Assembly (NCBI RefSeq): GCF_002156385.1
Contig: NZ_MVJM01000001.1
Coordinates: forward strand, 824,861 to 888,860
Direction: 5' to 3'
DNA from: Halalkalibacter urbisdiaboli
GTDB lineage: Bacteria; Bacillota; Bacilli; Bacillales; Bacillaceae_D
Length of the DNA: 64,000 nucleotides
The position numbers were made by a program, and so were the translations under genes. Below, piece after piece: positions 1-64,000 of the stretch; positions within the stretch are counted from its first letter, which is position 1, and the number at the start of each line of letters is the position of its first letter. Under the pieces are notes generated by a model. The model did no database searches and was not told the DNA's origin. It saw only the letters and a list, made by a program, of their open reading frames with translations.

Positions 1-1
1 G

Positions 2-523
2 GATTTGCTTCTTAAGCTTGTTGATGATTGCATTGCAAGGAAAAAACAAAGCTTATTAATGGATGGGATCTTTTCGAATTTAGATAATTTGAAAGTATCT
101 AGCTTTGCTTATGAAGGTTATCTTGCTTTTGTAAATTCCCTCAATAGTTACTATACTCATAGTATGTCACTACTAGATATTGACGTTTATACACAATTAT
201 TTTTAAACCGAAAACCAATCTATACGAAAATAAAGGATGAGCCACCCTCTTCTTATTTAAAAGGTGCAAAAGTACAGCGTTCTATTATAGCAGATGGTTG
301 TATTATAGAAGGAACCGTTGAAAATAGCATTCTATTCAGAGGGGTTCATGTTCATAAAGATGCAATAATTCGAAACTCAATTATCATGCAGCAGTGTCAT
401 ATACATGAAGGGACAAAAATTGAGAATGCAATTCTAGATAAAGATAGTTTACTTTCACCACAACGATCATTTATTGGTCTACCGGAGAAACCATATGTCA
501 TTGCCAAGAGAAAAGTAATGTAA
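2..523 (+). CDS. glgD: GlgD subunit of glucose-1-phosphate adenylyltransferase, C-terminal part
   Basis: This is the C-terminal 173 codons of a nucleotidyltransferase-like protein; the reading frame runs off the left edge, so the true start lies outside the window. The visible part is a left-handed beta-helix with hexapeptide-type repeats (ADGCIIEGTVENSILFRGV, then NSIIMQQCHIHEG), the allosteric/oligomerisation domain of ADP-glucose pyrophosphorylases. The pattern (GTVENSILFRGV, DKDSLLSP, ending in VIAKRKVM) fits the regulatory GlgD subunit of Bacillus better than catalytic GlgC, but the catalytic half is not visible. With GlgC, GlgD makes ADP-glucose for glycogen synthesis in the cytoplasm. 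glgA and glgP follow on the same strand, the usual Bacillus glg order. Confidence 0.85.
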   Translation, partial: DLLLKLVDDCIARKKQSLLMDGIFSNLDNLKVSSFAYEGYLAFVNSLNSYYTHSMSLLDIDVYTQLFLNRKPIYTKIKDEPPSSYLKGAKVQRSIIADGCIIEGTVENSILFRGVHVHKDAIIRNSIIMQQCHIHEGTKIENAILDKDSLLSPQRSFIGLPEKPYVIAKRKVM

Positions 524-534
524 TCATCCTCGCT

Positions 535-568
535 TCGTCGAATCAAATCATGTGATTTGATTTGACGA
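535..568. other. Stem-loop between glgD and glgA
   Basis: A 16-bp near-perfect inverted repeat (arms 535-550 and 553-568, one G-T wobble, two-base centre) lies in the 104-bp gap between glgD and glgA. No T-tract follows on either strand, so it is unlikely to be a full terminator. An RNA processing or stabilising hairpin within the operon is more plausible; this is inference. Confidence 0.45.
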
Positions 569-627
569 ACCTGCAATAATTCTTCTTCCTAGTTTACATA
601 ATTTTATATAAAAGGAGAGCATTTTTT

Positions 628-2064
628 ATGGACGTAGTCATGGTTGCTTCAGAATCGACCCCTTTTTTTAAAACCGGAGGATTGGCAGATGTCATAGGTT
701 CCTTGCCAAATGAAATCGCAAACGCTGTAGATATCAATGTTAGCGTAATTTTACCAAAGCATTCAGCGATGCCCTTAGCTTGGCAAGAACAACTAGAATT
801 TATTGGTTCCTTCCAAGTTAACGTTCAATGGAGACAACAATATTGTGGGATTTTTAAATTAGCGTTATCGGGAGTTACTTATATTTTTATCGACAACGAA
901 TACTATTTCAAGCGAGACTCTCTTTATGGACAGTTTGATGATGCTGAACGATACGTCTTTTTCACCCATGCCGTCTTAAGCACGCTCCACAACTTACAGC
1001 TCAAACCTGCCGTTCTTCATTGTCACGATTGGCAAACAGGACTACTTCCTGTCTATATTAAAGCATCCTATGACCTTAACTCTATTAAAACCATTTTCAC
1101 CATTCACAATCTTCGTTATCAGGGAAATTTTCCGTTGTCTATATTTCATGAACTCATCCACCTTGATGAGGCCTATTTTAATAGCCTCATCATGGACGAA
1201 CAGATTAACTTTTTAAAAGCCGCACTTGTTCATGCGGACTGGGTTACAACTGTAAGTCCAACCTATGCAAATGAAGTCAAATCTACTTATTTTGGTGAGG
1301 GCTTGAATGAAATTTTATTAACGCGTGAATCGGCCATGACTGGTATTCTTAACGGTATTAACAATAACGAATTTAACCCAGCGACTGATCCAGCCCTTCC
1401 TTTCAATTACCTGAACCAACCTGACCAGAAACGCTTAAATAAACAAACTTTACAACATCAATTAAACTTAACAACAGACGTATCAATACCTATGTTTACG
1501 ATTATTACTCGACTTGTCCCTGAAAAAGGGATTCCACTAATCCTTCATATTCTTGATGAACTACTTGAATCGGAAAACATCCAATTACTTGTACTTGGGA
1601 CTGGAGAACATGAATTAGAAGAAGCCTTTTGTTTTTTTAAACAAAAGTATCCAAATAAATTTCATATCGAACGAACATTTAACGAAGATTTAGCAAGGCT
1701 TTATTATGCTGCCTCCGATTTTTTCCTCATGCCATCTCAATTCGAACCTTGTGGCTTAAGCCAGCTTATAGCTTTACGTTATGAGAGTGTACCGATTGTA
1801 CGGGAAACGGGAGGTTTAAATGATACGATAAATTCATATAATGAATTTACCGGTGAAGGAAATGGGTTTAGTTTTACAAACTATAATGCTCATGATTTAC
1901 TCTATACCATTCGCCGCGCCATATACTTCTACTGGAACAAAGAACATTGGCAAAAAATCCTGCAAAATGTCTACCAATCTGATTTCAGTTGGAAGGAATC
2001 CGCAAAGGAATATGTGAACCTCTATCGTACATTAGCGAGTAAACAAGGAGCGTTGGTAACATGA
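628..2064 (+). CDS. glgA: Glycogen synthase (ADP-glucose, GT5)
   Basis: 478 residues, the usual length of bacterial GlgA. It transfers glucose from ADP-glucose to the non-reducing end of alpha-1,4-glucan in the cytoplasm. The N-terminal GT5 signature KTGGLADVIGSLP (Lys15) binds ADP-glucose, and the C-terminal domain carries EPCGLSQLIALRYESVPIV followed by ETGGLNDT, the catalytic/nucleotide loop of GT-B enzymes. The ATG at 628 has AAAGGAG at 611-617. The stop overlaps the start of glgP as ATGA (2061-2064), implying translational coupling. Confidence 0.96.
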   Translation: MDVVMVASESTPFFKTGGLADVIGSLPNEIANAVDINVSVILPKHSAMPLAWQEQLEFIGSFQVNVQWRQQYCGIFKLALSGVTYIFIDNEYYFKRDSLYGQFDDAERYVFFTHAVLSTLHNLQLKPAVLHCHDWQTGLLPVYIKASYDLNSIKTIFTIHNLRYQGNFPLSIFHELIHLDEAYFNSLIMDEQINFLKAALVHADWVTTVSPTYANEVKSTYFGEGLNEILLTRESAMTGILNGINNNEFNPATDPALPFNYLNQPDQKRLNKQTLQHQLNLTTDVSIPMFTIITRLVPEKGIPLILHILDELLESENIQLLVLGTGEHELEEAFCFFKQKYPNKFHIERTFNEDLARLYYAASDFFLMPSQFEPCGLSQLIALRYESVPIVRETGGLNDTINSYNEFTGEGNGFSFTNYNAHDLLYTIRRAIYFYWNKEHWQKILQNVYQSDFSWKESAKEYVNLYRTLASKQGALVT

Positions 2065-4487
2065 CGATGACGAAAGAAGTCTTTCAGAAAGAATTTTGTG
2101 ATAAATTAACAACTACCTTTGGGAAGAATGTTGAAGAAGCAACAGATAAAGAAGCCTTTCAAGCGATCAGTCTGATGCTAAAGGATGAGCTACACCGAAA
2201 ATGGCAGCGAACACAGCAAGCCTATCAAGACCAGGACCATAAGCAAGTCTATTATTTTTCAATGGAATTCTTATTAGGTCGACTAATCGAAACAAATCTA
2301 TTAAATGTCGGCTGGTTAAACATTTGTCGTGAAGCCTTAACTGATTTTGGCTTTCATAGCGAGGAAGTCTTTTGCGAAGAACATGACGCAGGACTTGGAA
2401 ATGGTGGGCTTGGAAGACTAGCAGCGTGCTTTCTCGATTCTTTAGCCTCACTAAAGCTTCCTGGACACGGTGTCGGAATTCGGTATAAATATGGCTTGTT
2501 TCAACAAAAAATGGTGAATGGCTATCAAGTAGAGCTTCCTGATTATTGGTTAAAGGATGACTATATGTGGGAAACAAAACGTGAGGAAGAAGCCGTTGAG
2601 ATCCGATTCGGTGGAACCGTACACACGATTCAAAGAGACCAAAAGCTTTGCTTTGAACATAGGGATTATGAACGGGTATTAGCAATCCCGTACGATGTAC
2701 CAATTGTCGGCTATCAAAATGATGTCGTTAACACTCTGCAGCTTTGGAGCGCAGAATCGATGAGTAATCATTTTCATTTTCAATCACCAAACGGACATGA
2801 TTATTATCACTATTTAGATTATAAGCGTTCTGTTGAGCAGATTTCTGAGTTTTTGTATCCAGATGATTCTTACTATGAAGGTAAGCTTCTAAGATTAAAA
2901 CAACAGTATTTTCTTGTTTCCGCTGGACTCCAGAGCATTTTACAAAAACATAAAAAGTCTAATCTTTCAATCCAACAAATTCCTGATTATATTTCTTTAC
3001 AAATAAACGACACCCATCCAAGTTTAATCGTTCCAGAATTAATGAGACTCTTACTTGATGAAGAAGGATTAGGGTGGGATGAGGCATGGTCTATAACGAC
3101 ATCTACGGTGGCTTATACAAATCACACGACACTAAATGAGGCGCTCGAAACTTGGCCACAGGAAATGTTCCAGACGTTGCTGCCAAGAATTTATATGATT
3201 ATTGAAGAGATTAACGAACGTTTTTGTAGAATGCTTTGGCATGACTTTCCTGAGCTTAGAGATTCTATACATCAAATGGCGATCATCTCCTATGGAACCA
3301 TTCATATGGCTCATTTATCAATGGTCGGTAGCTATAGCATTAATGGGGTTGCGAAACTTCATACAAATATATTAAAAAAACGAGTAATGAAGCCATTCTA
3401 TACCGTTTTTCCAGAAAGGTTTAATAATAAAACGAATGGGATAACGCACAGACGCTGGCTTCTTAATGCGAACCCAGAGCTTGCAAATCTCCTTTCAACT
3501 ACGATCGGGAAAGGCTGGATTAAAGAACCAAAAGAATTAATTCAATTGTTAAAGTTTGCCCATGACTCGAGCTTCCAAGAAGCTATTTCTAATGTAAAGC
3601 TTAGAAATAAGCAAGCATTTGCCTCATTTATTTATAAACAGTATGGTATCGTTATTGATGAACAATCAATTTTCGATGTACATATTAAACGACTTCATGG
3701 CTACAAAAGGCAATTACTAAATATTTTTCATATTTTGCATTTATACCACCTTTGTCGAGAGAATCCTCATTTGCAAATGACACCGAGAACTTTCATTTTC
3801 GGAGCAAAGGCTGCACCTGGATACCATTTTGCTAAAAACGTTATTAAATTAATTACATCTGCTGCAGAAAAAATTAATAATGATCCAGTGGCAAAGGATA
3901 AAATCAAGATTATCTTTTTAGAAAATTACAATGTTAGTCTTGCTGAACGAATCATTCCAGCAGCGGATGTCAGTGAACAAATCTCCACTGCAAGTAAAGA
4001 AGCCTCGGGCACAGGTAATATGAAGCTCATGATGAATGGGGCTTTAACACTTGGTACACGTGATGGAGCGAATGTCGAGATAGCCGAGATGGTTGGCCCA
4101 GACAATCTATTTACGTTTGGTTTAACATCCGAAGAAGTATTTGAATACCAGAGGAACGGGCAATATCGAGCACGTGACGTCTATAATTCTGATCAACGTT
4201 TACGAACAGTTTTAGATCAATTAGTTACACAATTTTTCAGTAATGATGACGTAGAGTTTAAAGATATCTACTACTCCCTTCTTATGAAAAACGATGAATT
4301 TTTTGTTCTAAAAGACTTTGATAGTTATGTGGAGGCGCAGCAGCTTGTTGACCAAACCTATCGTCATCAACAAACGTGGTTAAAGAAGAGCATCACGAAT
4401 ATTGCCCATTCAGGAAAGTTTTCAAGCGATCGAACCATTTCTCAGTATGCTAATGAAATCTGGGGCATTCATCCAGTAGAAATTTAA
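2061..4487 (+). CDS. glgP: Glycogen phosphorylase (GT35)
   Basis: 808 residues, full length for the maltodextrin/glycogen phosphorylase family. It phosphorolyses alpha-1,4-glucan to glucose-1-phosphate. The pyridoxal-phosphate lysine lies in EASGTGNMKLMMNGALTLGT (about Lys655). The GNGGLGRLAACFLDS motif near residue 115 and NGITHRRWLL near residue 460 are family hallmarks. AAGGAG sits at 2043-2048 inside the glgA coding end, and the ATG overlaps the glgA stop by four bases. It appears to be the last gene of the glg operon, because a strong inverted repeat and a convergent gene follow. Confidence 0.97.
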   Translation: MTMTKEVFQKEFCDKLTTTFGKNVEEATDKEAFQAISLMLKDELHRKWQRTQQAYQDQDHKQVYYFSMEFLLGRLIETNLLNVGWLNICREALTDFGFHSEEVFCEEHDAGLGNGGLGRLAACFLDSLASLKLPGHGVGIRYKYGLFQQKMVNGYQVELPDYWLKDDYMWETKREEEAVEIRFGGTVHTIQRDQKLCFEHRDYERVLAIPYDVPIVGYQNDVVNTLQLWSAESMSNHFHFQSPNGHDYYHYLDYKRSVEQISEFLYPDDSYYEGKLLRLKQQYFLVSAGLQSILQKHKKSNLSIQQIPDYISLQINDTHPSLIVPELMRLLLDEEGLGWDEAWSITTSTVAYTNHTTLNEALETWPQEMFQTLLPRIYMIIEEINERFCRMLWHDFPELRDSIHQMAIISYGTIHMAHLSMVGSYSINGVAKLHTNILKKRVMKPFYTVFPERFNNKTNGITHRRWLLNANPELANLLSTTIGKGWIKEPKELIQLLKFAHDSSFQEAISNVKLRNKQAFASFIYKQYGIVIDEQSIFDVHIKRLHGYKRQLLNIFHILHLYHLCRENPHLQMTPRTFIFGAKAAPGYHFAKNVIKLITSAAEKINNDPVAKDKIKIIFLENYNVSLAERIIPAADVSEQISTASKEASGTGNMKLMMNGALTLGTRDGANVEIAEMVGPDNLFTFGLTSEEVFEYQRNGQYRARDVYNSDQRLRTVLDQLVTQFFSNDDVEFKDIYYSLLMKNDEFFVLKDFDSYVEAQQLVDQTYRHQQTWLKKSITNIAHSGKFSSDRTISQYANEIWGIHPVEI

Positions 4488-4505
4488 AAACCTCTCTTTT
4501 TATTA

Positions 4506-4547
4506 ACTGGTGTCCTGAAATAACACTATTTCTTTCAGGACACCAGT
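4506..4547. terminator. Convergent-gene hairpin after glgP
   Basis: Perfect 15-bp inverted repeat (arms 4506-4520 and 4533-4547, 12-base loop) between the convergent glgP and GDPD genes. Neither side has a clean T-tract, so it is either a weak bidirectional terminator or an mRNA 3'-end stabiliser. Confidence 0.6.
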
Positions 4548-4560
4548 AACATTGCTTATT

Positions 4561-5301
4561 CTACTGATCGATTAGCTCTTCTCTAACCTCAACTGCAATC
4601 TGCGGGTAATCGGTGAAAAATGCATCGCACCCTATCTTCATTATTGAGACCATTTCATTTTTGTCATTAACCGTATAAGGTCGTACCCTGACCCCTTTAC
4701 TCATCAAGTCTATCATTTCCTTTTCTGACATCGAAGCAGAATGGCAGTGATAACCTTCAACCGCTGCATCAGCAAGATATAGGTCTGGACTTATTAAAGA
4801 AGCTACTACAATTACTGCCGTTTCTAGCTTCGGCTCTCTCCTCTTAATCAACCGAATAAGGTTATGGTCAAAGGATGATACAATTACCCTATGAAGCAAC
4901 TCATACTTTGAAATCAACGGAAGAACCTTTTGTACTAATAGCTCCCTTTTTAAGACGTCTGTCTTGATTTCAATATTAATGATGATCTTCTTTGACTGTG
5001 CCCATGCTAACACTTCTTCCAAAGTAGCAATTTTCTCATGTTTAAATTCTTCCGAAAACCACTCCCCTGCCGATAATAGTTTTAATTGGTCTATTGTGTC
5101 TGATTTGACTAAACCCGTTCCGTTTGTCGTCCTCTCTAGTTCACTATCATGAATGACAACAGGAACCTCATCCTTGCTTAGTTGTACATCAAGTTCAATT
5201 CCTTCTATTCCTAGTTCAGCCGCTGCTCGAAAAGCTGCCATTGTATTTTCTGGATACAAGCTCGATAAGCCACGGTGAGCAAAAATGTTTGTCCGGGTCA
5301 T
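4561..5301 (-). CDS. Glycerophosphodiester phosphodiesterase (GDPD family)
   Basis: About 246 residues with no signal peptide, so probably cytoplasmic. The N-terminal AHRGLSSLYPENTMAAF supplies the His-Arg and Glu of the GDPD active site, GIELDVQLSKD supplies the metal-binding Glu/Asp, and VVIHD the second His. These enzymes split glycerophosphodiesters into glycerol-3-phosphate and an alcohol, recycling phospholipid headgroups. The frame is open to 5316, but a perfect GGAGGAGAGG sequence overlaps those codons and lies just upstream of the ATG at 5301 (MTRTNIFAHRG), so I place the start there. It stands alone and converges on glgP. Confidence 0.9.
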   Translation of the reverse strand: MTRTNIFAHRGLSSLYPENTMAAFRAAAELGIEGIELDVQLSKDEVPVVIHDSELERTTNGTGLVKSDTIDQLKLLSAGEWFSEEFKHEKIATLEEVLAWAQSKKIIINIEIKTDVLKRELLVQKVLPLISKYELLHRVIVSSFDHNLIRLIKRREPKLETAVIVVASLISPDLYLADAAVEGYHCHSASMSEKEMIDLMSKGVRVRPYTVNDKNEMVSIMKIGCDAFFTDYPQIAVEVREELIDQ

Positions 5302-5422
5302 TTTCCTCTCCTCCATTCAATTTTAGTTTTAAATTCTTTCTAAGAATATATAAATTAAAATATATTTCATATCAGTGACATCTTTGTTCAATATCGTTAT
5401 ATTATTAATTAAAGGAGGTTGA

Positions 5423-6805
5423 ATGCTAATGGGTGAAAATAGCCAATTAATGCAAGTGATCAATCAAATTAGTAGTTTTATTTGGGGACCACCCCTGCTT
5501 ATTTTATTAGTAGGTACTGGGATTTATTTAACATTTCGTCTTTCATTTTTACAATTTTCTACTTTGCCTTATGCTTTGAAACTCGCTTTCAGCCGTAAGC
5601 AAGATAAGAATTCTGAAGGTGATATCTCACATTTCCAATCACTAATGACTGCTCTTGCTGCGACCGTCGGAACTGGTAATATTGCTGGTGTGGCTACAGC
5701 AGTCGTTATTGGTGGACCAGGTGCTGTCTTCTGGATGTGGCTCTCTGCTCTATTCGGAATGGCAACAAAGTATGCTGAAGCTATCCTTGCTGTAAAATAT
5801 CGTGAGAAAGCAAGCAACGGAGAAATGGCTGGAGGACCAATGTATTATTTAGAAAAAGGTCTCGGTCAAAAATGGCTTGGCGTCATTTTCGCCATTTTCG
5901 CGGCAATTGCTGCCTTTGGAATCGGAAATACGGTTCAATCAAATTCAGTTGCTGCCGTTATCGAAAGCAATTGGGGCATTAATCCATGGATAACAGGAGT
6001 AGTACTGGCTGTATTTACAGGACTTGTTATCTTAGGTGGTATACGTAGCATTGGGCGTACTGTTGCCTTTATCGTTCCTATTATGGCTCTCTTTTATGTT
6101 ATCGCTGGTCTCATTTTAATTATAAGCAATGCATCACTCGTGCCTAGTGCGATCGGACTTATTTTCTCAGACGCTTTCACTGGTCAAGCGGTAGCCGGTG
6201 GTGCCATTGGAGCAGTTATTCAATATGGGGTTGCGCGTGGAGTGTTTTCAAATGAAGCCGGTCTCGGTTCAGCTCCAATTGCAGCAGCTGCTGCAAAAAC
6301 GGATTATCCTGGGCGCCAGGCTCTTGTATCTATGACACAAGTATTTATTGATACGATTGTCATCTGTTCAATTACTGGTATTTCGCTTGTTATGGGAAAT
6401 CTTTATATGGGTGATGTAACAGGAGCAGCTTTAACATCTGCAACCTTTGAATTTTTCCTTGGTCCGATCGGTTCGATTATTGTTGCAATTGGGCTTATCT
6501 TTTTTGCCTATTCTACAATTCTTGGTTGGTCCTATTACGGAGAGAAATGTTTTGTATACTTATTTAAGTCAAACCAGGCCATTAAGGTTTACCGAATTGT
6601 CTTTGTTTTAGCTGTTGTATTAGGGGCTGGATCAAGTCTTGACCTTGTTTGGGGTGTCGCCGATATCATGAATGGCCTTATGGCGATTCCAAACTTAATC
6701 GGGCTTCTCGGTCTATCTGGCGTTGTCATTGCAGAAACACATCTATTCCTTAAACATATGCGTGAAGAAAAAGCAGGACAACCGACGATCGACCACTCAA
6801 ATTAA
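5423..6805 (+). CDS. Sodium:alanine/glycine symporter, AGCS family
   Basis: 460 residues with about 10-11 hydrophobic segments, the length of Bacillus AlsT/YrbD-type carriers. Hallmarks are GTGNIAGVATAVVIGGPGAVFWMW near residue 80, MAGGPMYYLEKGLG near residue 140 and GVFSNEAGLGSAPIAAAAA near residue 275. It imports alanine, glycine or glutamine with Na+ (possibly H+); Na+ coupling suits an alkaliphile. AGGAGG at 5413-5418 serves either ATG 5423 (spacing 4) or ATG 5429 (spacing 10), so the start is uncertain by two codons. It is monocistronic and ends in a palindromic repeat. Substrate cannot be read from the sequence. Confidence 0.93.
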   Translation: MLMGENSQLMQVINQISSFIWGPPLLILLVGTGIYLTFRLSFLQFSTLPYALKLAFSRKQDKNSEGDISHFQSLMTALAATVGTGNIAGVATAVVIGGPGAVFWMWLSALFGMATKYAEAILAVKYREKASNGEMAGGPMYYLEKGLGQKWLGVIFAIFAAIAAFGIGNTVQSNSVAAVIESNWGINPWITGVVLAVFTGLVILGGIRSIGRTVAFIVPIMALFYVIAGLILIISNASLVPSAIGLIFSDAFTGQAVAGGAIGAVIQYGVARGVFSNEAGLGSAPIAAAAAKTDYPGRQALVSMTQVFIDTIVICSITGISLVMGNLYMGDVTGAALTSATFEFFLGPIGSIIVAIGLIFFAYSTILGWSYYGEKCFVYLFKSNQAIKVYRIVFVLAVVLGAGSSLDLVWGVADIMNGLMAIPNLIGLLGLSGVVIAETHLFLKHMREEKAGQPTIDHSN

Positions 6806-6835
6806 TTGAATGAAAATCTGATAACACGTTAAACG

Positions 6836-6972
6836 AGGCTGTGTCAAAAGGTTAAAAAACAACCTTTTGGCACAGCCTTTAGCATTGAAGTCGCTACACG
6901 ATGAGTGGGGTCTCAACGTATAGAGAAACGAAGCCATTGCTGTGCACACTTTAAGCTTTTGAGACAGCCGCG
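6836..6972. repeat. Dispersed palindromic element, copy A
   Basis: The left part is a terminator-like hairpin (arms 6836-6853 and 6861-6878, GGCTGTGTCAAAAGGTT type). It continues with GCATTGAAGTCGCTACA (6882-6898), then CCATTGC (6934-6940) and CTTTTGAGACAGCC (6956-6969). Read on the minus strand, the same blocks in the same order recur at 30413-30504, and partly at 15946-16074. It probably also terminates the symporter gene. The surrounding 6806-7000 region has no convincing gene. Confidence 0.7.
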
Positions 6973-7006
6973 CTTTTGATTGCTCACTATTTAGTAACCA
7001 ATCAAA

Positions 7007-7045
7007 AGAAAGCGTTTGCACAAAATAGTAAAATGGTGATATTAT
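7007..7045 (+). promoter_or_regulatory. Alpha-amylase promoter with overlapping cre-like site
   Basis: TTGCAC (7016-7021) and TATTAT (7040-7045) separated by 18 bp form a plausible sigma-A promoter about 110 bp before the amylase ATG. AGAAAGCGTTTGCA (7007-7020) matches the CcpA cre consensus TGWAANCGNTNWCA at 12 of 14 positions and covers the -35 box, the layout expected for catabolite repression. A 10-bp inverted repeat (6973-6982 and 6999-7008) lies immediately upstream. Confidence 0.6.
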
Positions 7046-7103
7046 GAAATAGCGGTTAATATAACCGTAGCAATGCAACCTTTTCACAACAAAGGAGGTG
7101 TCA

Positions 7104-7133
7104 TTGTATCTTATTTTGCAAACGGTTGCATAA
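7104..7133 (+). other. Possible nine-codon leader ORF before the amylase gene
   Basis: A strong ribosome site AAGGAGGTG (7092-7100) has no obvious gene. Five bases on, TTG at 7104 opens nine codons (MYLILQTVA) ending in TAA at 7131. It could be a leader peptide, or chance. It overlaps the operator at 7117-7130 and ends 21 bases before the amylase ATG. Confidence 0.3.
7117..7130. promoter_or_regulatory. Perfect LacI-family-type palindrome upstream of the amylase gene
   Basis: TGCAAACGGTTGCA is centred on CG and symmetrical apart from that centre, the form of operators of LacI-family regulators such as CcpA or MalR. It lies in the 5' leader, downstream of the proposed promoter, where a bound repressor would block elongation or an internal start. 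The binding protein is inferred. Confidence 0.5.
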
Positions 7134-8747
<1,614 letters not shown>

Positions 8748-8763
8748 CTTTTATGTAATAGCT

Positions 8764-9387
8764 TCACTTCGAAACTCGAAAACGTCCCTTCTCCTCTCCC
8801 CCCCAATAAAAAATAAATTCATCCCCATCTGCAATGGGGCCTACACCTTCAGGAGTCCCAGTATAAATGAGGTCCCCCTCCCCTAAGCCAAAGACATCTA
8901 AACACTCATGAATAATCGCTTGAAAGTTAAACATCATATCCTGAATGTTTCCTTTTTGAACAGTAACACCATTTTTGGTTAACGAAAATGTTTGTTTTTT
9001 ACAAGCCTCTTCCCCTGGAAAATCCCATAGTTTTGTCATAATTGCAGAGTTTTTAAAACCTTTTGCACGTAGCCATGGATGCCCTTTATCTTTTAAAGCG
9101 GTTTGTACATCACGTAGTGTTAAATCAAGTCCTAACGCCATTTTTCCTACGACGTCATCTACCCGATCCCCTCTGTTTACTTCGCGGTCTATATAGAGCA
9201 CAATTTCTAATTCATGATGAATGTCACCTTGGCCATTAGGAAAACAAATGGTCTCTCCATCAGCATATGTAAGAGCATGAGTCGGCTTTGAAAATAAAAT
9301 AGGTTCTTTCGGAATTTCATTTCCTAATTCGGACGCATGATTGGCATAATTTCGACCTATACAAAAAATATTCCCTACCTTTTCCAT
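8764..9387 (-). CDS. Fumarylacetoacetate hydrolase family protein (acylpyruvase/oxaloacetate decarboxylase-like)
   Basis: 207 residues, the short single-domain form of the FAH superfamily (FAHD1/YcgM-like). The metal-binding carboxylates are visible in HHELEIVLYI (Glu-x-Glu) and GLDLTLRDVQ (Asp), followed by the GHPWLRAKGF lid and IYTGTPEGVGP near the C-terminus. Members hydrolyse acylpyruvates or decarboxylate oxaloacetate using Mg2+ or Mn2+; the substrate here is unknown. AAGGAGG seven bases before ATG 9387 fixes the start. The frame stays open upstream to 9513, but that stretch contains the terminator of the next gene and is not coding. It converges on the amylase gene. Confidence 0.88.
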   Translation of the reverse strand: MEKVGNIFCIGRNYANHASELGNEIPKEPILFSKPTHALTYADGETICFPNGQGDIHHELEIVLYIDREVNRGDRVDDVVGKMALGLDLTLRDVQTALKDKGHPWLRAKGFKNSAIMTKLWDFPGEEACKKQTFSLTKNGVTVQKGNIQDMMFNFQAIIHECLDVFGLGEGDLIYTGTPEGVGPIADGDEFIFYWGGEEKGRFRVSK

Positions 9388-9467
9388 GTTTTTTCCTCCT
9401 TCATTTTTTACATTTACACTTTCCATCTTAGCTGAGCCGAACATTAATCGTCTAGAACTAATGTACG

Positions 9468-9501
9468 AAAAAAAAGAGGACACCCTTTTAAAAGTCTCCT
9501 C
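9468..9501 (-). terminator. Terminator of the aminotransferase gene
   Basis: On the minus strand a GAGGAGAC/GTGTCCTC stem (9476-9501, one mismatch) is followed by eight T residues (9468-9475). It starts 18 bases after the aminotransferase stop codon. Confidence 0.85.
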
Positions 9502-9518
9502 AATTCTTATCATTTCCT

Positions 9519-10709
9519 TTATCTCGCTGTAATACGCTCAAAAATATTTAACTCTTCTATACGTCTCATTGCTGTCCGTAACTCTACTTCACTCGTTAAT
9601 AATCCTATTCGAACGTAACCCTCACCGTAGGTACCAAATCCAACCCCTGGAGCAACGACAACTCTTGCTTTTTCTAATAAAAGGTCTGCAAACGTCTCAG
9701 AGGTATAGCCCTTTGGAACAGGAAACCAAGCAAAGAAGGAGCCTTTTGGTGCTTGAACGTCCCAACCAATCTTATGAGCAGCATCTAGTAGCGCATTTCT
9801 TCTAGATTCATATGTGTTAACAAGCTCCTCTACACATGTCTGATCAGATAATAACGCATGCGCTGCTGCCTCCTGAATTCCACCAAACATACTGCAATAA
9901 TAATGCTCTTGAATAAGCTCGATTGCTTGAACAACGCTAGGGTTCCCAACAACAAAACCGACTCTCCACCCCGCCATATTATATGTTTTTGATAAAGTAA
10001 ACATCTCGACGCCAACTTCTTTCGCACCAGGAATCTCCATAAAACTGAGTGGCTTATCTCCGTCAAATCCTATTGCCCCATAAGCAAAATCATGAACAAT
10101 GCAAATATCATGCTTTTCCCCTAACGAAATGGCTTCCTCAAATAATTCCCTTGTAGCAATGGCACCTGTTGGATTATTTGGATAGTTTAAAAACATTAAT
10201 TTCGCTAAATTGAGAACTTCTTCATTTATTTCGGAAAAATCTGGGCGGAAATTATTTTCGACACGTAAGGGCATTTCATGCATTTTCCCTCCAGCCAAAG
10301 CGACACCAGACCAATAATCTGGATAACCCGGATCCGGAACAAGTGCTATGTCACCTTCATTTAAGTAACATTGACTTATTTCTACAAGTCCTGTTTTTGT
10401 TCCAGCAAGAACCGCTACCTCTGTATTTGGATCAATGTCTACGTTATATTCTCTTTTATAATAATCTGAAACTGCTTGCTTTAAAAAAGGATATCCATCA
10501 AATGGCGAGTATTTATGATAAAGTGGATTATCAGATGCTTCCTTCAACTTTTCAACAATATGTTCCGGTGTTGGTTGGTCCGGATTTCCTTGTCCTAAAT
10601 TAATCACATCATCATGTTCTCTCTTTAAATCAACAACCTTCTTGACAAGATTTGCAAAAAACTGCTTCGGAAGTCGGTTTAATGCATCAGATTGCTTAAA
10701 TGTTTTCAT
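9519..10709 (-). CDS. PLP-dependent class I/II aminotransferase, MtnE-like
   Basis: 396 residues, the length of class I/II aminotransferases. The N-terminal stretch LPKQFFANLVKKV, INLGQGNPDQPTPEHIVE and VPDPGYPDYWSGV closely match, from memory, B. subtilis MtnE, which transaminates 4-methylthio-2-oxobutanoate to methionine in the salvage pathway. The PLP lysine is in TLSKTYNMAGWRVGF and the substrate arginine in YVRIGLL. ATG 10709 is preferred because GAGGTG precedes it; the ATG at 10721 would put that ribosome site inside the gene. No other mtn genes are nearby, so LL-diaminopimelate or aromatic aminotransferase activity stays possible. A promoter and an attenuator-like hairpin lie upstream. 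Confidence 0.85.
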   Translation of the reverse strand: MKTFKQSDALNRLPKQFFANLVKKVVDLKREHDDVINLGQGNPDQPTPEHIVEKLKEASDNPLYHKYSPFDGYPFLKQAVSDYYKREYNVDIDPNTEVAVLAGTKTGLVEISQCYLNEGDIALVPDPGYPDYWSGVALAGGKMHEMPLRVENNFRPDFSEINEEVLNLAKLMFLNYPNNPTGAIATRELFEEAISLGEKHDICIVHDFAYGAIGFDGDKPLSFMEIPGAKEVGVEMFTLSKTYNMAGWRVGFVVGNPSVVQAIELIQEHYYCSMFGGIQEAAAHALLSDQTCVEELVNTYESRRNALLDAAHKIGWDVQAPKGSFFAWFPVPKGYTSETFADLLLEKARVVVAPGVGFGTYGEGYVRIGLLTSEVELRTAMRRIEELNIFERITAR

Positions 10710-10724
10710 CCTACACCTCATTCA

Positions 10725-10762
10725 CAAAAAGCCCCTTTTTCAAGAAAAGGAGGCTTTTTTTT
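10725..10762. terminator. Hairpin with T-tracts in the leader of the aminotransferase gene
   Basis: Arms 10730-10740 and 10745-10755 with a short loop. On the minus strand five T residues follow; on the plus strand eight. It lies 16 bases before the aminotransferase ATG and downstream of the candidate promoter, so it could end transcripts from the flavin reductase gene, attenuate the aminotransferase transcript, or both. Confidence 0.65.
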
Positions 10763-10813
10763 CTCTAAATATTTACTTCCTTTTTTACTAGTTGGTCAGA
10801 AACATATGCTGAG

Positions 10814-10842
10814 AGTTTATAGAAAAACGTTATTCTTGTCAA
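10814..10842 (-). promoter_or_regulatory. Sigma-A-like promoter for the aminotransferase gene
   Basis: On the minus strand TTGACA (10837-10842) and TAAACT (10814-10819) are separated by exactly 17 bp. Transcription would start near 10806 and cross the hairpin at 10730-10755 before the start codon. Confidence 0.55.
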
Positions 10843-10862
10843 GACTAGGACAATCAGCTTTG

Positions 10863-11603
10863 CTACTCTTTTTTAAGAAAGCCTTGGTTTTTGAGAAACT
10901 CCCCGACCTGCGGGCGTTTCGGCGTTGTAAAATGGTTAGCCATTTGAGAAGTCCACGTTTCTATACGCTTTCCTTTAGTACGTTTCCTATAATAGTCACT
11001 CATGACATCATCATATTCCCGCAACACTTGATTTAATTGAACCGTATTATATTGTTCATCATGAACAACCGCCTTTAGTGGAAGTCTAGGTTTCTGAGCT
11101 GGGTCCTGATCTGGGTAGCCGATACAAAGTCCCATGACTGGAAATGTATATTTCGGGAGGTTAAGAAGATTCGCTACTTTTTCTGGTTCATTACGTATCC
11201 CTCCAATCATTACTCCTCCCATACCGTTTGCCCTTGCAGCTAACAACATATTTTGAGCAACAAGTGCTGCATCCACTGCACCAACAAGAACCTGTTCAAT
11301 TTCACCTACCTCAAATGGCTTATTAAGTAAGGTACTAACTTCGTGTAAACGATAAAAATCAGCACAAATAACAAAGAATACCGGACAACTTTCAACATAG
11401 CTTTGATTTCCAGCTAATGACGCCAAATTTCGTTTTTTTTCCTTCTCGTTTATAACTACAATGCTATATGCTTGAACATGGTGAGAGGACGGAGCCCACC
11501 TACCTGCCTCTACAATCATGTTAATTTGTTCATTAGAAACCTTTTCATTTGTAAATTTCCGTATCGAACGGTGACTTTGAATTAACTCAATCATTGTATT
11601 CAT
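10863..11603 (-). CDS. nfrA: NAD(P)H-dependent flavin reductase/nitroreductase, NfrA-like
   Basis: 246 residues, the length of NfsA/NfrA-type nitroreductases. The N-terminal SHRSIRKFTNE binds FMN phosphate; SSHHVQAYSIVV, the GNQSYVESCPVFFVICADFYR block, and the C-terminal YYRKRTKGKRIETW are diagnostic of NfrA. It reduces FMN or nitro/quinone compounds with NAD(P)H in the cytoplasm and is usually linked to stress protection. AAGGGAGA lies about seven bases before ATG 11603; ATG 11594 (MIELIQ) is an alternative. It is transcribed alone or reads into the aminotransferase leader, where a hairpin intervenes. Confidence 0.88.
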   Translation of the reverse strand: MNTMIELIQSHRSIRKFTNEKVSNEQINMIVEAGRWAPSSHHVQAYSIVVINEKEKKRNLASLAGNQSYVESCPVFFVICADFYRLHEVSTLLNKPFEVGEIEQVLVGAVDAALVAQNMLLAARANGMGGVMIGGIRNEPEKVANLLNLPKYTFPVMGLCIGYPDQDPAQKPRLPLKAVVHDEQYNTVQLNQVLREYDDVMSDYYRKRTKGKRIETWTSQMANHFTTPKRPQVGEFLKNQGFLKKE

Positions 11604-11784
11604 AGCAGTATCTCCCTTTCTATAAATGCTTCTACTTTTATTTTACCTAACTCTTTTTAGATTCAAAAGAATTTGGGTTGTTCATTTTAGTTTCGACTAT
11701 TTTCAATTTTAGTAAATCGTTCTTGTGAAAAAAAAGACAATAAATTACAATGGCAAAGAAAGTAAACATTAAAAGGAGGAAACT

Positions 11785-12969
11785 ATGACACATCGCCCTC
11801 AATCTATTTTAGAGCAAGAGAGAATAGACACACTCGATATGATGAGAGGCCTTGCATTACTCGGTATACTTCTCTCAAACAGTATGAATTTTCAATATGG
11901 TCTTTTTCTTATTCCGGATTTGCATAATTATTATCCGTTCGGTCTGCTCGATAAAATTGCCGAAAATTTCATTCTTATCTTTGCCAAAGCTAGCTTTTAT
12001 ACTTTATTCTCATTCTTATTCGGCTATGGAATGGCCTTCTTGAAACAACGGTTAGAGCAACAAACGCTTCCATTTTCACTACTTTATTGGCGTCGAATGT
12101 TTATCTTACTCATTGTTGGTTATCTTCATGGTCTATTTATTTGGGATGGAGATATTTTGTTTATGTACGCCCTTTCTTCGTTTCTTCTATTTTTCTTTTT
12201 GAAATTAAGTGAACGCGGATTACTTATCTGGTCCTTTTTATTCCTAATGCTTATGGCTTTATCGATTGCCACACCTGAAGAAGACGATTCTATGGATGAT
12301 ATAAATCAGTCTCTTACAACTTACTCTATCGAGGAGAAAGCTGTCCTCGCTACAGGTGCATATACAGATGTTATTTCATTCCGACTTCATGCGGATCCAT
12401 TGGGGATGGGATGGATTGGAGACATTATAATTTTCGTGCCTTCTATGATTTCTGTTCTCGGAATGTTTCTTTTAGGTGCTTATGTCGCACGAAAAAAATG
12501 GTTAATAGAACCGACTAAACACCTTCCCATGTTTAAGCGGATTTGGTGGATTACACTTTGTGTAGGGTTTCCTAGTAAACTGGCATATGTTATTAATGAT
12601 ACAGACCAAATGGAAATGCTCCATTCCATGATCGGTGGACCGATGATTGCGATGTTTTACGCTACAAGTATTGTCCTTATAGCAACAACAGAAAAAGGGA
12701 AAAAGTGGCTAAAACCTTTAACTTACGTTGGAAGACTTTCTCTAACAAACTACCTACTGCAATCCATCGTGTTTACATCCTTATTTTACGGCTACGGCTT
12801 GGGACTTTTTGGTAGTATCGGTTATTTCTTCGGTGTCATAATAAGCTTACTTTTCTTCACATTACAAATTTTAGGAAGTAAGTGGTGGTTACACAACTAC
12901 TACGTTGGCCCCTTCGAATGGTTTTGGAGAGCTGGGACATATTTAAGATTCCCTAAATTAAAACGCTAA
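11785..12969 (+). CDS. DUF418 family membrane protein (YeiB/YxaH-like)
   Basis: 394 residues with about nine hydrophobic segments. It begins with the family hallmark RIDTLDMMRGLALLGILLSN, shared by DUF418/heparan-acetyltransferase-like proteins, and ends with WLKPLTYVGRLSLTNYLLQSI and PFEWFWRAGTYLRFP, which define the DUF418 C-terminal domain. The family is uncharacterised; a role in acyl transfer or transport across the membrane is only a suggestion from distant relatives. AAAAGGAGG lies five bases before ATG 11785. It is a single gene converging on the DHH gene. The 180 bp upstream shows no clear operator. Confidence 0.85.
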   Translation: MTHRPQSILEQERIDTLDMMRGLALLGILLSNSMNFQYGLFLIPDLHNYYPFGLLDKIAENFILIFAKASFYTLFSFLFGYGMAFLKQRLEQQTLPFSLLYWRRMFILLIVGYLHGLFIWDGDILFMYALSSFLLFFFLKLSERGLLIWSFLFLMLMALSIATPEEDDSMDDINQSLTTYSIEEKAVLATGAYTDVISFRLHADPLGMGWIGDIIIFVPSMISVLGMFLLGAYVARKKWLIEPTKHLPMFKRIWWITLCVGFPSKLAYVINDTDQMEMLHSMIGGPMIAMFYATSIVLIATTEKGKKWLKPLTYVGRLSLTNYLLQSIVFTSLFYGYGLGLFGSIGYFFGVIISLLFFTLQILGSKWWLHNYYVGPFEWFWRAGTYLRFPKLKR

Positions 12970-12983
12970 TATTTAGTATGAAA

Positions 12984-13023
12984 AAAGGAGAATGAAAAGG
13001 TTTATAACCTCTCATTCTCCTTT
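12984..13023. terminator. Bidirectional terminator between DUF418 and DHH genes
   Basis: Long imperfect inverted repeat (AAAGGAGAATGA... / ...TCATTCTCCTTT). On the minus strand it runs into six T residues, so it chiefly serves the DHH gene; on the plus strand only CTTTAATATT follows. Confidence 0.8.
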
Positions 13024-13027
13024 AATA

Positions 13028-13948
13028 TTAACCATCTTTTTTCATCGTATCTATAAGCTGTTGAATAACTTCGTCTGCTTGATCATACGGTACTTGGCAC
13101 GTACCAGCTGCCTCATGACCACCGCCACCATACTCTCTCATTAGGTGCCCTACATGTGTATTTGAAGTTTTATTAATAATGCTATGCCCGCAAGCTATTG
13201 CACAATTTTGGTTGCGAAAACCATCAACAATCCATAGGGAAATATTTTGCTCTGGGTAAAGAGCATATATTAGAAAACGGTTACCAGGATAAATCTCTTC
13301 TACGCCTCGTAAATCCGTTATAATAACATTTCCATCAATTCTTGAATGCTCCTTTAGCATGTCTTGAAACACTTTATTTAACTCAAAATAACGCTTTACG
13401 CGTTCTTGAACATCAGGATCCTCAAGAATTTCAATTCCGTTTTTCTCAGCACATAAATCTACAAGCTTTTCCATTAGTTGATAATTACTAATCGTGTAAT
13501 CATGATACCGACCTAAACCTGTTCGCGCATCCATTATAAATGAGATTAAGTCCCATCCTTTTGGATACAAAATATCCTGTTTACTAAATCTTGCTGAATC
13601 GGCTTTATCTACACCTTCCATAATATCTTCTAGATGAGGTCCAAACTTCTCACGACCACCGAAATATTCATAGACGACTCGTGCAGCACTATCTGCCAAT
13701 CGGACTTCGCCTTTAAAGGTAAATACCTCTTCTTCTGCTCGCTTTAGTTCACTCGCATGATGATCAAACCACATTCCGCAGCCTTCCACATAAGGAACAT
13801 TCGTTAATATATCATTTTCAGTAATTTCTACTTTACCATCCTGCATATCTTTAGGATGAACAAATTTCATTTCATCAATTATATTTAACTGTTTTAATAG
13901 CATTGCCGTTACAAGACCATCAAAATCTGAACGAGTGACTAATCTCAC
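13028..13948 (-). CDS. DHH-DHHA1 family phosphoesterase
   Basis: 306 residues. Motif I is SDFDGLVTAML, motif III is FDHHASE and the C-terminal DHHA1 domain ends in YGGGGHEAAGTCQV, the substrate-binding glycine loop. DHH proteins are Mn2+-dependent phosphohydrolases (exopolyphosphatase, nanoRNase, cyclic-dinucleotide phosphodiesterase). The short form without PAS or CBS domains is compatible with nanoRNase or exopolyphosphatase, but substrate cannot be decided. The start is GTG at 13948, preceded by a G-rich ribosome site (GGGGGG) about eight bases upstream; no ATG alternative preserves the DFDG motif. Upstream is a gene-poor stretch with a palindrome. Confidence 0.87.
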   Translation of the reverse strand: MRLVTRSDFDGLVTAMLLKQLNIIDEMKFVHPKDMQDGKVEITENDILTNVPYVEGCGMWFDHHASELKRAEEEVFTFKGEVRLADSAARVVYEYFGGREKFGPHLEDIMEGVDKADSARFSKQDILYPKGWDLISFIMDARTGLGRYHDYTISNYQLMEKLVDLCAEKNGIEILEDPDVQERVKRYFELNKVFQDMLKEHSRIDGNVIITDLRGVEEIYPGNRFLIYALYPEQNISLWIVDGFRNQNCAIACGHSIINKTSNTHVGHLMREYGGGGHEAAGTCQVPYDQADEVIQQLIDTMKKDG

Positions 13949-14116
13949 AATACTTTCCCCCCTAGTAGATGCTAGTACTTCTTTATTTTATCACCTGATT
14001 AGTTTCAATGACAACCTGCCTTATTACGAAATGCAATCGATTTCATCTTTTTCTTCTGTTTTTCATCAAAAAAAAGAGTGTCTTATTCTAAGGAGCACTA
14101 AAAAAGACGGATTTTC

Positions 14117-14159
14117 GAGGGCACTGAAAAAGGGAAACCCACCCTTTTTCAGTGCCCTC
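14117..14159. repeat. Dispersed GAGGGCACTG palindrome, copy 1
   Basis: Perfect 18-bp inverted repeat (14117-14134 and 14142-14159) around the loop AAACCCA. Closely related palindromes occur at 30505-30548 and 63806-63846. The copy at 63806-63846 has the same loop. No gene ends here on the plus strand, so it is not simply a gene terminator. Confidence 0.8.
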
Positions 14160-14277
14160 TAATGTCTTTTATGCTAATGGAAAATTCAATGTTAACTTTC
14201 CTTTCATTTTTACAGACAGCTTAAAATATCCATGCAAAAATAACAACATCAAAGATGCATTTCTAAGGAGGGTTTAT

Positions 14278-14325
14278 ATGAATGACTCATCTTTACTTGA
14301 AGCACCTATAATTACGTTTTATTGA
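14278..14325 (+). other. Possible 15-codon ORF upstream of narK
   Basis: AAGGAGGG (14265-14272) is five bases from ATG 14278, which opens 15 codons (MNDSSLLEAPIITFY) ending at TGA. The context TTCTAAGGAGGGTTT resembles that of the narK start (TTTCTAGGAGGGTTT at 14412-14426), so it may be a leader peptide or the remains of a duplicated start. The rest of 13949-14405 holds only the palindrome above. Confidence 0.3.
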
Positions 14326-14429
14326 CCATGACAGTTGTGAACGTATCTAACAAAGATTCAGACAAATCAAAAAACTTAATGTAAAACTAAGAAGGAAAGT
14401 AAAACATGTATTTTCTAGGAGGGTTTCAA

Positions 14430-15935
14430 ATGACTGTAACAGATTTATTTAAGTTCAAAAATGATCGTATCAAGATGTTACATTTTGCATGGTTTGCATT
14501 TTTTGTTTCTTTCTTTGCTTGGTACAGTATGGCACCTTTAGCGACGACAATGATGGCTGACATGAATTGGCTCACACCACAGCATATTGCTGCTTTAGGT
14601 ATCTGTAACGTTGTACTAACCATTCCTGCAAGGATCATTATTGGGTCATTATTAGATAAATATGGCCCTCGTGTTGTCTACTCTGCATTATTAATTTTAA
14701 TGTCTGTTCCCGCAATTACCTTTGCATTTGGAGATACTTGGACACAATTAATGGTTTCGCGTTTAATCTTAGGTAGTATTGGCGCTAGCTTTGTCGTTGG
14801 GATTCGAATGGTTGCTGAATGGTTCCCTCCTAAGAGTGTCGGTTTTGCTGAAGGTGTTTATGGCGGTTGGGGGAATTTTGGTTCGGCGGCGGCGGCTATG
14901 CTACTACCATGGTTTGCTTTAACGATTTTAGGTGGCGACAATGGCTACCGTTATGCTCTTGCACTAACTGGTGTCGTTTGCTTCGTTTATGGAATTATCT
15001 TTTACATTTTCGTTAGAGATACACCTAAAGGGAAAGCATTAGTAAGACCGAAAAAGGCTTCAGCTTTAGAAATTAGTAGCTGGGGTGATTTAGTTCAACT
15101 AATTGCCTGGACGTTACCACTTGGTGGTGCACTTGCCGTAAGTGCATGGAGACTCGAAGGACTTGGGTTTATCTCTGATGAAGCACTTTATATTATTTGG
15201 ACTGTTATTAGTTTAGTCGTAGTTTATCAAATTTATAATATTTTAAAAGTTAATGTCCCGCGTCTTAAAGCGGGTGTTCCTGAAGAAGACAAATATAAGT
15301 TTAAAAATGTAGGGGCTTTAAATAGTACGTATTTTGCAAACTTTGGTGCAGAATTAGCGATTGTATCAATGCTTCCTATGTTTTTCCAATTAACTTTCTC
15401 TTTAACTCCAGCTACAGCAGGGCTGATTGCTTCTTCTTTCGCTTTCGTCAACCTCGTCGCTCGTCCTTTAGGTGGGGTATTATCTGATAGAATGGGAAGC
15501 CGCCGCAAAGTCATGCTAGTCTATATGTTTGGAATTTCAGTTGGCTTAGTTTTAATGGGATTAATGAACTCTAGCTGGCCATTAATATTAGCTGTTGCTA
15601 TTACAGTATTAACATCGATGTTTATCCAAGGGGCTGAGGGGGCAACATTCGCAGTTATCCCAATGATAAAGAAGCGTGTAACGGGACAAATTGCTGGGAT
15701 GTCCGGAGCTTATGGAAATGTTGGTGCAACGATTTACCTTACACTATATACATTTGTGACACCACAACAATTTTTCTTCATCCTTGCTTCTGGTGCTTTC
15801 ATTAGTTTTGTTATTTGCTACTTAACATTAGAAGAGCCACAAAACTCATTCAGCGAAGAATATTATTTAACTGATGCAGAAAAACAACAGCAAGCAGATG
15901 CAGATGCTGCTCTTCAACAAAGAAAAGCACTATAA
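14430..15935 (+). CDS. narK: Nitrate/nitrite transporter, NNP (NarK) family MFS
   Basis: 501 residues with 12 predicted membrane spans. Two NNP nitrate signatures are visible: AEGVYGGWGNFGSAAAAMLLP in span 5 and GMSGAYGNVGATIYL in span 11. Conserved arginines lie in GIRMVAEWFPP and in ARPLGGVLSDRMG. The N-terminal HFAWFAFFVSFFAWYSMAPL is also typical. It imports nitrate or exports nitrite. AGGAGGG at 14417-14423 points to ATG 14430 rather than ATG 14406. No nitrate or nitrite reductase lies nearby. The C-terminal tail is Gln/Ala-rich and cytoplasmic. Confidence 0.88.
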   Translation: MTVTDLFKFKNDRIKMLHFAWFAFFVSFFAWYSMAPLATTMMADMNWLTPQHIAALGICNVVLTIPARIIIGSLLDKYGPRVVYSALLILMSVPAITFAFGDTWTQLMVSRLILGSIGASFVVGIRMVAEWFPPKSVGFAEGVYGGWGNFGSAAAAMLLPWFALTILGGDNGYRYALALTGVVCFVYGIIFYIFVRDTPKGKALVRPKKASALEISSWGDLVQLIAWTLPLGGALAVSAWRLEGLGFISDEALYIIWTVISLVVVYQIYNILKVNVPRLKAGVPEEDKYKFKNVGALNSTYFANFGAELAIVSMLPMFFQLTFSLTPATAGLIASSFAFVNLVARPLGGVLSDRMGSRRKVMLVYMFGISVGLVLMGLMNSSWPLILAVAITVLTSMFIQGAEGATFAVIPMIKKRVTGQIAGMSGAYGNVGATIYLTLYTFVTPQQFFFILASGAFISFVICYLTLEEPQNSFSEEYYLTDAEKQQQADADAALQQRKAL

Positions 15936-15945
15936 ATACAAATAA

Positions 15946-16074
15946 GGGTGCCCTCCCAAAAAGGCCCTGCTTTTGACCATTTGGAACACCCTGCAATGCT
16001 CAGAGTCGCTACATCTTTCAAAGTCATACGATGTGGGTTTCCATCGTATGACGCGTAGCGACTCGTGCCATTGC
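15946..16074. repeat. Dispersed palindromic element, copy B (nested inverted repeat)
   Basis: A terminator-like stem (GGGTG at 15946 with CACCC ending 15991) follows narK. Next comes an 82-bp nested dyad: GCAATG (15993-15998) with CATTGC (16069-16074), GAGTCGCTAC (16003-16012) with GTAGCGACTC (16055-16064), and TCATACGATG (16024-16033) with CATCGTATGA (16042-16051). The loop reads AAACCCA on the minus strand, like the palindrome at 14117. It separates the convergent narK and alpha-glucuronidase genes. Confidence 0.8.
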
Positions 16075-16117
16075 CTTGGACTTTGTTTTAAAGGAACTAC
16101 TCTGCTAAAAATTAGAA

Positions 16118-18181
16118 CTAGTAAATTTGTCTACCTTTTTCATCATCTATTCCTGATTTACGATAAAAATACGTATTGATTTTGTCACGCCACTCTTTGG
16201 CATGTTCACTTTGTTCTTCAAGTCTAGCCAGCACATCCTTATAGCGCGTTTCATCAACTTTCCCTTCTAACTGCTGCCAACGTTTTTTCAAACTTAACGC
16301 CTGCTCGACACCTTCAAAGTGCGTATCGTAAATATGCTGAATAACTGTCTTTCCCGATTTTAACTTATGAGTATAAGGAACATGGTGGAAAAAGAGGAGA
16401 AGCTCATCAGGACATGTCTCAACTGAGTTATACATCTTTGCATTCTCTGGAAAATATTGGTCTGTATAACCTGTTCCGGTCTCAACAGTTCGATCTACTC
16501 CAATTCCTTTCCAATCTGCAAAATGATACGTCCCCCAGGGGGAATACTCATAACCATCGACATCTGGGCCATAGTGGTGACCTGTGTTAACCATCCAACC
16601 AACCCCTAAAGGAGCTGTGTAATTTTCATAAATAGACCAAGAGTCAAGAAGCATTGAACTAATTTGCTCAACAACGAAATCGTCATGTCCAAATGTTAAC
16701 CTTACCCATTCATTCGTGATCGTTTCAGAAGAAAGATCGGGATCCCAAATGAGTCGACCATAGCCAAACAAGTTTGCCTGCGCTAACGTATGTCCAGTCC
16801 AATTATCATTATTGCCGACATTTGAGACCGCTGTAATTCCACAATACTTATAACCAAACTCGGTACCATCAACAACTGATTTTACTGTTGAACCCATGCC
16901 TTTCGCATACGTATCAAAATCAAGAACTTCTTTCCATTGCGGAACTAAATAACAAAGATGTCTCTGTTGCCCAGTGTACTCTTGTGTTACTTGAAACTCT
17001 AATACTTGATTTGTTTTTGGCATCGCTCCAAATAAAGGTGAGACCGGCTCACGAACTTGAAAATCCATCGGACCATTTTTAATTTGTAAAATAACATTCT
17101 CGTTAAAATCTCCGTCTAATGGTTTAAAATGATCGTAGGCAGCTTTCGCTCGATCGGTCGTGCGGTCACGCCAATCCTGATGACAATCATAGACAAAGCA
17201 CCTCCATAACACAATTCCCTTAAAAGGCTCCAATGCTTCTGCTAGCATATTCGCACCATCTGCATGATTTCGACCATACGTAAACGGACCAGGGCGGTTT
17301 TCAGAATCAGCTTTAACTAAGTAGCCACCGAAATCTGGAATATAATCATAAACTTCTTTCGTTTTCTCCTGCCACCATCTACGAACATTTGCGTCCAACG
17401 GATCTGCGGTTTCTAGACCGCCTATTTCAATTGTGCTAGCATAATTCACACTTAAAAACGTTGTAATTCCATAAGCTCTAAAAATATCAGCTATTTTGGC
17501 TACATCTGGAAGATACTCCGGCGTGATAAGTTTTGACTCAACTGCATGGACATTGACATTATTTATAGCGATACTATTCATTCCCACCGAAGAAAGTAAA
17601 CGCGCATAATCCTTAACTCTATCTAAATTTGAAACGAATTGGTTGTTTTCAAAGAATATTGATTCCCCCGCATATCCCCGTTCAATACTACCATCCATGT
17701 TATCCCAATGATTAAGCATTCTTAATGAATTCTTAGGATTTTCAACAATGTTTAGATGCTCCAAGTTTTCTTCCATTTGAATTAAACGCAATAAATGAAA
17801 TACTGCATATAGTACACCTTTATCCGATTTCCCTACGATAAGAAGGCTGTCCTTCTCTTCGGTTGTTTTAACGATATATCCATCATCTGTTAGTTCATTA
17901 AAAGTAGCTCGCTCAATTGCATGATGAACGTCCTCATAATGACTACAGGTAGCTAGAATCACCACCTGCTCTTGATTAGTAGCATCAACTAAGTTCTTAT
18001 TTAGCATAGCTGCAACGCCACGTAACAATTCTTCTTTTGCAGTATGTAACAGCAAACTGTCGTCTAGAGTTACCACACCACGAAAAAATCGCTCATTTTT
18101 TTTTAACCAAGCTTCATTAACTACTTTACGGTAACGAAGCCAACCTTCGTATCCGTGTGCTTCTTTCGTTTTTATAACCAT
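16118..18181 (-). CDS. aguA: Alpha-glucuronidase, GH67
   Basis: 687 residues, full length for GH67, with no signal peptide, so cytoplasmic. It removes 4-O-methyl-glucuronic acid from the non-reducing end of aldouronic acids imported after xylan cleavage. Active-site residues align by spacing with the Geobacillus enzyme: acid Glu294 in [10 protein letters not shown], and the base pair Asp373 ([11 protein letters not shown]) and Glu401 (VTQEYTG). GGGGGAAA precedes ATG 18181 by six bases. It is the last gene of the xylan operon, 17 bp after the GH10 xylanase gene. Confidence 0.97.
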
Positions 18182-18198
18182 GGTGCGTTTCCCCCAAT

Positions 18199-19212
18199 CT
18201 ATTTCTGATTAAAGTTTACGATTTTCCAAAAGGAGCCCTTCGCATGGTGCTGTTCGTTAAAAACAAACGGCCAGTTTTTTCTTCCTCTTACCGGAAAATC
18301 ATCTAACCATGTGTAATCATCGGCTACTCCCCAAAATGTGACACTTGAAATGACATCGCGGTATTCCCTAAACAGTTGAAAGATTTGTTCATAAAGCTGC
18401 TCTTGACGTTCTTTCATTTCCTCTGTTGGTTGAGTTAAATCTGTTCTTCGGTCCTCCCAATCATATACAGAAACGTCCATTTCAGTGATTTGAATTTGCA
18501 GCCCAAGAGAAGCATAACGCTCAATGGCTGCTCTTATCTCCTCTAGCGTAGGTCTTGATAGATTCCAATGAGCCTGCAAGCCAACACCATGAATTGGTAT
18601 CTCTTTCTCGACCAGTGACTTAACTAAACGATAAATTTTCTCACGCTTTTCAGGGTGGCTTTCATTATAGTCGTTATAAAAAAGTGATACATTCGGGTCA
18701 ACTTTGTGGGCAACTTCAAACGCTTTAGCAATAAAATCCTCGCCGATAATGTCTAACCATTTAGATGGTCGTAAAAATTCTGAAGCATCATCAGAGATTG
18801 CTTCATTTACAACATCCCAGCTATAAATCTGCTCTTTATACCGCTCCATTACTGTTGTAATGTGGTGCTCCATTCGCTGAAGAAGAAGCTCCCGACTTGC
18901 TGGGGCCCCTGCTTCATTTGTAAATACCCAATCTGGTGTTTGATTATGCCAAACAAGCGTATGACCACGCATTTTCATTCCATTTTGTTTTGCAAAAGCG
19001 GCGATTTCATCCGCTCTTTCGAATGTATATTGATGTTCAGTAGGATGAAGCAGTTCAAATTTCATTTCATTTTCGGCAGTAATACTATTAAAGTGCTTTG
19101 CTAGTAAACTCTTTTGAGAGTCAATTGTTACAGAATTAACGGCCGCTCCAATTTTAAAATAATCTTGATAGACTGAATGGAGAGATGGAACTGTTGGGGA
19201 ATTTCCAATCAT
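18199..19212 (-). CDS. xynA: Intracellular endo-1,4-beta-xylanase, GH10
   Basis: 337 residues with a single GH10 TIM barrel and neither signal peptide nor carbohydrate-binding module, so intracellular: it cuts imported xylooligosaccharides rather than polymeric xylan. Catalytic residues are acid/base Glu137 ([10 protein letters not shown]) and nucleophile Glu244 (IQITEMDVS). [13 protein letters not shown] near residue 85 is the GH10 substrate motif. AAAGGAGGT precedes ATG 19212, which lies one base after the GH52 stop, implying translational coupling. The neighbours (GH52, GH67, ABC importer) match the Geobacillus stearothermophilus xylan layout. Confidence 0.97.
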
Positions 19213-19213
19213 G

Positions 19214-21337
19214 TTACAGACCTCCTTTTGATTCTTCTAACCATAAAATACTCGTTACACCACGAGGGTAATATTTACTTCCAGCTATTTCACCAGAAAT
19301 GATTTGATCACTCCAGCTCCAGATTGAAAGTGTCGGGTGGGTAAGCCACTCAACATGAGCTGCATCGGCCTTTGCGCCTTTTTCATCCCAATCCCATCCA
19401 AGAATTTCTCTAGCAATAAATTGACTTAAATAAATTTTACTGAGCCATGAGTTATTACTTGTTGAAGAGATTTTCCAACCTCCATCTTCAAACAAACATA
19501 CACCATCTGTTAGCACCGTTTTCAAATGTGTCTTTAATACGTTAATATACCGACCAAATCGTCCATTAGGATCAAGAGCTTCTTTACAGTTTGTATAGTA
19601 AGGGAAAATGAGCCCTTCAATCGCTGGAATGATTCTTGAATCGTTCCCTTCGCCTATGACAGCTGGAATATATCCCTCTGGAGTCATATGACTAACAATG
19701 GTTTGCGCACATTTTTCCGCTTGTTCTCCAGCAACCTTTGCTAATTCCTCTTTTCCGTTCTCATTAAATAGTTTTTCTAAAGCCACATAAGAAGCCCAGC
19801 TTTTTCCCGCTAAATAAATATTATTTCTAGCCTGACCAAGAGAAACGTCAAGGCTGTCATATGTTGTGATTTCTGCACCACCCATAACGCGCGTTGAATC
19901 TAATCCCATTATTCCATTACGCTCCGCTTTGTCTGGATGGTCACGGTTTAACATGCTCTCAAAGCAACGTTCAAAAACATCCAAATTCTCATTCAACCAT
20001 TCTTGATCACCTGTTTGCTCAGCATAAACAGATGCACAAAGTAACCAGTTGACTAGTTGTTCATGTGTCATATGAGAAAAACAACCATCTAACCCATACA
20101 ATTCATAAGAAGAGTAATGTGGACGAGAAATCGTATTTGCCACACCCATATCATGTGTAAAACTAAGACCACCAGGATATTCAGTCCCGTCTCCAGGAAA
20201 ACGCACGCGATCTTCATAGCTAAAACGCTTCACAAACATATCAAGCTCATTTTTGACCGTCCACGGATTCATCTTTAACTCAAAGAAAAGCTGGTCAACC
20301 GTTAAATCAAACGTATTCATCATGCGGTATTCGCCTTCATTTACAACCCAAAATGGTTGACCATCTACCTCTAAAAATTGAGTACAACCATAATAACTGC
20401 GAATTGAATGTGCCATCATAAAGGCTTGGTCTTCAGATAACCGAGCAGCTTCAACGAGTGCATTTGCCTCCTGTGCTCTTTTCTTGATAGATTCAAGATT
20501 TTCTAACGTGTACGCTGCAACAGCTTCAATATTTGAAAAATAGTGGGTGTAATAGTACGATGCATCAAGACCCGCAGTTACAAAACCGGAACGGTGAAAA
20601 CAAATAGCAAATCGATATGTTTTTCGTTCACCTGCTGGCACATCCATAATAAGTGATCCGACAGGCCCTAAACCAAAGCTCCAATTCTCCTCCAGTGGTG
20701 TCGTCAAAATATTCTCTAGACTAAAATGAAGGGCTGATTTTACACCCGGATCAGCAGAGGTAATGGCCGTTAGCCTTCCTTGACCCACACCTGAAATGCC
20801 TTCACAAGTATCATCTAAACGGCGCATTGAGCTATATGGATCACTTCCCTGGTAACCAAAGAAAGCGCGACGGCTGTTCAAACCGTCTGTATTATCAATC
20901 GTAAGTTCCGCAACGATCGCTGGTACAATTGCTAGCTTCATCTCTTCCTCAGACGCTGTTGCTGGGTCGGGAACAGAGTGCGTTTGTGAATAAAGTGTAA
21001 ATGATAAATCCCCAGCCTCCCACGTATCTGTTCCTAAACGGAAATTGCGTGTTACCTCCTCCTTTGAAAATGGGAAGATTATTTTCGGTTTATTTTGATC
21101 AGGATCAGGATTTTCGATATCATAGCGCTTGCTCTCATCATCTGCACTTGCAAAAAACGGGAGAGCATCATACTCCCCTGCCCTTGTTGCCGATTCAACC
21201 CCGATAAAGATATTTTGTCTCGGGGAACGACCTAATTCTAAATCTAAACCGCCTCCTGCACCTGGAAAGCCTAACGTAAAGCTAGAATATGAACCGATTG
21301 GTGAATGATGAGCGTTAAAAAAGATATTTTTTGGCAT
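19214..21337 (-). CDS. xynB: Beta-xylosidase, GH52
   Basis: 707 residues, the normal GH52 length, without signal peptide. The start MPKNIFFNAHHSPIGSYSSF is the GH52 hallmark. The nucleophile is Glu334 in VVNEGEYRMMNTFDL and the acid/base is Asp494 in TTYDSLDVSLGQAR; both sit one residue before Glu335/Asp495 of Geobacillus XynB2. It releases xylose from the non-reducing end of xylooligosaccharides in the cytoplasm. AGGAAGGATAGG precedes ATG 21337. It lies 42 bp after the permease gene in the operon. Confidence 0.97.
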   Translation of the reverse strand: MPKNIFFNAHHSPIGSYSSFTLGFPGAGGGLDLELGRSPRQNIFIGVESATRAGEYDALPFFASADDESKRYDIENPDPDQNKPKIIFPFSKEEVTRNFRLGTDTWEAGDLSFTLYSQTHSVPDPATASEEEMKLAIVPAIVAELTIDNTDGLNSRRAFFGYQGSDPYSSMRRLDDTCEGISGVGQGRLTAITSADPGVKSALHFSLENILTTPLEENWSFGLGPVGSLIMDVPAGERKTYRFAICFHRSGFVTAGLDASYYYTHYFSNIEAVAAYTLENLESIKKRAQEANALVEAARLSEDQAFMMAHSIRSYYGCTQFLEVDGQPFWVVNEGEYRMMNTFDLTVDQLFFELKMNPWTVKNELDMFVKRFSYEDRVRFPGDGTEYPGGLSFTHDMGVANTISRPHYSSYELYGLDGCFSHMTHEQLVNWLLCASVYAEQTGDQEWLNENLDVFERCFESMLNRDHPDKAERNGIMGLDSTRVMGGAEITTYDSLDVSLGQARNNIYLAGKSWASYVALEKLFNENGKEELAKVAGEQAEKCAQTIVSHMTPEGYIPAVIGEGNDSRIIPAIEGLIFPYYTNCKEALDPNGRFGRYINVLKTHLKTVLTDGVCLFEDGGWKISSTSNNSWLSKIYLSQFIAREILGWDWDEKGAKADAAHVEWLTHPTLSIWSWSDQIISGEIAGSKYYPRGVTSILWLEESKGGL

Positions 21338-21379
21338 AAAAACCTATCCTTCCTGTTAATAGCGTTAAATCAATAAATG

Positions 21380-22303
21380 TTAGCCTTTTACTCCACCTAA
21401 CGTTAGTCCTTTAACAAAGTACTTTTGTAAAAACGGATACACCAAAATTATTGGTACACTTACGACTATCGTCATCGCTGCCCGTACAGAGGTTGGACTG
21501 ACAACATTTGCTGATGCATTTCCAGCATTAGAGAAGGCATCCGCTGCTGACCGAGAAGACATCGATGCATTTGAGTTTTGTAAAATTTTCATAAGTTCAT
21601 ATTGTAATGTACTTAAGCTTGGAAACGACGAATTGTATAAAAACACATCAAACCATTGATTCCACTGAAACACGGCAACAAATAATGAAACGGTTGCAAT
21701 AACAGGTAGAGATAGCGGTAAAACAATTTTAAAGAACTGTGTAAACTCCCCTGCACCATCCATACGAGCAGATTCAAAAATACTATCAGGAAGTCCTTCA
21801 ATAAATGAACGAATAACGATTAAATTGAAAACTCCGATAATTCCGGGCAAAATGTAAACCCAAAAGCTTCCGATTAATGACAATTCACGCATTAACAAAT
21901 ACGTTGGAATTAATCCCCCGTTAAAATACATTGTGAGAACGAACACAATCGTTACAAACTTGCGTAACACAAAATACTGACGGCTAATTGTATATGCCAG
22001 CATAGCGGTACAAAATACTGAAGTTGCTGTCCCGATTACCGTTCTTAATACCGAAATCATCGCTGAATGTAGAACAGCTGCCTGAGTAAATACATGTTCA
22101 TAGTTGTACCACGTAAACTCTCTAGGTAGGAGGAAGATACCACCTCGGACCGAATCACTTGCGCTATTAAGTGAGATTGCTAACGTATTCAAGAAAGGAT
22201 ACAGCATAATCACACATAAAAAAATCATGAATGTATAGTTACAGATATCGAAAATTAAATCATCGTATGATCTTCGTCTTCCAACTAAATTAGGTAATTT
22301 CAT
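21380..22303 (-). CDS. Carbohydrate ABC transporter permease (LplC/YtcP type)
   Basis: 307 residues with six predicted membrane spans. The cytoplasmic EAA-type loop is ESARMDGAGEFTQFFKIVLPLSLPVIATV, and the end FLQKYFVKGLTLGGVKG is typical of CUT1 second permeases of the LplC/YtcP branch. It forms the membrane channel with the next gene upstream and the binding protein. By position it imports xylooligosaccharides or aldouronates. AAGGAGGGAACAAC precedes ATG 22303, 12 bp after the partner permease. No ATPase gene is present, which is usual: a shared MsmX-type ATPase encoded elsewhere would energise it. Confidence 0.94.
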   Translation of the reverse strand: MKLPNLVGRRRSYDDLIFDICNYTFMIFLCVIMLYPFLNTLAISLNSASDSVRGGIFLLPREFTWYNYEHVFTQAAVLHSAMISVLRTVIGTATSVFCTAMLAYTISRQYFVLRKFVTIVFVLTMYFNGGLIPTYLLMRELSLIGSFWVYILPGIIGVFNLIVIRSFIEGLPDSIFESARMDGAGEFTQFFKIVLPLSLPVIATVSLFVAVFQWNQWFDVFLYNSSFPSLSTLQYELMKILQNSNASMSSRSAADAFSNAGNASANVVSPTSVRAAMTIVVSVPIILVYPFLQKYFVKGLTLGGVKG

Positions 22304-22315
22304 GTTGTTCCCTCC

Positions 22316-23299
22316 TTAAAATAATCTTGCCTGTCCTAATTTTTTGGCAATATGATTTGCTGCAAAAAGGAAAATAAAGCTGACAACGGTTTTAAAAATC
22401 CCTGCTGCAGTTGCAAGTGAGAAGTTGCCCATCGACATCCCATACTTCAACACGAAGATATCTAAATTTTCTGCATAATCCATATTCATTGGGTTCATTA
22501 ATAAGTACTGAGCTTCGAAGCCTGACTCTAAAATGTAACCAAGGTTCATAATCAACAAAATCACAATTACTGGTTTCATTCCAGGAATCGTAATATGCCA
22601 AATACGTTGTAGTCTTGATGCACCATCTATTTCAGCTGCTTCATATTGCTCCGTATCAATCATAGCAATCGCCGCTAAATAAATAATCGTATTCCAACCA
22701 ACGTTCTTCCAAACATCTGAGGCACCGATAATTCCCCAGAAATACTCCCCAATCCCTAACCACATTATCGGTTCTTTAATAATTCCTAGATTCGTTAATA
22801 TAATGTTGATAATCCCGTTTTCCATAGAAAGAGCGTAGGAAACGATACTTGCTGCAACTACCCACGATAAAAAGTGAGGCATATAACTTATTGTTTGAAC
22901 GACTCTTTTAAAAGGCATATGACGAAGCTCATTTAATAAAACAGCTAAACCAATCGCGGTCACAAAGCCTAACACAAGATTAATCCCACTCATTGCTAAA
23001 GTATTTCGTAAAACTAAATAAAACTGTGGATCTGTAAACAAGAAGCTAAAATGTTTAAATCCAACCCAGGTTTGCTCTAGTATCGGTCTAGCAGGTTTAA
23101 AATCTTGAAATGCCATCGTCCAACCGTATAAAGGGATATACTTGAATATAAAAATCCAAATAATAAATGGAACACTCATCGCAAGAAGTGCTTTTTGTTC
23201 AGAACACTTTTTAAAGAAATATTTAATGCCTGGCTTTTTCTTTCTTTTACTCGGTAACGGAGTTTGTACTGGTGTTGGTGTTTGATTTACAATACTCAT
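22316..23299 (-). CDS. Carbohydrate ABC transporter permease (LplB type)
   Basis: 327 residues. A basic, Pro-rich cytoplasmic N-terminus is followed by six membrane spans. The EAA-type loop EAAEIDGASRLQRIWHITIPGMKP and GWTMAFQDFKPARPILEQTWVGFKHF near residue 55 are characteristic of LplB-type permeases. It pairs with the adjacent LplC-type permease. AGGAGGGAAAGCGC precedes ATG 23299. The 95-bp gap to the binding-protein gene contains a terminator-like hairpin, which would let the binding protein be made in excess over the permeases. Confidence 0.94.
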   Translation of the reverse strand: MSIVNQTPTPVQTPLPSKRKKKPGIKYFFKKCSEQKALLAMSVPFIIWIFIFKYIPLYGWTMAFQDFKPARPILEQTWVGFKHFSFLFTDPQFYLVLRNTLAMSGINLVLGFVTAIGLAVLLNELRHMPFKRVVQTISYMPHFLSWVVAASIVSYALSMENGIINIILTNLGIIKEPIMWLGIGEYFWGIIGASDVWKNVGWNTIIYLAAIAMIDTEQYEAAEIDGASRLQRIWHITIPGMKPVIVILLIMNLGYILESGFEAQYLLMNPMNMDYAENLDIFVLKYGMSMGNFSLATAAGIFKTVVSFIFLFAANHIAKKLGQARLF

Positions 23300-23337
23300 G
23301 CGCTTTCCCTCCTGTTCTACACCTTTAAACCTTTTTT

Positions 23338-23373
23338 AAAAAAGAGGAGGCGTGACCATCACATCCCCCTCTT
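23338..23373 (-). terminator. Partial terminator between binding-protein and permease genes
   Basis: On the minus strand AAGAGGGGG (23365-23373) pairs with CCTCCTCTT (23342-23350) around a 14-base loop and runs into about six T residues. Its place after a solute-binding-protein gene is typical of incomplete termination that tunes subunit ratios. Confidence 0.7.
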
Positions 23374-23394
23374 AACCTTTAACTGACCTTTTTT

Positions 23395-25062
23395 TTACTG
23401 TGCTGCTTCCATTTTATCTGCTACAACCTGGGTCATCGCTTCTTCAAAAGCGGCTACATCTAATTTCTGATATTCTGTTACAAACGTTTCCCACTCTGCT
23501 TCAAATTGAGCTGGGTCCGCAAGAACTATACGTGGAAAATGCTTTCGCTTTAAATCTTCACTTCTTTGAGCAAAAATATCGGCTGGAGATCCTTGTTCAA
23601 GATTCGAATCCCATGCAGGGTACCAAGGACGCTCATCTGGTTCTGCAAAGAAATCTGCGAATACTTCTGCACCATATTGTTCTAACAATTTCTTATCTCC
23701 ATCTGTATAATTTGCACGAGCGACCTCAGATTGCCTTCTTGGTTCAACTGCGTTTCCATCAGAAAAGGTTCCGTTAATACGAGGCCAGCTCCACTCAAAA
23801 TAAGCCATACCCGATTTTTCTCTTTCCTCTTGTTTTGCCGTTAATGATAATTGCTCATCAGTACGGAAGAAACGACCGTCTTCACCAACTTCATAATGCT
23901 CTCCTTCAAAGCCCCACATGATTAAACGTTGATTCTCTTCTTTAATCATGTGATCCCAGAACTGAACAATTCTCTCTGGATTTTCGGCACTTACTGTAAT
24001 TCCAATTCCACGGTTAGCGATAAACGCAGGAGGATCAAGATACTGATCTTTAATTCCTTCATCTAAAACGATTGGTAATGCAACAAAACGCTTATCATCG
24101 TCGCCAGCTTCCAATAAATTATTTAGCGATTGGTTTACTTGCCATCCATAGTCAAAGAATCCAAGCACACGACCCGAAGCTATTTTTGCTAAATATTCAT
24201 CATAGTTTGCAACGAAAGCTTCTTTATCGAATAAACCTTTTGCATTTAGTTCATTTAACTCTTTTAAGTAACGTTTAGTAGGTTCTTTATCCGCATACAC
24301 CGTTGCTTCATACGTTTCCATATCAACAATAACGTCACCATCATTTGGGTAACCTGCTAAGTGCATTGGGGCATTAGCAAATGCAAAGAATCTCCAATCA
24401 TACGTTAAAGCCGTAAAGCCAATTGTTTTGCTCCCATCAACTTCTGGATACTTCTGTTGATATTTTTCAATTAAATCCATGTATTCTTCTAACGTAGTGA
24501 TTTCTGGATAATCGAATTCCTTTAATACTCCACGTTGAATCCAGAACGCCCCTTGGTCAATGTTAGGATTAGGAATATAATTATGAGTTGCACCAAAAGG
24601 AATGAAATAAATATTGCCATCTTCATCTTTCATTCGCTCTAAATAAGGGCCATAAGCTTCAAGTAAGTTTGGCGCATGCTCCTCAAGTAAATCATTTAAT
24701 GGAATAAAGGCTCCTGCATCTAATATCGTATCAATGGCTGTGTCAGGACTAATAACATCTGGATATTCGCCACTAGCAACCATTGTCCCTATTCTCGTAT
24801 TCACATCTCCTACAAGATGTTCGATTCTAAAATTAACACCTGTTTCTTCTTCAAAAATCTTACCAATTTTTGTGTCTTTCGTATCAACATCATTTCCTGC
24901 GCTACCAGCATTAAAGTATGTATACGTTACTGGCGACTTGTCTACTTCTGACTCTACATTCGAATCATTCTCATCACTTGTGCTTTCATTACTTGAACAA
25001 GCTACAACTGTAAATAGAATGAATAGCATGAACAAACAATTTAAATATTTTGTCTTATACAA
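23395..25062 (-). CDS. Xylooligosaccharide-type solute-binding lipoprotein (LplA/YtcQ type)
   Basis: About 555 residues, typical of large LplA-type binding proteins (CUT1). A lipoprotein signal is visible: hydrophobic LFMLFILFTVVACSS with the lipobox cysteine, followed by an acidic Ser/Asn/Asp linker. It would be anchored on the outer face of the membrane and capture xylooligosaccharides or aldouronates. The start is most likely TTG 25062 (MYKTKYLNC), because a G-run ribosome site lies seven bases upstream; the ATG at 25095 would place a cre-like operator and this site inside the gene. It heads the six-gene xylan operon. The assigned substrate rests on context. Confidence 0.92.
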   Translation of the reverse strand: MYKTKYLNCLFMLFILFTVVACSSNESTSDENDSNVESEVDKSPVTYTYFNAGSAGNDVDTKDTKIGKIFEEETGVNFRIEHLVGDVNTRIGTMVASGEYPDVISPDTAIDTILDAGAFIPLNDLLEEHAPNLLEAYGPYLERMKDEDGNIYFIPFGATHNYIPNPNIDQGAFWIQRGVLKEFDYPEITTLEEYMDLIEKYQQKYPEVDGSKTIGFTALTYDWRFFAFANAPMHLAGYPNDGDVIVDMETYEATVYADKEPTKRYLKELNELNAKGLFDKEAFVANYDEYLAKIASGRVLGFFDYGWQVNQSLNNLLEAGDDDKRFVALPIVLDEGIKDQYLDPPAFIANRGIGITVSAENPERIVQFWDHMIKEENQRLIMWGFEGEHYEVGEDGRFFRTDEQLSLTAKQEEREKSGMAYFEWSWPRINGTFSDGNAVEPRRQSEVARANYTDGDKKLLEQYGAEVFADFFAEPDERPWYPAWDSNLEQGSPADIFAQRSEDLKRKHFPRIVLADPAQFEAEWETFVTEYQKLDVAAFEEAMTQVVADKMEAAQ

Positions 25063-25080
25063 TTTACGTCCCCCCCTATA

Positions 25081-25118
25081 TTTAATCGCTTTCATTCTTT
25101 GAAAGCACTTTCATTATA
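25081..25118 (-). promoter_or_regulatory. Xylan operon promoter -10 and two cre-like sites
   Basis: Minus-strand TATAAT (25113-25118) is a good -10; the -35 (TCATGA) is weak, consistent with activator dependence on the YesN-type regulator. TGAAAGTGCTTTCA (25100-25113) is a perfect palindrome matching cre at 13 of 14 positions, and TGAAAGCGATTAAA (25081-25094) also matches at 13 of 14. Both lie at or just after the transcription start. Confidence 0.65.
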
Positions 25119-25237
25119 ACGTTGATTTTTAAAGATCATGACTAGGTAAACTATAGTTCGAATTTAGGAAAACTTATGTGATTTCTTTCTAGTAGAAATA
25201 TTTTTTCGACATTAATAGTGAATCAACTCGTTCATTC

Positions 25238-25289
25238 TAAAAAAGAGGCTGACTCAGAAGGCGGATTATAACCTCTGAAATCAACCTCT
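25238..25289 (-). terminator. Terminator of the YesMN-type regulator genes
   Basis: Minus-strand AGAGGTTGATTTCAGAGG (25272-25289) pairs imperfectly with 25244-25261 and runs into TTTTTT. It separates the two-component genes from the transporter operon. Confidence 0.75.
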
Positions 25290-25314
25290 CATCTATATAG
25301 AACTCTCTTCTAAA

Positions 25315-27060
25315 CTACTCTGAATGATGTTGACCAACGTTTTTACACGGCAGGCTTATTTTTACAGTTGTTCCCTCCCCAGGGGAGCTTTTTATTGTAA
25401 ATTCAAAATCTTGCCCATAATACATTTTCAAACGATAGTAGACATTTTTCACACCAACACTCGTCCCCATTTCCTCTTCATTCTTTAAAGATTCCATTAG
25501 ACGATGAAGCGTTTCTTCTGTCATACCCATCCCGTTATCAGTTAATGTATAAACGATACTATCATCAATTAACTGAATTTGAAGATTAATTCTCCCTATC
25601 CCTTTAATAGGTTCGACTCCATGAATACTAGCGTTTTCAACAAAGGGTAAAAACGCCATGTTAGGAATTTTATAGTTATATACCTGATCTTCAATATCTA
25701 TATGATACTCTAGTTTATCTCCAAAACGATATTGTTGAATCTCAAGAAAACAAATAATTAATTTCATTTCCTCTCGAACAGTTACCCAATCTTTCCCCCA
25801 AGTAAGTGAGTTCCTAAAGATTTTCGCCATATTTTGAATAATCTTTGCAGTTTCCACCTCTTCTTTAATAATGCTTCGCATCCTGATTGTCTCCAGTGCA
25901 TTAAACAGAAAATGAGGATTTATTTGACTTTGAAGAGCACTAAGCTGTGCTTGTTTTTCTTTTATTTCTAAATCCTTTTTTTGAATGTTAGCTACGTAAA
26001 CATCGTTTATTAACTGGTTAATTGTTCTAGTCATTCGATTAAATTCACTTGTTAGTTCACCAATTTCATCCTTATCCTTCTCGCCTTGTTTTATCGTTTC
26101 AAAGTCTTGTCGTTTCACTTTTTTCATATGTTTTACAATACGTAATATTCGAACATGCAAGGATCTAGATATTAGAATAATAATTAAGGTAGGAATAAAG
26201 AAATTTAGAGACGCTAACACAATGATAAATCTCCCAGATTGATATACTTCATTTAATATTTCTTGTTCTGTTATCGTTCCAACAACTTTCCATCCATTTA
26301 AATAATGTCCTTTAAAATGATTTTCGTCAAAGATGATCGTATCTGATGATAGCTTTAATGAATCAAAGGCTGTCGTGCCAGCCCGCCAATCAACATTTTT
26401 GTCAGCAGTATATTCGATATAGTCTTTTTCATTTACTAAATAGACATTACCTTGAAACGTAACACTTTCAAAGATTTCCTTTATCGTATTTGGGTTAAGA
26501 TCAATTTTAATAATTTTTTGATATTTCCTTTGATTTGGATAATAATCCAATTCTCTTATAACACTAAAGGTGTTGCTAAATTTTGTTCTCGTGACAATCG
26601 GATGTGATGTTGATGTCACTTCATCGTACCACTCCGGCTCGATAATAGGATGAATGCCACCAGCATAGATGACAGAAGGGTTGTCCGTATAAAAGTTGAT
26701 TGATTGAATTGAATAGTAGATTGGACTATATCTATTAAATTCTCTAATATACGAATCATAGGCTTCAATATAATCGATAATCCTTACATAGTCTTCCTCA
26801 AAGAAGTCATAAAGATTTGCATCTGTATACAATCCTGATGAGATCCCGCCTGCATGATCGACTACGTCTAAAAAATCATTTGTTATTTGTTCCAATGTTA
26901 ACGAAAGGTCCTTCATCTTCTGATTTCTAATATTTTCAGTCGTCACTTGATAAAAGATTACATTCGTTAAGATGATTGGAAGAAACACTGAAAAAATATA
27001 AAGAATGAGCAATTTTTTACTTAATTTTATATTGTTAAACTTAAATTTAGATGGAATCAT
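25315..27060 (-). CDS. Sensor histidine kinase, YesM/LytS-related, for xylan operon
   Basis: 581 residues: membrane span near 15-37, a large extracytoplasmic sensor region to about 285, a second span near 290, a HAMP linker (RIVKHMKKVKRQDFETIKQGE), then the His_kinase domain with the phosphoacceptor motif SQINPHFLFNALETIR and the ATPase N-box PFVENASIHGV plus GMGMTEETL. It is the XynD-like partner of the response regulator whose gene ends 10 bp upstream. It probably senses xylooligosaccharides outside the cell, possibly with the binding protein. No strong ribosome site precedes ATG 27060, so it is likely translated by coupling to the regulator gene. Confidence 0.93.
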   Translation of the reverse strand: MIPSKFKFNNIKLSKKLLILYIFSVFLPIILTNVIFYQVTTENIRNQKMKDLSLTLEQITNDFLDVVDHAGGISSGLYTDANLYDFFEEDYVRIIDYIEAYDSYIREFNRYSPIYYSIQSINFYTDNPSVIYAGGIHPIIEPEWYDEVTSTSHPIVTRTKFSNTFSVIRELDYYPNQRKYQKIIKIDLNPNTIKEIFESVTFQGNVYLVNEKDYIEYTADKNVDWRAGTTAFDSLKLSSDTIIFDENHFKGHYLNGWKVVGTITEQEILNEVYQSGRFIIVLASLNFFIPTLIIILISRSLHVRILRIVKHMKKVKRQDFETIKQGEKDKDEIGELTSEFNRMTRTINQLINDVYVANIQKKDLEIKEKQAQLSALQSQINPHFLFNALETIRMRSIIKEEVETAKIIQNMAKIFRNSLTWGKDWVTVREEMKLIICFLEIQQYRFGDKLEYHIDIEDQVYNYKIPNMAFLPFVENASIHGVEPIKGIGRINLQIQLIDDSIVYTLTDNGMGMTEETLHRLMESLKNEEEMGTSVGVKNVYYRLKMYYGQDFEFTIKSSPGEGTTVKISLPCKNVGQHHSE

Positions 27061-27070
27061 TGCGCTACAC

Positions 27071-28624
27071 TCATTGGTTCAGTAACTGATTTCGATATTC
27101 AGTCGGAGTCATTTTTGTCATTTTTTCAAACTGAGTTACGAAATAATCTGTACTACCGAAGCCCACTTTTTGTGCTACTTCGTATACTCGTAAGTCCGTT
27201 TTTCTTAAGAGCTTTTTTGCTTCCTCTATTCTCTTCGTTAATAAAAATTCTTTGAAATAAACCCCAAATGTTTTCTTAAATAGCTGTCCCATGTAGACTG
27301 GATTCATATAATATTTTTTTGCAATACTCTTTAAGCTAATATTTTGATCATAATTTAGTTCTACATATGTTTTAATTTTATGAATATCTCCTTTTAAATT
27401 GTTTTTACGTAAATTATGAATAATAGATGAACCTTCTAAAACAAAATCTGTAAAAAGCTTTTTTAAGTAGGTCGGCGTTAAATTACAGCTTTCCCACTGT
27501 GTAATGATGTTTTGTGAAATCGTTTCTTCCTTATCGCTCATACTAGTAATCGTTTGAATTATCCCATATATGCAGCGATTTATTGATGTTACAACTGCTT
27601 CATTTGAAACATGATCATCTTTAAACTTTGCGAAAATTCCTTCGACGGTTTGAATAATCTCTGTTGTTCGTCCTTCCTCAATTTGTTCCATTAGTGCTTG
27701 ATACAATTCATGATTCATTTCAGAGTAACTAAGTTGGATTTTTTTTAAGCTTTCATAATAGAGCGGCTTGCCTTCACAGAAAATAAATTTATATTTTCTT
27801 AATAGAGATGCGGTATCGTATCCTTGTTTTAAAGAAGGAAGACCTAAGAAACATTCACTAACATACAACGTGATCGGTTTTGGTAGCTTTCGTAACAAAG
27901 AATCTTGAATCCTATCGACAAGGATTTTGATATTTCCTTGAAAGGCTTTTAAATGTTTAGGAGTAATGAGTAGACCATATATATTTTTTTCTTGTTCAAA
28001 CAGAAGCTGTTGATTTTCTCCAATAACAAATTGCACCGTCTCGGATAGTGTTTGTTTAAGTTTTTCAATATCATCCTCTGGAAAAACATTATTCACTTCA
28101 CAAATACAATAATAAAGTGCTGTTGAATCCGTTACGTTTAATAAGGAAGACCACCGCACAATATCGGATTCATTGAACTGATTTCCAAGTAAGCTTGTAA
28201 ACATCGTTTCAGCAAGTGCATTTTCACTTTTTAGCTGCTGTTTTTTTTCTTTCATTATATAATCAGCTAAGTTTTCGAGAACTTCCTCAAACTCTTCTTT
28301 ATCTACTGGCTTTAGAATAAAGTCAAATACCCCGTATCTTACCGCTTGTTGTGCATAAGAAAAGTCATTATAACCACTGATAATGATAAAATTTATGTGT
28401 TCATTCATTTTTTTTACTTTCTTTATTAATTCTAAGCCATCAACGACTGGCATTCTAATATCCGTTATCACGACATCTGGCTTTAAGTCATTGATTATTT
28501 TAATCGCATCCTCACCATTATCAGCTTCGCCAACGACTTCATACCCAAGTTTATTCCAATCAATTAAATTAATAATTCCTTTACGAACGAACATTTCATC
28601 ATCCACAATGACAACTTTATTCAT
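27071..28624 (-). CDS. Response regulator, YesN type with AraC DNA-binding domain
   Basis: 517 residues. The N-terminal receiver domain has DD near residue 8 (VIVDDE), the phosphorylation Asp in KPDVVITDIRMPVVDG and the Lys in FILKPVD. A middle region of unknown fold follows. The C-terminus has two AraC helix-turn-helix units ending in VGFGSTDYFVTQFEKMTKMTPTEYR. It likely activates the xylan transport/hydrolase operon downstream (XynC-like role). The frame is open to TTG 28660, but the AGGAGGGAGAGG ribosome site and a cre-like operator lie in that extension, so ATG 28624 (MNKVVIVDDE) is preferred. Confidence 0.93.
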   Translation of the reverse strand: MNKVVIVDDEMFVRKGIINLIDWNKLGYEVVGEADNGEDAIKIINDLKPDVVITDIRMPVVDGLELIKKVKKMNEHINFIIISGYNDFSYAQQAVRYGVFDFILKPVDKEEFEEVLENLADYIMKEKKQQLKSENALAETMFTSLLGNQFNESDIVRWSSLLNVTDSTALYYCICEVNNVFPEDDIEKLKQTLSETVQFVIGENQQLLFEQEKNIYGLLITPKHLKAFQGNIKILVDRIQDSLLRKLPKPITLYVSECFLGLPSLKQGYDTASLLRKYKFIFCEGKPLYYESLKKIQLSYSEMNHELYQALMEQIEEGRTTEIIQTVEGIFAKFKDDHVSNEAVVTSINRCIYGIIQTITSMSDKEETISQNIITQWESCNLTPTYLKKLFTDFVLEGSSIIHNLRKNNLKGDIHKIKTYVELNYDQNISLKSIAKKYYMNPVYMGQLFKKTFGVYFKEFLLTKRIEEAKKLLRKTDLRVYEVAQKVGFGSTDYFVTQFEKMTKMTPTEYRNQLLNQ

Positions 28625-28645
28625 AGGACCTCTCCCTCCTAGAAT

Positions 28646-28659
28646 GGTAAACGCTTTCA
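28646..28659 (-). promoter_or_regulatory. cre-like site before the xylan response regulator gene
   Basis: Minus-strand TGAAAGCGTTTACC matches the cre consensus at 13 of 14 positions and lies 22 bp before ATG 28624. This suggests that CcpA also represses the regulator. Confidence 0.6.
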
Positions 28660-28747
28660 ATACTATTCAACAAAAACGAATGATCGAAAATTCCTAAAGA
28701 AGTGAATATATGTGAGTAATAAAATCTAGTATTTTCAATACTTGTAT

Positions 28748-28756
28748 AGTATACCA
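28748..28756 (-). promoter_or_regulatory. Extended -10 promoter for the response regulator gene
   Basis: Minus-strand TGGTATACT is an extended -10 element (TGN plus TATACT). No good -35 lies at 17 bp. It is about 125 bp before the start codon and upstream of the cre-like site. Confidence 0.4.
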
Positions 28757-28800
28757 TATTAAATCAACCATTATTTCCAAATAACTCCACATTGATTGCA

Positions 28801-28947
28801 TTACTCTTTTACTACCTTTAACGCTTGCTCTTGATTCGAACGATTCACCACGACTGCTGCTAAAGGGGATGAACGTTCAATTCCTGACCGACGAAAAAGA
28901 CTAGAATCAATTCCAAGAGGTACCGTTATAAACGTGTTCCTTCCCCG
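28801..28947 (-). pseudogene. Gene remnant: C-terminal fragment of an unrecognised protein
   Basis: Between the divergent xylan regulator and GH8 genes, a 48-codon minus-strand frame reads RGRNTFITVPLGIDSSLF, then RRSGIERSSPLAAVVVNR, then SNQEQALKVVKE and stop. The composition and the charged C-terminus look like real protein, but a stop codon lies just upstream and there is no start codon. I read it as the tail of a gene lost by deletion. I do not recognise the family. The rest of 28661-29222 is AT-rich and holds promoters and a short direct repeat (AACTTTAGATC twice near 29046 and 29065). Confidence 0.4.
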
Positions 28948-29168
28948 TTATTATGAGCTCAATTTCTAATAGAAAGTAGCAAAACAACGTTATTTAATCT
29001 TCATATTTAGGGTACCGAACCCTTTCTCTTTTTTAAAGAGAAGAAACTTTAGATCTCCCCCTAAAAACTTTAGATCCACTCATTCTCTTTACTTTTTTAA
29101 ATAAGTTCTTTACTTCCCCTTATTACAAATCTGTTTTTGGACTGGTAGACTACACAAAATCACTAATT

Positions 29169-29182
29169 TGTAACCGCTTTAA
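29169..29182 (+). promoter_or_regulatory. cre-like site before the GH8 gene
   Basis: TGTAACCGCTTTAA matches cre at 13 of 14 positions and lies 40 bp before the GH8 start, consistent with shared catabolite repression of the xylan genes. Confidence 0.55.
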
Positions 29183-29222
29183 TAAGCACGAGCAAAAAAT
29201 TGTACAAAAAAGGAGCAAAAAC

Positions 29223-30368
29223 ATGGCTAACAAAGGTGCATTTTATACCGGAACATATCGAAACTTTTTCAAAGAATACGGATATTCACAACATGAGATT
29301 ACTAGAAGAGTAGAGGACACTTGGGAGCAAATCTTTTTTGGTGATGATGACACAAAAATTTATTATCCTGTTGGCGATGACCTAGGATACATGCTCGATA
29401 CAGGAAATCTTGACGTTCGTACCGAGGGAATGTCATATGGAATGATGATCGCTGTTCAACTCAATAAAAAGGATGTATTCGACAGACTATGGAAGTGGGC
29501 AAAAACTTATATGTACATGACAGAAGGGGAAAATGCCGGCTATTTCGCTTGGTCATGTAAGCCAGATGGCTCCAAACTTGCTTATGGGCCTGCTCCCGAT
29601 GGTGAAGAGTATTTTGCATTAGCATTATTTTTTGCTTCGCATCGATGGGGAGATGGAGCGGAGGAACCTTTTAATTATAGCCAGCAGGCAAGAAAACTAT
29701 TAAGTGATTGCTTACATAAGGGAGAGAATAACGACGGCTATCCAATGTGGAATCCCGAAAATAAGCTTATTAAATTTGTCCCAAGTGTAGAGTATTCGGA
29801 TCCTTCCTATCATTTACCACATTTTTACGAGCTTTTTAGTTTATGGGCAAATGAAGAAGATCGCACATTTTGGACGGAGGCAGCAAAGGCAAGTAGAGAA
29901 TATTTAAAAATTTCCTGCCATCCAAAGACAGGATTATCACCTGAATACGCATTTTACGATGGCACTCCAAATGATGAAAGAGGCTTTGGCCACTTTTATA
30001 GTGATTCCTATCGTGTTGCAGCGAACATCGGTCTCGATTATGAATGGTTTAGAGGAGACGAATGGGAAATTGAAGAAGCTACTAAAATTCAAGCCTTTTT
30101 TGCTGATAAAGAACCAGAAGACTATCGCCGCTACACAATTGCAGGAAAGCCTTTTGAAGAGAAGTCACTTCACCCTGTCGGCTTGATTGCAACGAACGCA
30201 ATGGCCTCATTAGCTTGCATTAATGGTCCTTATGCTTCCTGGCACGTTGATTTATTTTGGCGTACTCCAGTTCGAAAAGGGGTAAGACGATATTATGACA
30301 ATTGCTTATATATGTTTAGTATGCTTGCATTAAGCGGTCAGTATAAAATTTGGATGCCCCAAAAATAA
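29223..30368 (+). CDS. Reducing-end xylose-releasing exo-oligoxylanase (Rex), GH8
   Basis: 381 residues, no signal peptide. It closely resembles the Bacillus halodurans GH8 Rex enzyme, which removes xylose from the reducing end of xylooligosaccharides by inversion. The acid Glu68 (VRTEGMSYGMM), base Asp261 (YSDSYRVAANIGLD) and Tyr196 (DPSYHLPHFYE) each sit two residues before Glu70, Asp263 and Tyr198 of that enzyme. Cytoplasmic location complements the GH52 enzyme, which works from the other end. AAAGGAG lies just before ATG 29223. It is divergent from the YesMN genes with a cre-like site upstream. Confidence 0.96.
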   Translation: MANKGAFYTGTYRNFFKEYGYSQHEITRRVEDTWEQIFFGDDDTKIYYPVGDDLGYMLDTGNLDVRTEGMSYGMMIAVQLNKKDVFDRLWKWAKTYMYMTEGENAGYFAWSCKPDGSKLAYGPAPDGEEYFALALFFASHRWGDGAEEPFNYSQQARKLLSDCLHKGENNDGYPMWNPENKLIKFVPSVEYSDPSYHLPHFYELFSLWANEEDRTFWTEAAKASREYLKISCHPKTGLSPEYAFYDGTPNDERGFGHFYSDSYRVAANIGLDYEWFRGDEWEIEEATKIQAFFADKEPEDYRRYTIAGKPFEEKSLHPVGLIATNAMASLACINGPYASWHVDLFWRTPVRKGVRRYYDNCLYMFSMLALSGQYKIWMPQK

Positions 30369-30412
30369 GAGCTATTCTTTTCCTTAGAGCTAAACAATAA
30401 TTCCCAGCCAAA

Positions 30413-30548
30413 GGGGTTGTCTCAAAAGCGTAAAGCGTGCGTAGATGTAGCGATTATGCTCATTGCAGGCTGTGTCAAAAAGTTAAAAAACAACCTTTTA
30501 GCACGAGGGCATTGAAAAAGGGAAAAGCACCCTTTTTTCAATGCCCTC
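30413..30548. repeat. Dispersed palindromic element, copy C fused to a GAGGGC palindrome
   Basis: 30413-30504 repeats copy A (6836-6972, opposite strand): GTTGTCTCAAAAGCG, AAAGCGTGC, TGTAGCGATT, CATTGC, then GGCTGTGTCAAAAAGTT with AACCTTTTAGCAC. The second hairpin arm is cut short and joined directly to the palindrome at 30505-30522/30530-30548 (GAGGGCATTGAAAAAGGG type), a relative of the one at 14117. It also lies between convergent GH8 and MATE genes and can terminate both. Confidence 0.75.
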
Positions 30549-30562
30549 TTTCGTATAGTTTA

Positions 30563-31945
30563 TTACTTTGTTGCTGCAACCTCTCGTTGCTCCTCTTTCT
30601 CAGAAACAAACGACATTCGTTGCCACTTCCTTCCCCGCCACCTCCAGAGCATGAGTAGTCCACGGAGCCATTCGTCTGCGGTGAAAGCAATCCAAATCCC
30701 AATTAACCCTAATCCAAACTTAATTCCTAAGAGATAGGAAAGTGCTACACTTACTCCCCACATTGAGACTACACCGATATAAACTGGAAATTTCACATCA
30801 CCTGCAGCACGAAGGCCATTAAGCACAATAAGGTTAAACGCTCTACCAGGCTCTAATAGAAGTGATAACAAAATAAGGCTCGTACCTAATGCAATGATTT
30901 CTTGATTATCGGTAAAAATGCCAAAAAACGGTCCGCTCATCATATAAAATATAAACCCTATGATTACTGTTAGTACAAGTGCAATGTTTAAACTACGAAT
31001 ACACTGTTTATAAGCGTCTTCATATTTTTTTGCTCCAACTTGATGTCCGATTAATATTTGTGTTCCTTGACCAATGGCAAAGGAAAATAACAAAATAAAC
31101 ATCATGATGTTTTGTGTATAGACCTTAGTTGTGAGAGCTTGCGTCCCCATAGAAGCAATAAAATACGTAATCACAATTTGAGAGATATTGTATGAAAGCT
31201 GTTCAGCAGCAGATGGCACACCGATTTTCACTAATGCTGATAGCTCTTTTTTAGGAACTGTAAATAGATAAGATAATGGTAGTTGGTTGTCCATACGTTT
31301 ATATAATAGAAGCACAAATATAATTAATCCAATTGTTCGACTTGTAACTGTTGCTATCGCTACTCCCGTTACACCTAAAACTGGGAAACCAAAAGGCCCG
31401 AAAATAAAAAGATAATTTCCAACGACATTTATAATATTCATGCCGATGGTTATATACATGGCATCTTTTGAAAATCCATAGCTTCTTAATACTGCACTTA
31501 TTGTCATAATCATCGCTTGAACAAACGAAAAAGCCCCAACGACCCTTAAATAAATAACAGCTTCCTTCATTAGTTCATTCGGAATATTCATTAATTGCAA
31601 TAATAATGGACTTAAGAAAAAGAGTCCTACGCTTAAAACCAACCCAAAAAGTAAATTAGTTGCCAATGAAACAACGACAACATGCCGAGCTTCCTTATAA
31701 TGTTTGGCCCCTAATTGCTGAGAAATTAATATGCTTGTCCCCGTTACGATAAAGCCTAACATCACAATGACAAAACTAAATAATTGATTGGAAACTCCTA
31801 CTGCTGCAACTGAATTATCGGAATACTGACTTAACATCAGCGTATCAGCATTACCCATTAACATATGCAAGAGTACTTCAATAAGTATCGGCCATGTTAG
31901 TGCAAACAAGGTTAGTTTTTTATTCGTTTCCCGCTCTCTACTCAA
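30563..31945 (-). CDS. MATE family efflux transporter
   Basis: 460 residues, 12 predicted spans in two homologous halves, typical of MatE proteins (Na+- or H+-driven drug/organic cation export). Family features include WPILIEVLLHMLMGNADTLMLSQ at the N-terminus and GTSILISQQLGAKHYKEA, mirrored by GQGTQILIGHQVGAKKYEDA in the second half. The start is TTG 31945 with GAGGAGAG upstream. Substrate is unknown. It is a single gene ending against the repeat element C. Confidence 0.92.
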   Translation of the reverse strand: MSRERETNKKLTLFALTWPILIEVLLHMLMGNADTLMLSQYSDNSVAAVGVSNQLFSFVIVMLGFIVTGTSILISQQLGAKHYKEARHVVVVSLATNLLFGLVLSVGLFFLSPLLLQLMNIPNELMKEAVIYLRVVGAFSFVQAMIMTISAVLRSYGFSKDAMYITIGMNIINVVGNYLFIFGPFGFPVLGVTGVAIATVTSRTIGLIIFVLLLYKRMDNQLPLSYLFTVPKKELSALVKIGVPSAAEQLSYNISQIVITYFIASMGTQALTTKVYTQNIMMFILLFSFAIGQGTQILIGHQVGAKKYEDAYKQCIRSLNIALVLTVIIGFIFYMMSGPFFGIFTDNQEIIALGTSLILLSLLLEPGRAFNLIVLNGLRAAGDVKFPVYIGVVSMWGVSVALSYLLGIKFGLGLIGIWIAFTADEWLRGLLMLWRWRGRKWQRMSFVSEKEEQREVAATK

Positions 31946-32135
31946 TCTTCTCTCCTCTTCCTCACTCCCAGTGTAATAGGCCGAATAATTCTACTTACCT
32001 TTTTCCTCCCTATCTAGTAGTTGAATTTTATCATAATCTCCTCAACGATACCTGTCGTTGAGATTGATTTAATCGAAGTTGTAAATTTTTTTAAGAAAGC
32101 TCTATACTTTTTCGACACCAGCTCAATTTTTTTGT

Positions 32136-32168
32136 AAAAAAAAGCCTTCTCGATTACGAGAAAGCTTT
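32136..32168 (-). terminator. Terminator overlapping the stop codon of the MASE3 kinase gene
   Basis: Minus-strand AAAGCTTTCTCG (32157-32168) pairs with CGAGAAGGCTTT (32141-32152) and runs into eight T residues. The TAA stop codon of the kinase gene is in the loop, so the last four codons form the ascending arm. Confidence 0.85.
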
Positions 32169-34412
32169 CATTTCAGTTTTACTAGTCTCTTCTTTCCATA
32201 ATGGTAGCTTAATGGTCATTGTTGTTCCTGCTCCTACTTGACTCTTTATTTCGAGAAAACCATTATGTGATTCAATAATTTTCTTAGTAACCATTAATCC
32301 TAATCCAGTTCCTTTTTCCTTTAATGTATAAAAAGGTTCGCCTAAACGACCGATAATCTCCTCAGGGATACCATTCCCTTCATCCATAACGGATATCTCC
32401 ATAAACATATCGTCTGTGGCTACCTTGACGATAATAGTCCCACCATTCGGCATGGCCTCCATCGCATTTTTTATGAGATTAATAAATACTTGTCTTAACT
32501 GATTCTTATCGCAATAGATGAGGGCTTTACTCTCTGTTCCTTCTTTCTTCATTTCTACATTCATTAGTAGTGCTTGCGGCCCCATAAACTGGAGAACCTC
32601 TGTTATTATGTTATTAATATTCTCCCTCTGATACTTGATTGCTTGCGGCTTTGCCACAACCATAAATTCATTTGTAATCATCTCAAGTCTATCGATCTCT
32701 TGATGCATAATCGTCAAATACTCTTTATTCTTAATTTCTGACGTTATTTCTAATAGCTGAATAAAACCTTTTAAAGTAGTCAGTGGGTTTCTAATTTCAT
32801 GTGCAAAGCCTGCCGCTAACTCTCCTACCACTGTGAGCTTTTCAGTTTTCCGGAGTAATTCTTCTGTTTCTATCAATGTTGTAATATCAGTAATCGTTCC
32901 AAATATTTCAACCGTTTGACCGTTATACTTTTTCGGAATGAGAGAAATTAATAAGATGATTCCATCGAAAATATTCGACTGATATGTAAGTGGCTCACCT
33001 TTCCATGCTTGTTCATAATGCTCCTCCATGACTGACGCGATTTCAGGAGGAAAAAAATCTCTCGCGGTGCGACCGATAATATCTTCTGGTGTATCACAAT
33101 ACTTTCGCAATAGTTTTCCATCACATAATGTAAAACGATACTCGCCCTCTATTTTTTTCACTTTAAAAATCGTACCTTGGTGATGCTCAATCGTCTCCTG
33201 AAGCTCTTGCCTCGCTTTTTTCATTTCCTTTTCTACTTTCTTTTTATCTGTTTCGTCTCTAATAATCGCCGCATAAACGACTTGTTGATTTTCTAATTTT
33301 ATCGGAGAGATTGTTACACTTACTTCAATAAGTTGCTCATTCTTCCGTTTTAATTGTGTTGGGAAATTAATAAGAGAACGGCTCGGATGTAGCTCTTCTA
33401 CATATGATGTTATCTCATCGTTCGTCTGTGGAACGATTTGTTCAAGAAATACAGGTCGCTCTTGATCAAAGCCGAACATTTCCTTAAACGCAACATTGCT
33501 CCGAAAAATTAACCGACTTTCCCGATCAAAAATCACGATTGCATCTGGAGTATATTTAAAAAGTGATTCTAATTCACTTGAAACATCCACAAGTTTCTTT
33601 TCCGTAACCTGTTTTTCTTCTAAAGGCACTTTAAGATTTTGATAGTAAAAAGATTTCATAATGTAAAAATACCCCAGAACTTTAAACACATGTGCAACAA
33701 TAACAGAGAAAGAATGAATGCTTGTATAAAGTGTTACGGTTAAAGCACAAAGAATTAAAAAATAACAGGCAAGTAATAAGTCAGCGTGATACGTTTGCTT
33801 CGTTTTCTTATAAGTACGCCAGAAGTAAATAAGCCCAATTAAATGAATACCTGCACTTACATATTCAATGCTATTTTTCAGTGCGGTTGTTCCTTCACCT
33901 TCAACGATAAGTAAAGGAAAACGATCACTATATGTGATGACGAGATAGGAGATAGCTACAGTCACAATGAGCGAGAAAATAACATAATATTTAGCATAAT
34001 GAATGCCCTGTTTCACTTTATCTCTATTAAAATAAACTAAGCCAAATAGAATGAGCAATGTATCAGTGATCCGGGCAAGAACCCAAAACCAAACACTCGT
34101 TTGTAAATGTTCAGCGACTGTAAAAGGCATTCCATCATAAGATAATGTATGTAATATATCAAAAACCGACACAATCATGAAACCTAACGTTACGATAAAA
34201 TTAGTCATATTTTTCGTATAAGGAAGTACTAACCAACCATAGATAAAAATCGAGAGCGTGATTGATATACTCAATAATTCTAATATCGTGTGCCAAAACA
34301 AGTAGTCTGAAATCCCCAGGAAATAAGTATGTATATTAAAAAAGTTAGAGAAAAACAACAAGATACCTACTATAAAAAAAAGAAGAATTCGGCTTTCTTT
34401 AAGAGTAAGCAA
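32154..34412 (-). CDS. MASE3-PAS sensor histidine kinase (sporulation-kinase-like)
   Basis: 752 residues. Residues 1-250 contain about eight membrane spans of MASE3 type (LSYDGMPFTVAEHLQTSVWFW, YYQNLKVPL). Two PAS domains follow (about 275-390 and 405-520), then HisKA with phosphoacceptor His in GFAHEIRNPLTTLKGF and an ATPase domain with NLIKNAMEAMPNGG, DEGNGIPEE and GTGLGLMV. The overall plan and PLTTLKGF resemble Bacillus orphan kinases feeding the sporulation phosphorelay (KinB/KinE type). No response regulator is adjacent, supporting an orphan role. The start is TTG 34412, with AAGGTGGG upstream. The ligand is unknown. Confidence 0.88.
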   Translation of the reverse strand: MLTLKESRILLFFIVGILLFFSNFFNIHTYFLGISDYLFWHTILELLSISITLSIFIYGWLVLPYTKNMTNFIVTLGFMIVSVFDILHTLSYDGMPFTVAEHLQTSVWFWVLARITDTLLILFGLVYFNRDKVKQGIHYAKYYVIFSLIVTVAISYLVITYSDRFPLLIVEGEGTTALKNSIEYVSAGIHLIGLIYFWRTYKKTKQTYHADLLLACYFLILCALTVTLYTSIHSFSVIVAHVFKVLGYFYIMKSFYYQNLKVPLEEKQVTEKKLVDVSSELESLFKYTPDAIVIFDRESRLIFRSNVAFKEMFGFDQERPVFLEQIVPQTNDEITSYVEELHPSRSLINFPTQLKRKNEQLIEVSVTISPIKLENQQVVYAAIIRDETDKKKVEKEMKKARQELQETIEHHQGTIFKVKKIEGEYRFTLCDGKLLRKYCDTPEDIIGRTARDFFPPEIASVMEEHYEQAWKGEPLTYQSNIFDGIILLISLIPKKYNGQTVEIFGTITDITTLIETEELLRKTEKLTVVGELAAGFAHEIRNPLTTLKGFIQLLEITSEIKNKEYLTIMHQEIDRLEMITNEFMVVAKPQAIKYQRENINNIITEVLQFMGPQALLMNVEMKKEGTESKALIYCDKNQLRQVFINLIKNAMEAMPNGGTIIVKVATDDMFMEISVMDEGNGIPEEIIGRLGEPFYTLKEKGTGLGLMVTKKIIESHNGFLEIKSQVGAGTTMTIKLPLWKEETSKTEMKAFS

Positions 34413-34511
34413 ACAATTCCCACCTTATATATTAATTTAACAATTAATTTAATTGTAAAGGTTATTTACAAAAAAATGAACAAAAACTCAGGAATGTTAT
34501 CAAATGAAATA

Positions 34512-34556
34512 GAGGGTATCACAAAAAGGATAAAAATCAACCTTTGTGACACCCTC
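34512..34556. terminator. Terminator after putM (repeat-type hairpin)
   Basis: GAGGGTATCACAAAAAGG (34512-34529) pairs with CCTTTGTGACACCCTC (34541-34556). It belongs to the GGGTGTC-CAAAAGG hairpin class found five or more times in this window. It ends the proline operon, 45 bp after putM. Confidence 0.8.
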
Positions 34557-34600
34557 ATATAGTCGAAATTATTTCTGTTCTTCCCGAAAAGTAGACCTTA

Positions 34601-35518
34601 CTACTTTGAAAGAAATCCTCTTAATGCAAAGGACACATTTTGAGGTCTTTCTGCCAACCTTCTCATAAAGTAACCATACCAATCTTTCCCGTAAGGAACG
34701 TAAATTCGCATCGTATAACCTTCATCGGCTAGTTGCTGCTGCAAGTCGGTTCTAAACCCATAAAGCATTTGAAATTCAAATTGTGTCCGTGGAATATTCT
34801 CTTGCTCACAAAACGCTTTTACGTAATCAATAATCTGATGATCATGAGTAGCAATCGCCGTATAGCTTCCACTTAAAAGATGTTCTTTAATAATTTTAAT
34901 GTAATTTTCATCAATTTCCCTTTTATCTTGGAAGGCCACTTCCTCTAACTCCTTGTATGCCCCCTTTACAAGTCGAAGAGAAATCCCTTTTAGTTCTTTT
35001 ACATCTTTTTCAGCACAATGTAAATAAGCTTGAATCACTGTTCCAACATTGCTATATTTCTTTCGTAATTCTTTTAAAATTTCTAAGGTTGCTTGTTTAC
35101 GCGAGAAATCTTCCATATCGATTCGTACAAAGATATTGTGCTTATTTGCAACTTCAACGATATTTAGCATATTTTCCAAGCAAAAGCTTGGAGAAATATC
35201 TAACCCTAGCTGAGTTAGCTTGACAGATAGATTACATTTTACACCGGTAGCTGCTATTGCTTCTACTGTCTTTATACATATGTTCGTTGATTCAAGTGCT
35301 TCTTCTTTACTTAAAACAAACTCTCCTAAATGATCAACGGTACAAACTAGGCCCCTTTCGTTTAAATTACGAACGGCATTAATGACACTATCAATTGTAA
35401 CTCCTGCGACAACTTGCGAAGCACCTAGACGTAGTCCCCACTTCCTCGCGCCCTTATTTAGTATTTTGTTTTTAGATAATGATAGAAAGAAGTTTTTTGA
35501 TATTTTTTCAACGACCAT
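34601..35518 (-). CDS. putM: Proline dehydrogenase (FAD-dependent)
   Basis: 305 residues, the length of monofunctional Bacillus proline dehydrogenase. The TIM barrel shows VRIDMEDFSRKQATL, RLVKGAYKE (FAD/substrate) and the C-terminal YGKDWYGYFMRRLAERPQNV, whose paired arginines bind proline carboxylate. It oxidises proline to pyrroline-5-carboxylate and passes electrons to the membrane quinone pool. GGAGGGGG sits ahead of ATG 35518; the frame's upstream ATG at 35560 would overlap the preceding hairpin. It follows rocA by 111 bp across a terminator-like stem, so it may be partly uncoupled from the roc operon. Confidence 0.95.
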   Translation of the reverse strand: MVVEKISKNFFLSLSKNKILNKGARKWGLRLGASQVVAGVTIDSVINAVRNLNERGLVCTVDHLGEFVLSKEEALESTNICIKTVEAIAATGVKCNLSVKLTQLGLDISPSFCLENMLNIVEVANKHNIFVRIDMEDFSRKQATLEILKELRKKYSNVGTVIQAYLHCAEKDVKELKGISLRLVKGAYKELEEVAFQDKREIDENYIKIIKEHLLSGSYTAIATHDHQIIDYVKAFCEQENIPRTQFEFQMLYGFRTDLQQQLADEGYTMRIYVPYGKDWYGYFMRRLAERPQNVSFALRGFLSK

Positions 35519-35550
35519 AATATCCCCCTCCCTACTGTAAGTAAACTGGA

Positions 35551-35586
35551 GGTGTCCCAAAAGAGCTTTTTACCTTTTGAGACACC
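35551..35586. terminator. Hairpin between rocA and putM
   Basis: GGTGTCCCAAAAG (35551-35563) pairs with CTTTTGAGACACC (35574-35586). There is no long T-tract on the minus strand, so readthrough into putM is possible. Same sequence class as 6836, 34512 and 48241. Confidence 0.7.
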
Positions 35587-35629
35587 CCTGCTTCAATGAC
35601 TTTTAAGATAGGCTCCGTTTCCTACTTCA

Positions 35630-37177
35630 TTAGTACATTTCCGAAATTGTTTTTGCTTGCATATGAAGAATTAAATAATCAGGTCCCCCTGCTTTCGAAT
35701 CCGTTCCGGACATTTTAAAGCCACCAAATGGATGATAGCCAACAATGGCACCCGTGCAATTCCGATTAAAATATAAGTTTCCTACGTGAAAATCTTGTTT
35801 AGCCTTTTCGATATTGGCACGATTATGACTAATAACTGCACCTGTTAACCCATATTCAGTATTGTTTGCAATGTCAATCGCATCTTCAAAATTCTTCGCT
35901 TTACTAAAAGCTACTATGGGACCAAATATCTCTTCCTGCATTAATCGTGACTTCGGCTCTAAATCAGCAAATACTGTTGGTTGAATAAAGAAGCCTTCTG
36001 AATCATCCCCTTGACCTCCAGTCATTAAACGACCTTCCTCTTTCCCTATCTCTACATAGCTCATAATTTTATTAAATGCACCTTGATCTACAACTGGACC
36101 CATATACATATCATGAGTGGTTGGTTTACCGACAGTTAATGCTTCTGTCAGTGCGACAACTTTTTCTAAAACTTCATCGTACACAGCCTCATGAACAACA
36201 GCTCGTGAACCTGCAGAGCATTTTTGTCCTGAAAAACCAAAAGCAGAAGTGACAATTGATTGCGCCGCCAAATCTAAATCGGCTTCACAGTCAACAACAA
36301 CGGTATCCTTCCCACCCATTTCAACGATAACGCGCTTTAAATGCTCCTGGCCTAAATGAACCTTGGCCGCTCTTTCATACAATCGAACACCAACATCTCT
36401 TGAACCTGTAAACGTAATTAAGCTCGTTTTCGGATGATCTACTAAATAATCCCCAACCTCTGCACCACTTCCAGGAATATAGTTGACAACTCCTTTTGGC
36501 AAGCCTGCTTCCTCAAGAACCTCTACAAATTTATAAGCGACGATTGGTGTCGTGCTCGCCGGCTTTAGTAACACGGTATTTCCAGTTACAATTGGGGCAA
36601 CAGTTGTACCGGCCATAATCGCAAATGCAAAGTTCCAAGGTGAAATCGTAATACAAACCCCAATTGGCGTGTAAATATAACGATTGTTTTCACCGACACG
36701 ACTATTAATTTGCTTCCCATCCTTTAGAACAATCATTTGACGACCATAGTATTCAAGAAAATCAATCGCCTCAGCTGTATCAGCATCAGCTTCTTTCCAT
36801 GGCTTTCCTGCTTCTTTGACGAGCCAAGCTGAAAATTCATGTTTACGTCTACGAATCATTGCAGCTGCACGAATTAATATGTTTGCTCTTTCCTCAGGAT
36901 TAACTTTTCTCCAAGTATTAAAGGCCTGATCGGCTACCTGAATCGCTTTCTCAGCAATGTTTTGGTTCGCCTTCGAAACAATTCCAACTACCTCACGCTT
37001 ATTTGCTGGATTAATAGACGTTATTTTCTCCTCTGTCGTTATACGCTCTCCACCTACGATTAATGGGTACTCTTTTCCGAGCTCGCTTTCGACTAACTGT
37101 AATGCTTTTTCAAACGCTAAACGGTTCTCCTCAATTGAAAAATCAGTAAATGGTTCATGTTGATAAAGTGGTAACAT
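35630..37177 (-). CDS. rocA: 1-pyrroline-5-carboxylate dehydrogenase
   Basis: 515 residues, exactly the B. subtilis RocA length. Aldehyde dehydrogenase motifs are present: [19 protein letters not shown] (general base Glu) and [14 protein letters not shown] (catalytic Cys). It oxidises the glutamate semialdehyde formed from proline or ornithine to glutamate with NAD+. GGAGGAGATTAT precedes ATG 37177 (MLPLYQHEP), preferred over the ATG at 37207. It lies 22 bp after the small barrel-sandwich gene in the roc operon and sits where the ornithine and proline branches meet. Confidence 0.97.
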
Positions 37178-37199
37178 ATAATCTCCTCCTATAGCTTTA

Positions 37200-37451
37200 T
37201 TAGTCACAACCAGTTGGCAATGTATCTTCTTTTAAAATTGCTAATGTCATATTCAAACAAACAGGCTCTCCCTCTAGTACCTTTACAATCCCAATTTCAC
37301 CACTAACTCCTATTTCTATCTTTTGCTGTGAGCCATTCATTGTTCTTATAAGAAATAGCGGCTCCCATTCATGAACAAACATTCCTTCTCGAATCAAAAC
37401 TTTTTCAATAACCCCATCAATCGTACTATCTATCGTTCGATAGCTACTCAC
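37200..37451 (-). CDS. Small lipoyl/biotinyl-domain-like protein in the roc operon
   Basis: 83 residues starting at GTG 37451, seven bases after AGGGAGGAG. The sequence reads like a single barrel-sandwich hybrid: [29 protein letters not shown], then a second half [20 protein letters not shown], the two quasi-repeats of biotinyl/lipoyl carrier domains. The hairpin that should carry the modified Lys (MKM or DKA) instead reads [11 protein letters not shown], so it is probably not biotinylated or lipoylated. It sits between glutamate dehydrogenase (13 bp) and rocA (22 bp). Function unknown; it might be a structural or regulatory partner of one of the two dehydrogenases. That role is inference. 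Confidence 0.75.
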
Positions 37452-37464
37452 TTTTAACTCCTCC

Positions 37465-38727
37465 CTATATCCAACCTCTAAACCTAGATGCCTCGGCCGT
37501 TTTTCGAACCCCAACCATATAAGCCGCTAAACGAGTATCTATCTTGTGCGACTCCGCAGTTTGTATGACATTATTAAACGCATGAACTACTTTATTCCTT
37601 AATTTTTCTGCAACCTCTTCTTCTGACCAGTAATACCCAAGGTTATTTTGAACCCATTCAAAATAAGAAACTGTGACACCGCCAGAGCTCGCAAGTACAT
37701 CTGGAACAATTAGAACACCGCGTTCCGATAATATTTTAGTAGCTTCCATTGTAGTTGGGCCATTGGCTGCCTCTACAATAATTTTTGCTTGAATGTCATG
37801 AGCATTTTCTCGTGTAATTTGATTCGCAATGGCAGCCGGAACTAAGATGTCACAAGGCCGTTGTAAAAGCTCCTTATTCGTTATCGTTTGTTTGAACAGA
37901 TTTGTTACAGTACCAAAAGAGTCTCGTTTTTCAAGTAAGTAATCAATATCTAAACCATTTTCATCAAACAGAGCTGCATAAGCATCAGAAATACCAATGA
38001 TATTTGCCCCGCGTTCTTTTAAAATTTTCGCCAAATAGCCCCCTGCGTTACCAAAGCCTTGAATAATAACGTTCGCCCCAGCTAAACCCATTTGTTTTTT
38101 CTTGGCTGCTTCTTCGATGCAAATAGTGACCCCCATTGCTGTAGCCATTTCTCGCCCGTGAGAGCCTCCCAAAACAAGGGGTTTCCCTGTAATAAAGCCT
38201 GGTGAATCAAACTCGCGAATTCGACTATATTCATCCATCATCCAAGCCATTATTTGGGAGTTTGTAAATACATCGGGTGCAGGAATGTCTTTTGTAGGAC
38301 CGACAAGCTGACTGATAGCCCGAACATAGCCTCTGCTTAAACGTTCGAGCTCAGGAAAGGACATTTGTCTCGGGTCACAAACAATCCCGCCTTTCCCTCC
38401 ACCATAAGGAACATTAACAATTCCACATTTTAAGGTCATCCACATAGACAAAGCTTTTACTTCATCCTCCGTCACTTCCGGGTGAAATCGAATGCCACCT
38501 TTCGTGGGACCCACTGCATCATTATGCTGAGCACGATATCCTGTAAAAACCTTGATATCACCATTATCCATACGAACTGGTATCCGAACCGTTAGCATCC
38601 GTACAGGCTCTTTTAGGAGCTCATACATTTCCTCTTTGTAACCTAACTTTCTCAATGCCTGTTGTACGACATGTTGCGTTGATACAAGTACGCTCGATTC
38701 TTTCCCTTTTTCAACAACTGCTCCCAC
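37465..38727 (-). CDS. rocG: NAD-type catabolic glutamate dehydrogenase
   Basis: 420 residues, RocG/GudB size. Substrate and catalytic motifs: GGIRFHPEV, MTLKCGIVNVPYGGGKGGI (two active-site lysines), PAPDVFTNSQIMAWMMDEY, and the dinucleotide fold VIIQGFGNAGG. It deaminates glutamate to 2-oxoglutarate, the last step of the arginine and proline routes encoded here. The start is probably GTG 38727, placed after GAGGTGG; the ATG at 38742 would contain that site. It follows rocD by 35 bp. Placement inside the operon differs from B. subtilis, where rocG is separate. Confidence 0.95.
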   Translation of the reverse strand: MGAVVEKGKESSVLVSTQHVVQQALRKLGYKEEMYELLKEPVRMLTVRIPVRMDNGDIKVFTGYRAQHNDAVGPTKGGIRFHPEVTEDEVKALSMWMTLKCGIVNVPYGGGKGGIVCDPRQMSFPELERLSRGYVRAISQLVGPTKDIPAPDVFTNSQIMAWMMDEYSRIREFDSPGFITGKPLVLGGSHGREMATAMGVTICIEEAAKKKQMGLAGANVIIQGFGNAGGYLAKILKERGANIIGISDAYAALFDENGLDIDYLLEKRDSFGTVTNLFKQTITNKELLQRPCDILVPAAIANQITRENAHDIQAKIIVEAANGPTTMEATKILSERGVLIVPDVLASSGGVTVSYFEWVQNNLGYYWSEEEVAEKLRNKVVHAFNNVIQTAESHKIDTRLAAYMVGVRKTAEASRFRGWI

Positions 38728-38762
38728 GGTTATCCACCTCATTCATGTTCTTTACAAGGCTA

Positions 38763-39956
38763 TTATTTTCCCAATACTTTATAGATCTTTTCAATTGCCC
38801 AATCTAAATCTTCCTTTTTTATCACTAACGGCGGTGCAAACCGAATCACGGTTTCGTGAGTTTCCTTACACAACAACCCTTCCTTCTTCAATTCCTCACA
38901 ATACTTTCTAGCTGGTTCGTTAAGTTCAACTCCAATAAATAAACCTCTACCACGAATATCAATAATGTTTGGATTATCAATTTGCTCTAATTTTTCTTTT
39001 AAATAGCTGCCAAGTTCTAATGAGCGTTGGACGAGGTTCTCCTCCTCAATGACCTCCAGTGCAGCAATTGAAACTGCACAAGCAAGTGGATTTCCTCCGA
39101 ACGTTGACCCGTGCGAACCAGGCTCAAACACGCCTAAAATATCGCTGTTTGCTGCAACAACAGAAATCGGGAATACCCCACCACCTAACGCCTTTCCTAA
39201 AATATACATATCAGGTACCACATTCTCCCAATCACATGCAAATCGTTTACCTGTACGCCCTAGGCCCGCTTGAATCTCATCGGCAATAAACAAGACACGT
39301 TCCTGCTTACATAGGTCATATGCTTCTTTTAAGAAGCCGTCTCGTGGAATAATGATCCCCGCTTCGCCTTGAATCGGTTCAAAGAGGAATGCCGCTGTAT
39401 GTTTCGTTATTGCTCCCTTTAGTGCATCAAGATCTCCATATGGAATCACCTTTATCCCTGGAAGCATTGGCCCAAATCCACGTTTATACTCATCATTTGA
39501 AGAAAGCGAAACTGCGGTCATCGTACGTCCATGGAAATTATCTTCACAAACAATAATCTCAGCTTGATTATCTGGTACACCTTTTATGTCATAAGCCCAG
39601 CGCCTAGCTGCTTTCACAGCTGTTTCAACCGCCTCTGCTCCTGTATTCATTGGAAGAATCATATTTTTCCCTGTTAACTTTGATACCTTTTCATAAAAGG
39701 GAGCAAGCTGATCATTATGAAAAGCACGAGACGTAAGTGTGATTCTATCTGCTTGTTTTTTTAATGCAGCGATAATCTTCGGGTGGCAATGTCCTTGGTT
39801 AACAGCCGAATATGCACTCAACATATCAAGATATCTATTTCCTTCTGGATCCTTTACCCATGCTCCCTTTGCTTCGGAAATGACGATTGGTAAAGGGTGA
39901 TAGTTTCTTGCCCCTAAGCTTTCTGTCTTATTAATAATTTCCATTGTTCTCTGCAT
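38763..39956 (-). CDS. rocD: Ornithine aminotransferase
   Basis: 397 residues. The class-III aminotransferase hallmarks are [49 protein letters not shown] and the PLP lysine in [10 protein letters not shown]. It converts ornithine and 2-oxoglutarate to glutamate semialdehyde and glutamate. GAGGAGG before ATG 39956 ([13 protein letters not shown]) fixes the start; the longer frame from 40001 has no support. It is the first gene of the roc operon, driven by a sigma-54 promoter 70 bp upstream. Confidence 0.96.
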
Positions 39957-40025
39957 AGTCCATCCTCCTCTTTTGATACTTACTAGAAAGCGAGTTTTCA
40001 TTATTTACTTTCTCATTGATTAATA

Positions 40026-40042
40026 ATGCAAAATCCGTGCCA
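40026..40042 (-). promoter_or_regulatory. Sigma-54 (SigL) -24/-12 promoter of the roc operon
   Basis: Minus-strand TGGCACGGATTTTGCAT is an exact match to TGGCACG-N4-TTGCW. It lies about 70 bp before rocD and is transcribed away from the gene for the sigma-54 activator RocR. Confidence 0.93.
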
Positions 40043-40085
40043 ATTTTAAAAAGCCGTACACTACGTAATAAAAGATAGATCACCC

Positions 40086-40137
40086 GCAAATTTTTTTATC
40101 AATGCTTATTTTTTTGCAAGATAAAGCAAATTTTTTT
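40086..40137. promoter_or_regulatory. Candidate RocR upstream activating sequences
   Basis: GCAAATTTTTTT occurs at 40086-40097 and again at 40126-40137, exactly 40 bp apart, with GCTTATTTTTTTGCA (40104-40118) between them. An inverted relative (AAAAAAATATTTGC) lies near 40214. They sit 45-95 bp upstream of the sigma-54 promoter, where an enhancer-binding activator should bind. Confidence 0.55.
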
Positions 40138-40277
40138 GTCTTTTTTTTTACGGTATTTAACTTTTCACTGAAAAATATTTTCTATTAATGAGGAAAAACA
40201 CAAAATACAGAAAAAAATATTTGCTATTTTTAATTTTTGCTTTTAGACTATTAAAAAAGTGACAAAGGAGTTTTGTT

Positions 40278-41696
40278 ATGGAGCATCCTAAGCTTGAACA
40301 AGTCAAAACCCTTAATAAAATATATGAAACATTATTAAATAAAATTGATGACGTTGGAGTTCATGTCATTAATGATGTTGGCAAAACCATTATTTATAAT
40401 GAAAAGATGATGGAAATAGAATCACTTTCAAGAGAAGATGTTATTAATAAGGACTTCTTAGATGTATTTATGTTTGAGGACGGTCAAGGCAGCACATTAC
40501 TTGAAGCGTTACATGAAGAGAAAGAGTTTCGAAACCAGAAACAAACGTATTTTAATAACAAAGGGAAAGAAATTAAAACAATTAATCACACTTTTCCAAT
40601 TTATGATAACGGTAGAGTTATTGGTGCGATTGAAATAGCAAAAGATGTGACCAAACTAGAGCAGCTAATTAGACATAATATGCAAAGACGCGGTAATACA
40701 CGTTTTACCTTTGACAGTATTATTGGTAACAGTCCAGCCATTCAAGAAGTCATTGAAAATACGAAACGAGCAACACGAACGCCATCTTCGGTTCTAATTG
40801 TAGGCGAGACTGGAACAGGAAAGGAACTCTTCGCACAGAGTATCCACAATGGAAGTGAGCGCTCCTCAGCCCCGTTTATTTCACAAAACTGTGCTGCAAT
40901 ACCCGACACATTAATCGAAGGACTTTTATTCGGAACGAAAAAAGGTGCATTTACAGGAGCAACTGAACGTCCTGGATTATTTGAAGAAGCAGAAGGTGGA
41001 ACGTTACTACTTGATGAGATTAACTCACTTAGTCCTATGCTCCAGGCTAAGCTTTTACGCGCTATCCAAGAAAAATCAATCCGCCGAATTGGTGACACTG
41101 TCGAAAGAAAGATCAACGTTCGTATTCTCTCAACAATGAACGAAGATCCAATAGAAGCTATCGCGAATAATCGACTTCGTAAAGATTTATATTATCGTCT
41201 GAGTGTTGTATCCTTATTTATTCCAGCTCTACGCGAAAGAAAGGATGATATTTTTCTACTCGCTGACCACTTTATAAGTAAATACAACCACCTCTTTCAT
41301 ATGGAGGTTAAAGGACTAAGCGCAGAGGTGATCCATCTTTTCCAAAGCTACGATTGGCCTGGCAACGTTCGGGAACTTGAACATGTTATCGAGGGAGCCA
41401 TGAATTTAATCGTAGATGAAGAAATAATAGAGCCTATTCATTTACCTTATCATTTTCGGAACAAATCACAGTCCCCTCACCTGAATCCTGTCGTTAGCGT
41501 GCATGGGAGCTCGACCGAGGATAAAGCTCAAACGCTACGTAATTTAAAAGATTATTTACATGAAGCTGAGGAGTTTTATATTAAGAAAGCATTACACCGT
41601 CATGATTATCATATTACGAATACAGCAAAAGAGCTTGGGCTTAGTAGACAAACACTACAATATCGTATGAAACGATTAAATATCGGCACAAAATAA
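40278..41696 (+). CDS. rocR: Sigma-54-dependent activator of arginine catabolism
   Basis: 472 residues, close to B. subtilis RocR. An N-terminal PAS-like sensor (about 15-125) is followed by the AAA+ domain with Walker A GETGTGKELFA, the sigma-54-contacting GAFTGA loop (KKGAFTGATE) and Walker B GGTLLLDEINSL. A C-terminal Fis-type helix-turn-helix ends in TAKELGLSRQTLQYRMKRL. It activates sigma-54 promoters of the roc genes in response to ornithine or arginine-derived signals. AAAGGAG precedes ATG 40278. It is divergent from rocD; candidate binding sites lie between. Confidence 0.94.
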   Translation: MEHPKLEQVKTLNKIYETLLNKIDDVGVHVINDVGKTIIYNEKMMEIESLSREDVINKDFLDVFMFEDGQGSTLLEALHEEKEFRNQKQTYFNNKGKEIKTINHTFPIYDNGRVIGAIEIAKDVTKLEQLIRHNMQRRGNTRFTFDSIIGNSPAIQEVIENTKRATRTPSSVLIVGETGTGKELFAQSIHNGSERSSAPFISQNCAAIPDTLIEGLLFGTKKGAFTGATERPGLFEEAEGGTLLLDEINSLSPMLQAKLLRAIQEKSIRRIGDTVERKINVRILSTMNEDPIEAIANNRLRKDLYYRLSVVSLFIPALRERKDDIFLLADHFISKYNHLFHMEVKGLSAEVIHLFQSYDWPGNVRELEHVIEGAMNLIVDEEIIEPIHLPYHFRNKSQSPHLNPVVSVHGSSTEDKAQTLRNLKDYLHEAEEFYIKKALHRHDYHITNTAKELGLSRQTLQYRMKRLNIGTK

Positions 41697-41705
41697 TTAA
41701 GCTAA

Positions 41706-41749
41706 AAAACCCGTACTCAGAAGAGACGTTTCTTCTAAGTACGGGTTTT
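41706..41749. terminator. Bidirectional terminator between rocR and the YjiH-like gene
   Basis: Inverted repeat AAAACCCGTAC.../...GTACGGGTTTT with an interior AGAAGA/TCTTCT stem. T residues flank both ends, so it can serve the two convergent genes. Confidence 0.85.
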
Positions 41750-41754
41750 GCCAT

Positions 41755-43137
41755 TTAAAATATGATATGGGCAACCGCTACGATAATTGGTAATGTTATT
41801 AATGTGCGAATGATAAAAATCAATACTAAATCCAAAAATTTCACTGGTAGCTTTGATGCTAATAATAAGCCACCGACTTCAGACATGTAAATCAACTGAG
41901 TCACAGACACACAAGCAATAACAAAACGGGTAAAATCACTTTCAATTCCACTTCCAATCACAGCTGGTAAAAACATATCCGCAAAGCCAATAACCATTGT
42001 CTGTGCTGCTTCGGCAGCTTCTGGCACTTGTAACATGTTTAAAATTGGCACAAACGGCATACCTAAATATTCAAAAACCGGTGTGTTTTCCGCAATGATT
42101 AAAGCGAATGTCCCTAATGCCATCACGACAGGAATGACTCCTAACCACATATCTAGAACGTTTTTTACGCCCCCTTTTGCCGTCTCTCCAAAACCCTGAT
42201 TCATTTTCGCACGTTGGACAGCCTTCATAACCCCAAATTGGAATCTGCTCAAACCTCTGAAATCGCTTTCATTTATACGAGCTTTATTTTCTACCATGTA
42301 CGTATCCGCCTTACGTGATAGTGGCGGAATCCGTGGACATATAACAGCAGCAACAAATCCTGCTAACACAATTGTAAAGTAATATTGAAGAAATAAGTGT
42401 TCAAGCTCTAGATATGCAAGAATAACAATACTAAAAGTAATCGAAACAACAGAAAATGTCGTCCCAATGACAGCAGCCTCTCGTTTCGTATAAAAGCCTT
42501 GCTCGTACTGGTTGTTCGTTAATAAAACACCTATCGTCCCGTCCCCCATCCAAGAAGCTAAGCAATCTATCGAAGAACGACCTGGTAATGTAAATAAAGG
42601 CCTCATCACTTTATTTAACAAAATACCACAAAGTTCAAGTAAACCGAAATTCAATAACAAAGGTAGAAATAATCCTGCAAATAAAAATACCGTAAATAAC
42701 AATGGGATTAACTCATATAATAGCAAACCACCAGTATATTCACTCCAAATCCATTCAGGACCAACTTCCCATAGCGTCATCACTGCAAATATTGCACCAA
42801 AAATCCTCACGACTACCCAAACAGGATGAGTGACAAATAACCGATGTAAAAATGGTCTGCTTACAATCCAGTTTGGTTTAACAGCCAAAGCCAAAATTGA
42901 TAATACTGCGACAACCATTAATAGAATCGTCATCGTCGCAGGTAAGCCTTGATAGAACAAGCCTTCTACCTGTTTTGCCATTAATGCAACAGGGATTGAA
43001 ATACCATCACTCGTTTGAATCGGAACCATAAATAATAAAATACCGAGTAAAGATGGCAGAATAAACATTGAATAATCTTTCGCTGTAAAATGTTGTTTAT
43101 TTTCCGGTTGTTCCTTTTTCATTCCTTCAGCTGTCAT
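41755..43137 (-). CDS. YjiH-family membrane protein (nucleoside-recognition/GATE-like)
   Basis: 460 residues with about ten membrane spans. The SWMGDGTIGVLLTNNQYEQGFYTKREAAVIGTTF block in the first half and GFADMFLPAVIGSGIESDFTRF in the second are typical of YjiH/GATE-domain proteins. No transport activity is established for the family. Here it follows arginase by 39 bp and shares its sigma-54 promoter, which points to a role in arginine, ornithine or urea traffic; this is inference. GAGGAGG precedes ATG 43137 (MTAEGMKKEQ), preferred over the ATG at 43170. Confidence 0.82.
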   Translation of the reverse strand: MTAEGMKKEQPENKQHFTAKDYSMFILPSLLGILLFMVPIQTSDGISIPVALMAKQVEGLFYQGLPATMTILLMVVAVLSILALAVKPNWIVSRPFLHRLFVTHPVWVVVRIFGAIFAVMTLWEVGPEWIWSEYTGGLLLYELIPLLFTVFLFAGLFLPLLLNFGLLELCGILLNKVMRPLFTLPGRSSIDCLASWMGDGTIGVLLTNNQYEQGFYTKREAAVIGTTFSVVSITFSIVILAYLELEHLFLQYYFTIVLAGFVAAVICPRIPPLSRKADTYMVENKARINESDFRGLSRFQFGVMKAVQRAKMNQGFGETAKGGVKNVLDMWLGVIPVVMALGTFALIIAENTPVFEYLGMPFVPILNMLQVPEAAEAAQTMVIGFADMFLPAVIGSGIESDFTRFVIACVSVTQLIYMSEVGGLLLASKLPVKFLDLVLIFIIRTLITLPIIVAVAHIIF

Positions 43138-43176
43138 ATCATGACCTCCTCTTTTTAAAACCTCAGTCATTATAAA

Positions 43177-44082
43177 CTAGAGCAACTTTTTCCCAACAAG
43201 TGATGTAATTAAAGCTACTGCCACATCAGCGGTTTGATTTTTATGGTCTAAGATTGGATTAACTTCGACAAACTCTGCTGAGGTAATTAATTGAGATTCA
43301 GCAAGCATCTCAAGAGCAAGATGACTTTCTCGATACGTAATCCCTCCCAAAACTGGTGTACCTACGCCAGGAGCATCCAGTGGATCGATTCCATCTAAAT
43401 CTAAACTTAAATGTACTCCGTCCGTCCGTTCCGAAAAATAATCTATCGTTTCCTGCATAACTGTGGTCATCCCTAAACGGTCAATTTCATGCATCGTGTA
43501 GACCTTAATTCCTTGCTCCTTGATTAATTCTCTCTCACCGGCATCAATCGATCTAGCCCCAATGATAATAATATTTTCGGGCTTAATTTTCGGAGCGTAC
43601 CCAGCAATATTGGTTAGCATTGGGTGTCCAATCCCTAAATTGACCGCTAACGGCATACCATGAATATTGCCCGATGGTGATGTTTTTTCTGTATTTAAAT
43701 CTACATGGGCATCATACCAAATAACACCTAAATTTTGATGCCTTTTACTCATTCCCGCAATCGATCCAATACTTATACTATGGTCTCCTCCTAAAATAAG
43801 AGGAAAACTGTCCTCCTCCTGAATTTCCTCGACTACCTTTTGTAACTCTTCACTGGCATGAATAACTTCATGTAAGTTTTCTAGATTTTCTATTTTTGTA
43901 TTGCGATTAATGGAACGATTAATTGAGATATCGCCGTAATCACGTACAGAAAATCCTAGCTCCTCTAATTCTTCAATGAGACCAGCATACCTCATTGCAC
44001 TAGGTCCCATATCGACACCACGTCGTTTTTGACCTAAATCCATCGGTACACCTATAATTGATATGTTCTTATACTTCATCAT
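43177..44082 (-). CDS. rocF: Arginase
   Basis: 301 residues, the normal bacterial arginase length. All manganese motifs are present: GGDHSISIG, WYDAHVDLN and SLDLDGIDPLDAPGVG, plus the substrate loop NIHGMPLAVNLG. It hydrolyses arginine to ornithine and urea, feeding ornithine to RocD. GAGAGGGG precedes ATG 44082 (ATG 44079 is an alternative). It has its own sigma-54 promoter and candidate RocR site, and is co-transcribed with the YjiH-like gene. In B. subtilis rocF belongs to the rocDEF operon, so the order here differs. Confidence 0.96.
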   Translation of the reverse strand: MMKYKNISIIGVPMDLGQKRRGVDMGPSAMRYAGLIEELEELGFSVRDYGDISINRSINRNTKIENLENLHEVIHASEELQKVVEEIQEEDSFPLILGGDHSISIGSIAGMSKRHQNLGVIWYDAHVDLNTEKTSPSGNIHGMPLAVNLGIGHPMLTNIAGYAPKIKPENIIIIGARSIDAGERELIKEQGIKVYTMHEIDRLGMTTVMQETIDYFSERTDGVHLSLDLDGIDPLDAPGVGTPVLGGITYRESHLALEMLAESQLITSAEFVEVNPILDHKNQTADVAVALITSLVGKKLL

Positions 44083-44126
44083 GTTGAAAACCCCTCTCTG
44101 TTAAATAAGCTATCAACCTACTACAT

Positions 44127-44142
44127 TGCAATTTCCATGCCA
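44127..44142 (-). promoter_or_regulatory. Sigma-54 promoter of the arginase operon
   Basis: Minus-strand TGGCATGGAAATTGCA fits TGGCAYG-N4-TTGCA with the canonical spacing and lies 45 bp before the arginase ATG. Confidence 0.9.
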
Positions 44143-44216
44143 AAAATACTTGTATCCTATTATTATAAAATGCAAGCGTATCCTTAGTAATACCTTACTC
44201 TCTCAAAATAAACAAT

Positions 44217-44249
44217 GCAAAAATTTTTTTCGAAAAGAAAATATTTTGC
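44217..44249. promoter_or_regulatory. Candidate RocR activating site for arginase
   Basis: GCAAAAATTTTTTTC (44217-44231) and GAAAATATTTTGC (44237-44249) form an imperfect dyad about 75-105 bp upstream of the sigma-54 promoter. The GCAAA-plus-T-run half-site matches those before rocD. Confidence 0.55.
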
Positions 44250-44448
44250 GTTTAAAGGCCAATTTTCTTTTCTGAAATATAAGAACCAATGTGTACAGAC
44301 TCTGTTTCCCTTCCAATTGTAAGAGAATTGTTCAAAAATACAATCTTTTTTCTTATCTAAATCTTTCCACCTTACAAAACCCCTAATGTATGACTTATAA
44401 AATATATAACCATAATGGATACTAACGAATAATAAGGGAAGGTATAAC

Positions 44449-45471
44449 ATGCTACTTATTTTAGACTTAATGAAAATCGTTGTGAAAATTAAAAACATGA
44501 CTCTCTTTTTTATTACCGCCATTTTTTTAATTCTTAGCTCTTTTATTATACATTGGCTTGAACCAGAGGTATTCGTCAATCCTTTTATCGGATTTTGGTA
44601 TGTTATGACAACCGTTACGACTACTGGTTATGGCGACTTTGTTCCACAGACAACCATCGGAAAATTGTATGGACTCTTTCTCTACTTTATTGGGATTGGA
44701 TTAATTGGTATCGTTATCGGCAAAGTTGTGGAGGGGTTTGGGGTTTATAGGAGGTTAAAGGAGGAAGGAAAATTGCGGTTTAAAGGAAAAGACCATTATG
44801 TCATTATCGGTTGGTCCAGTAAAGCAAAACATACATTACATGAGATAAAGGCTATTGATGATAAAGCAGCCATTGTCTTAATTGATCAGGCTCCCACATC
44901 ACCAGATGACCAGGACCAGCTTCATTATATTAATGGTGATGTTACAGATAAAGAGACACTTGAAAAAGCTAACGTTCTTCAAGCAAAAGCTGTATTAATT
45001 TTCACGAAAGACCATGAACTCGACCCTATATCCGCCGATGGAAAATCACTACTACTTGTATCAGCAATTGAAAGCTATGCAACAGAAATGAAAAAGGACA
45101 TTTATACAATAGTCGAAATATTAAAGGAAAAGCATATTACAAATTTTCAACATGCGAACGTCGATGAATTTGTACTAGCGGATGAAGCCTTATCAGACTT
45201 AATGGCTAAGTCGGCCGTCCACCAAGGGTCAAGTAAGCTTATTATGAAGCTGTTAAGCCGAAAAAGCGGCGTCGACTTATGGAAAATTAAGAAAAACCAA
45301 ATGTGGAAAACGTACAATGATGCCTTTGAAGACTTGAAAAATCTTGGTGCAACCCTGATTTCAGACCGAAACGATTTTACTATTCTCTCAAAGCTACAAG
45401 AACCAATCCCTGATCAAGCAGAGCTATTTATTATTTGTGATAAACAGACCTATAAGAAGGTAATACAATAA
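44449..45471 (+). CDS. yugO: Two-span potassium channel with RCK domain, YugO-like
   Basis: 340 residues. Span 1 is near 18-35, the pore helix and selectivity filter read TTVTTTGYGDF (filter about 58-63), span 2 is near 68-90, and a TrkA-N/RCK NAD-binding domain starts at DHYVIIGWSSKAK. It is a K+ channel of the YugO type, in B. subtilis linked to biofilm electrical signalling. The ATG at 44449 follows AAGGGAAGG; the ATG at 44500 (MTLFFITA) is an internal alternative. Single gene, convergent with the mannosidase. No upstream mistic-like gene was seen. Confidence 0.9.
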   Translation: MLLILDLMKIVVKIKNMTLFFITAIFLILSSFIIHWLEPEVFVNPFIGFWYVMTTVTTTGYGDFVPQTTIGKLYGLFLYFIGIGLIGIVIGKVVEGFGVYRRLKEEGKLRFKGKDHYVIIGWSSKAKHTLHEIKAIDDKAAIVLIDQAPTSPDDQDQLHYINGDVTDKETLEKANVLQAKAVLIFTKDHELDPISADGKSLLLVSAIESYATEMKKDIYTIVEILKEKHITNFQHANVDEFVLADEALSDLMAKSAVHQGSSKLIMKLLSRKSGVDLWKIKKNQMWKTYNDAFEDLKNLGATLISDRNDFTILSKLQEPIPDQAELFIICDKQTYKKVIQ

Positions 45472-45509
45472 AAGAAAAGCCCTCCTTTTATTTTAGGGGG
45501 CTTTTCTTT
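45471..45509. terminator. Bidirectional terminator between yugO and the mannosidase gene
   Basis: AAAGAAAAGCCC pairs perfectly with GGGCTTTTCTTT around a T/A-rich loop. T-runs occur on both strands, so it serves both convergent genes. Confidence 0.88.
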
Positions 45510-45511
45510 TA

Positions 45512-48055
45512 CTACAAGTTTATAAAATTAGCCATTGATTGAACAGAAAGTTTCGGTTGACGGGTAGCAGTAAATGGTTTTACACCGTGAGAATCTCTTG
45601 CTAAGAAATGTACTTTTTTCGGAATACCTGGAATGATATCGAAGTAGTTATCAGTAAAAATCCCTTCAATATCGGTATCAAGCCACACATTTTTAGCCAA
45701 AACATCCGTTTCAAATACGAATTCCGTGTATTCACCTTGTTGTATTTCCTGTACTGAAATCGTTGGCACTGAAAGCAAAATGTCCTTTAGCGAACTAAAA
45801 TAGTGCTCCTTGCTATCAATTACTTCACCTTGTTCCGTTAAAGTTACATAAAGGACAATGTTATTTGGCGTTTGCTCTCGAAGTAGCTCCTTTGTAGAAA
45901 ATGATGCAACAAGCTGACTTGAGTTCGCCTTAACATCTATTTGCTGTTCTTTAGAGAAATGCTGTTCGCCATTGAAATCAAGTACTTGGACATGTAGCGT
46001 TCCTTGAATTGGTTCAAGTACATCCGTTATTGCGTAAATTTCTGTTGAATCAGAAGTAGCTGTAATCGATAATGACTTATCTTTGTAAGATTTCTTCGTG
46101 TAATATTGAAGTGCCTTCCATCTTCCATAATAGTCCATGCTTGACCAAGATGCTACTGGCCAGCAATCGTTCATTTGCCAATATAGCGTTCCCATACAAT
46201 AAGGTTTATTTCTTCGATGTGCCTCAATCGCAACCTTAATTCCTTCAGCCTGAAGAATTTGACTCATATATAAAAATGCCGGGAAGTCTTTAGGTTCCTT
46301 TAAATACATATCCATATAGTCTTTAATTAATTGATTTCCACGACCATTTTTTTGATGCCATAGCATCACTTCAGATTCTAGTTCCATTTCCTTCTTATCC
46401 GCAAACAATCGAACCGTTTTTTCTTCAGGGAATGATTGAAAGCCATATTCACTCATAAATCTTCCTACATGATTCGTATATTCCTCAAACGGCTTTAATC
46501 CATGCCAAACATCCCAGTAGTGGATATCGCCAGTTGCCGAGTTTGAGTTTGAATGCTGACTCTTATCCCCTGTTATTTCAGCCATCGGTGAGGAAGGCCA
46601 GTATTCTGCACCTGGTGCATGTTTCGTAACCTCGTTAGGAAGAATATCATGAAAGATCTTTTCATAATCACTCCACATTTTCTCACGTATTTCTGGCGTA
46701 TACTGTTGCTTCCAGCCCCAGCCTGCGTCTTCATCATAATGAGCCCATGCTGCATCAATTTCATTATTTCCACACCATAAAACGATACTTGGATGATTTC
46801 TAAGACGCTTAATATTCTGTTCAGCTTCATATTTTACATTTTCTAAAAAAGCTTCATCCCCAGGATACATACTGCATGCAAACATAAAGTCCTGCCAAAC
46901 AAGAATCCCATATTCATCACATAGCTCATAAAATTCATCGTACTCGTATATTCCCCCACCCCAAACTCGAAGCATGTTCATGTTTGATTCAACAGCACTT
47001 GCAATTTCATGCCTGTAACGCTCATATGACACTTCTGTTTGAAAGCTATCGTTCGGAATATGGTTTGCCCCTTTAATAAACACTGGAACACCATTTAATT
47101 CAAAGTAAAAGGTCTTACCTTGTTCGTCTTTTTCCTTTACTACCCTTACCGTTCTAAGACCTGTTCGTACTTTTTTTTCACTGTGTACTCGACTATTTTT
47201 GATAAGTTCAGCTTTACAAGTATACGTATGCTGCTCACCTAACCCTCTACACCACCAAAGTTTAGGGTTTAGGATTTTCACATCAACCTCAATCTGATTA
47301 ATCCCTTTTTGAAGTTCGACCTCTCTCACGATCTCCTGCTCGCCAATAGTTAATTTAATCGTTTCCTGACCTATATCTGCAGCCTTTATTTCTACGACTG
47401 CCGTTACTTCGGCATATTCAGAGGAAAGCTGATTTTGCTTAATAAAAAGAGATTCTATATGATAGTCGGACCATCCCTCTAGTTTCACCTTTTTCCAAAT
47501 TCCACTTGTTACAAAACGCGGTCCCCAATCCCAACCATAATGATAAGGGGCTTTACGCGCGAAAATACTAACCTTCTTATCACCAAGACCACCATCTTCT
47601 GAATGATCATTTGTAGCTGGGAGAGGATATCCTAATTTCTCAAGCTTTGGTAAATCCTCATTAATCGGTGATCGAAACACAACCTTTAAATGATTGTTTT
47701 CTAGCTTAAGTAAGTCACGAACATCTCGTTTCCACGTTCTAAACATGTTGTCTGCTGAAAGAATCAATTTATTATTTAAATAGACATCAGCATACGTATC
47801 CAGACCTTCAAATATTAAATCTGCATGAGAAAAGAGGAGAAATTCTTCCGTTACATTAAATGTCGTTTCATACTCCCAATCCTTCTTATCTATCCATTGT
47901 AGCTCACGCTCATTCGTCCCCTCAAAAGGAGCTACTATTTTTCCATTCGATAGTAAATCCGTATGAACACAGCCAGGAACTTTAGCTGTCATCCATTCCT
48001 TATCTTCTTTAGCTTTAAACTTCCAATCTTCCAAATACAAAAAGTTCTGTTCCAT
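45512..48055 (-). CDS. Beta-mannosidase, GH2
   Basis: 847 residues, the size of GH2 mannosidases, without signal peptide. Domain order: N-terminal jelly roll (KVPGCVHTDLLSNG, IFARKAPYHYGWDWGPR), Ig-like domain, then the TIM barrel with MLRVWGGGIYEYDEFYELCDE. The acid/base is Glu432 (WCGNNEIDAAW) and the nucleophile Glu536 (FMSEYGFQSFPE). It removes mannose from beta-1,4-mannooligosaccharides in the cytoplasm. The upstream AGGAGAG site fits ATG 48055. It stands alone beside a LacI regulator and the wreck of a GH26 mannanase gene, so substrate supply now depends on genes elsewhere. Confidence 0.95.
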   Translation of the reverse strand: MEQNFLYLEDWKFKAKEDKEWMTAKVPGCVHTDLLSNGKIVAPFEGTNERELQWIDKKDWEYETTFNVTEEFLLFSHADLIFEGLDTYADVYLNNKLILSADNMFRTWKRDVRDLLKLENNHLKVVFRSPINEDLPKLEKLGYPLPATNDHSEDGGLGDKKVSIFARKAPYHYGWDWGPRFVTSGIWKKVKLEGWSDYHIESLFIKQNQLSSEYAEVTAVVEIKAADIGQETIKLTIGEQEIVREVELQKGINQIEVDVKILNPKLWWCRGLGEQHTYTCKAELIKNSRVHSEKKVRTGLRTVRVVKEKDEQGKTFYFELNGVPVFIKGANHIPNDSFQTEVSYERYRHEIASAVESNMNMLRVWGGGIYEYDEFYELCDEYGILVWQDFMFACSMYPGDEAFLENVKYEAEQNIKRLRNHPSIVLWCGNNEIDAAWAHYDEDAGWGWKQQYTPEIREKMWSDYEKIFHDILPNEVTKHAPGAEYWPSSPMAEITGDKSQHSNSNSATGDIHYWDVWHGLKPFEEYTNHVGRFMSEYGFQSFPEEKTVRLFADKKEMELESEVMLWHQKNGRGNQLIKDYMDMYLKEPKDFPAFLYMSQILQAEGIKVAIEAHRRNKPYCMGTLYWQMNDCWPVASWSSMDYYGRWKALQYYTKKSYKDKSLSITATSDSTEIYAITDVLEPIQGTLHVQVLDFNGEQHFSKEQQIDVKANSSQLVASFSTKELLREQTPNNIVLYVTLTEQGEVIDSKEHYFSSLKDILLSVPTISVQEIQQGEYTEFVFETDVLAKNVWLDTDIEGIFTDNYFDIIPGIPKKVHFLARDSHGVKPFTATRQPKLSVQSMANFINL

Positions 48056-48106
48056 ATTTACTCTCCTTCTCCCGCTTTAGAATAAGATGCTTCACTTTAG
48101 TTATTT

Positions 48107-48140
48107 TTGTTATTTTATTGTTATTAAAATAATATAACAA
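48107..48140. promoter_or_regulatory. Dyad upstream of the beta-mannosidase gene
   Basis: TTGTTATTTTATT (48107-48119) and AATAATATAACAA (48128-48140) form an inverted repeat with one mismatch and an 8-bp centre, 52 bp before the mannosidase start. It is a candidate operator for the nearby LacI-type protein, although it lacks the central CG pair typical of that family. Confidence 0.4.
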
Positions 48141-48240
48141 AATCATGTTTTTGTAAATTGTTTTTACTTAATTAAACAGAGTTTATTAGTTAAAAACATA
48201 CTTTAAAAACTTTAATACCTGAGCTAACAAGACGTTAGAA

Positions 48241-48287
48241 AGGGGATGTCCAAAAGGTTCATTTTTAACCTTTTGGGACATCCCCCT
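48241..48287. terminator. Repeat-type hairpin after the GH26/binding-protein fossil
   Basis: AGGGGATGTCCAAAAGGTT (48241-48259) pairs with AACCTTTTGGGACATCCCCC (48267-48286). It belongs to the same hairpin class as 6836, 34512 and 35551 and once ended the gene whose tail survives just upstream on the minus strand. Confidence 0.8.
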
Positions 48288-48299
48288 TATTTCTTATAA

Positions 48300-48648
48300 T
48301 TATTGAACAACGCGAGCTCTACCCTCAGCCCATTTTTTATTTAAATCTTCCATAATTTCATCGTATGTCATTGATACATTTCCAATTCCAGCTAGACCCT
48401 ACTCGATTCCCGCTTTCTTGTAAAGTTAACCCTTCATCTGTTGCATGCTGTTGACCGAATAACACCTGTTGACCACTGACATCCTGTAAAAACGCAAATA
48501 GTTCTTTCGTATACTTTGAAGCATTCGGATCGGCCATCTTAAGCTCGACTTCAGCAGCAGAAGTACTTATAGGATCAGTAAAAGATACAGCTGGAAATAC
48601 TAGTAATATTGCTAAAAAACATATAAAACACTTCTTTAACCTGTTCAT
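48300..48648 (-). pseudogene. Fossil: GH26 mannanase 5' end joined to a probable ABC binding-protein 3' end
   Basis: From ATG 48648 (ribosome site AAAGGAGGG) the frame encodes a signal peptide (MNRLKKCFICFLAILLVFP) and the start of a GH26 beta-mannanase domain: ELFAFLQDVSGQQVLFGQQH then ATDEGLTLQESGNRVGS. Homology stops near 48395 and this frame ends at 48358. From about 48395 down, a different frame reads LAGIGNVSMTYDEIMEDLNK, KWAEGRARVVQ and stops at 48300. That looks like the C-terminus of a family-1 solute-binding protein, though I cannot prove the family. The simplest explanation is a deletion of more than one kilobase that removed the mannanase active site and the rest of a transporter. 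The piece is not functional. Confidence 0.8.
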
Positions 48649-48723
48649 TATGAACCCTCCTTTTCTTTGAAAACGCATCCATAAAATAACTGGTTTCACT
48701 CCAATCTGATTAAATTTTCCCTT

Positions 48724-48750
48724 TGGAAGCGCTTTGATAAATTCAGTATA
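48724..48750 (-). promoter_or_regulatory. Promoter and cre-like site of the former mannanase gene
   Basis: The plus-strand sequence TGGAAGCGCTTTGA (48724-48737) matches cre at 12 of 14 positions, and minus-strand TATACT (48745-48750) is a plausible -10 just upstream of it. The control region survives although the gene is broken. Confidence 0.5.
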
Positions 48751-48867
48751 CCTGATTTAGGTAAAAATTAAATATAGATTAGTTTATGTAATATTTATTT
48801 TAAAGTTTACGATTACTTAATAAATTGTGTAATCTGTTTAAATCTAGTGAGCCATTTATCTTCACAT

Positions 48868-48897
48868 AAAAAAACCACCTGAATACCGTTCAGATGG
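48868..48897 (-). terminator. Terminator of the LacI regulator gene
   Basis: Minus-strand CCATCTGAA (48889-48897) pairs with TTCAGGTGG (48875-48883), one G-T pair, five-base loop, followed by seven T residues. Confidence 0.88.
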
Positions 48898-48913
48898 CTG
48901 AAATAATTTTTTT

Positions 48914-49933
48914 TTATTTTTCGTTGTTTACTTGAATTTGTTTAACTGAACCACGATGAATAATCTCACCTTTAATTAATACTCGTCCATAATGTTTTTT
49001 ACTATTTTTTATTTTTTCAATAATAAACTTTACAGCTACTTTTGACATTTCTTCAATATCCACTTGTACTGTTGTCATTGGAGGGTTAGAAAGTGTTGAA
49101 TAAATATCATTATCAAATCCTACAACCGAACAATCGTCTGGTACAGAGTAACCCATGCTTTGTAGCTTTCGTATTAATTCGTAGCCAATTTGGTCGTTAT
49201 TGCAAACAAAGGCTGTCGGTAGCCGTTCTGGAATCTCTAGTTCAATGAATTTCCCACGTTCATCCCGGTCACTAATAATGTATTCTTGATCTAAAGATAT
49301 TCTGTGCTCTAATAACGATTTATAAAAACCTAAGAAGCGATCCTGTATACTGCTTGTTGAATAAATATTCCCAACAAAGGCAATATCTCGATGTCCACAG
49401 TTTATTAAGTAATTGGTTAACTCATAAACTCCATAAAAGTTATCCGTTACAATTGAGTCAATATCGGTCGAATCCGTGTAAAAATCTAAGAAAACTTTAG
49501 GAATTTCATTTTCTGTTAACAAATTGATATATTCATTACTAACCTGTCCTAAAATAATAAAGCCATCTACCTTATTCTCATAATACGTTCTTGGCAGATT
49601 AAGTTGCTTCTCATCCGTCTCAGATAAGATTTGAAGGATCCCATAATAGTGATACTGCTCTAACATCTTCGAGATATGCTGATGAAACTTCAGATAAAAG
49701 GATTGTGCATCCCCTGTAAAGCGCTCAGGAATAATTATACCAATATTATAAGAAATGCCTTCCTTCATTGATTTAGCTGCCGTGTTGAAGCGATACCCCA
49801 TTTCTTTGGCAACTTCTTTAATTTTTTCTTTTAATTCGATGCTCACGCCTTCTTTATCATTCAAAGCTTTAGAAACTGTTACACTACTAACCCCAAGTTT
49901 ATCTGCTATATCTCGCATCGTTACATTTTTCAA
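48914..49933 (-). CDS. LacI/GalR family transcriptional regulator
   Basis: About 339 residues. The N-terminal helix-turn-helix MRDIADKLGVSSVTVSKALNDKEGVS is followed by the hinge helix TAAKSMKEGISYNIGIIIP and a periplasmic-binding-like core (PTAFVCNNDQIGYELIRKL, CSVVGFDNDIYSTLSNPPMTTVQVDI). It probably represses sugar genes until an inducer binds; its position suggests the mannan genes beside it. The likely start is TTG 49933 (MKNVTMRDIADKLG) after GTGGGTGGG, rather than the ATG at 49957, whose extra eight residues do not belong to the family. Confidence 0.9.
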   Translation of the reverse strand: MKNVTMRDIADKLGVSSVTVSKALNDKEGVSIELKEKIKEVAKEMGYRFNTAAKSMKEGISYNIGIIIPERFTGDAQSFYLKFHQHISKMLEQYHYYGILQILSETDEKQLNLPRTYYENKVDGFIILGQVSNEYINLLTENEIPKVFLDFYTDSTDIDSIVTDNFYGVYELTNYLINCGHRDIAFVGNIYSTSSIQDRFLGFYKSLLEHRISLDQEYIISDRDERGKFIELEIPERLPTAFVCNNDQIGYELIRKLQSMGYSVPDDCSVVGFDNDIYSTLSNPPMTTVQVDIEEMSKVAVKFIIEKIKNSKKHYGRVLIKGEIIHRGSVKQIQVNNEK

Positions 49934-50167
49934 GTAACCCACCCACTCGCTTTTCATTATTCAAGCTGTTCTTCTATAATTAAATTTAACTATCATTATG
50001 ACCAATTATATCCACAAATAATCTTAAACAGCCCTATTTGACTAAATCATTGTGAAATATTTTTCATTATTACGTTAATATTAGAATTTGCTAAAACGAT
50101 TGTCAATAAACAATGGCAATTAAACCACTTCTATTGCTATAACGAGCCTAAATTATTTAGGTCATAG

Positions 50168-50202
50168 AAAAAACGGTAGCTATTCTAACATTTCGCTACC
50201 GT
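50168..50202 (-). terminator. Terminator of the seven-gene glycosidase operon
   Basis: Minus-strand ACGGTAGC (50195-50202) pairs with GCTACCGT (50173-50180) and runs into TTTTTTC. It lies 24 bp after the last gene of the operon. Between it and the LacI gene (49934-50167) the DNA is AT-rich and I see no gene. Confidence 0.85.
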
Positions 50203-50225
50203 GTCATGCTGTTAATAACGAATAC

Positions 50226-52277
50226 CTACAAAATCTTCTTAAGCCCTTCCCATTTCACATTCCAACTACCATCCGTTGGAAAAAGTGAGTAATCGGTCTC
50301 CTTCCCTTGCCAGCCACAAGCCATCATCGCTACTGCCGTTAGCAGCCCACCATTACCAGGTAGATAACTAGTTAACCCTTGACGTTGATAGTTATGACCA
50401 TTTTGTAAATAAGTATTTTTCGTTGCATCCATTAAGAGAAATTCTACAGCTAACTCTGGTTCATTTAACCTAGCTGCTGTCATTGCACACATTGGAAAAT
50501 CCCATCCCCAGGCACTTTCCCAATCCCATTCCGCTTTTACTTTTCGTAATGTTTGCCTCATAATGGTTTCATCTATCAATGTCCCCGGCAATAACCCTAA
50601 AGCCCCCACCATAGAAGGATGATCATGATTATACAGTGTAAAGGTATCTAAGCAATTCTCATGGGCCAAATACACACCTTGCTCATGCCGAGGCTTCGCT
50701 ATCCCTTGAGCTACCTCTAGCCACTTCTGTGGAATTGGTTCATTTAGACGTTTTGCCCATTCACTCGCAATTTCAAGACCATATTTCCAATATTCCAGCT
50801 CATAAGGCGGATTTAAACTTTCCTCTGGCTTGTGACATTCCTGTGCCGGAATTAAAGGAGGTCCTAACATATATTCTTTTCTTTCTTGATTCCAAACCGC
50901 GTAAGAAGCCATAAACGTTGCAGACTGAAACACCATTTCTTTAAATTTCATCAAGAACTCCTCATTTGGCTCAGAAGTGTAGCAAAGTTCGGCTAACATA
51001 ATCGGATGTGGTTGCTGCCAAATTAATACAGGAGCAATAGTAGAAGGACTTTGTTCCCCATCGTGTCCGACCATTTTCGGCCAACGTGCCCCTTCATATC
51101 CTTGAGAAGCTGCTAAATCCTTTGCCTTAGGTAAGATTGAATTGTACCAGTCCAGACTCTTTTGCAAAAGCTTAGTCCTATTCCAAATCGGAAAATGTGC
51201 AGCATGCCACCAATGCATTTCCAAATGAAATTTTCCGAACCAGCTATTATACATTAAGCCAGTTTCTTGTGGCGGAACAGAGCCACTGCAATGAATAGCT
51301 GTTAAAAATTGTGATAAAACGACTCTCCGTTCTAGTTCATGTGCTCTCACATCTCTACTTTCCGAAAAATCAATTGCAGCACCATCTATCCAAAACGTAT
51401 TCCAAAACGTACAACTATCTTGCAGGATGTCTTCATACTTACTAGGAATTGGTTCATCTGCTGCAAATGAAATAGAAAAAGTTAAATGCTCGCCACTGCT
51501 CGGTATGAGTGTATACTCATGTGTTGCGGTTTCCACGATATCGCCATTATCCCAAGTTAATGCTACATTATACTGATCCTCATCAAGGGTTCGGCGTAAT
51601 GTTATTGAATTACTCGATTTCCTAACAGTTGACGTCTTATGACGAAATGGAAATTGCCAATTCAGGTCTGTTGCCTCATCCCACTCGTCTGAAACGATGT
51701 CAGGGTTCGGAAATGATAATTGAACGTGTAAACGTCCTTGTTCTATTAAAGGGGAAACGACTTTCACTCCAATCTCATCTTTGTTCGAATGACAAGCTGT
51801 GATTACAAACACAGGCTTACCTTCTAATGAAAAATGACTAGATACATAGCCCTCCCATAAATTAAGCGTTTGTTTAATATCTTGAATATCTACTATTTCA
51901 GCATTTTGTCCATTTTCTTTACGTAATCGAAAGGAGAGTTGACCTAGTTGTAATCGGTGTGGATTCTGTCTAAGCCAATGATAAGCCTCTGATTTTTCTT
52001 TAGGATGAAGTGGATAGTCGATTGCCCTTCCATAGGTGTCAAGCGATTGTAATGTTATATCATTAAAATCAAATAAATTTCGCTTTTTCGTAGAATGCCA
52101 GCCCCAATTAGATTGTGTTCCTAAAGGTACATCATAGGCTTTAGGAAATGTCTGTAATCCAGTAACATCTACAGTAAAAGCAAACTCTCCATTCCCAACA
52201 CTTAGTGGCGAAAGTGGATCAACCTCCGTTAGTCTAGGAAAATGTCGATGAACAAGCTTCCGTCTATCAATACTCAT
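50226..52277 (-). CDS. Unassigned (alpha/alpha)6-type glycoside hydrolase
   Basis: 683 residues, no signal peptide. Residues 1-290 look like a beta-sandwich (DPLSPLSVGNGEFAFTVDVTG, LHVQLSFPNP). The rest reads like an (alpha/alpha)6 barrel: FHLEMHWWHAAHFPIWNR, GYEGARWPKMVGHDGEQSPS, PLIPAQECHKPEESLNPPYE, WDWESAWGWDFPMCAMTAARL and SYLPGNGGLLTAVAMM. This recalls the GH65/GH95 superfamily (sandwich plus six-hairpin barrel, PxxE-type acid), but I cannot place it in a CAZy family. GAGGAG precedes ATG 52277. It ends an operon with GH43, an ABC importer and YesMN, so it should act on an imported oligosaccharide in the cytoplasm. Exact bond and sugar unknown. Confidence 0.7.
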   Translation of the reverse strand: MSIDRRKLVHRHFPRLTEVDPLSPLSVGNGEFAFTVDVTGLQTFPKAYDVPLGTQSNWGWHSTKKRNLFDFNDITLQSLDTYGRAIDYPLHPKEKSEAYHWLRQNPHRLQLGQLSFRLRKENGQNAEIVDIQDIKQTLNLWEGYVSSHFSLEGKPVFVITACHSNKDEIGVKVVSPLIEQGRLHVQLSFPNPDIVSDEWDEATDLNWQFPFRHKTSTVRKSSNSITLRRTLDEDQYNVALTWDNGDIVETATHEYTLIPSSGEHLTFSISFAADEPIPSKYEDILQDSCTFWNTFWIDGAAIDFSESRDVRAHELERRVVLSQFLTAIHCSGSVPPQETGLMYNSWFGKFHLEMHWWHAAHFPIWNRTKLLQKSLDWYNSILPKAKDLAASQGYEGARWPKMVGHDGEQSPSTIAPVLIWQQPHPIMLAELCYTSEPNEEFLMKFKEMVFQSATFMASYAVWNQERKEYMLGPPLIPAQECHKPEESLNPPYELEYWKYGLEIASEWAKRLNEPIPQKWLEVAQGIAKPRHEQGVYLAHENCLDTFTLYNHDHPSMVGALGLLPGTLIDETIMRQTLRKVKAEWDWESAWGWDFPMCAMTAARLNEPELAVEFLLMDATKNTYLQNGHNYQRQGLTSYLPGNGGLLTAVAMMACGWQGKETDYSLFPTDGSWNVKWEGLKKIL

Positions 52278-52304
52278 TGCTTCACTCCTCACATATTGAT
52301 ACAG

Positions 52305-53189
52305 TTACTCTGTAATCAATTTTCCGTTCATTTCAGACAGTGTTATAAAAATCGGCCGCTCTAACGGTGTTTTGTTTGGGGTATGCAACGTTAAAATTAA
52401 TTGATTAGCGAACGTTCTAAATATCATCCCGTGTCCACCATCATTTAAGTAGAGCGGATGCTCTTCATGTACCCACGGTCCTGTGACATTTCCAGAGACC
52501 GACCTTGAAATCCCTTGGGCATATACATTGTTTACGAAGCTAGCCCAAAGCATAACGAGTTCATCATTCATCGTTTTAAACATGAACGTTCCATCCGTAA
52601 CATAGTTCTCTGAATCTGGAAATCTCTTATGTTTGAACGAAGTCGGCCATGGTGCATCAGATGCTCGAAATAACACGACCGGTTCACCAGTTGCTTTCTT
52701 TAAATCCGTTGATAATCTTTGGGCACAAACCTCTCCATCGCTAACTTGAACCCATTCATGACAAAAGACGATCCAAGGGTCCCCTTCCTCATCAACATAT
52801 AATGTCCCATCAAGAGAGAACCACTCTCTTGGAGTCACAGGCTCTGGACTGTGAGGAACGAAGGGTCCTGTAACTTTATCTGAAACTAATATTCCTGTCC
52901 CTCGTTTTTGATTATCTTTCCGCAAAAATGTAGCAAACATATAATATTTCCCTTGATAGTAATGGACTTCGGGCGCCCAAAAATTTTCGTCTGAGTAAAA
53001 GCTTTCTTCTGGACGAAACACGGGAAAGGGTCCATCCCACGTTTCTAAATCTGTCCCCACGTACATATCAAAGCCGGTACCTGGTCCCCAAATATTTTTA
53101 TCGGTACTACCAAACAGATAGTATCTTCCTTCTGCTTCATCAACATAGACAAAGGGATCTCTTATTTGGATTTGGTCGTTCGTTACCAT
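52305..53189 (-). CDS. GH43 family glycosidase (intracellular)
   Basis: About 294 residues, a single five-bladed beta-propeller without signal peptide. The general base Asp is in IQIRDPFVYVDE, the pKa-modulating Asp in FSLDGTLYVDEEGDPW, and the C-terminal GGHGMIFRTF supplies the propeller histidine. The position of the acid Glu (VTEGP in classical members) reads YVTDGTFMF, so an Asp stands there. GH43 enzymes release arabinofuranose or xylose from plant oligosaccharides. The likely start is ATG 53189 (MVTNDQIQIRDP) with AAAGGA upstream; ATG 53198 is possible. It lies 28 bp after the response regulator gene and 27 bp before the unassigned glycosidase. Confidence 0.87.
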   Translation of the reverse strand: MVTNDQIQIRDPFVYVDEAEGRYYLFGSTDKNIWGPGTGFDMYVGTDLETWDGPFPVFRPEESFYSDENFWAPEVHYYQGKYYMFATFLRKDNQKRGTGILVSDKVTGPFVPHSPEPVTPREWFSLDGTLYVDEEGDPWIVFCHEWVQVSDGEVCAQRLSTDLKKATGEPVVLFRASDAPWPTSFKHKRFPDSENYVTDGTFMFKTMNDELVMLWASFVNNVYAQGISRSVSGNVTGPWVHEEHPLYLNDGGHGMIFRTFANQLILTLHTPNKTPLERPIFITLSEMNGKLITE

Positions 53190-53217
53190 TCTCCGCATCC
53201 TTTCATAAGTTAATCTT

Positions 53218-54834
53218 TTAATAAAATTCTGAAGGACTCATACCTGTTACTGATTTGAAAACTTGACTGAAATAAGTTGAGTTTTGATATCCAACCATCT
53301 CACTCACTTCGTAAACCATATATTTCTTTTCCCTTAAACGCTCCTTTGCTTTCTCTATTCGAAAGCGATTCAAATACGTTACAAAGGTTTCACCAGTCAC
53401 CTTCTTAAATAATTGTGATAAATAGTTACGATTGACATATAACGTATCTGCTATTTCAGCTAACGTAATTTCTTGATCATAGTTTTCTTTTACGTAATCT
53501 TTCACAGCTACTATCAACTTGTGACTCTTTTTCCCATTTAACTCTTCTTTCGTTTGACCGACCCAAGTATCTATTCGCTCCCCCATCCAAGACGTTAATT
53601 CCCTTATCGTTCGCTGTGAATAAACCTTCGTTAATAGCTGTGACATATCTAGTGTTTCATTCATTAGTTGCTCTTTCGAGTGAGAGTTCATCAAAATAGC
53701 ATTTAGTGTACTTATACAAATGGTTTGAACGATATAGAGAGACATGTTTTTCTCTGTCTCAATAGTTTTAACAAAACATCCCCAAATGTTTACTAATCCT
53801 TCATAATCCTTTAGTAGAATAGCTTCATGAATGTCTTTTAACAGTTCAAAAGGATAATAAGAACATTCAACTTCACTTTGCTCTTGAACCTCCTCGAATG
53901 TATAAACACGATTAAATTCTTGATATTCCGCAGCTTCTAAAGCACGTTGACTCTCAAGATATGAATCGATAATTTCATGAACACCCGTTTTCATTCTTCC
54001 TATACCTACAACGATTGAAAGTTTTAAGAAAAAAAGAATCGTCCTCATTAACTCACTTGATAGTTCATAGCTTACGTCGCGTAAATGGCTCGTGTTTTCA
54101 TTTTCAAAAAAAACGAGTACAAATGTTGAATCCGAGTAATCGACAACGTGAATATCAACCTCGGAAAACCTCTCATGAGTTTCGATCATTTCTAAAATAA
54201 TATTTCCGGCACTAAATTTCATAAGCTGCCAGTCTCGTTCATGGGCCTTCGTTAAATATGGAGGTCGGATCACAGTAAGTGTACTTACAATAACATTTTG
54301 CTCTTTAGACAAATTAAGTAATGCTAACTTTTCACTAGGAATGTCAGAGGCTTTATACCTTGTATTAAGCAGTTCTCTTACTAGTGCATCCTTCGTATAA
54401 CGTAAGTACTCATTTCTTTGAGTTTCATAGTTCTTTATTAATGTTTTTTGCTTTTCCTGTATATCAATTTCTTGACTAATATCGAGTAAGACGGTCTCAA
54501 TTTCCTGGATAGGGGATGGCTTTAAAAAGAAATGCTTCACTCCATATCGAATCGCTTCTCTTGCATTCTCAAAGTGGTCATAGCCACTATGGATAACAAT
54601 ATGGATATCTGGAAATTCTTCATATAGTCGTTTAATTAATTCCAAACCAGTCATTTTCGGCATATAAATGTCTGTAATCAAAATATCTGGAGGACTTAAC
54701 CTAATCTTCTTTAACGCTTCAAGCCCATCACATGCCGTATCCTTAACGGTTAGATTTAATTTCCTCCATGGTACATGGTTGATAAGACCATTCCTTATTT
54801 CTTGGTCGTCATCAATGATTAATACTGACTTCAT
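53218..54834 (-). CDS. Response regulator, YesN type with AraC domain (second system)
   Basis: 538 residues. The receiver domain shows IIDDDQE, the phosphoacceptor in PPDILITDIYMPKMTG and HFFLKPS. A long middle region follows, and the C-terminal AraC DNA-binding domain contains ITLAEIADTLYVNRNYLSQLF and ends in MVGYQNSTYFSQVFKSVTGMSPSEFY. It overlaps the kinase gene by four bases (ATGA, 54831-54834), implying coupled translation. It probably activates its own operon in response to the sugar sensed by the kinase. It is about as long as the xylan regulator at 27071 but clearly divergent. Confidence 0.93.
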   Translation of the reverse strand: MKSVLIIDDDQEIRNGLINHVPWRKLNLTVKDTACDGLEALKKIRLSPPDILITDIYMPKMTGLELIKRLYEEFPDIHIVIHSGYDHFENAREAIRYGVKHFFLKPSPIQEIETVLLDISQEIDIQEKQKTLIKNYETQRNEYLRYTKDALVRELLNTRYKASDIPSEKLALLNLSKEQNVIVSTLTVIRPPYLTKAHERDWQLMKFSAGNIILEMIETHERFSEVDIHVVDYSDSTFVLVFFENENTSHLRDVSYELSSELMRTILFFLKLSIVVGIGRMKTGVHEIIDSYLESQRALEAAEYQEFNRVYTFEEVQEQSEVECSYYPFELLKDIHEAILLKDYEGLVNIWGCFVKTIETEKNMSLYIVQTICISTLNAILMNSHSKEQLMNETLDMSQLLTKVYSQRTIRELTSWMGERIDTWVGQTKEELNGKKSHKLIVAVKDYVKENYDQEITLAEIADTLYVNRNYLSQLFKKVTGETFVTYLNRFRIEKAKERLREKKYMVYEVSEMVGYQNSTYFSQVFKSVTGMSPSEFY

Positions 54835-56663
54835 GATTGACCTTCCCCCTTCGTACCATCAAACCACTTATGCTGTTTTTTAATCCAAACGTCTAGCTCT
54901 GCTTGCTCTTTAATAATTGGAAGAACAATGCGGACAGCAGTCCCTCCGTCTTGATGATTAAATAATTTAATTCCGTACGGATGTCCACAATACATCCAAA
55001 TTCTTTCTTGAACATTTTTTATACCAATCCCTTTAGAATCGTGCAAATTCCAATTTTCAGGTAATCCACATCCGAAATCAGTCACTGTAATTTCAAGACA
55101 GTCATTATTCGTTTCTTTTACGATTTTCGCAAAAATGATAATGCGGACAACCTTTTTAGACAGGTCAATATAGCCATGCTTCATACTATTTTCGATAAAT
55201 GGCTGTAAAATGATTTTTGGAACATATAAATCCTTGAGCGAAGCTGGTATTTTCACTTCATAGATAAACTCTTCCTTTAATCTCGCACGCTGAATATCAA
55301 CATAGCTTTTCGCATGCTCTAATTCGTCTCTTAGTAGAATAAATTGCCTGCCCCCACTTAAACTAATTCTTAACATCCTACTTAACTGATTGACCATATG
55401 ACTAATATCATCAGCACGGTGGTCCATTGCCTTCCACCGGATCATATCTAACGTATTGTATAGAAAGTGAGGCATTATTTGACTTTGCAAAGCGCGTATT
55501 TCAGCCTCTCTTCTGAAACCGTTTTCTTTTTTTAGATTGTTTAATGTTTCATTTAACTGATTTGTCATATGATTAAAATTATTAGCCAATGTATCATATT
55601 CTTCAATGTAATAAGGACCGACCTTTTTATCAAAGCGCCCTTTTTCTACATATTTCATTCCTGTGATCAGCTTTGAAATCGGTCCAGTAAATCGCTTCCC
55701 TACCCAATAAACGATAGGAACGGATAAAACTAATCCTAAAAGACCCATTAATAATATAGTAAAGCCGATTTTTCTAGTTTCTTGATATAAAGGGTCAACT
55801 GGTATTAATTGCACTAAGCTCCATTGCTCATAATTCGGTTCCGAAATTAATAGGAGAAAGAACTCATTCTCATGTTTAATTAATTCATGGTGATTAGAAT
55901 ACTGATTATAAGTTTCCGTTAGCATCATATACGGTTCTGAAGGTGCTGAGATCGTGATCTCATCTAATACTTGAAAACTTTCCGGAGAGTGGGTTTGAGC
56001 AATAATCTTTCTCCCTGTATTTAAAAGGATTAATGGTTCATCCGATTCTTTTAATAACTCTTTATTAGACATATAGTCAAAGAAAGTCTCTGCCAAAACA
56101 TTTACTTTTATATAGCCAACAGTCTGGCCACGTTGATTTAGGATTCGATGAACATAACTAATGAACTCCTGATTAGAAAATGCGGATTGATGTTTAGGAA
56201 CCCACCCATCATCCATCTTATTAAATAATTGTTTAAACCATCTTTCATTCTCAATGTTCTCTTTGGACTGAACGATTTTTCCAGGAATTTTAGGATAGTT
56301 CTCATAACGATCCGTATAAATATCAATGGAATGAATATATGTCTTTAAGCTTGTCACACCATTTACTAGCTGTGTTAATTCGCGCTGTTCAGCAATGGCT
56401 TCATAAGAGCTAGCAGGTTCATCCGAAAACATTTGAATGACGTTTCGATTTATCGCAATATACATCCCTGCCTCGCTTACACTTGTAATAAAGCCCGACA
56501 GCTTCTTTGCACTTTCATTTAACAGCGTTAGCCTCGCTTCACTGATTTCCTCCGACGTAAAATTAAAGAAATACTTATACGATACAAAGCTGAGGCCAGA
56601 TAAGAAAAGTCCGTTGACCATAACAAAGCTGATAACCATAATTGTGGTTAATTTTCTAAACAT
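54831..56663 (-). CDS. Sensor histidine kinase, YesM type (second system)
   Basis: 610 residues: span near 8-30, an extracellular sensor domain to about 290, span near 295-315, HAMP (ISKLITGMKYVEKGRFDKKVG), and the kinase core with SQIMPHFLYNTLDMIRW (phosphoacceptor His), PFIENSMKHGY (N-box) and DFGCGLPENW (G-box). ATG 56663 (MFRKLTTIM) has AGAAAGG nine bases upstream and is preferred over TTG 56684. It sits 48 bp after the permease genes and is coupled to the regulator gene. Having transporter, kinase and regulator in one operon suggests sensing of the imported sugar. Confidence 0.92.
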   Translation of the reverse strand: MFRKLTTIMVISFVMVNGLFLSGLSFVSYKYFFNFTSEEISEARLTLLNESAKKLSGFITSVSEAGMYIAINRNVIQMFSDEPASSYEAIAEQRELTQLVNGVTSLKTYIHSIDIYTDRYENYPKIPGKIVQSKENIENERWFKQLFNKMDDGWVPKHQSAFSNQEFISYVHRILNQRGQTVGYIKVNVLAETFFDYMSNKELLKESDEPLILLNTGRKIIAQTHSPESFQVLDEITISAPSEPYMMLTETYNQYSNHHELIKHENEFFLLLISEPNYEQWSLVQLIPVDPLYQETRKIGFTILLMGLLGLVLSVPIVYWVGKRFTGPISKLITGMKYVEKGRFDKKVGPYYIEEYDTLANNFNHMTNQLNETLNNLKKENGFRREAEIRALQSQIMPHFLYNTLDMIRWKAMDHRADDISHMVNQLSRMLRISLSGGRQFILLRDELEHAKSYVDIQRARLKEEFIYEVKIPASLKDLYVPKIILQPFIENSMKHGYIDLSKKVVRIIIFAKIVKETNNDCLEITVTDFGCGLPENWNLHDSKGIGIKNVQERIWMYCGHPYGIKLFNHQDGGTAVRIVLPIIKEQAELDVWIKKQHKWFDGTKGEGQS

Positions 56664-56711
56664 AGTAGATGGCCTTTCTATCAATATAGTTGTAGAAACG
56701 TTGCTAGCATT

Positions 56712-57554
56712 TTACCCTTTTAACCCTGTAGTAGCAATCCCTTCAACAATATACTTTTGGAAAATAAAGAAAACAGTTGTTATAGGCAATAACGATAGGA
56801 CAGACATCGCAAATACAGAGCCCCACGAGGAATCACCTTGCGAATCTAAAAATAAACGAAGTCCTAAAGGTACTGTAAATTTATCAACAGTATTTAAATA
56901 AAGAATTTGACTAAAAAAATCATCCCAAGTCCAAATAAAAGTAAAGATTGCGGTTGTTATCAAAACAGGTACGGCTAAAGGCATAATAATCCGAGCATAA
57001 ATTTGGATGATACCACAGCCATCCATTGTCGCGCTTTCATCTAATTCTCTTGGAATCCCACGGAAAAATTGAATCATTAAGAAAATGAAAAAGGCATCCG
57101 TTGCTAACAGCTTTGGGACAGTTAATGGAAGAATGGTGTTTATCCAATTTAACTGATGAAAGATTGTATACTGCGGAACTAATGTAACATGTGCCGGTAG
57201 CATAATCGTCATAAGCATACAGGCAAACCATAGTTTTTTTAGTGGGAATTTTAATCTAGCAAAAGCATAGGCTGCCATTGAACATGTAATCAAATTTGCT
57301 ATCACACTAATGGAGCTAATCATAAACGAATTTTTAAAAAAGGAACCAAATGTAATATCGCGTACAACGTTCCAACCCTTAGTATAGTTCTCAAACGTCA
57401 TCTCCTTTGGCCACAAGCCTGGAGATGAGAATATAAGATACTCTGGCTTTAAAGAACTTGAAATCATCCACAGCACTGGGTACAGCATGAGTATACCGCC
57501 GGAAATTATAAGTAAATGACTACTCACTTTTTTAAAGGTAGATTGCCGATTCAT
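56712..57554 (-). CDS. Sugar ABC transporter permease, MalG/LacG type
   Basis: 280 residues, six spans. The EAA loop ESATMDGCGIIQIYARIIMPLAVPVL and the end QKYIVEGIATTGLKG are typical of CUT1 MalG-type subunits. Its ATG shares one base with the stop of the partner permease (TAATG at 57554), so the two are translated together. It forms the channel for the unknown oligosaccharide of this operon; the ATPase must come from elsewhere (MsmX type). Confidence 0.94.
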   Translation of the reverse strand: MNRQSTFKKVSSHLLIISGGILMLYPVLWMISSSLKPEYLIFSSPGLWPKEMTFENYTKGWNVVRDITFGSFFKNSFMISSISVIANLITCSMAAYAFARLKFPLKKLWFACMLMTIMLPAHVTLVPQYTIFHQLNWINTILPLTVPKLLATDAFFIFLMIQFFRGIPRELDESATMDGCGIIQIYARIIMPLAVPVLITTAIFTFIWTWDDFFSQILYLNTVDKFTVPLGLRLFLDSQGDSSWGSVFAMSVLSLLPITTVFFIFQKYIVEGIATTGLKG

Positions 57555-58507
57555 TATAATTTCCCCCCGTCTTCATAGTAAACCCAGTACTTTGATGTCA
57601 CGAATAGAATAGCTGTCATCGTCCCTAACACGATGACAAGAACCCATGCCATTGCAGAAGCATACCCCATTTCAAAATGAGAAAATCCTTTCTGATACAA
57701 ATATAGGGTATAAAACAAGGTTGAATTTATCGGTCCGCCTGTCCCTTCACTAACAATATATGACGATGTAAACACTTGTATTGATTTAATTAATTCAATG
57801 ACTAAGTTGAAGAAAATAACCGGAGATAATAAAGGCAGTGTAATTTTGAAAAACCTTCTCATATTACTAGCCCCATCAACAGAAGCAGCCTCATATAACT
57901 CTGTTGGAATTTGTTTCAACCCCGCTAAAAAAATAACCATCGAAGCACCAAACTGCCATGTTGCTAAAATGATTAACGTATTTAGTGCATAGTCAGGATG
58001 AGATACCCAGCCCTTCCCAGCAATGTCGAAAAACGCTAATACTTGATTAACCAATCCATCAAACCCGAATAGATTTTTCCAGAGTAAGGCAATAGCCACG
58101 CTTCCGCCTAATAAAGATGGTAAATAATAAACCGTTCTATATATTCCGATCCCTCTCATTCCACGATTTAAAAGCAGAGCTACCAATAATGCAGCCACTA
58201 ATTGAGTGGGTACCGCAATAAAGACAAAGGTTAGTGTCACGTGAACCGCATCCCAAAAACGTTGGTCCGAAAACATTTGTTGATAATTTAATAGACCAAT
58301 CCATTTAGGTGGATTCATTAAATCAAAACGTGTAAATGATAAATATAACGAACTAATCATTGGCCCTAATACTAATCCAAAAAAACCAAATAGCCATGGC
58401 AGAAGAAACATATAGGCAATCACAACGTTTTTCTTCATTCTTTTCTCTTTGCTTTGACTAGGCTTTATTTCAAGCACGGTATTGCTTTTCTCCGTATAGT
58501 TATCCAC
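57554..58507 (-). CDS. Sugar ABC transporter permease, MalF/LacF type
   Basis: About 317 residues. An N-terminal cytoplasmic tail precedes six spans. LLPWLFGFFGLVLGPMISSLYLSF and the EAA loop EAASVDGASNMRRFFKITLPLLSPVI mark it as a MalF-type CUT1 permease. The start is probably GTG 58507 with GGAGGGG five bases upstream (GTG 58513 is the alternative). It follows the binding-protein gene across a hairpin and overlaps the next permease by one base. Confidence 0.93.
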   Translation of the reverse strand: MDNYTEKSNTVLEIKPSQSKEKRMKKNVVIAYMFLLPWLFGFFGLVLGPMISSLYLSFTRFDLMNPPKWIGLLNYQQMFSDQRFWDAVHVTLTFVFIAVPTQLVAALLVALLLNRGMRGIGIYRTVYYLPSLLGGSVAIALLWKNLFGFDGLVNQVLAFFDIAGKGWVSHPDYALNTLIILATWQFGASMVIFLAGLKQIPTELYEAASVDGASNMRRFFKITLPLLSPVIFFNLVIELIKSIQVFTSSYIVSEGTGGPINSTLFYTLYLYQKGFSHFEMGYASAMAWVLVIVLGTMTAILFVTSKYWVYYEDGGKL

Positions 58508-58568
58508 GTCCACCCCTCCTATTAAAGGTTAAAAAAGCCGGCATCATCATCTGATGATGATAAGAAAA

Positions 58569-58606
58569 GTGACTCACATTCACTTAAATAAGCAATCACG
58601 AGTCAC
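58569..58606 (-). terminator. Hairpin between binding-protein and permease genes (second system)
   Basis: GTGACTC (58569-58575) and GAGTCAC (58600-58606) close an imperfect stem; on the minus strand TTTTC follows. A second palindrome, ATCATCATC/GATGATGAT, lies at about 58541-58560. It is probably a partial terminator or stabiliser that raises binding-protein mRNA over permease mRNA. Confidence 0.55.
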
Positions 58607-58617
58607 TATTCTCATCC

Positions 58618-59931
58618 TTACTCGGAAAACTTTTCTATATTTTCTAGTAACTCTTTATAATAGGCTTCTGCTGCTTCATCAACAGTTGCTTGGTCGAAAT
58701 AAATTCTCTCACTTGTTTCTTTAAATAGTTGCGTATTTTCATTGTATCCTGGTAGATTTGGAATATAAGGAGCATCCGATGTACTACTTACCCAATCAAT
58801 GTAAGCAAAAATGGCCTGATCGATTTCATCTCCTGAATCAAGTAATGATGCTCTCACTTCCGAGTTCACTGGTGCACCTCTATCATTTCCTAAAATGGCC
58901 GTTGCTTCTAAATCATTAACAAAAAAGTCTAAAAACTTAGCTACTTCTTCCGGATGTTTCGTGTCTGCAGTTCCCGCTAAAAATTGACTCGGTCTTAAGC
59001 CAACACCATTTTTTCCAGTTTCACTATGATAAGGATTAATATATAAAACAAATTCGTCCTCACTTGCATTTGTGTAAGCTCCTAATTGATTGCTTGCAAT
59101 GGCCTCCATTGCCACAGTTCGTTGGACAATAAGCGACTGTTCTGGTGTTTGCGATGCGGATACTTGAATCTCTGCAAGAGCTGCTCCACCACTTTCTCTT
59201 AACTCCTTCCACATTTGAAACCAATCCGCTGTATCTTGAGCTTCAAACCCTACTTCTCCATCAAGGTACGTATACTTATCCTGCTGTGCTAAAAATGTTC
59301 CAAAGCCATCCTCTTGGAAATCGCTCGTTCCATAAATACCATCTAAATTAGCAGAAAGCTGATTCGCTATTTCTTTAAAGTCCTCCCAAGTCCACTCTTC
59401 ACTTGGTAAAGGGACATTGGCTTCTTCAAATAATGTTTTATTAAGAAGCACCCCTCTAGCGTTAGTCCCAAGTGTGACACCATAGAACTTGCCATCAAAG
59501 GTTGCAGCGTCAATCATACTTTGATCGTGTTTACTTAAATCTAGTGAATTCCCGACATACTCATCTAATGGTAAGACTACACCACGATTGACAAAATCAT
59601 TTAAGTTTCCACCGTACTGAACAATATCAGGGGCATTCCCTGCTGCAATTTGAGTAGATAGTTTATCAAAATATCCATCAAACCCGGAATATTCCGCTAC
59701 AATTTTGACATTTGGATTCCGTTCCTCATACAATTCAATGACTTTTAAGGTCCGATCATGGCGTTCCTGCCCACCCCACCAGGCCATGCGTAATTCGATG
59801 TTTTCTTCATTCTCACTTTGAGGTTCTTGACTGGTATCCGATTTTGCTCCTGTTTCCTCCGTTTTTGAACTACATCCAACAAACATAAACATAAGAATAA
59901 GAGTACAAAGGGCTAAAAATGATTTTTTCAT
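58618..59931 (-). CDS. Sugar-binding lipoprotein, family 1 (CUT1)
   Basis: 437 residues. Lipoprotein signal MKKSFLALCTLILMFMFVGC with lipobox FVGC and a Ser/Glu-rich linker. The mature part has the family-1 features ELRMAWWGGQERHDRTLKVI, NVKIVAEYSGFDGYFDKLST and APDIVQYGG. It is the external receptor of the importer encoded next. GAGAGGAG precedes ATG 59931. It is the first gene of the seven-gene operon ending at 50226. Substrate unknown; the GH43 enzyme suggests a plant cell-wall oligosaccharide. Confidence 0.94.
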   Translation of the reverse strand: MKKSFLALCTLILMFMFVGCSSKTEETGAKSDTSQEPQSENEENIELRMAWWGGQERHDRTLKVIELYEERNPNVKIVAEYSGFDGYFDKLSTQIAAGNAPDIVQYGGNLNDFVNRGVVLPLDEYVGNSLDLSKHDQSMIDAATFDGKFYGVTLGTNARGVLLNKTLFEEANVPLPSEEWTWEDFKEIANQLSANLDGIYGTSDFQEDGFGTFLAQQDKYTYLDGEVGFEAQDTADWFQMWKELRESGGAALAEIQVSASQTPEQSLIVQRTVAMEAIASNQLGAYTNASEDEFVLYINPYHSETGKNGVGLRPSQFLAGTADTKHPEEVAKFLDFFVNDLEATAILGNDRGAPVNSEVRASLLDSGDEIDQAIFAYIDWVSSTSDAPYIPNLPGYNENTQLFKETSERIYFDQATVDEAAEAYYKELLENIEKFSE

Positions 59932-59949
59932 GATACATCTCCTCTCTGT

Positions 59950-59984
59950 TAAGATAGTATTATCTTATTATGTAAGCCCTTACA
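59950..59984 (-). promoter_or_regulatory. Operator region of the second sugar operon (cre-like site and palindrome)
   Basis: TGTAAGCCCTTACA (59971-59984) matches cre at 13 of 14 positions on either strand. TAAGATAGTATTATCTTA (59950-59967) is a perfect 7-bp-arm palindrome between it and the binding-protein start. I see no clear -35/-10 pair. Confidence 0.5.
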
Positions 59985-61091
59985 TCTTAATAAAGAAAAG
60001 TAAGGTTAACATTAAAAAAAATCACCTATTTATCGTAAGCCAATCTAGAATGGTTTAGCAATTACGTTTTGTAAAGTTTCCACCCCTGTATTCTAAAGAA
60101 AAACCTACATAATCTCTGCATGCTCATTTTGATATTGGCTTGGAATAAAGTTTAATCAAAAACTTACCAAGAACCTTGATAAACAATTAAAAGAAAAGAG
60201 CGTGTTTTGATAAAAGTTTGATCAAAATGTATCCCTTCTTCAAGAAAAGAACCCTTTACCTTAATAAAAAAGCTGAACAAATTTATATATTCAGCTTCAA
60301 CTTGGTATTGTTTTTCGTCTATGTAGTTGTCTTTGGGTAAATAAAAATTGGCAACGGAATTGCAATCCATCCAATACTTTTTATCAATTCATTAAGTGCT
60401 TGTTTTTTATAAGGCTTTACTTTCGCATCCGCAAAGTCTTTATATATTTCTTCCCGATTAGAAGTCTTATTAGATGACCAAATAATAGAAAAACATATAT
60501 CACTATTTTAGTTTTACATAGTGATATATGTTTTTGTTTTCCTTATTTACGTCATATCCATCCGCTTTAAGTGTTTCTTCAGTCCTCTTTTTTTGGTTAA
60601 GTTTTATTTCCCCTTTAATTTACCGGTGACATTCCATTTTCTTACCTAACCCAATCTAACCACATATTACAGTAATGGATTATCCCATCTCACCCCTTGC
60701 TTTCCCTCCCAAGAAAATCGTAGTCTGCCTTATCTTATGAGAAGGCGAATTCGGCCATGCATATTAGAAAGCTACTGGTAGTCTTTAGACATGTATTTTG
60801 TGAATTAATTAAATTTAAGCGTACACAATATTTGAGCAACGAATAACCCCAATTCTTTAGTTTTAATTGGGGTTATTTCAAACGATAATTTGTTAGTTAT
60901 CAACTAAATTATTTAAAGCATTTTCAATGAGCAAAAATTGTTTCTTTCTACTTGACGGTCACATTCCTCCATTATCCGACCTCTTTGTTCAATAATTTGT
61001 TAAAAGCTTTACAACTAGTACCTTGTAATGAGATAAAAAATTGTATAATCTAATCATAATAGTAAAAAAAGTTAAAAAAGGAAGTGATTAG
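59985..61091. other. Gene-poor AT-rich stretch with two hairpins
   Basis: No convincing gene is present. A perfect 17-bp stem (60490-60506 with 60518-60534) flanked by T-runs on both strands is a good bidirectional terminator with no gene ending at it. A 13-bp stem lies at 60842-60854/60865-60877. On the minus strand, protein-like frames (EEIYKDFADAKVKPYKKQAL then GWIAIPLPIFIYPK, ending near 60330; and YLPKDNYIDEKQYQVEAEYI onward to 60164) overlap in different frames, which may be a decayed gene. A TATAAT at 61044-61049 may be the -10 of the next gene. Confidence 0.4.
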
Positions 61092-61466
61092 GTGGTTTCG
61101 AATATTTCTAAAACACAAACAGAACATAGTAGGATTACTTACATGGATACATTTACAAGAGATTTTGTTATTGTAATAGCAATATTATTGGTTTTTATTT
61201 CATGTCTAATTTGGTTTAGCATTATTCAACATGAGAGAGATTTAATTGCAAATATACAAAGTGAAACACAGTGGGAACAGTTTGAACTTAACTACGTAGG
61301 CAAAGAAACTAATGGTCCCAGTGAAATTTATAAGGTAAGTTATAATGGTGAAGATTACATTTTTAATGTTTATCAAGATAAAAGAACAATTAATGATTAT
61401 TTTAATGTTACCTCAGATCCCGAGTTAAATCAGAGATTGATGAATATATATGCGCTAAGTTGGTGA
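61092..61466 (+). CDS. Small single-span membrane protein, function unknown
   Basis: 124 residues from GTG 61092, preceded by AAGGAAGTG; ATG 61143 (MDTFTRDF) is an alternative start. One hydrophobic span (about 25-45, FVIVIAILLVFISCLIWFSII) precedes a soluble domain of about 75 residues rich in Asn, Tyr and Glu (WEQFELNYVGKETNGPSEIY, KVSYNGEDYIFNVYQ). The soluble part should be outside the cell by the positive-inside rule. I do not recognise the family. It stands alone next to a broken insertion sequence in a low-GC stretch, so acquisition by transfer is possible. Confidence 0.6.
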   Translation: MVSNISKTQTEHSRITYMDTFTRDFVIVIAILLVFISCLIWFSIIQHERDLIANIQSETQWEQFELNYVGKETNGPSEIYKVSYNGEDYIFNVYQDKRTINDYFNVTSDPELNQRLMNIYALSW

Positions 61467-61529
61467 ACATTTTATCAACGACCGAAATAGAGGTTCAAAT
61501 GTTGGGGTAGTGAGGAGAGGATTGCTTTC

Positions 61530-62002
61530 TTATCCTACCCCGAATTGATAATGCTTGTATTGATGATGCAATAAAATCCGATGAAGTAGACGATCATATC
61601 GTCGAAAACCAAAAGCATTTCGCTTATTAACTTTAGTTTGATTGTTTAGCCCTTCAATAAACCCATTATTTATTCCAAAGGCAAAGCTATTCAATACTTC
61701 CTTTTGCCAATTCTTCAACGTTTGAATCGCTCGATGAAATTCCTTAACTCTAATCGCCTCGACCTTTTGATAGAAAGCGTAGAGTCCCTTTTCCACCATC
61801 CGACCCTGCTTCCCTAATTCCTTTGAATGAGAGAACCGTTCTCGAAATGACTCTTTTAACTGATACGCTTCCCGCAATTCTGAAGACATCCTTAAGCACC
61901 GTTCGAGATACCATTCCTGTTTTGTACTTAGCTTCTTTCTAGGCGAACACTCTCTAAAGGTCAGTAGATATACCGATCAATGGCGATACATTGCGGAAGT
62001 TC
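61530..62002 (-). pseudogene. Broken ISL3-family transposase
   Basis: The C-terminal third of an ISL3 transposase is clear: LREAYQLKESFRERF, RAIQTLKNWQKEVLNSFAFG and NNGFIEGLNNQTKVNKRNAF with RRYDRLLHRILLHHQYK (the last catalytic Glu is in FIEG). Upstream, LPQCIAIDRYI near 61985-62000 resembles the first catalytic Asp region (IAIDE), but the sequence between is too short and frame-shifted. Internal deletion and loss of the N-terminus make it inactive. No terminal inverted repeats were found. It abuts the 3' end of the GH43 gene. Confidence 0.8.
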
Positions 62003-62147
62003 CTCCCCCTCTTCGCCATCGGTTTCGCTACCTGAACAAACCGTCGCATAGCCGTGTCACAGACGTTACACATCGCCCTTTCCCTATAGGAATAAATTGA
62101 CAACCGTCATCCTCGTCAATGGCAACTTATTTGAAGGAACATCTATT

Positions 62148-63641
62148 TTAATCCTTCTCCTCTGAGGGTCCGGCACTTGGCATATTATTGCTTAAAATAA
62201 ACGACTTAAAATCGATCTTACCAGACCCTCTATAAGTGAAATATAATGCTTGTTTCCCATTTGGCATAGTTACACGCGTTTGAAAATACGTATAGCCTTT
62301 GGTTTTCGTAATTTTTATGCTGGCAATCGGTTCTGAATGGAGTTCGGTTGACACTAGCATTTCACCAACACCTGTTGCGTTAACTTGTACAGCCATTCCC
62401 TTTACATCCTTGATCATAAAATATTTAAAACCTGCAACAGCTCCATCTTTCATGTTGGCGATATATTGTGTCGGATGATGTTCTCTGTCCTTACCCGTTT
62501 GTGTAAAATAAGGATGGTTCTTAAATGTTATATTCCCGAAATATGTACCATATCTTCCTGCCCCTTTTTTTGACATGAGGTGGCATGCAATTCGTGCCTC
62601 ATACTCACCGTTTCCGGATAAAGGACCATTATTCAGCCCGCTACTCGTCATTTCCACCTGTGGGATTGAACCATCCTCTTTTATTTCAATAGGTTCCGCA
62701 AGTGCTTGCCTGGAGAAATGATGTCTGTTCGTTTGTCTGTGGTAGAACACATACCATTGCCCCTTAATACAAACAATACTGCCATGGTTATTCCCTATAT
62801 AATTATAAGCCTTGTTATCTTCTGAAAAACCGTTAATAAATAAATCGCCATTGCTTATAATCGTTCCACCATACTCGAATCCCCCAATAGGACTTTTGCT
62901 CGTTGCATAACATAATTCATGTCCATTTATCGATGAGTAGATAAAGTAATACGTATTTTCTATTTTTCTTATGGAGCTGGCTTCAAAAAATTCATGTCCT
63001 TCAAGACCAGTCCCTTCCGCTTCCCCTACTTTAGGAAAAATCAGTTTGGGCTCACCTTTCACTGTCTTCATATCAGGTTCTAACTCGATGACGTATCCAC
63101 CACTAAAGGTTCTCCTTTTAAAGTTAGTAAGAATGCTAGGAACTCCTTTCTTTGGTGCAAACCCTGAATACAAGTAGACCTTTTTATCATCGTCAACGAA
63201 GACGCCTGGATCAAACAAATACGGGTCCCCTTTTTTATTCCATAAAAGTTCTCCATTTGGTAGACTGATATAACCATAAAACTCAAATGCTCCATTCGGC
63301 TTATCACAAACAGCAACGGCCATGATACTACGGAAGCCAAGTGTATAATACAAATAATACCTTCCATCTACTCCTTTCGTGACATCTGGAGCAAACATTT
63401 GATAAAGCCCTAATCGATTTTTAGGATCCTGAACCTTTCGATAGATGACCCCTTCGTATGTCCAATCCGTTAAATCATCAATTGGGGCAGACCAACAAAC
63501 ATAATCATTCATACAAAATAGCTTTCCGTTAAACCTGTCATGAGAACCGTAGACATATAATCGTTCTCCAAATACGTAAGGTTCACCATCCGGAATATAC
63601 TCATAGCTTGGTAAAAATGGATTAAAAGCTTGTTTTTTCAT
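62148..63641 (-). CDS. GH43 glycosidase with C-terminal CBM6-like domain
   Basis: 497 residues, no signal peptide. Residues 1-320 form the beta-propeller: base Asp18 (YIPDGEPYVFGERLYVYGSHD), second Asp in YLFDPGVFVDDD, acid Glu in GHEFFEASSIRKIENTYYF. Residues about 350-485 look like a beta-sandwich carbohydrate-binding domain of CBM6 type (GYTYFQTRVTMPNGKQALYF). Such two-domain GH43 enzymes are usually arabinofuranosidases or xylosidases. ATG 63641 has only a weak upstream G-rich site. It is a single gene beside a transposase remnant. The substrate is probably arabinoxylan- or arabinan-derived; this is inference. Confidence 0.88.
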   Translation of the reverse strand: MKKQAFNPFLPSYEYIPDGEPYVFGERLYVYGSHDRFNGKLFCMNDYVCWSAPIDDLTDWTYEGVIYRKVQDPKNRLGLYQMFAPDVTKGVDGRYYLYYTLGFRSIMAVAVCDKPNGAFEFYGYISLPNGELLWNKKGDPYLFDPGVFVDDDKKVYLYSGFAPKKGVPSILTNFKRRTFSGGYVIELEPDMKTVKGEPKLIFPKVGEAEGTGLEGHEFFEASSIRKIENTYYFIYSSINGHELCYATSKSPIGGFEYGGTIISNGDLFINGFSEDNKAYNYIGNNHGSIVCIKGQWYVFYHRQTNRHHFSRQALAEPIEIKEDGSIPQVEMTSSGLNNGPLSGNGEYEARIACHLMSKKGAGRYGTYFGNITFKNHPYFTQTGKDREHHPTQYIANMKDGAVAGFKYFMIKDVKGMAVQVNATGVGEMLVSTELHSEPIASIKITKTKGYTYFQTRVTMPNGKQALYFTYRGSGKIDFKSFILSNNMPSAGPSEEKD

Positions 63642-63701
63642 TGATTAATATCCCCTATTCTTTCAAATAATTTGACCTCCTGGATGAGAATGCAGGATAA
63701 A

Positions 63702-63739
63702 AAACTACACCTTCATTTCATATAATTAAGGTGTAGTTT
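63702..63739. other. Perfect inverted repeat upstream of the GH43 gene
   Basis: AAACTACACCTT (63702-63713) and AAGGTGTAGTTT (63728-63739) with a 14-base loop, 60 bp before the GH43 start. It is either a terminator for leftward transcripts or an operator. Confidence 0.5.
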
Positions 63740-63805
63740 AGAAGCCACTGAAAAACTACTTCTTGTAACTCAAAGAAGAAGTAATGGCTCCGCACGTTAC
63801 TTAAA

Positions 63806-63846
63806 GGACACAAAAAAAGGGAAACCCACCCTTATTCTGTGCCCTC
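63806..63846. repeat. Dispersed GAGGGC palindrome, degenerate copy 3
   Basis: GGACACAAAAAAAGGG (63806-63821), loop AAACCCA, then CCCTTATTCTGTGCCCTC (63829-63846). Same architecture and loop as 14117-14159, with several mismatches in the arms. On the minus strand it follows the chemoreceptor gene and could act as its terminator. Confidence 0.7.
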
Positions 63847-63893
63847 GTAGTTTAAAGGTTTCTAACACATTTAATCGTCTCTCTAGATACATG

Positions 63894-64000
63894 TTAAAGT
63901 TTGAACTTAGAAATGCTTTCCTGCATCGTTTCTGCCAGCTTCGCTAATTCTTGGCTGGATGTTGCTAGTTCTTGCATCGATGCGGTTTGTTCTTCCACTG
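63894..64000 (-). CDS. Methyl-accepting chemotaxis protein, C-terminal end (partial)
   Basis: 35 codons before the stop read VEEQTASMQELATSSQELAK, LAETMQESISKFKL, the end of the coiled-coil signalling domain of a methyl-accepting chemoreceptor (EEQTASMQEL is a typical methylation-helix sequence). The rest of the gene lies beyond the right edge. It signals to the flagellar motor through CheA and CheW; the ligand cannot be seen. Confidence 0.85.
   Translation of the reverse strand, partial: VEEQTASMQELATSSQELAKLAETMQESISKFKL

Follow-up and report, generated by a model that had tools for sequence, protein, structure and literature searches.

The closest described relatives of the enzyme considered here belong to glycoside hydrolase families 65, 95, and 139. 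Most bacterial GH65 enzymes are phosphorylases. GH95 enzymes possess a catalytic set formed by the asparagine pair N421/N423 and an Asp766 base system, and GH139 is inverting, with an active site containing a Q411/N412 pair and E561. In the GH65 kojibiose hydrolase FjGH65A (7fe3), E472 is the acid and E616 the base, and W343, D344, K538, and Q539 hold the glucose (PMC8626586). GH95 and GH139 both use an asparagine base (PMC12282258). On the level of gene clusters, the neighbors of this gene's relatives recall the rhamnogalacturonan system Yes/Yte/Lpl of Bacillus subtilis, as they include a YesS-like regulator, a YteR-like GH105, and an LplD-like protein, whereas the operon described here carries YesM/YesN together with a GH43. 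To our knowledge, the enzyme has no B. subtilis counterpart.

In the window, the whole 64,000-nucleotide stretch of Halalkalibacter urbisdiaboli DNA analyzed here, open reading frames and Pfam matches bear out the seven packed minus-strand genes (50226-59931), products included, that an earlier note had described. They encode an SBP_bac_1 extracellular solute-binding lipoprotein (58618-59931; PF01547, E 4.1e-29; signal with Cys at VGCSS), two ABC permeases of the UgpA/MalF type (57554-58513) and the MalG/UgpE type (56712-57554), both matching PF00528 and NCBIfam models, a YesM-type sensor histidine kinase with HAMP, His_kinase, and HATPase domains (54831-56684; PF06580, E 7.6e-26), a YesN-type response regulator with an AraC HTH (53218-54834; Pfam Response_reg and HTH_18), a GH43 enzyme (52305-53198; PF04616, E 2.1e-34), and an enzyme of 683 amino acids (50226-52277), placed by profiles, an AlphaFold model, and an alignment in an unnamed family of the GH65/GH95 superfamily. 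Neighboring genes overlap or are separated by gaps of at most about 105 bp. The last gene starts with an ATG at 52277, preceded by a good ribosome site, GAGGAGTG. Just past its stop codon, at 50173-50202 on the minus strand, a perfect 8-bp inverted repeat forms a terminator-like hairpin, ACGGTAGC...GCTACCGT, followed by TTTTTT; repeat and T run were matched in 0 of 100 shuffles. Since this hairpin closes the operon, the LacI gene at 48914-49957 probably belongs to another unit. It lies downstream with a GH2 beta-mannosidase-like protein (45512-49957 for both, probably a unit of their own) and a cre-like site at 48667-48681 within the same region. Upstream of the operon, a fragment of an ISL3-type transposase (61530-61889) and a second, distinct GH43 protein of 497 amino acids (62148-63641) were found.

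The operon itself is of an ordinary type, with an enzyme of an unnamed family at its end. Neither an ABC ATPase nor a secreted polysaccharide-cleaving enzyme is encoded among its seven genes, so that "self-contained," as the system had been called, is too strong a term. Like other operons of this kind, it would need a shared ATPase, as in MsmX-type systems. The GH43 protein has no signal peptide at its N-terminus, and its closest solved chain is the "endo-arabinase" 5c0p (E 1.6e-71).

The 683-aa protein passed the cut-off of no Pfam or NCBIfam model, in agreement with the earlier view that it lies outside nameable families. The GH65 model PF03632 scored 15.3 bits (cut-off 27), the NCBIfam kojibiose hydrolase model NF053734 scored 13.9 bits (cut-off 800), the Pfam GH95 catalytic domain did not match, and a PHROGs search returned nothing useful. 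Profiles were needed because a single-sequence PDB search yielded nothing up to E 1. Relatives were detected at no fewer than 586 loci in public GTDB genomes, in Bacillota, Acidobacteriota, Bacteroidota, and others, the best 80 of these being 49 to 67% identical to the 683-aa enzyme. In Halalkalibacter hemicellulosilyticus, the copy (L063, G026:C92:112763-114813) is split over two reading frames, by either a frameshift or a sequencing error. Among 38 diverse family members, weak Pfam matches to GH65 occurred in 14 (best E 3e-5) and to GH95 in 6 (best E 3.7e-6), and NCBIfam matches were equally weak (best E 3.1e-7, to NF053734). A profile of 77 sequences retrieved a GH65 kojibiose phosphorylase (E 1.2e-6) and human PGGHG (E 4e-4) from the PDB, and profile-profile comparison gave E 3.5e-15 with GH65, including kojibiose hydrolase, and E 3.9e-7 with GH95. 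Neither a named family nor a mention of this gene in rhamnogalacturonan systems was found in the open-access literature searched. We use "new" or "unnamed" family relative to Pfam and NCBIfam, and in the sense that no close relative has been solved.

The AlphaFold model of the enzyme (77 sequences; pLDDT 94.9, pTM 0.94) consists of a beta-sandwich and an (alpha/alpha)6 part, the layout that had been anticipated from the sequence. Ranked against the families in the VIA-align list, its closest fold is FjGH65A (Z 40.2 over 587 residues, rmsd 2.9), with which it shares the whole two-domain architecture at 15% identity; most other GH65 chains follow at Z 30-34, and GH95 and GH139 at Z 24-28. GH95 reaches 24-27, and the GH139 2-O-methyl-alpha-L-fucosidase BT0984, known from a pectin (RG-II) context, reaches 27.6 at 14% identity. 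GH15, GH78, GH116, and GH94 matched on the fold level at lower Z, and none of the four was among the Pfam matches of the 38 members. Profile homology and the fold ranking make the enzyme a branch of its own within the GH65/GH95 superfamily, and in fold it is nearest to GH65. A distant branch had been suggested in the earlier note, partly from the motif PAQE. This motif carries E480, which is invariant (77/77) and aligns near the GH65 general acid E472, a local gap making the alignment ambiguous; the general acid of FjGH65A and other GH65 enzymes thus seems to be retained.

The remaining catalytic apparatus seems to differ from that of the known families. The region of the FjGH65A base E616 aligns to NGHN.Q, which contains no acidic residue, and the K538/Q539 pair aligns to a variable residue and D552. 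Judging from the alignment, neither the base of GH65 hydrolases nor the Lys-Gln pair that binds glucose appears to be retained, and W343, D344, K538, and Q539 as a group do not appear conserved either; the operon context differs from that of FjGH65A as well. Unlike in GH95, the motif NxNxQM reads KxHLEM, placing K349 and H351 at the asparagine pair, with H351 at the Asn-base position of GH95 and GH139 (motif alignment), and D766 corresponds to Pro640. Invariant acidic residues in the barrel are E338, E353, E493, and D593, any of which could serve as the general base. At the place of the +1-subsite residues of FjGH65A, the family has the invariant R398 and K401; a uronate carboxylate may be bound at +1 near these two residues.

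Genomic context points to pectin. In Bacilli, two operon types carry the family gene, and the possibility that the family is tied to one of them was rejected. Type A, the type found in the window, comprises the solute-binding protein, permeases, YesM, YesN, and GH43, and sometimes a GH4 protein closest to LplD alpha-galacturonidase (E 1.2e-157). Type B combines a solute-binding protein, permeases, a Gfo/Idh oxidoreductase, a long GH105-like protein, and a YesS-like regulator with the family enzyme, a PL22-like propeller resembling oligogalacturonate lyase, a GH105 resembling YteR-type structures (E 5e-112), and GH95. In a tree, the types are clustered, yet each requires two changes and neither forms a single clade. 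Among 56 Bacilli loci, GH105 was a neighbor in 28, GH95 in 27, PL22-like proteins in 20, and GH43 in 10. PL11 occurred within three genes in 5 of the 24 loci outside the Bacilli set, including loci of Flavobacterium and of one MAG each from Acidobacteriota and Bacillota, and another Acidobacteriota MAG has GH95 and a PL22-like gene beside the family gene. Within the retrieved stretches, GH105, PL22-like, PL11, and GH4 genes were all absent from 19 of the 56 Bacilli loci and 16 of the 24 others. Other neighbors include a DUF4450 protein with weak six-hairpin glycosidase matches (1205 aa, L080:6120-9734), which adjoins the family gene at four loci in Flavobacterium (PL11 is present as well at three of these), and a URO-D-type, corrinoid methyltransferase-like gene (L075:431-1615) in Calditrichota and Actinomycetota MAGs.

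The content of the window's own genome and of the carrier genomes was counted by family searches for PL11, GH88/105, GH78, and GH106. The family gene is present in 4 of 36 sampled genomes of the window's taxonomic family, where PL11 occurs in 4/4 carriers versus 13/32 non-carriers (one-sided exact p 0.04, the relatives not being independent), and GH88/105 matches number 6 to 13 per carrier versus at most 4 per non-carrier. Seven further Bacilli carriers all have PL11 and GH88/105 matches, bringing the count to 11 of 11 carrier genomes tested, and in five carriers of one genus (g87), GH105 immediately adjoins the family gene. This co-occurrence is partly a general effect, carriers being rich in CAZymes, and both this richness and relatedness weaken the carrier/non-carrier figures. 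Together with the GH105, PL22-like, GH95, PL11, and LplD-type neighbors, it sharpens the plant cell wall substrate previously thought likely to rhamnogalacturonan or pectin. Computed fold, homology, conserved acid, operon, and genomic context lead us to propose, with a probability of roughly 0.6, that the enzyme is a glycosidase of a new family acting on rhamnogalacturonan/pectin oligosaccharides.

According to this proposal, the solute-binding protein and the two permeases would import a rhamnogalacturonan-derived oligosaccharide, presumably with energy from a shared ATPase whose gene lies elsewhere, YesM/YesN would control the operon, and the GH43 and the 683-aa enzyme, which is predicted to be cytosolic, would finish the imported oligosaccharide in the cytosol. 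The operon can thus be read as a unit of import, sensing, and degradation, as suggested before, whereas the analysis gave no support for its restriction to one oligosaccharide. Signal peptides are absent from the Bacilli members; many members from other phyla, Gram-negative ones included, have Sec, Tat, or lipoprotein starts, because of which the reaction probably takes place outside the cytoplasm there.

As to the specific activity, our leading candidate, put forward tentatively and at less than even odds, is an alpha-L-rhamnosidase on Rha-alpha-1,4-GalA ends. GH105 would first remove the unsaturated uronate, and the 683-aa enzyme would then take off the terminal rhamnose. The main reason is an indirect one: in the window's genome, family searches gave nine matches to PL11 and eight to GH88/105 but detected no GH78 or GH106 rhamnosidase, so that no enzyme is assigned to rhamnose removal there. 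The position of R398 and K401 in the GH65 +1 region is as expected if a uronate carboxylate is bound there. We infer the bond cut, an exo action, and a probably inverting mechanism. The enzyme does not just stand in for GH78, since a genome of the same genus (G001) contains two family copies and nine GH78 matches; for all carriers, replacement of GH78/GH106 was rejected, as G001, G005, which likewise has two copies, G026, and others also possess GH78. Moreover, no rhamnosidase might be needed where exo-lyases release disaccharides.

The partner GH43, with its likeness to an "endo-arabinase," could point to arabinan side chains. One possibility, unlikely in our view but worth weighing, is that the enzyme removes a side-chain sugar (of the L-arabinose, L-fucose, or L-galactose type, or a galactosyl residue) from rhamnogalacturonan or arabinan oligosaccharides beside GH43 or GH95 instead of cutting the Rha-GalA backbone. 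Both are frequent partners in the Bacilli loci, and the next-closest folds, GH95 and GH139, act on L-fucose, L-galactose, or 2-O-methyl-L-fucose (PMC12282258). However, the closest fold is GH65, K349 and H351 stand in place of the GH95 asparagine pair in the motif alignment, and GH95, often a separate gene adjoining this one, would be duplicated in function. An alpha-galacturonidase (GalA-alpha-1,2-Rha) or other uronidase alternating with a rhamnosidase would fit the identical pectin pathway context, and the invariant basic barrel residues R398, K401, and H424 could bind a carboxylate at -1, but such an enzyme would be redundant with the LplD-type GH4 alpha-galacturonidase in the same cluster of a few relatives, and we consider this reading improbable. 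A glycoside phosphorylase would suit the GH65 fold and the cytosolic location in Bacilli, where phosphorolysis would save ATP; this is very improbable, given that the phosphorylase Ser-Ser phosphate region aligns to WGWD with the invariant Asp593 and that E338 is close to where the phosphate-binding Lys would be, the alignment being uncertain there, and given that the export signals of many Gram-negative members are unsuited to a phosphorylase. That the operon serves xylan is highly unlikely even though GH43 is common in xylan systems and a minus-strand xylan-use cluster (16118-25095; genes for GH67, GH10, GH52, and a solute-binding protein, interspersed with two others) lies about 25-40 kb away, since no GH67, GH10, or GH52 was found among the typed recurrent neighbor clusters of relatives, whose common neighbors are pectin-type genes.

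Returning to the rhamnosidase, we speculate, and regard as rather doubtful in its entirety, that a new family of the GH65/GH95 superfamily, distributed over several phyla, consists of inverting (alpha/alpha)6 alpha-L-rhamnosidases that fill the GH78/GH106 gap by means of a base unlike those of GH65, GH95, and GH139 and carry out an uncatalogued step of rhamnogalacturonan use. Neither Pfam nor NCBIfam names this family of at least several hundred members, which come from cultured as well as uncultured bacteria, yet its neighbors point clearly to pectin. Once its reaction is assigned, the rhamnogalacturonan pathways of Bacilli, Acidobacteriota, and Flavobacteria would be complete, and CAZyme annotation would gain a new family with an active site bridging the GH65 and GH95 designs.
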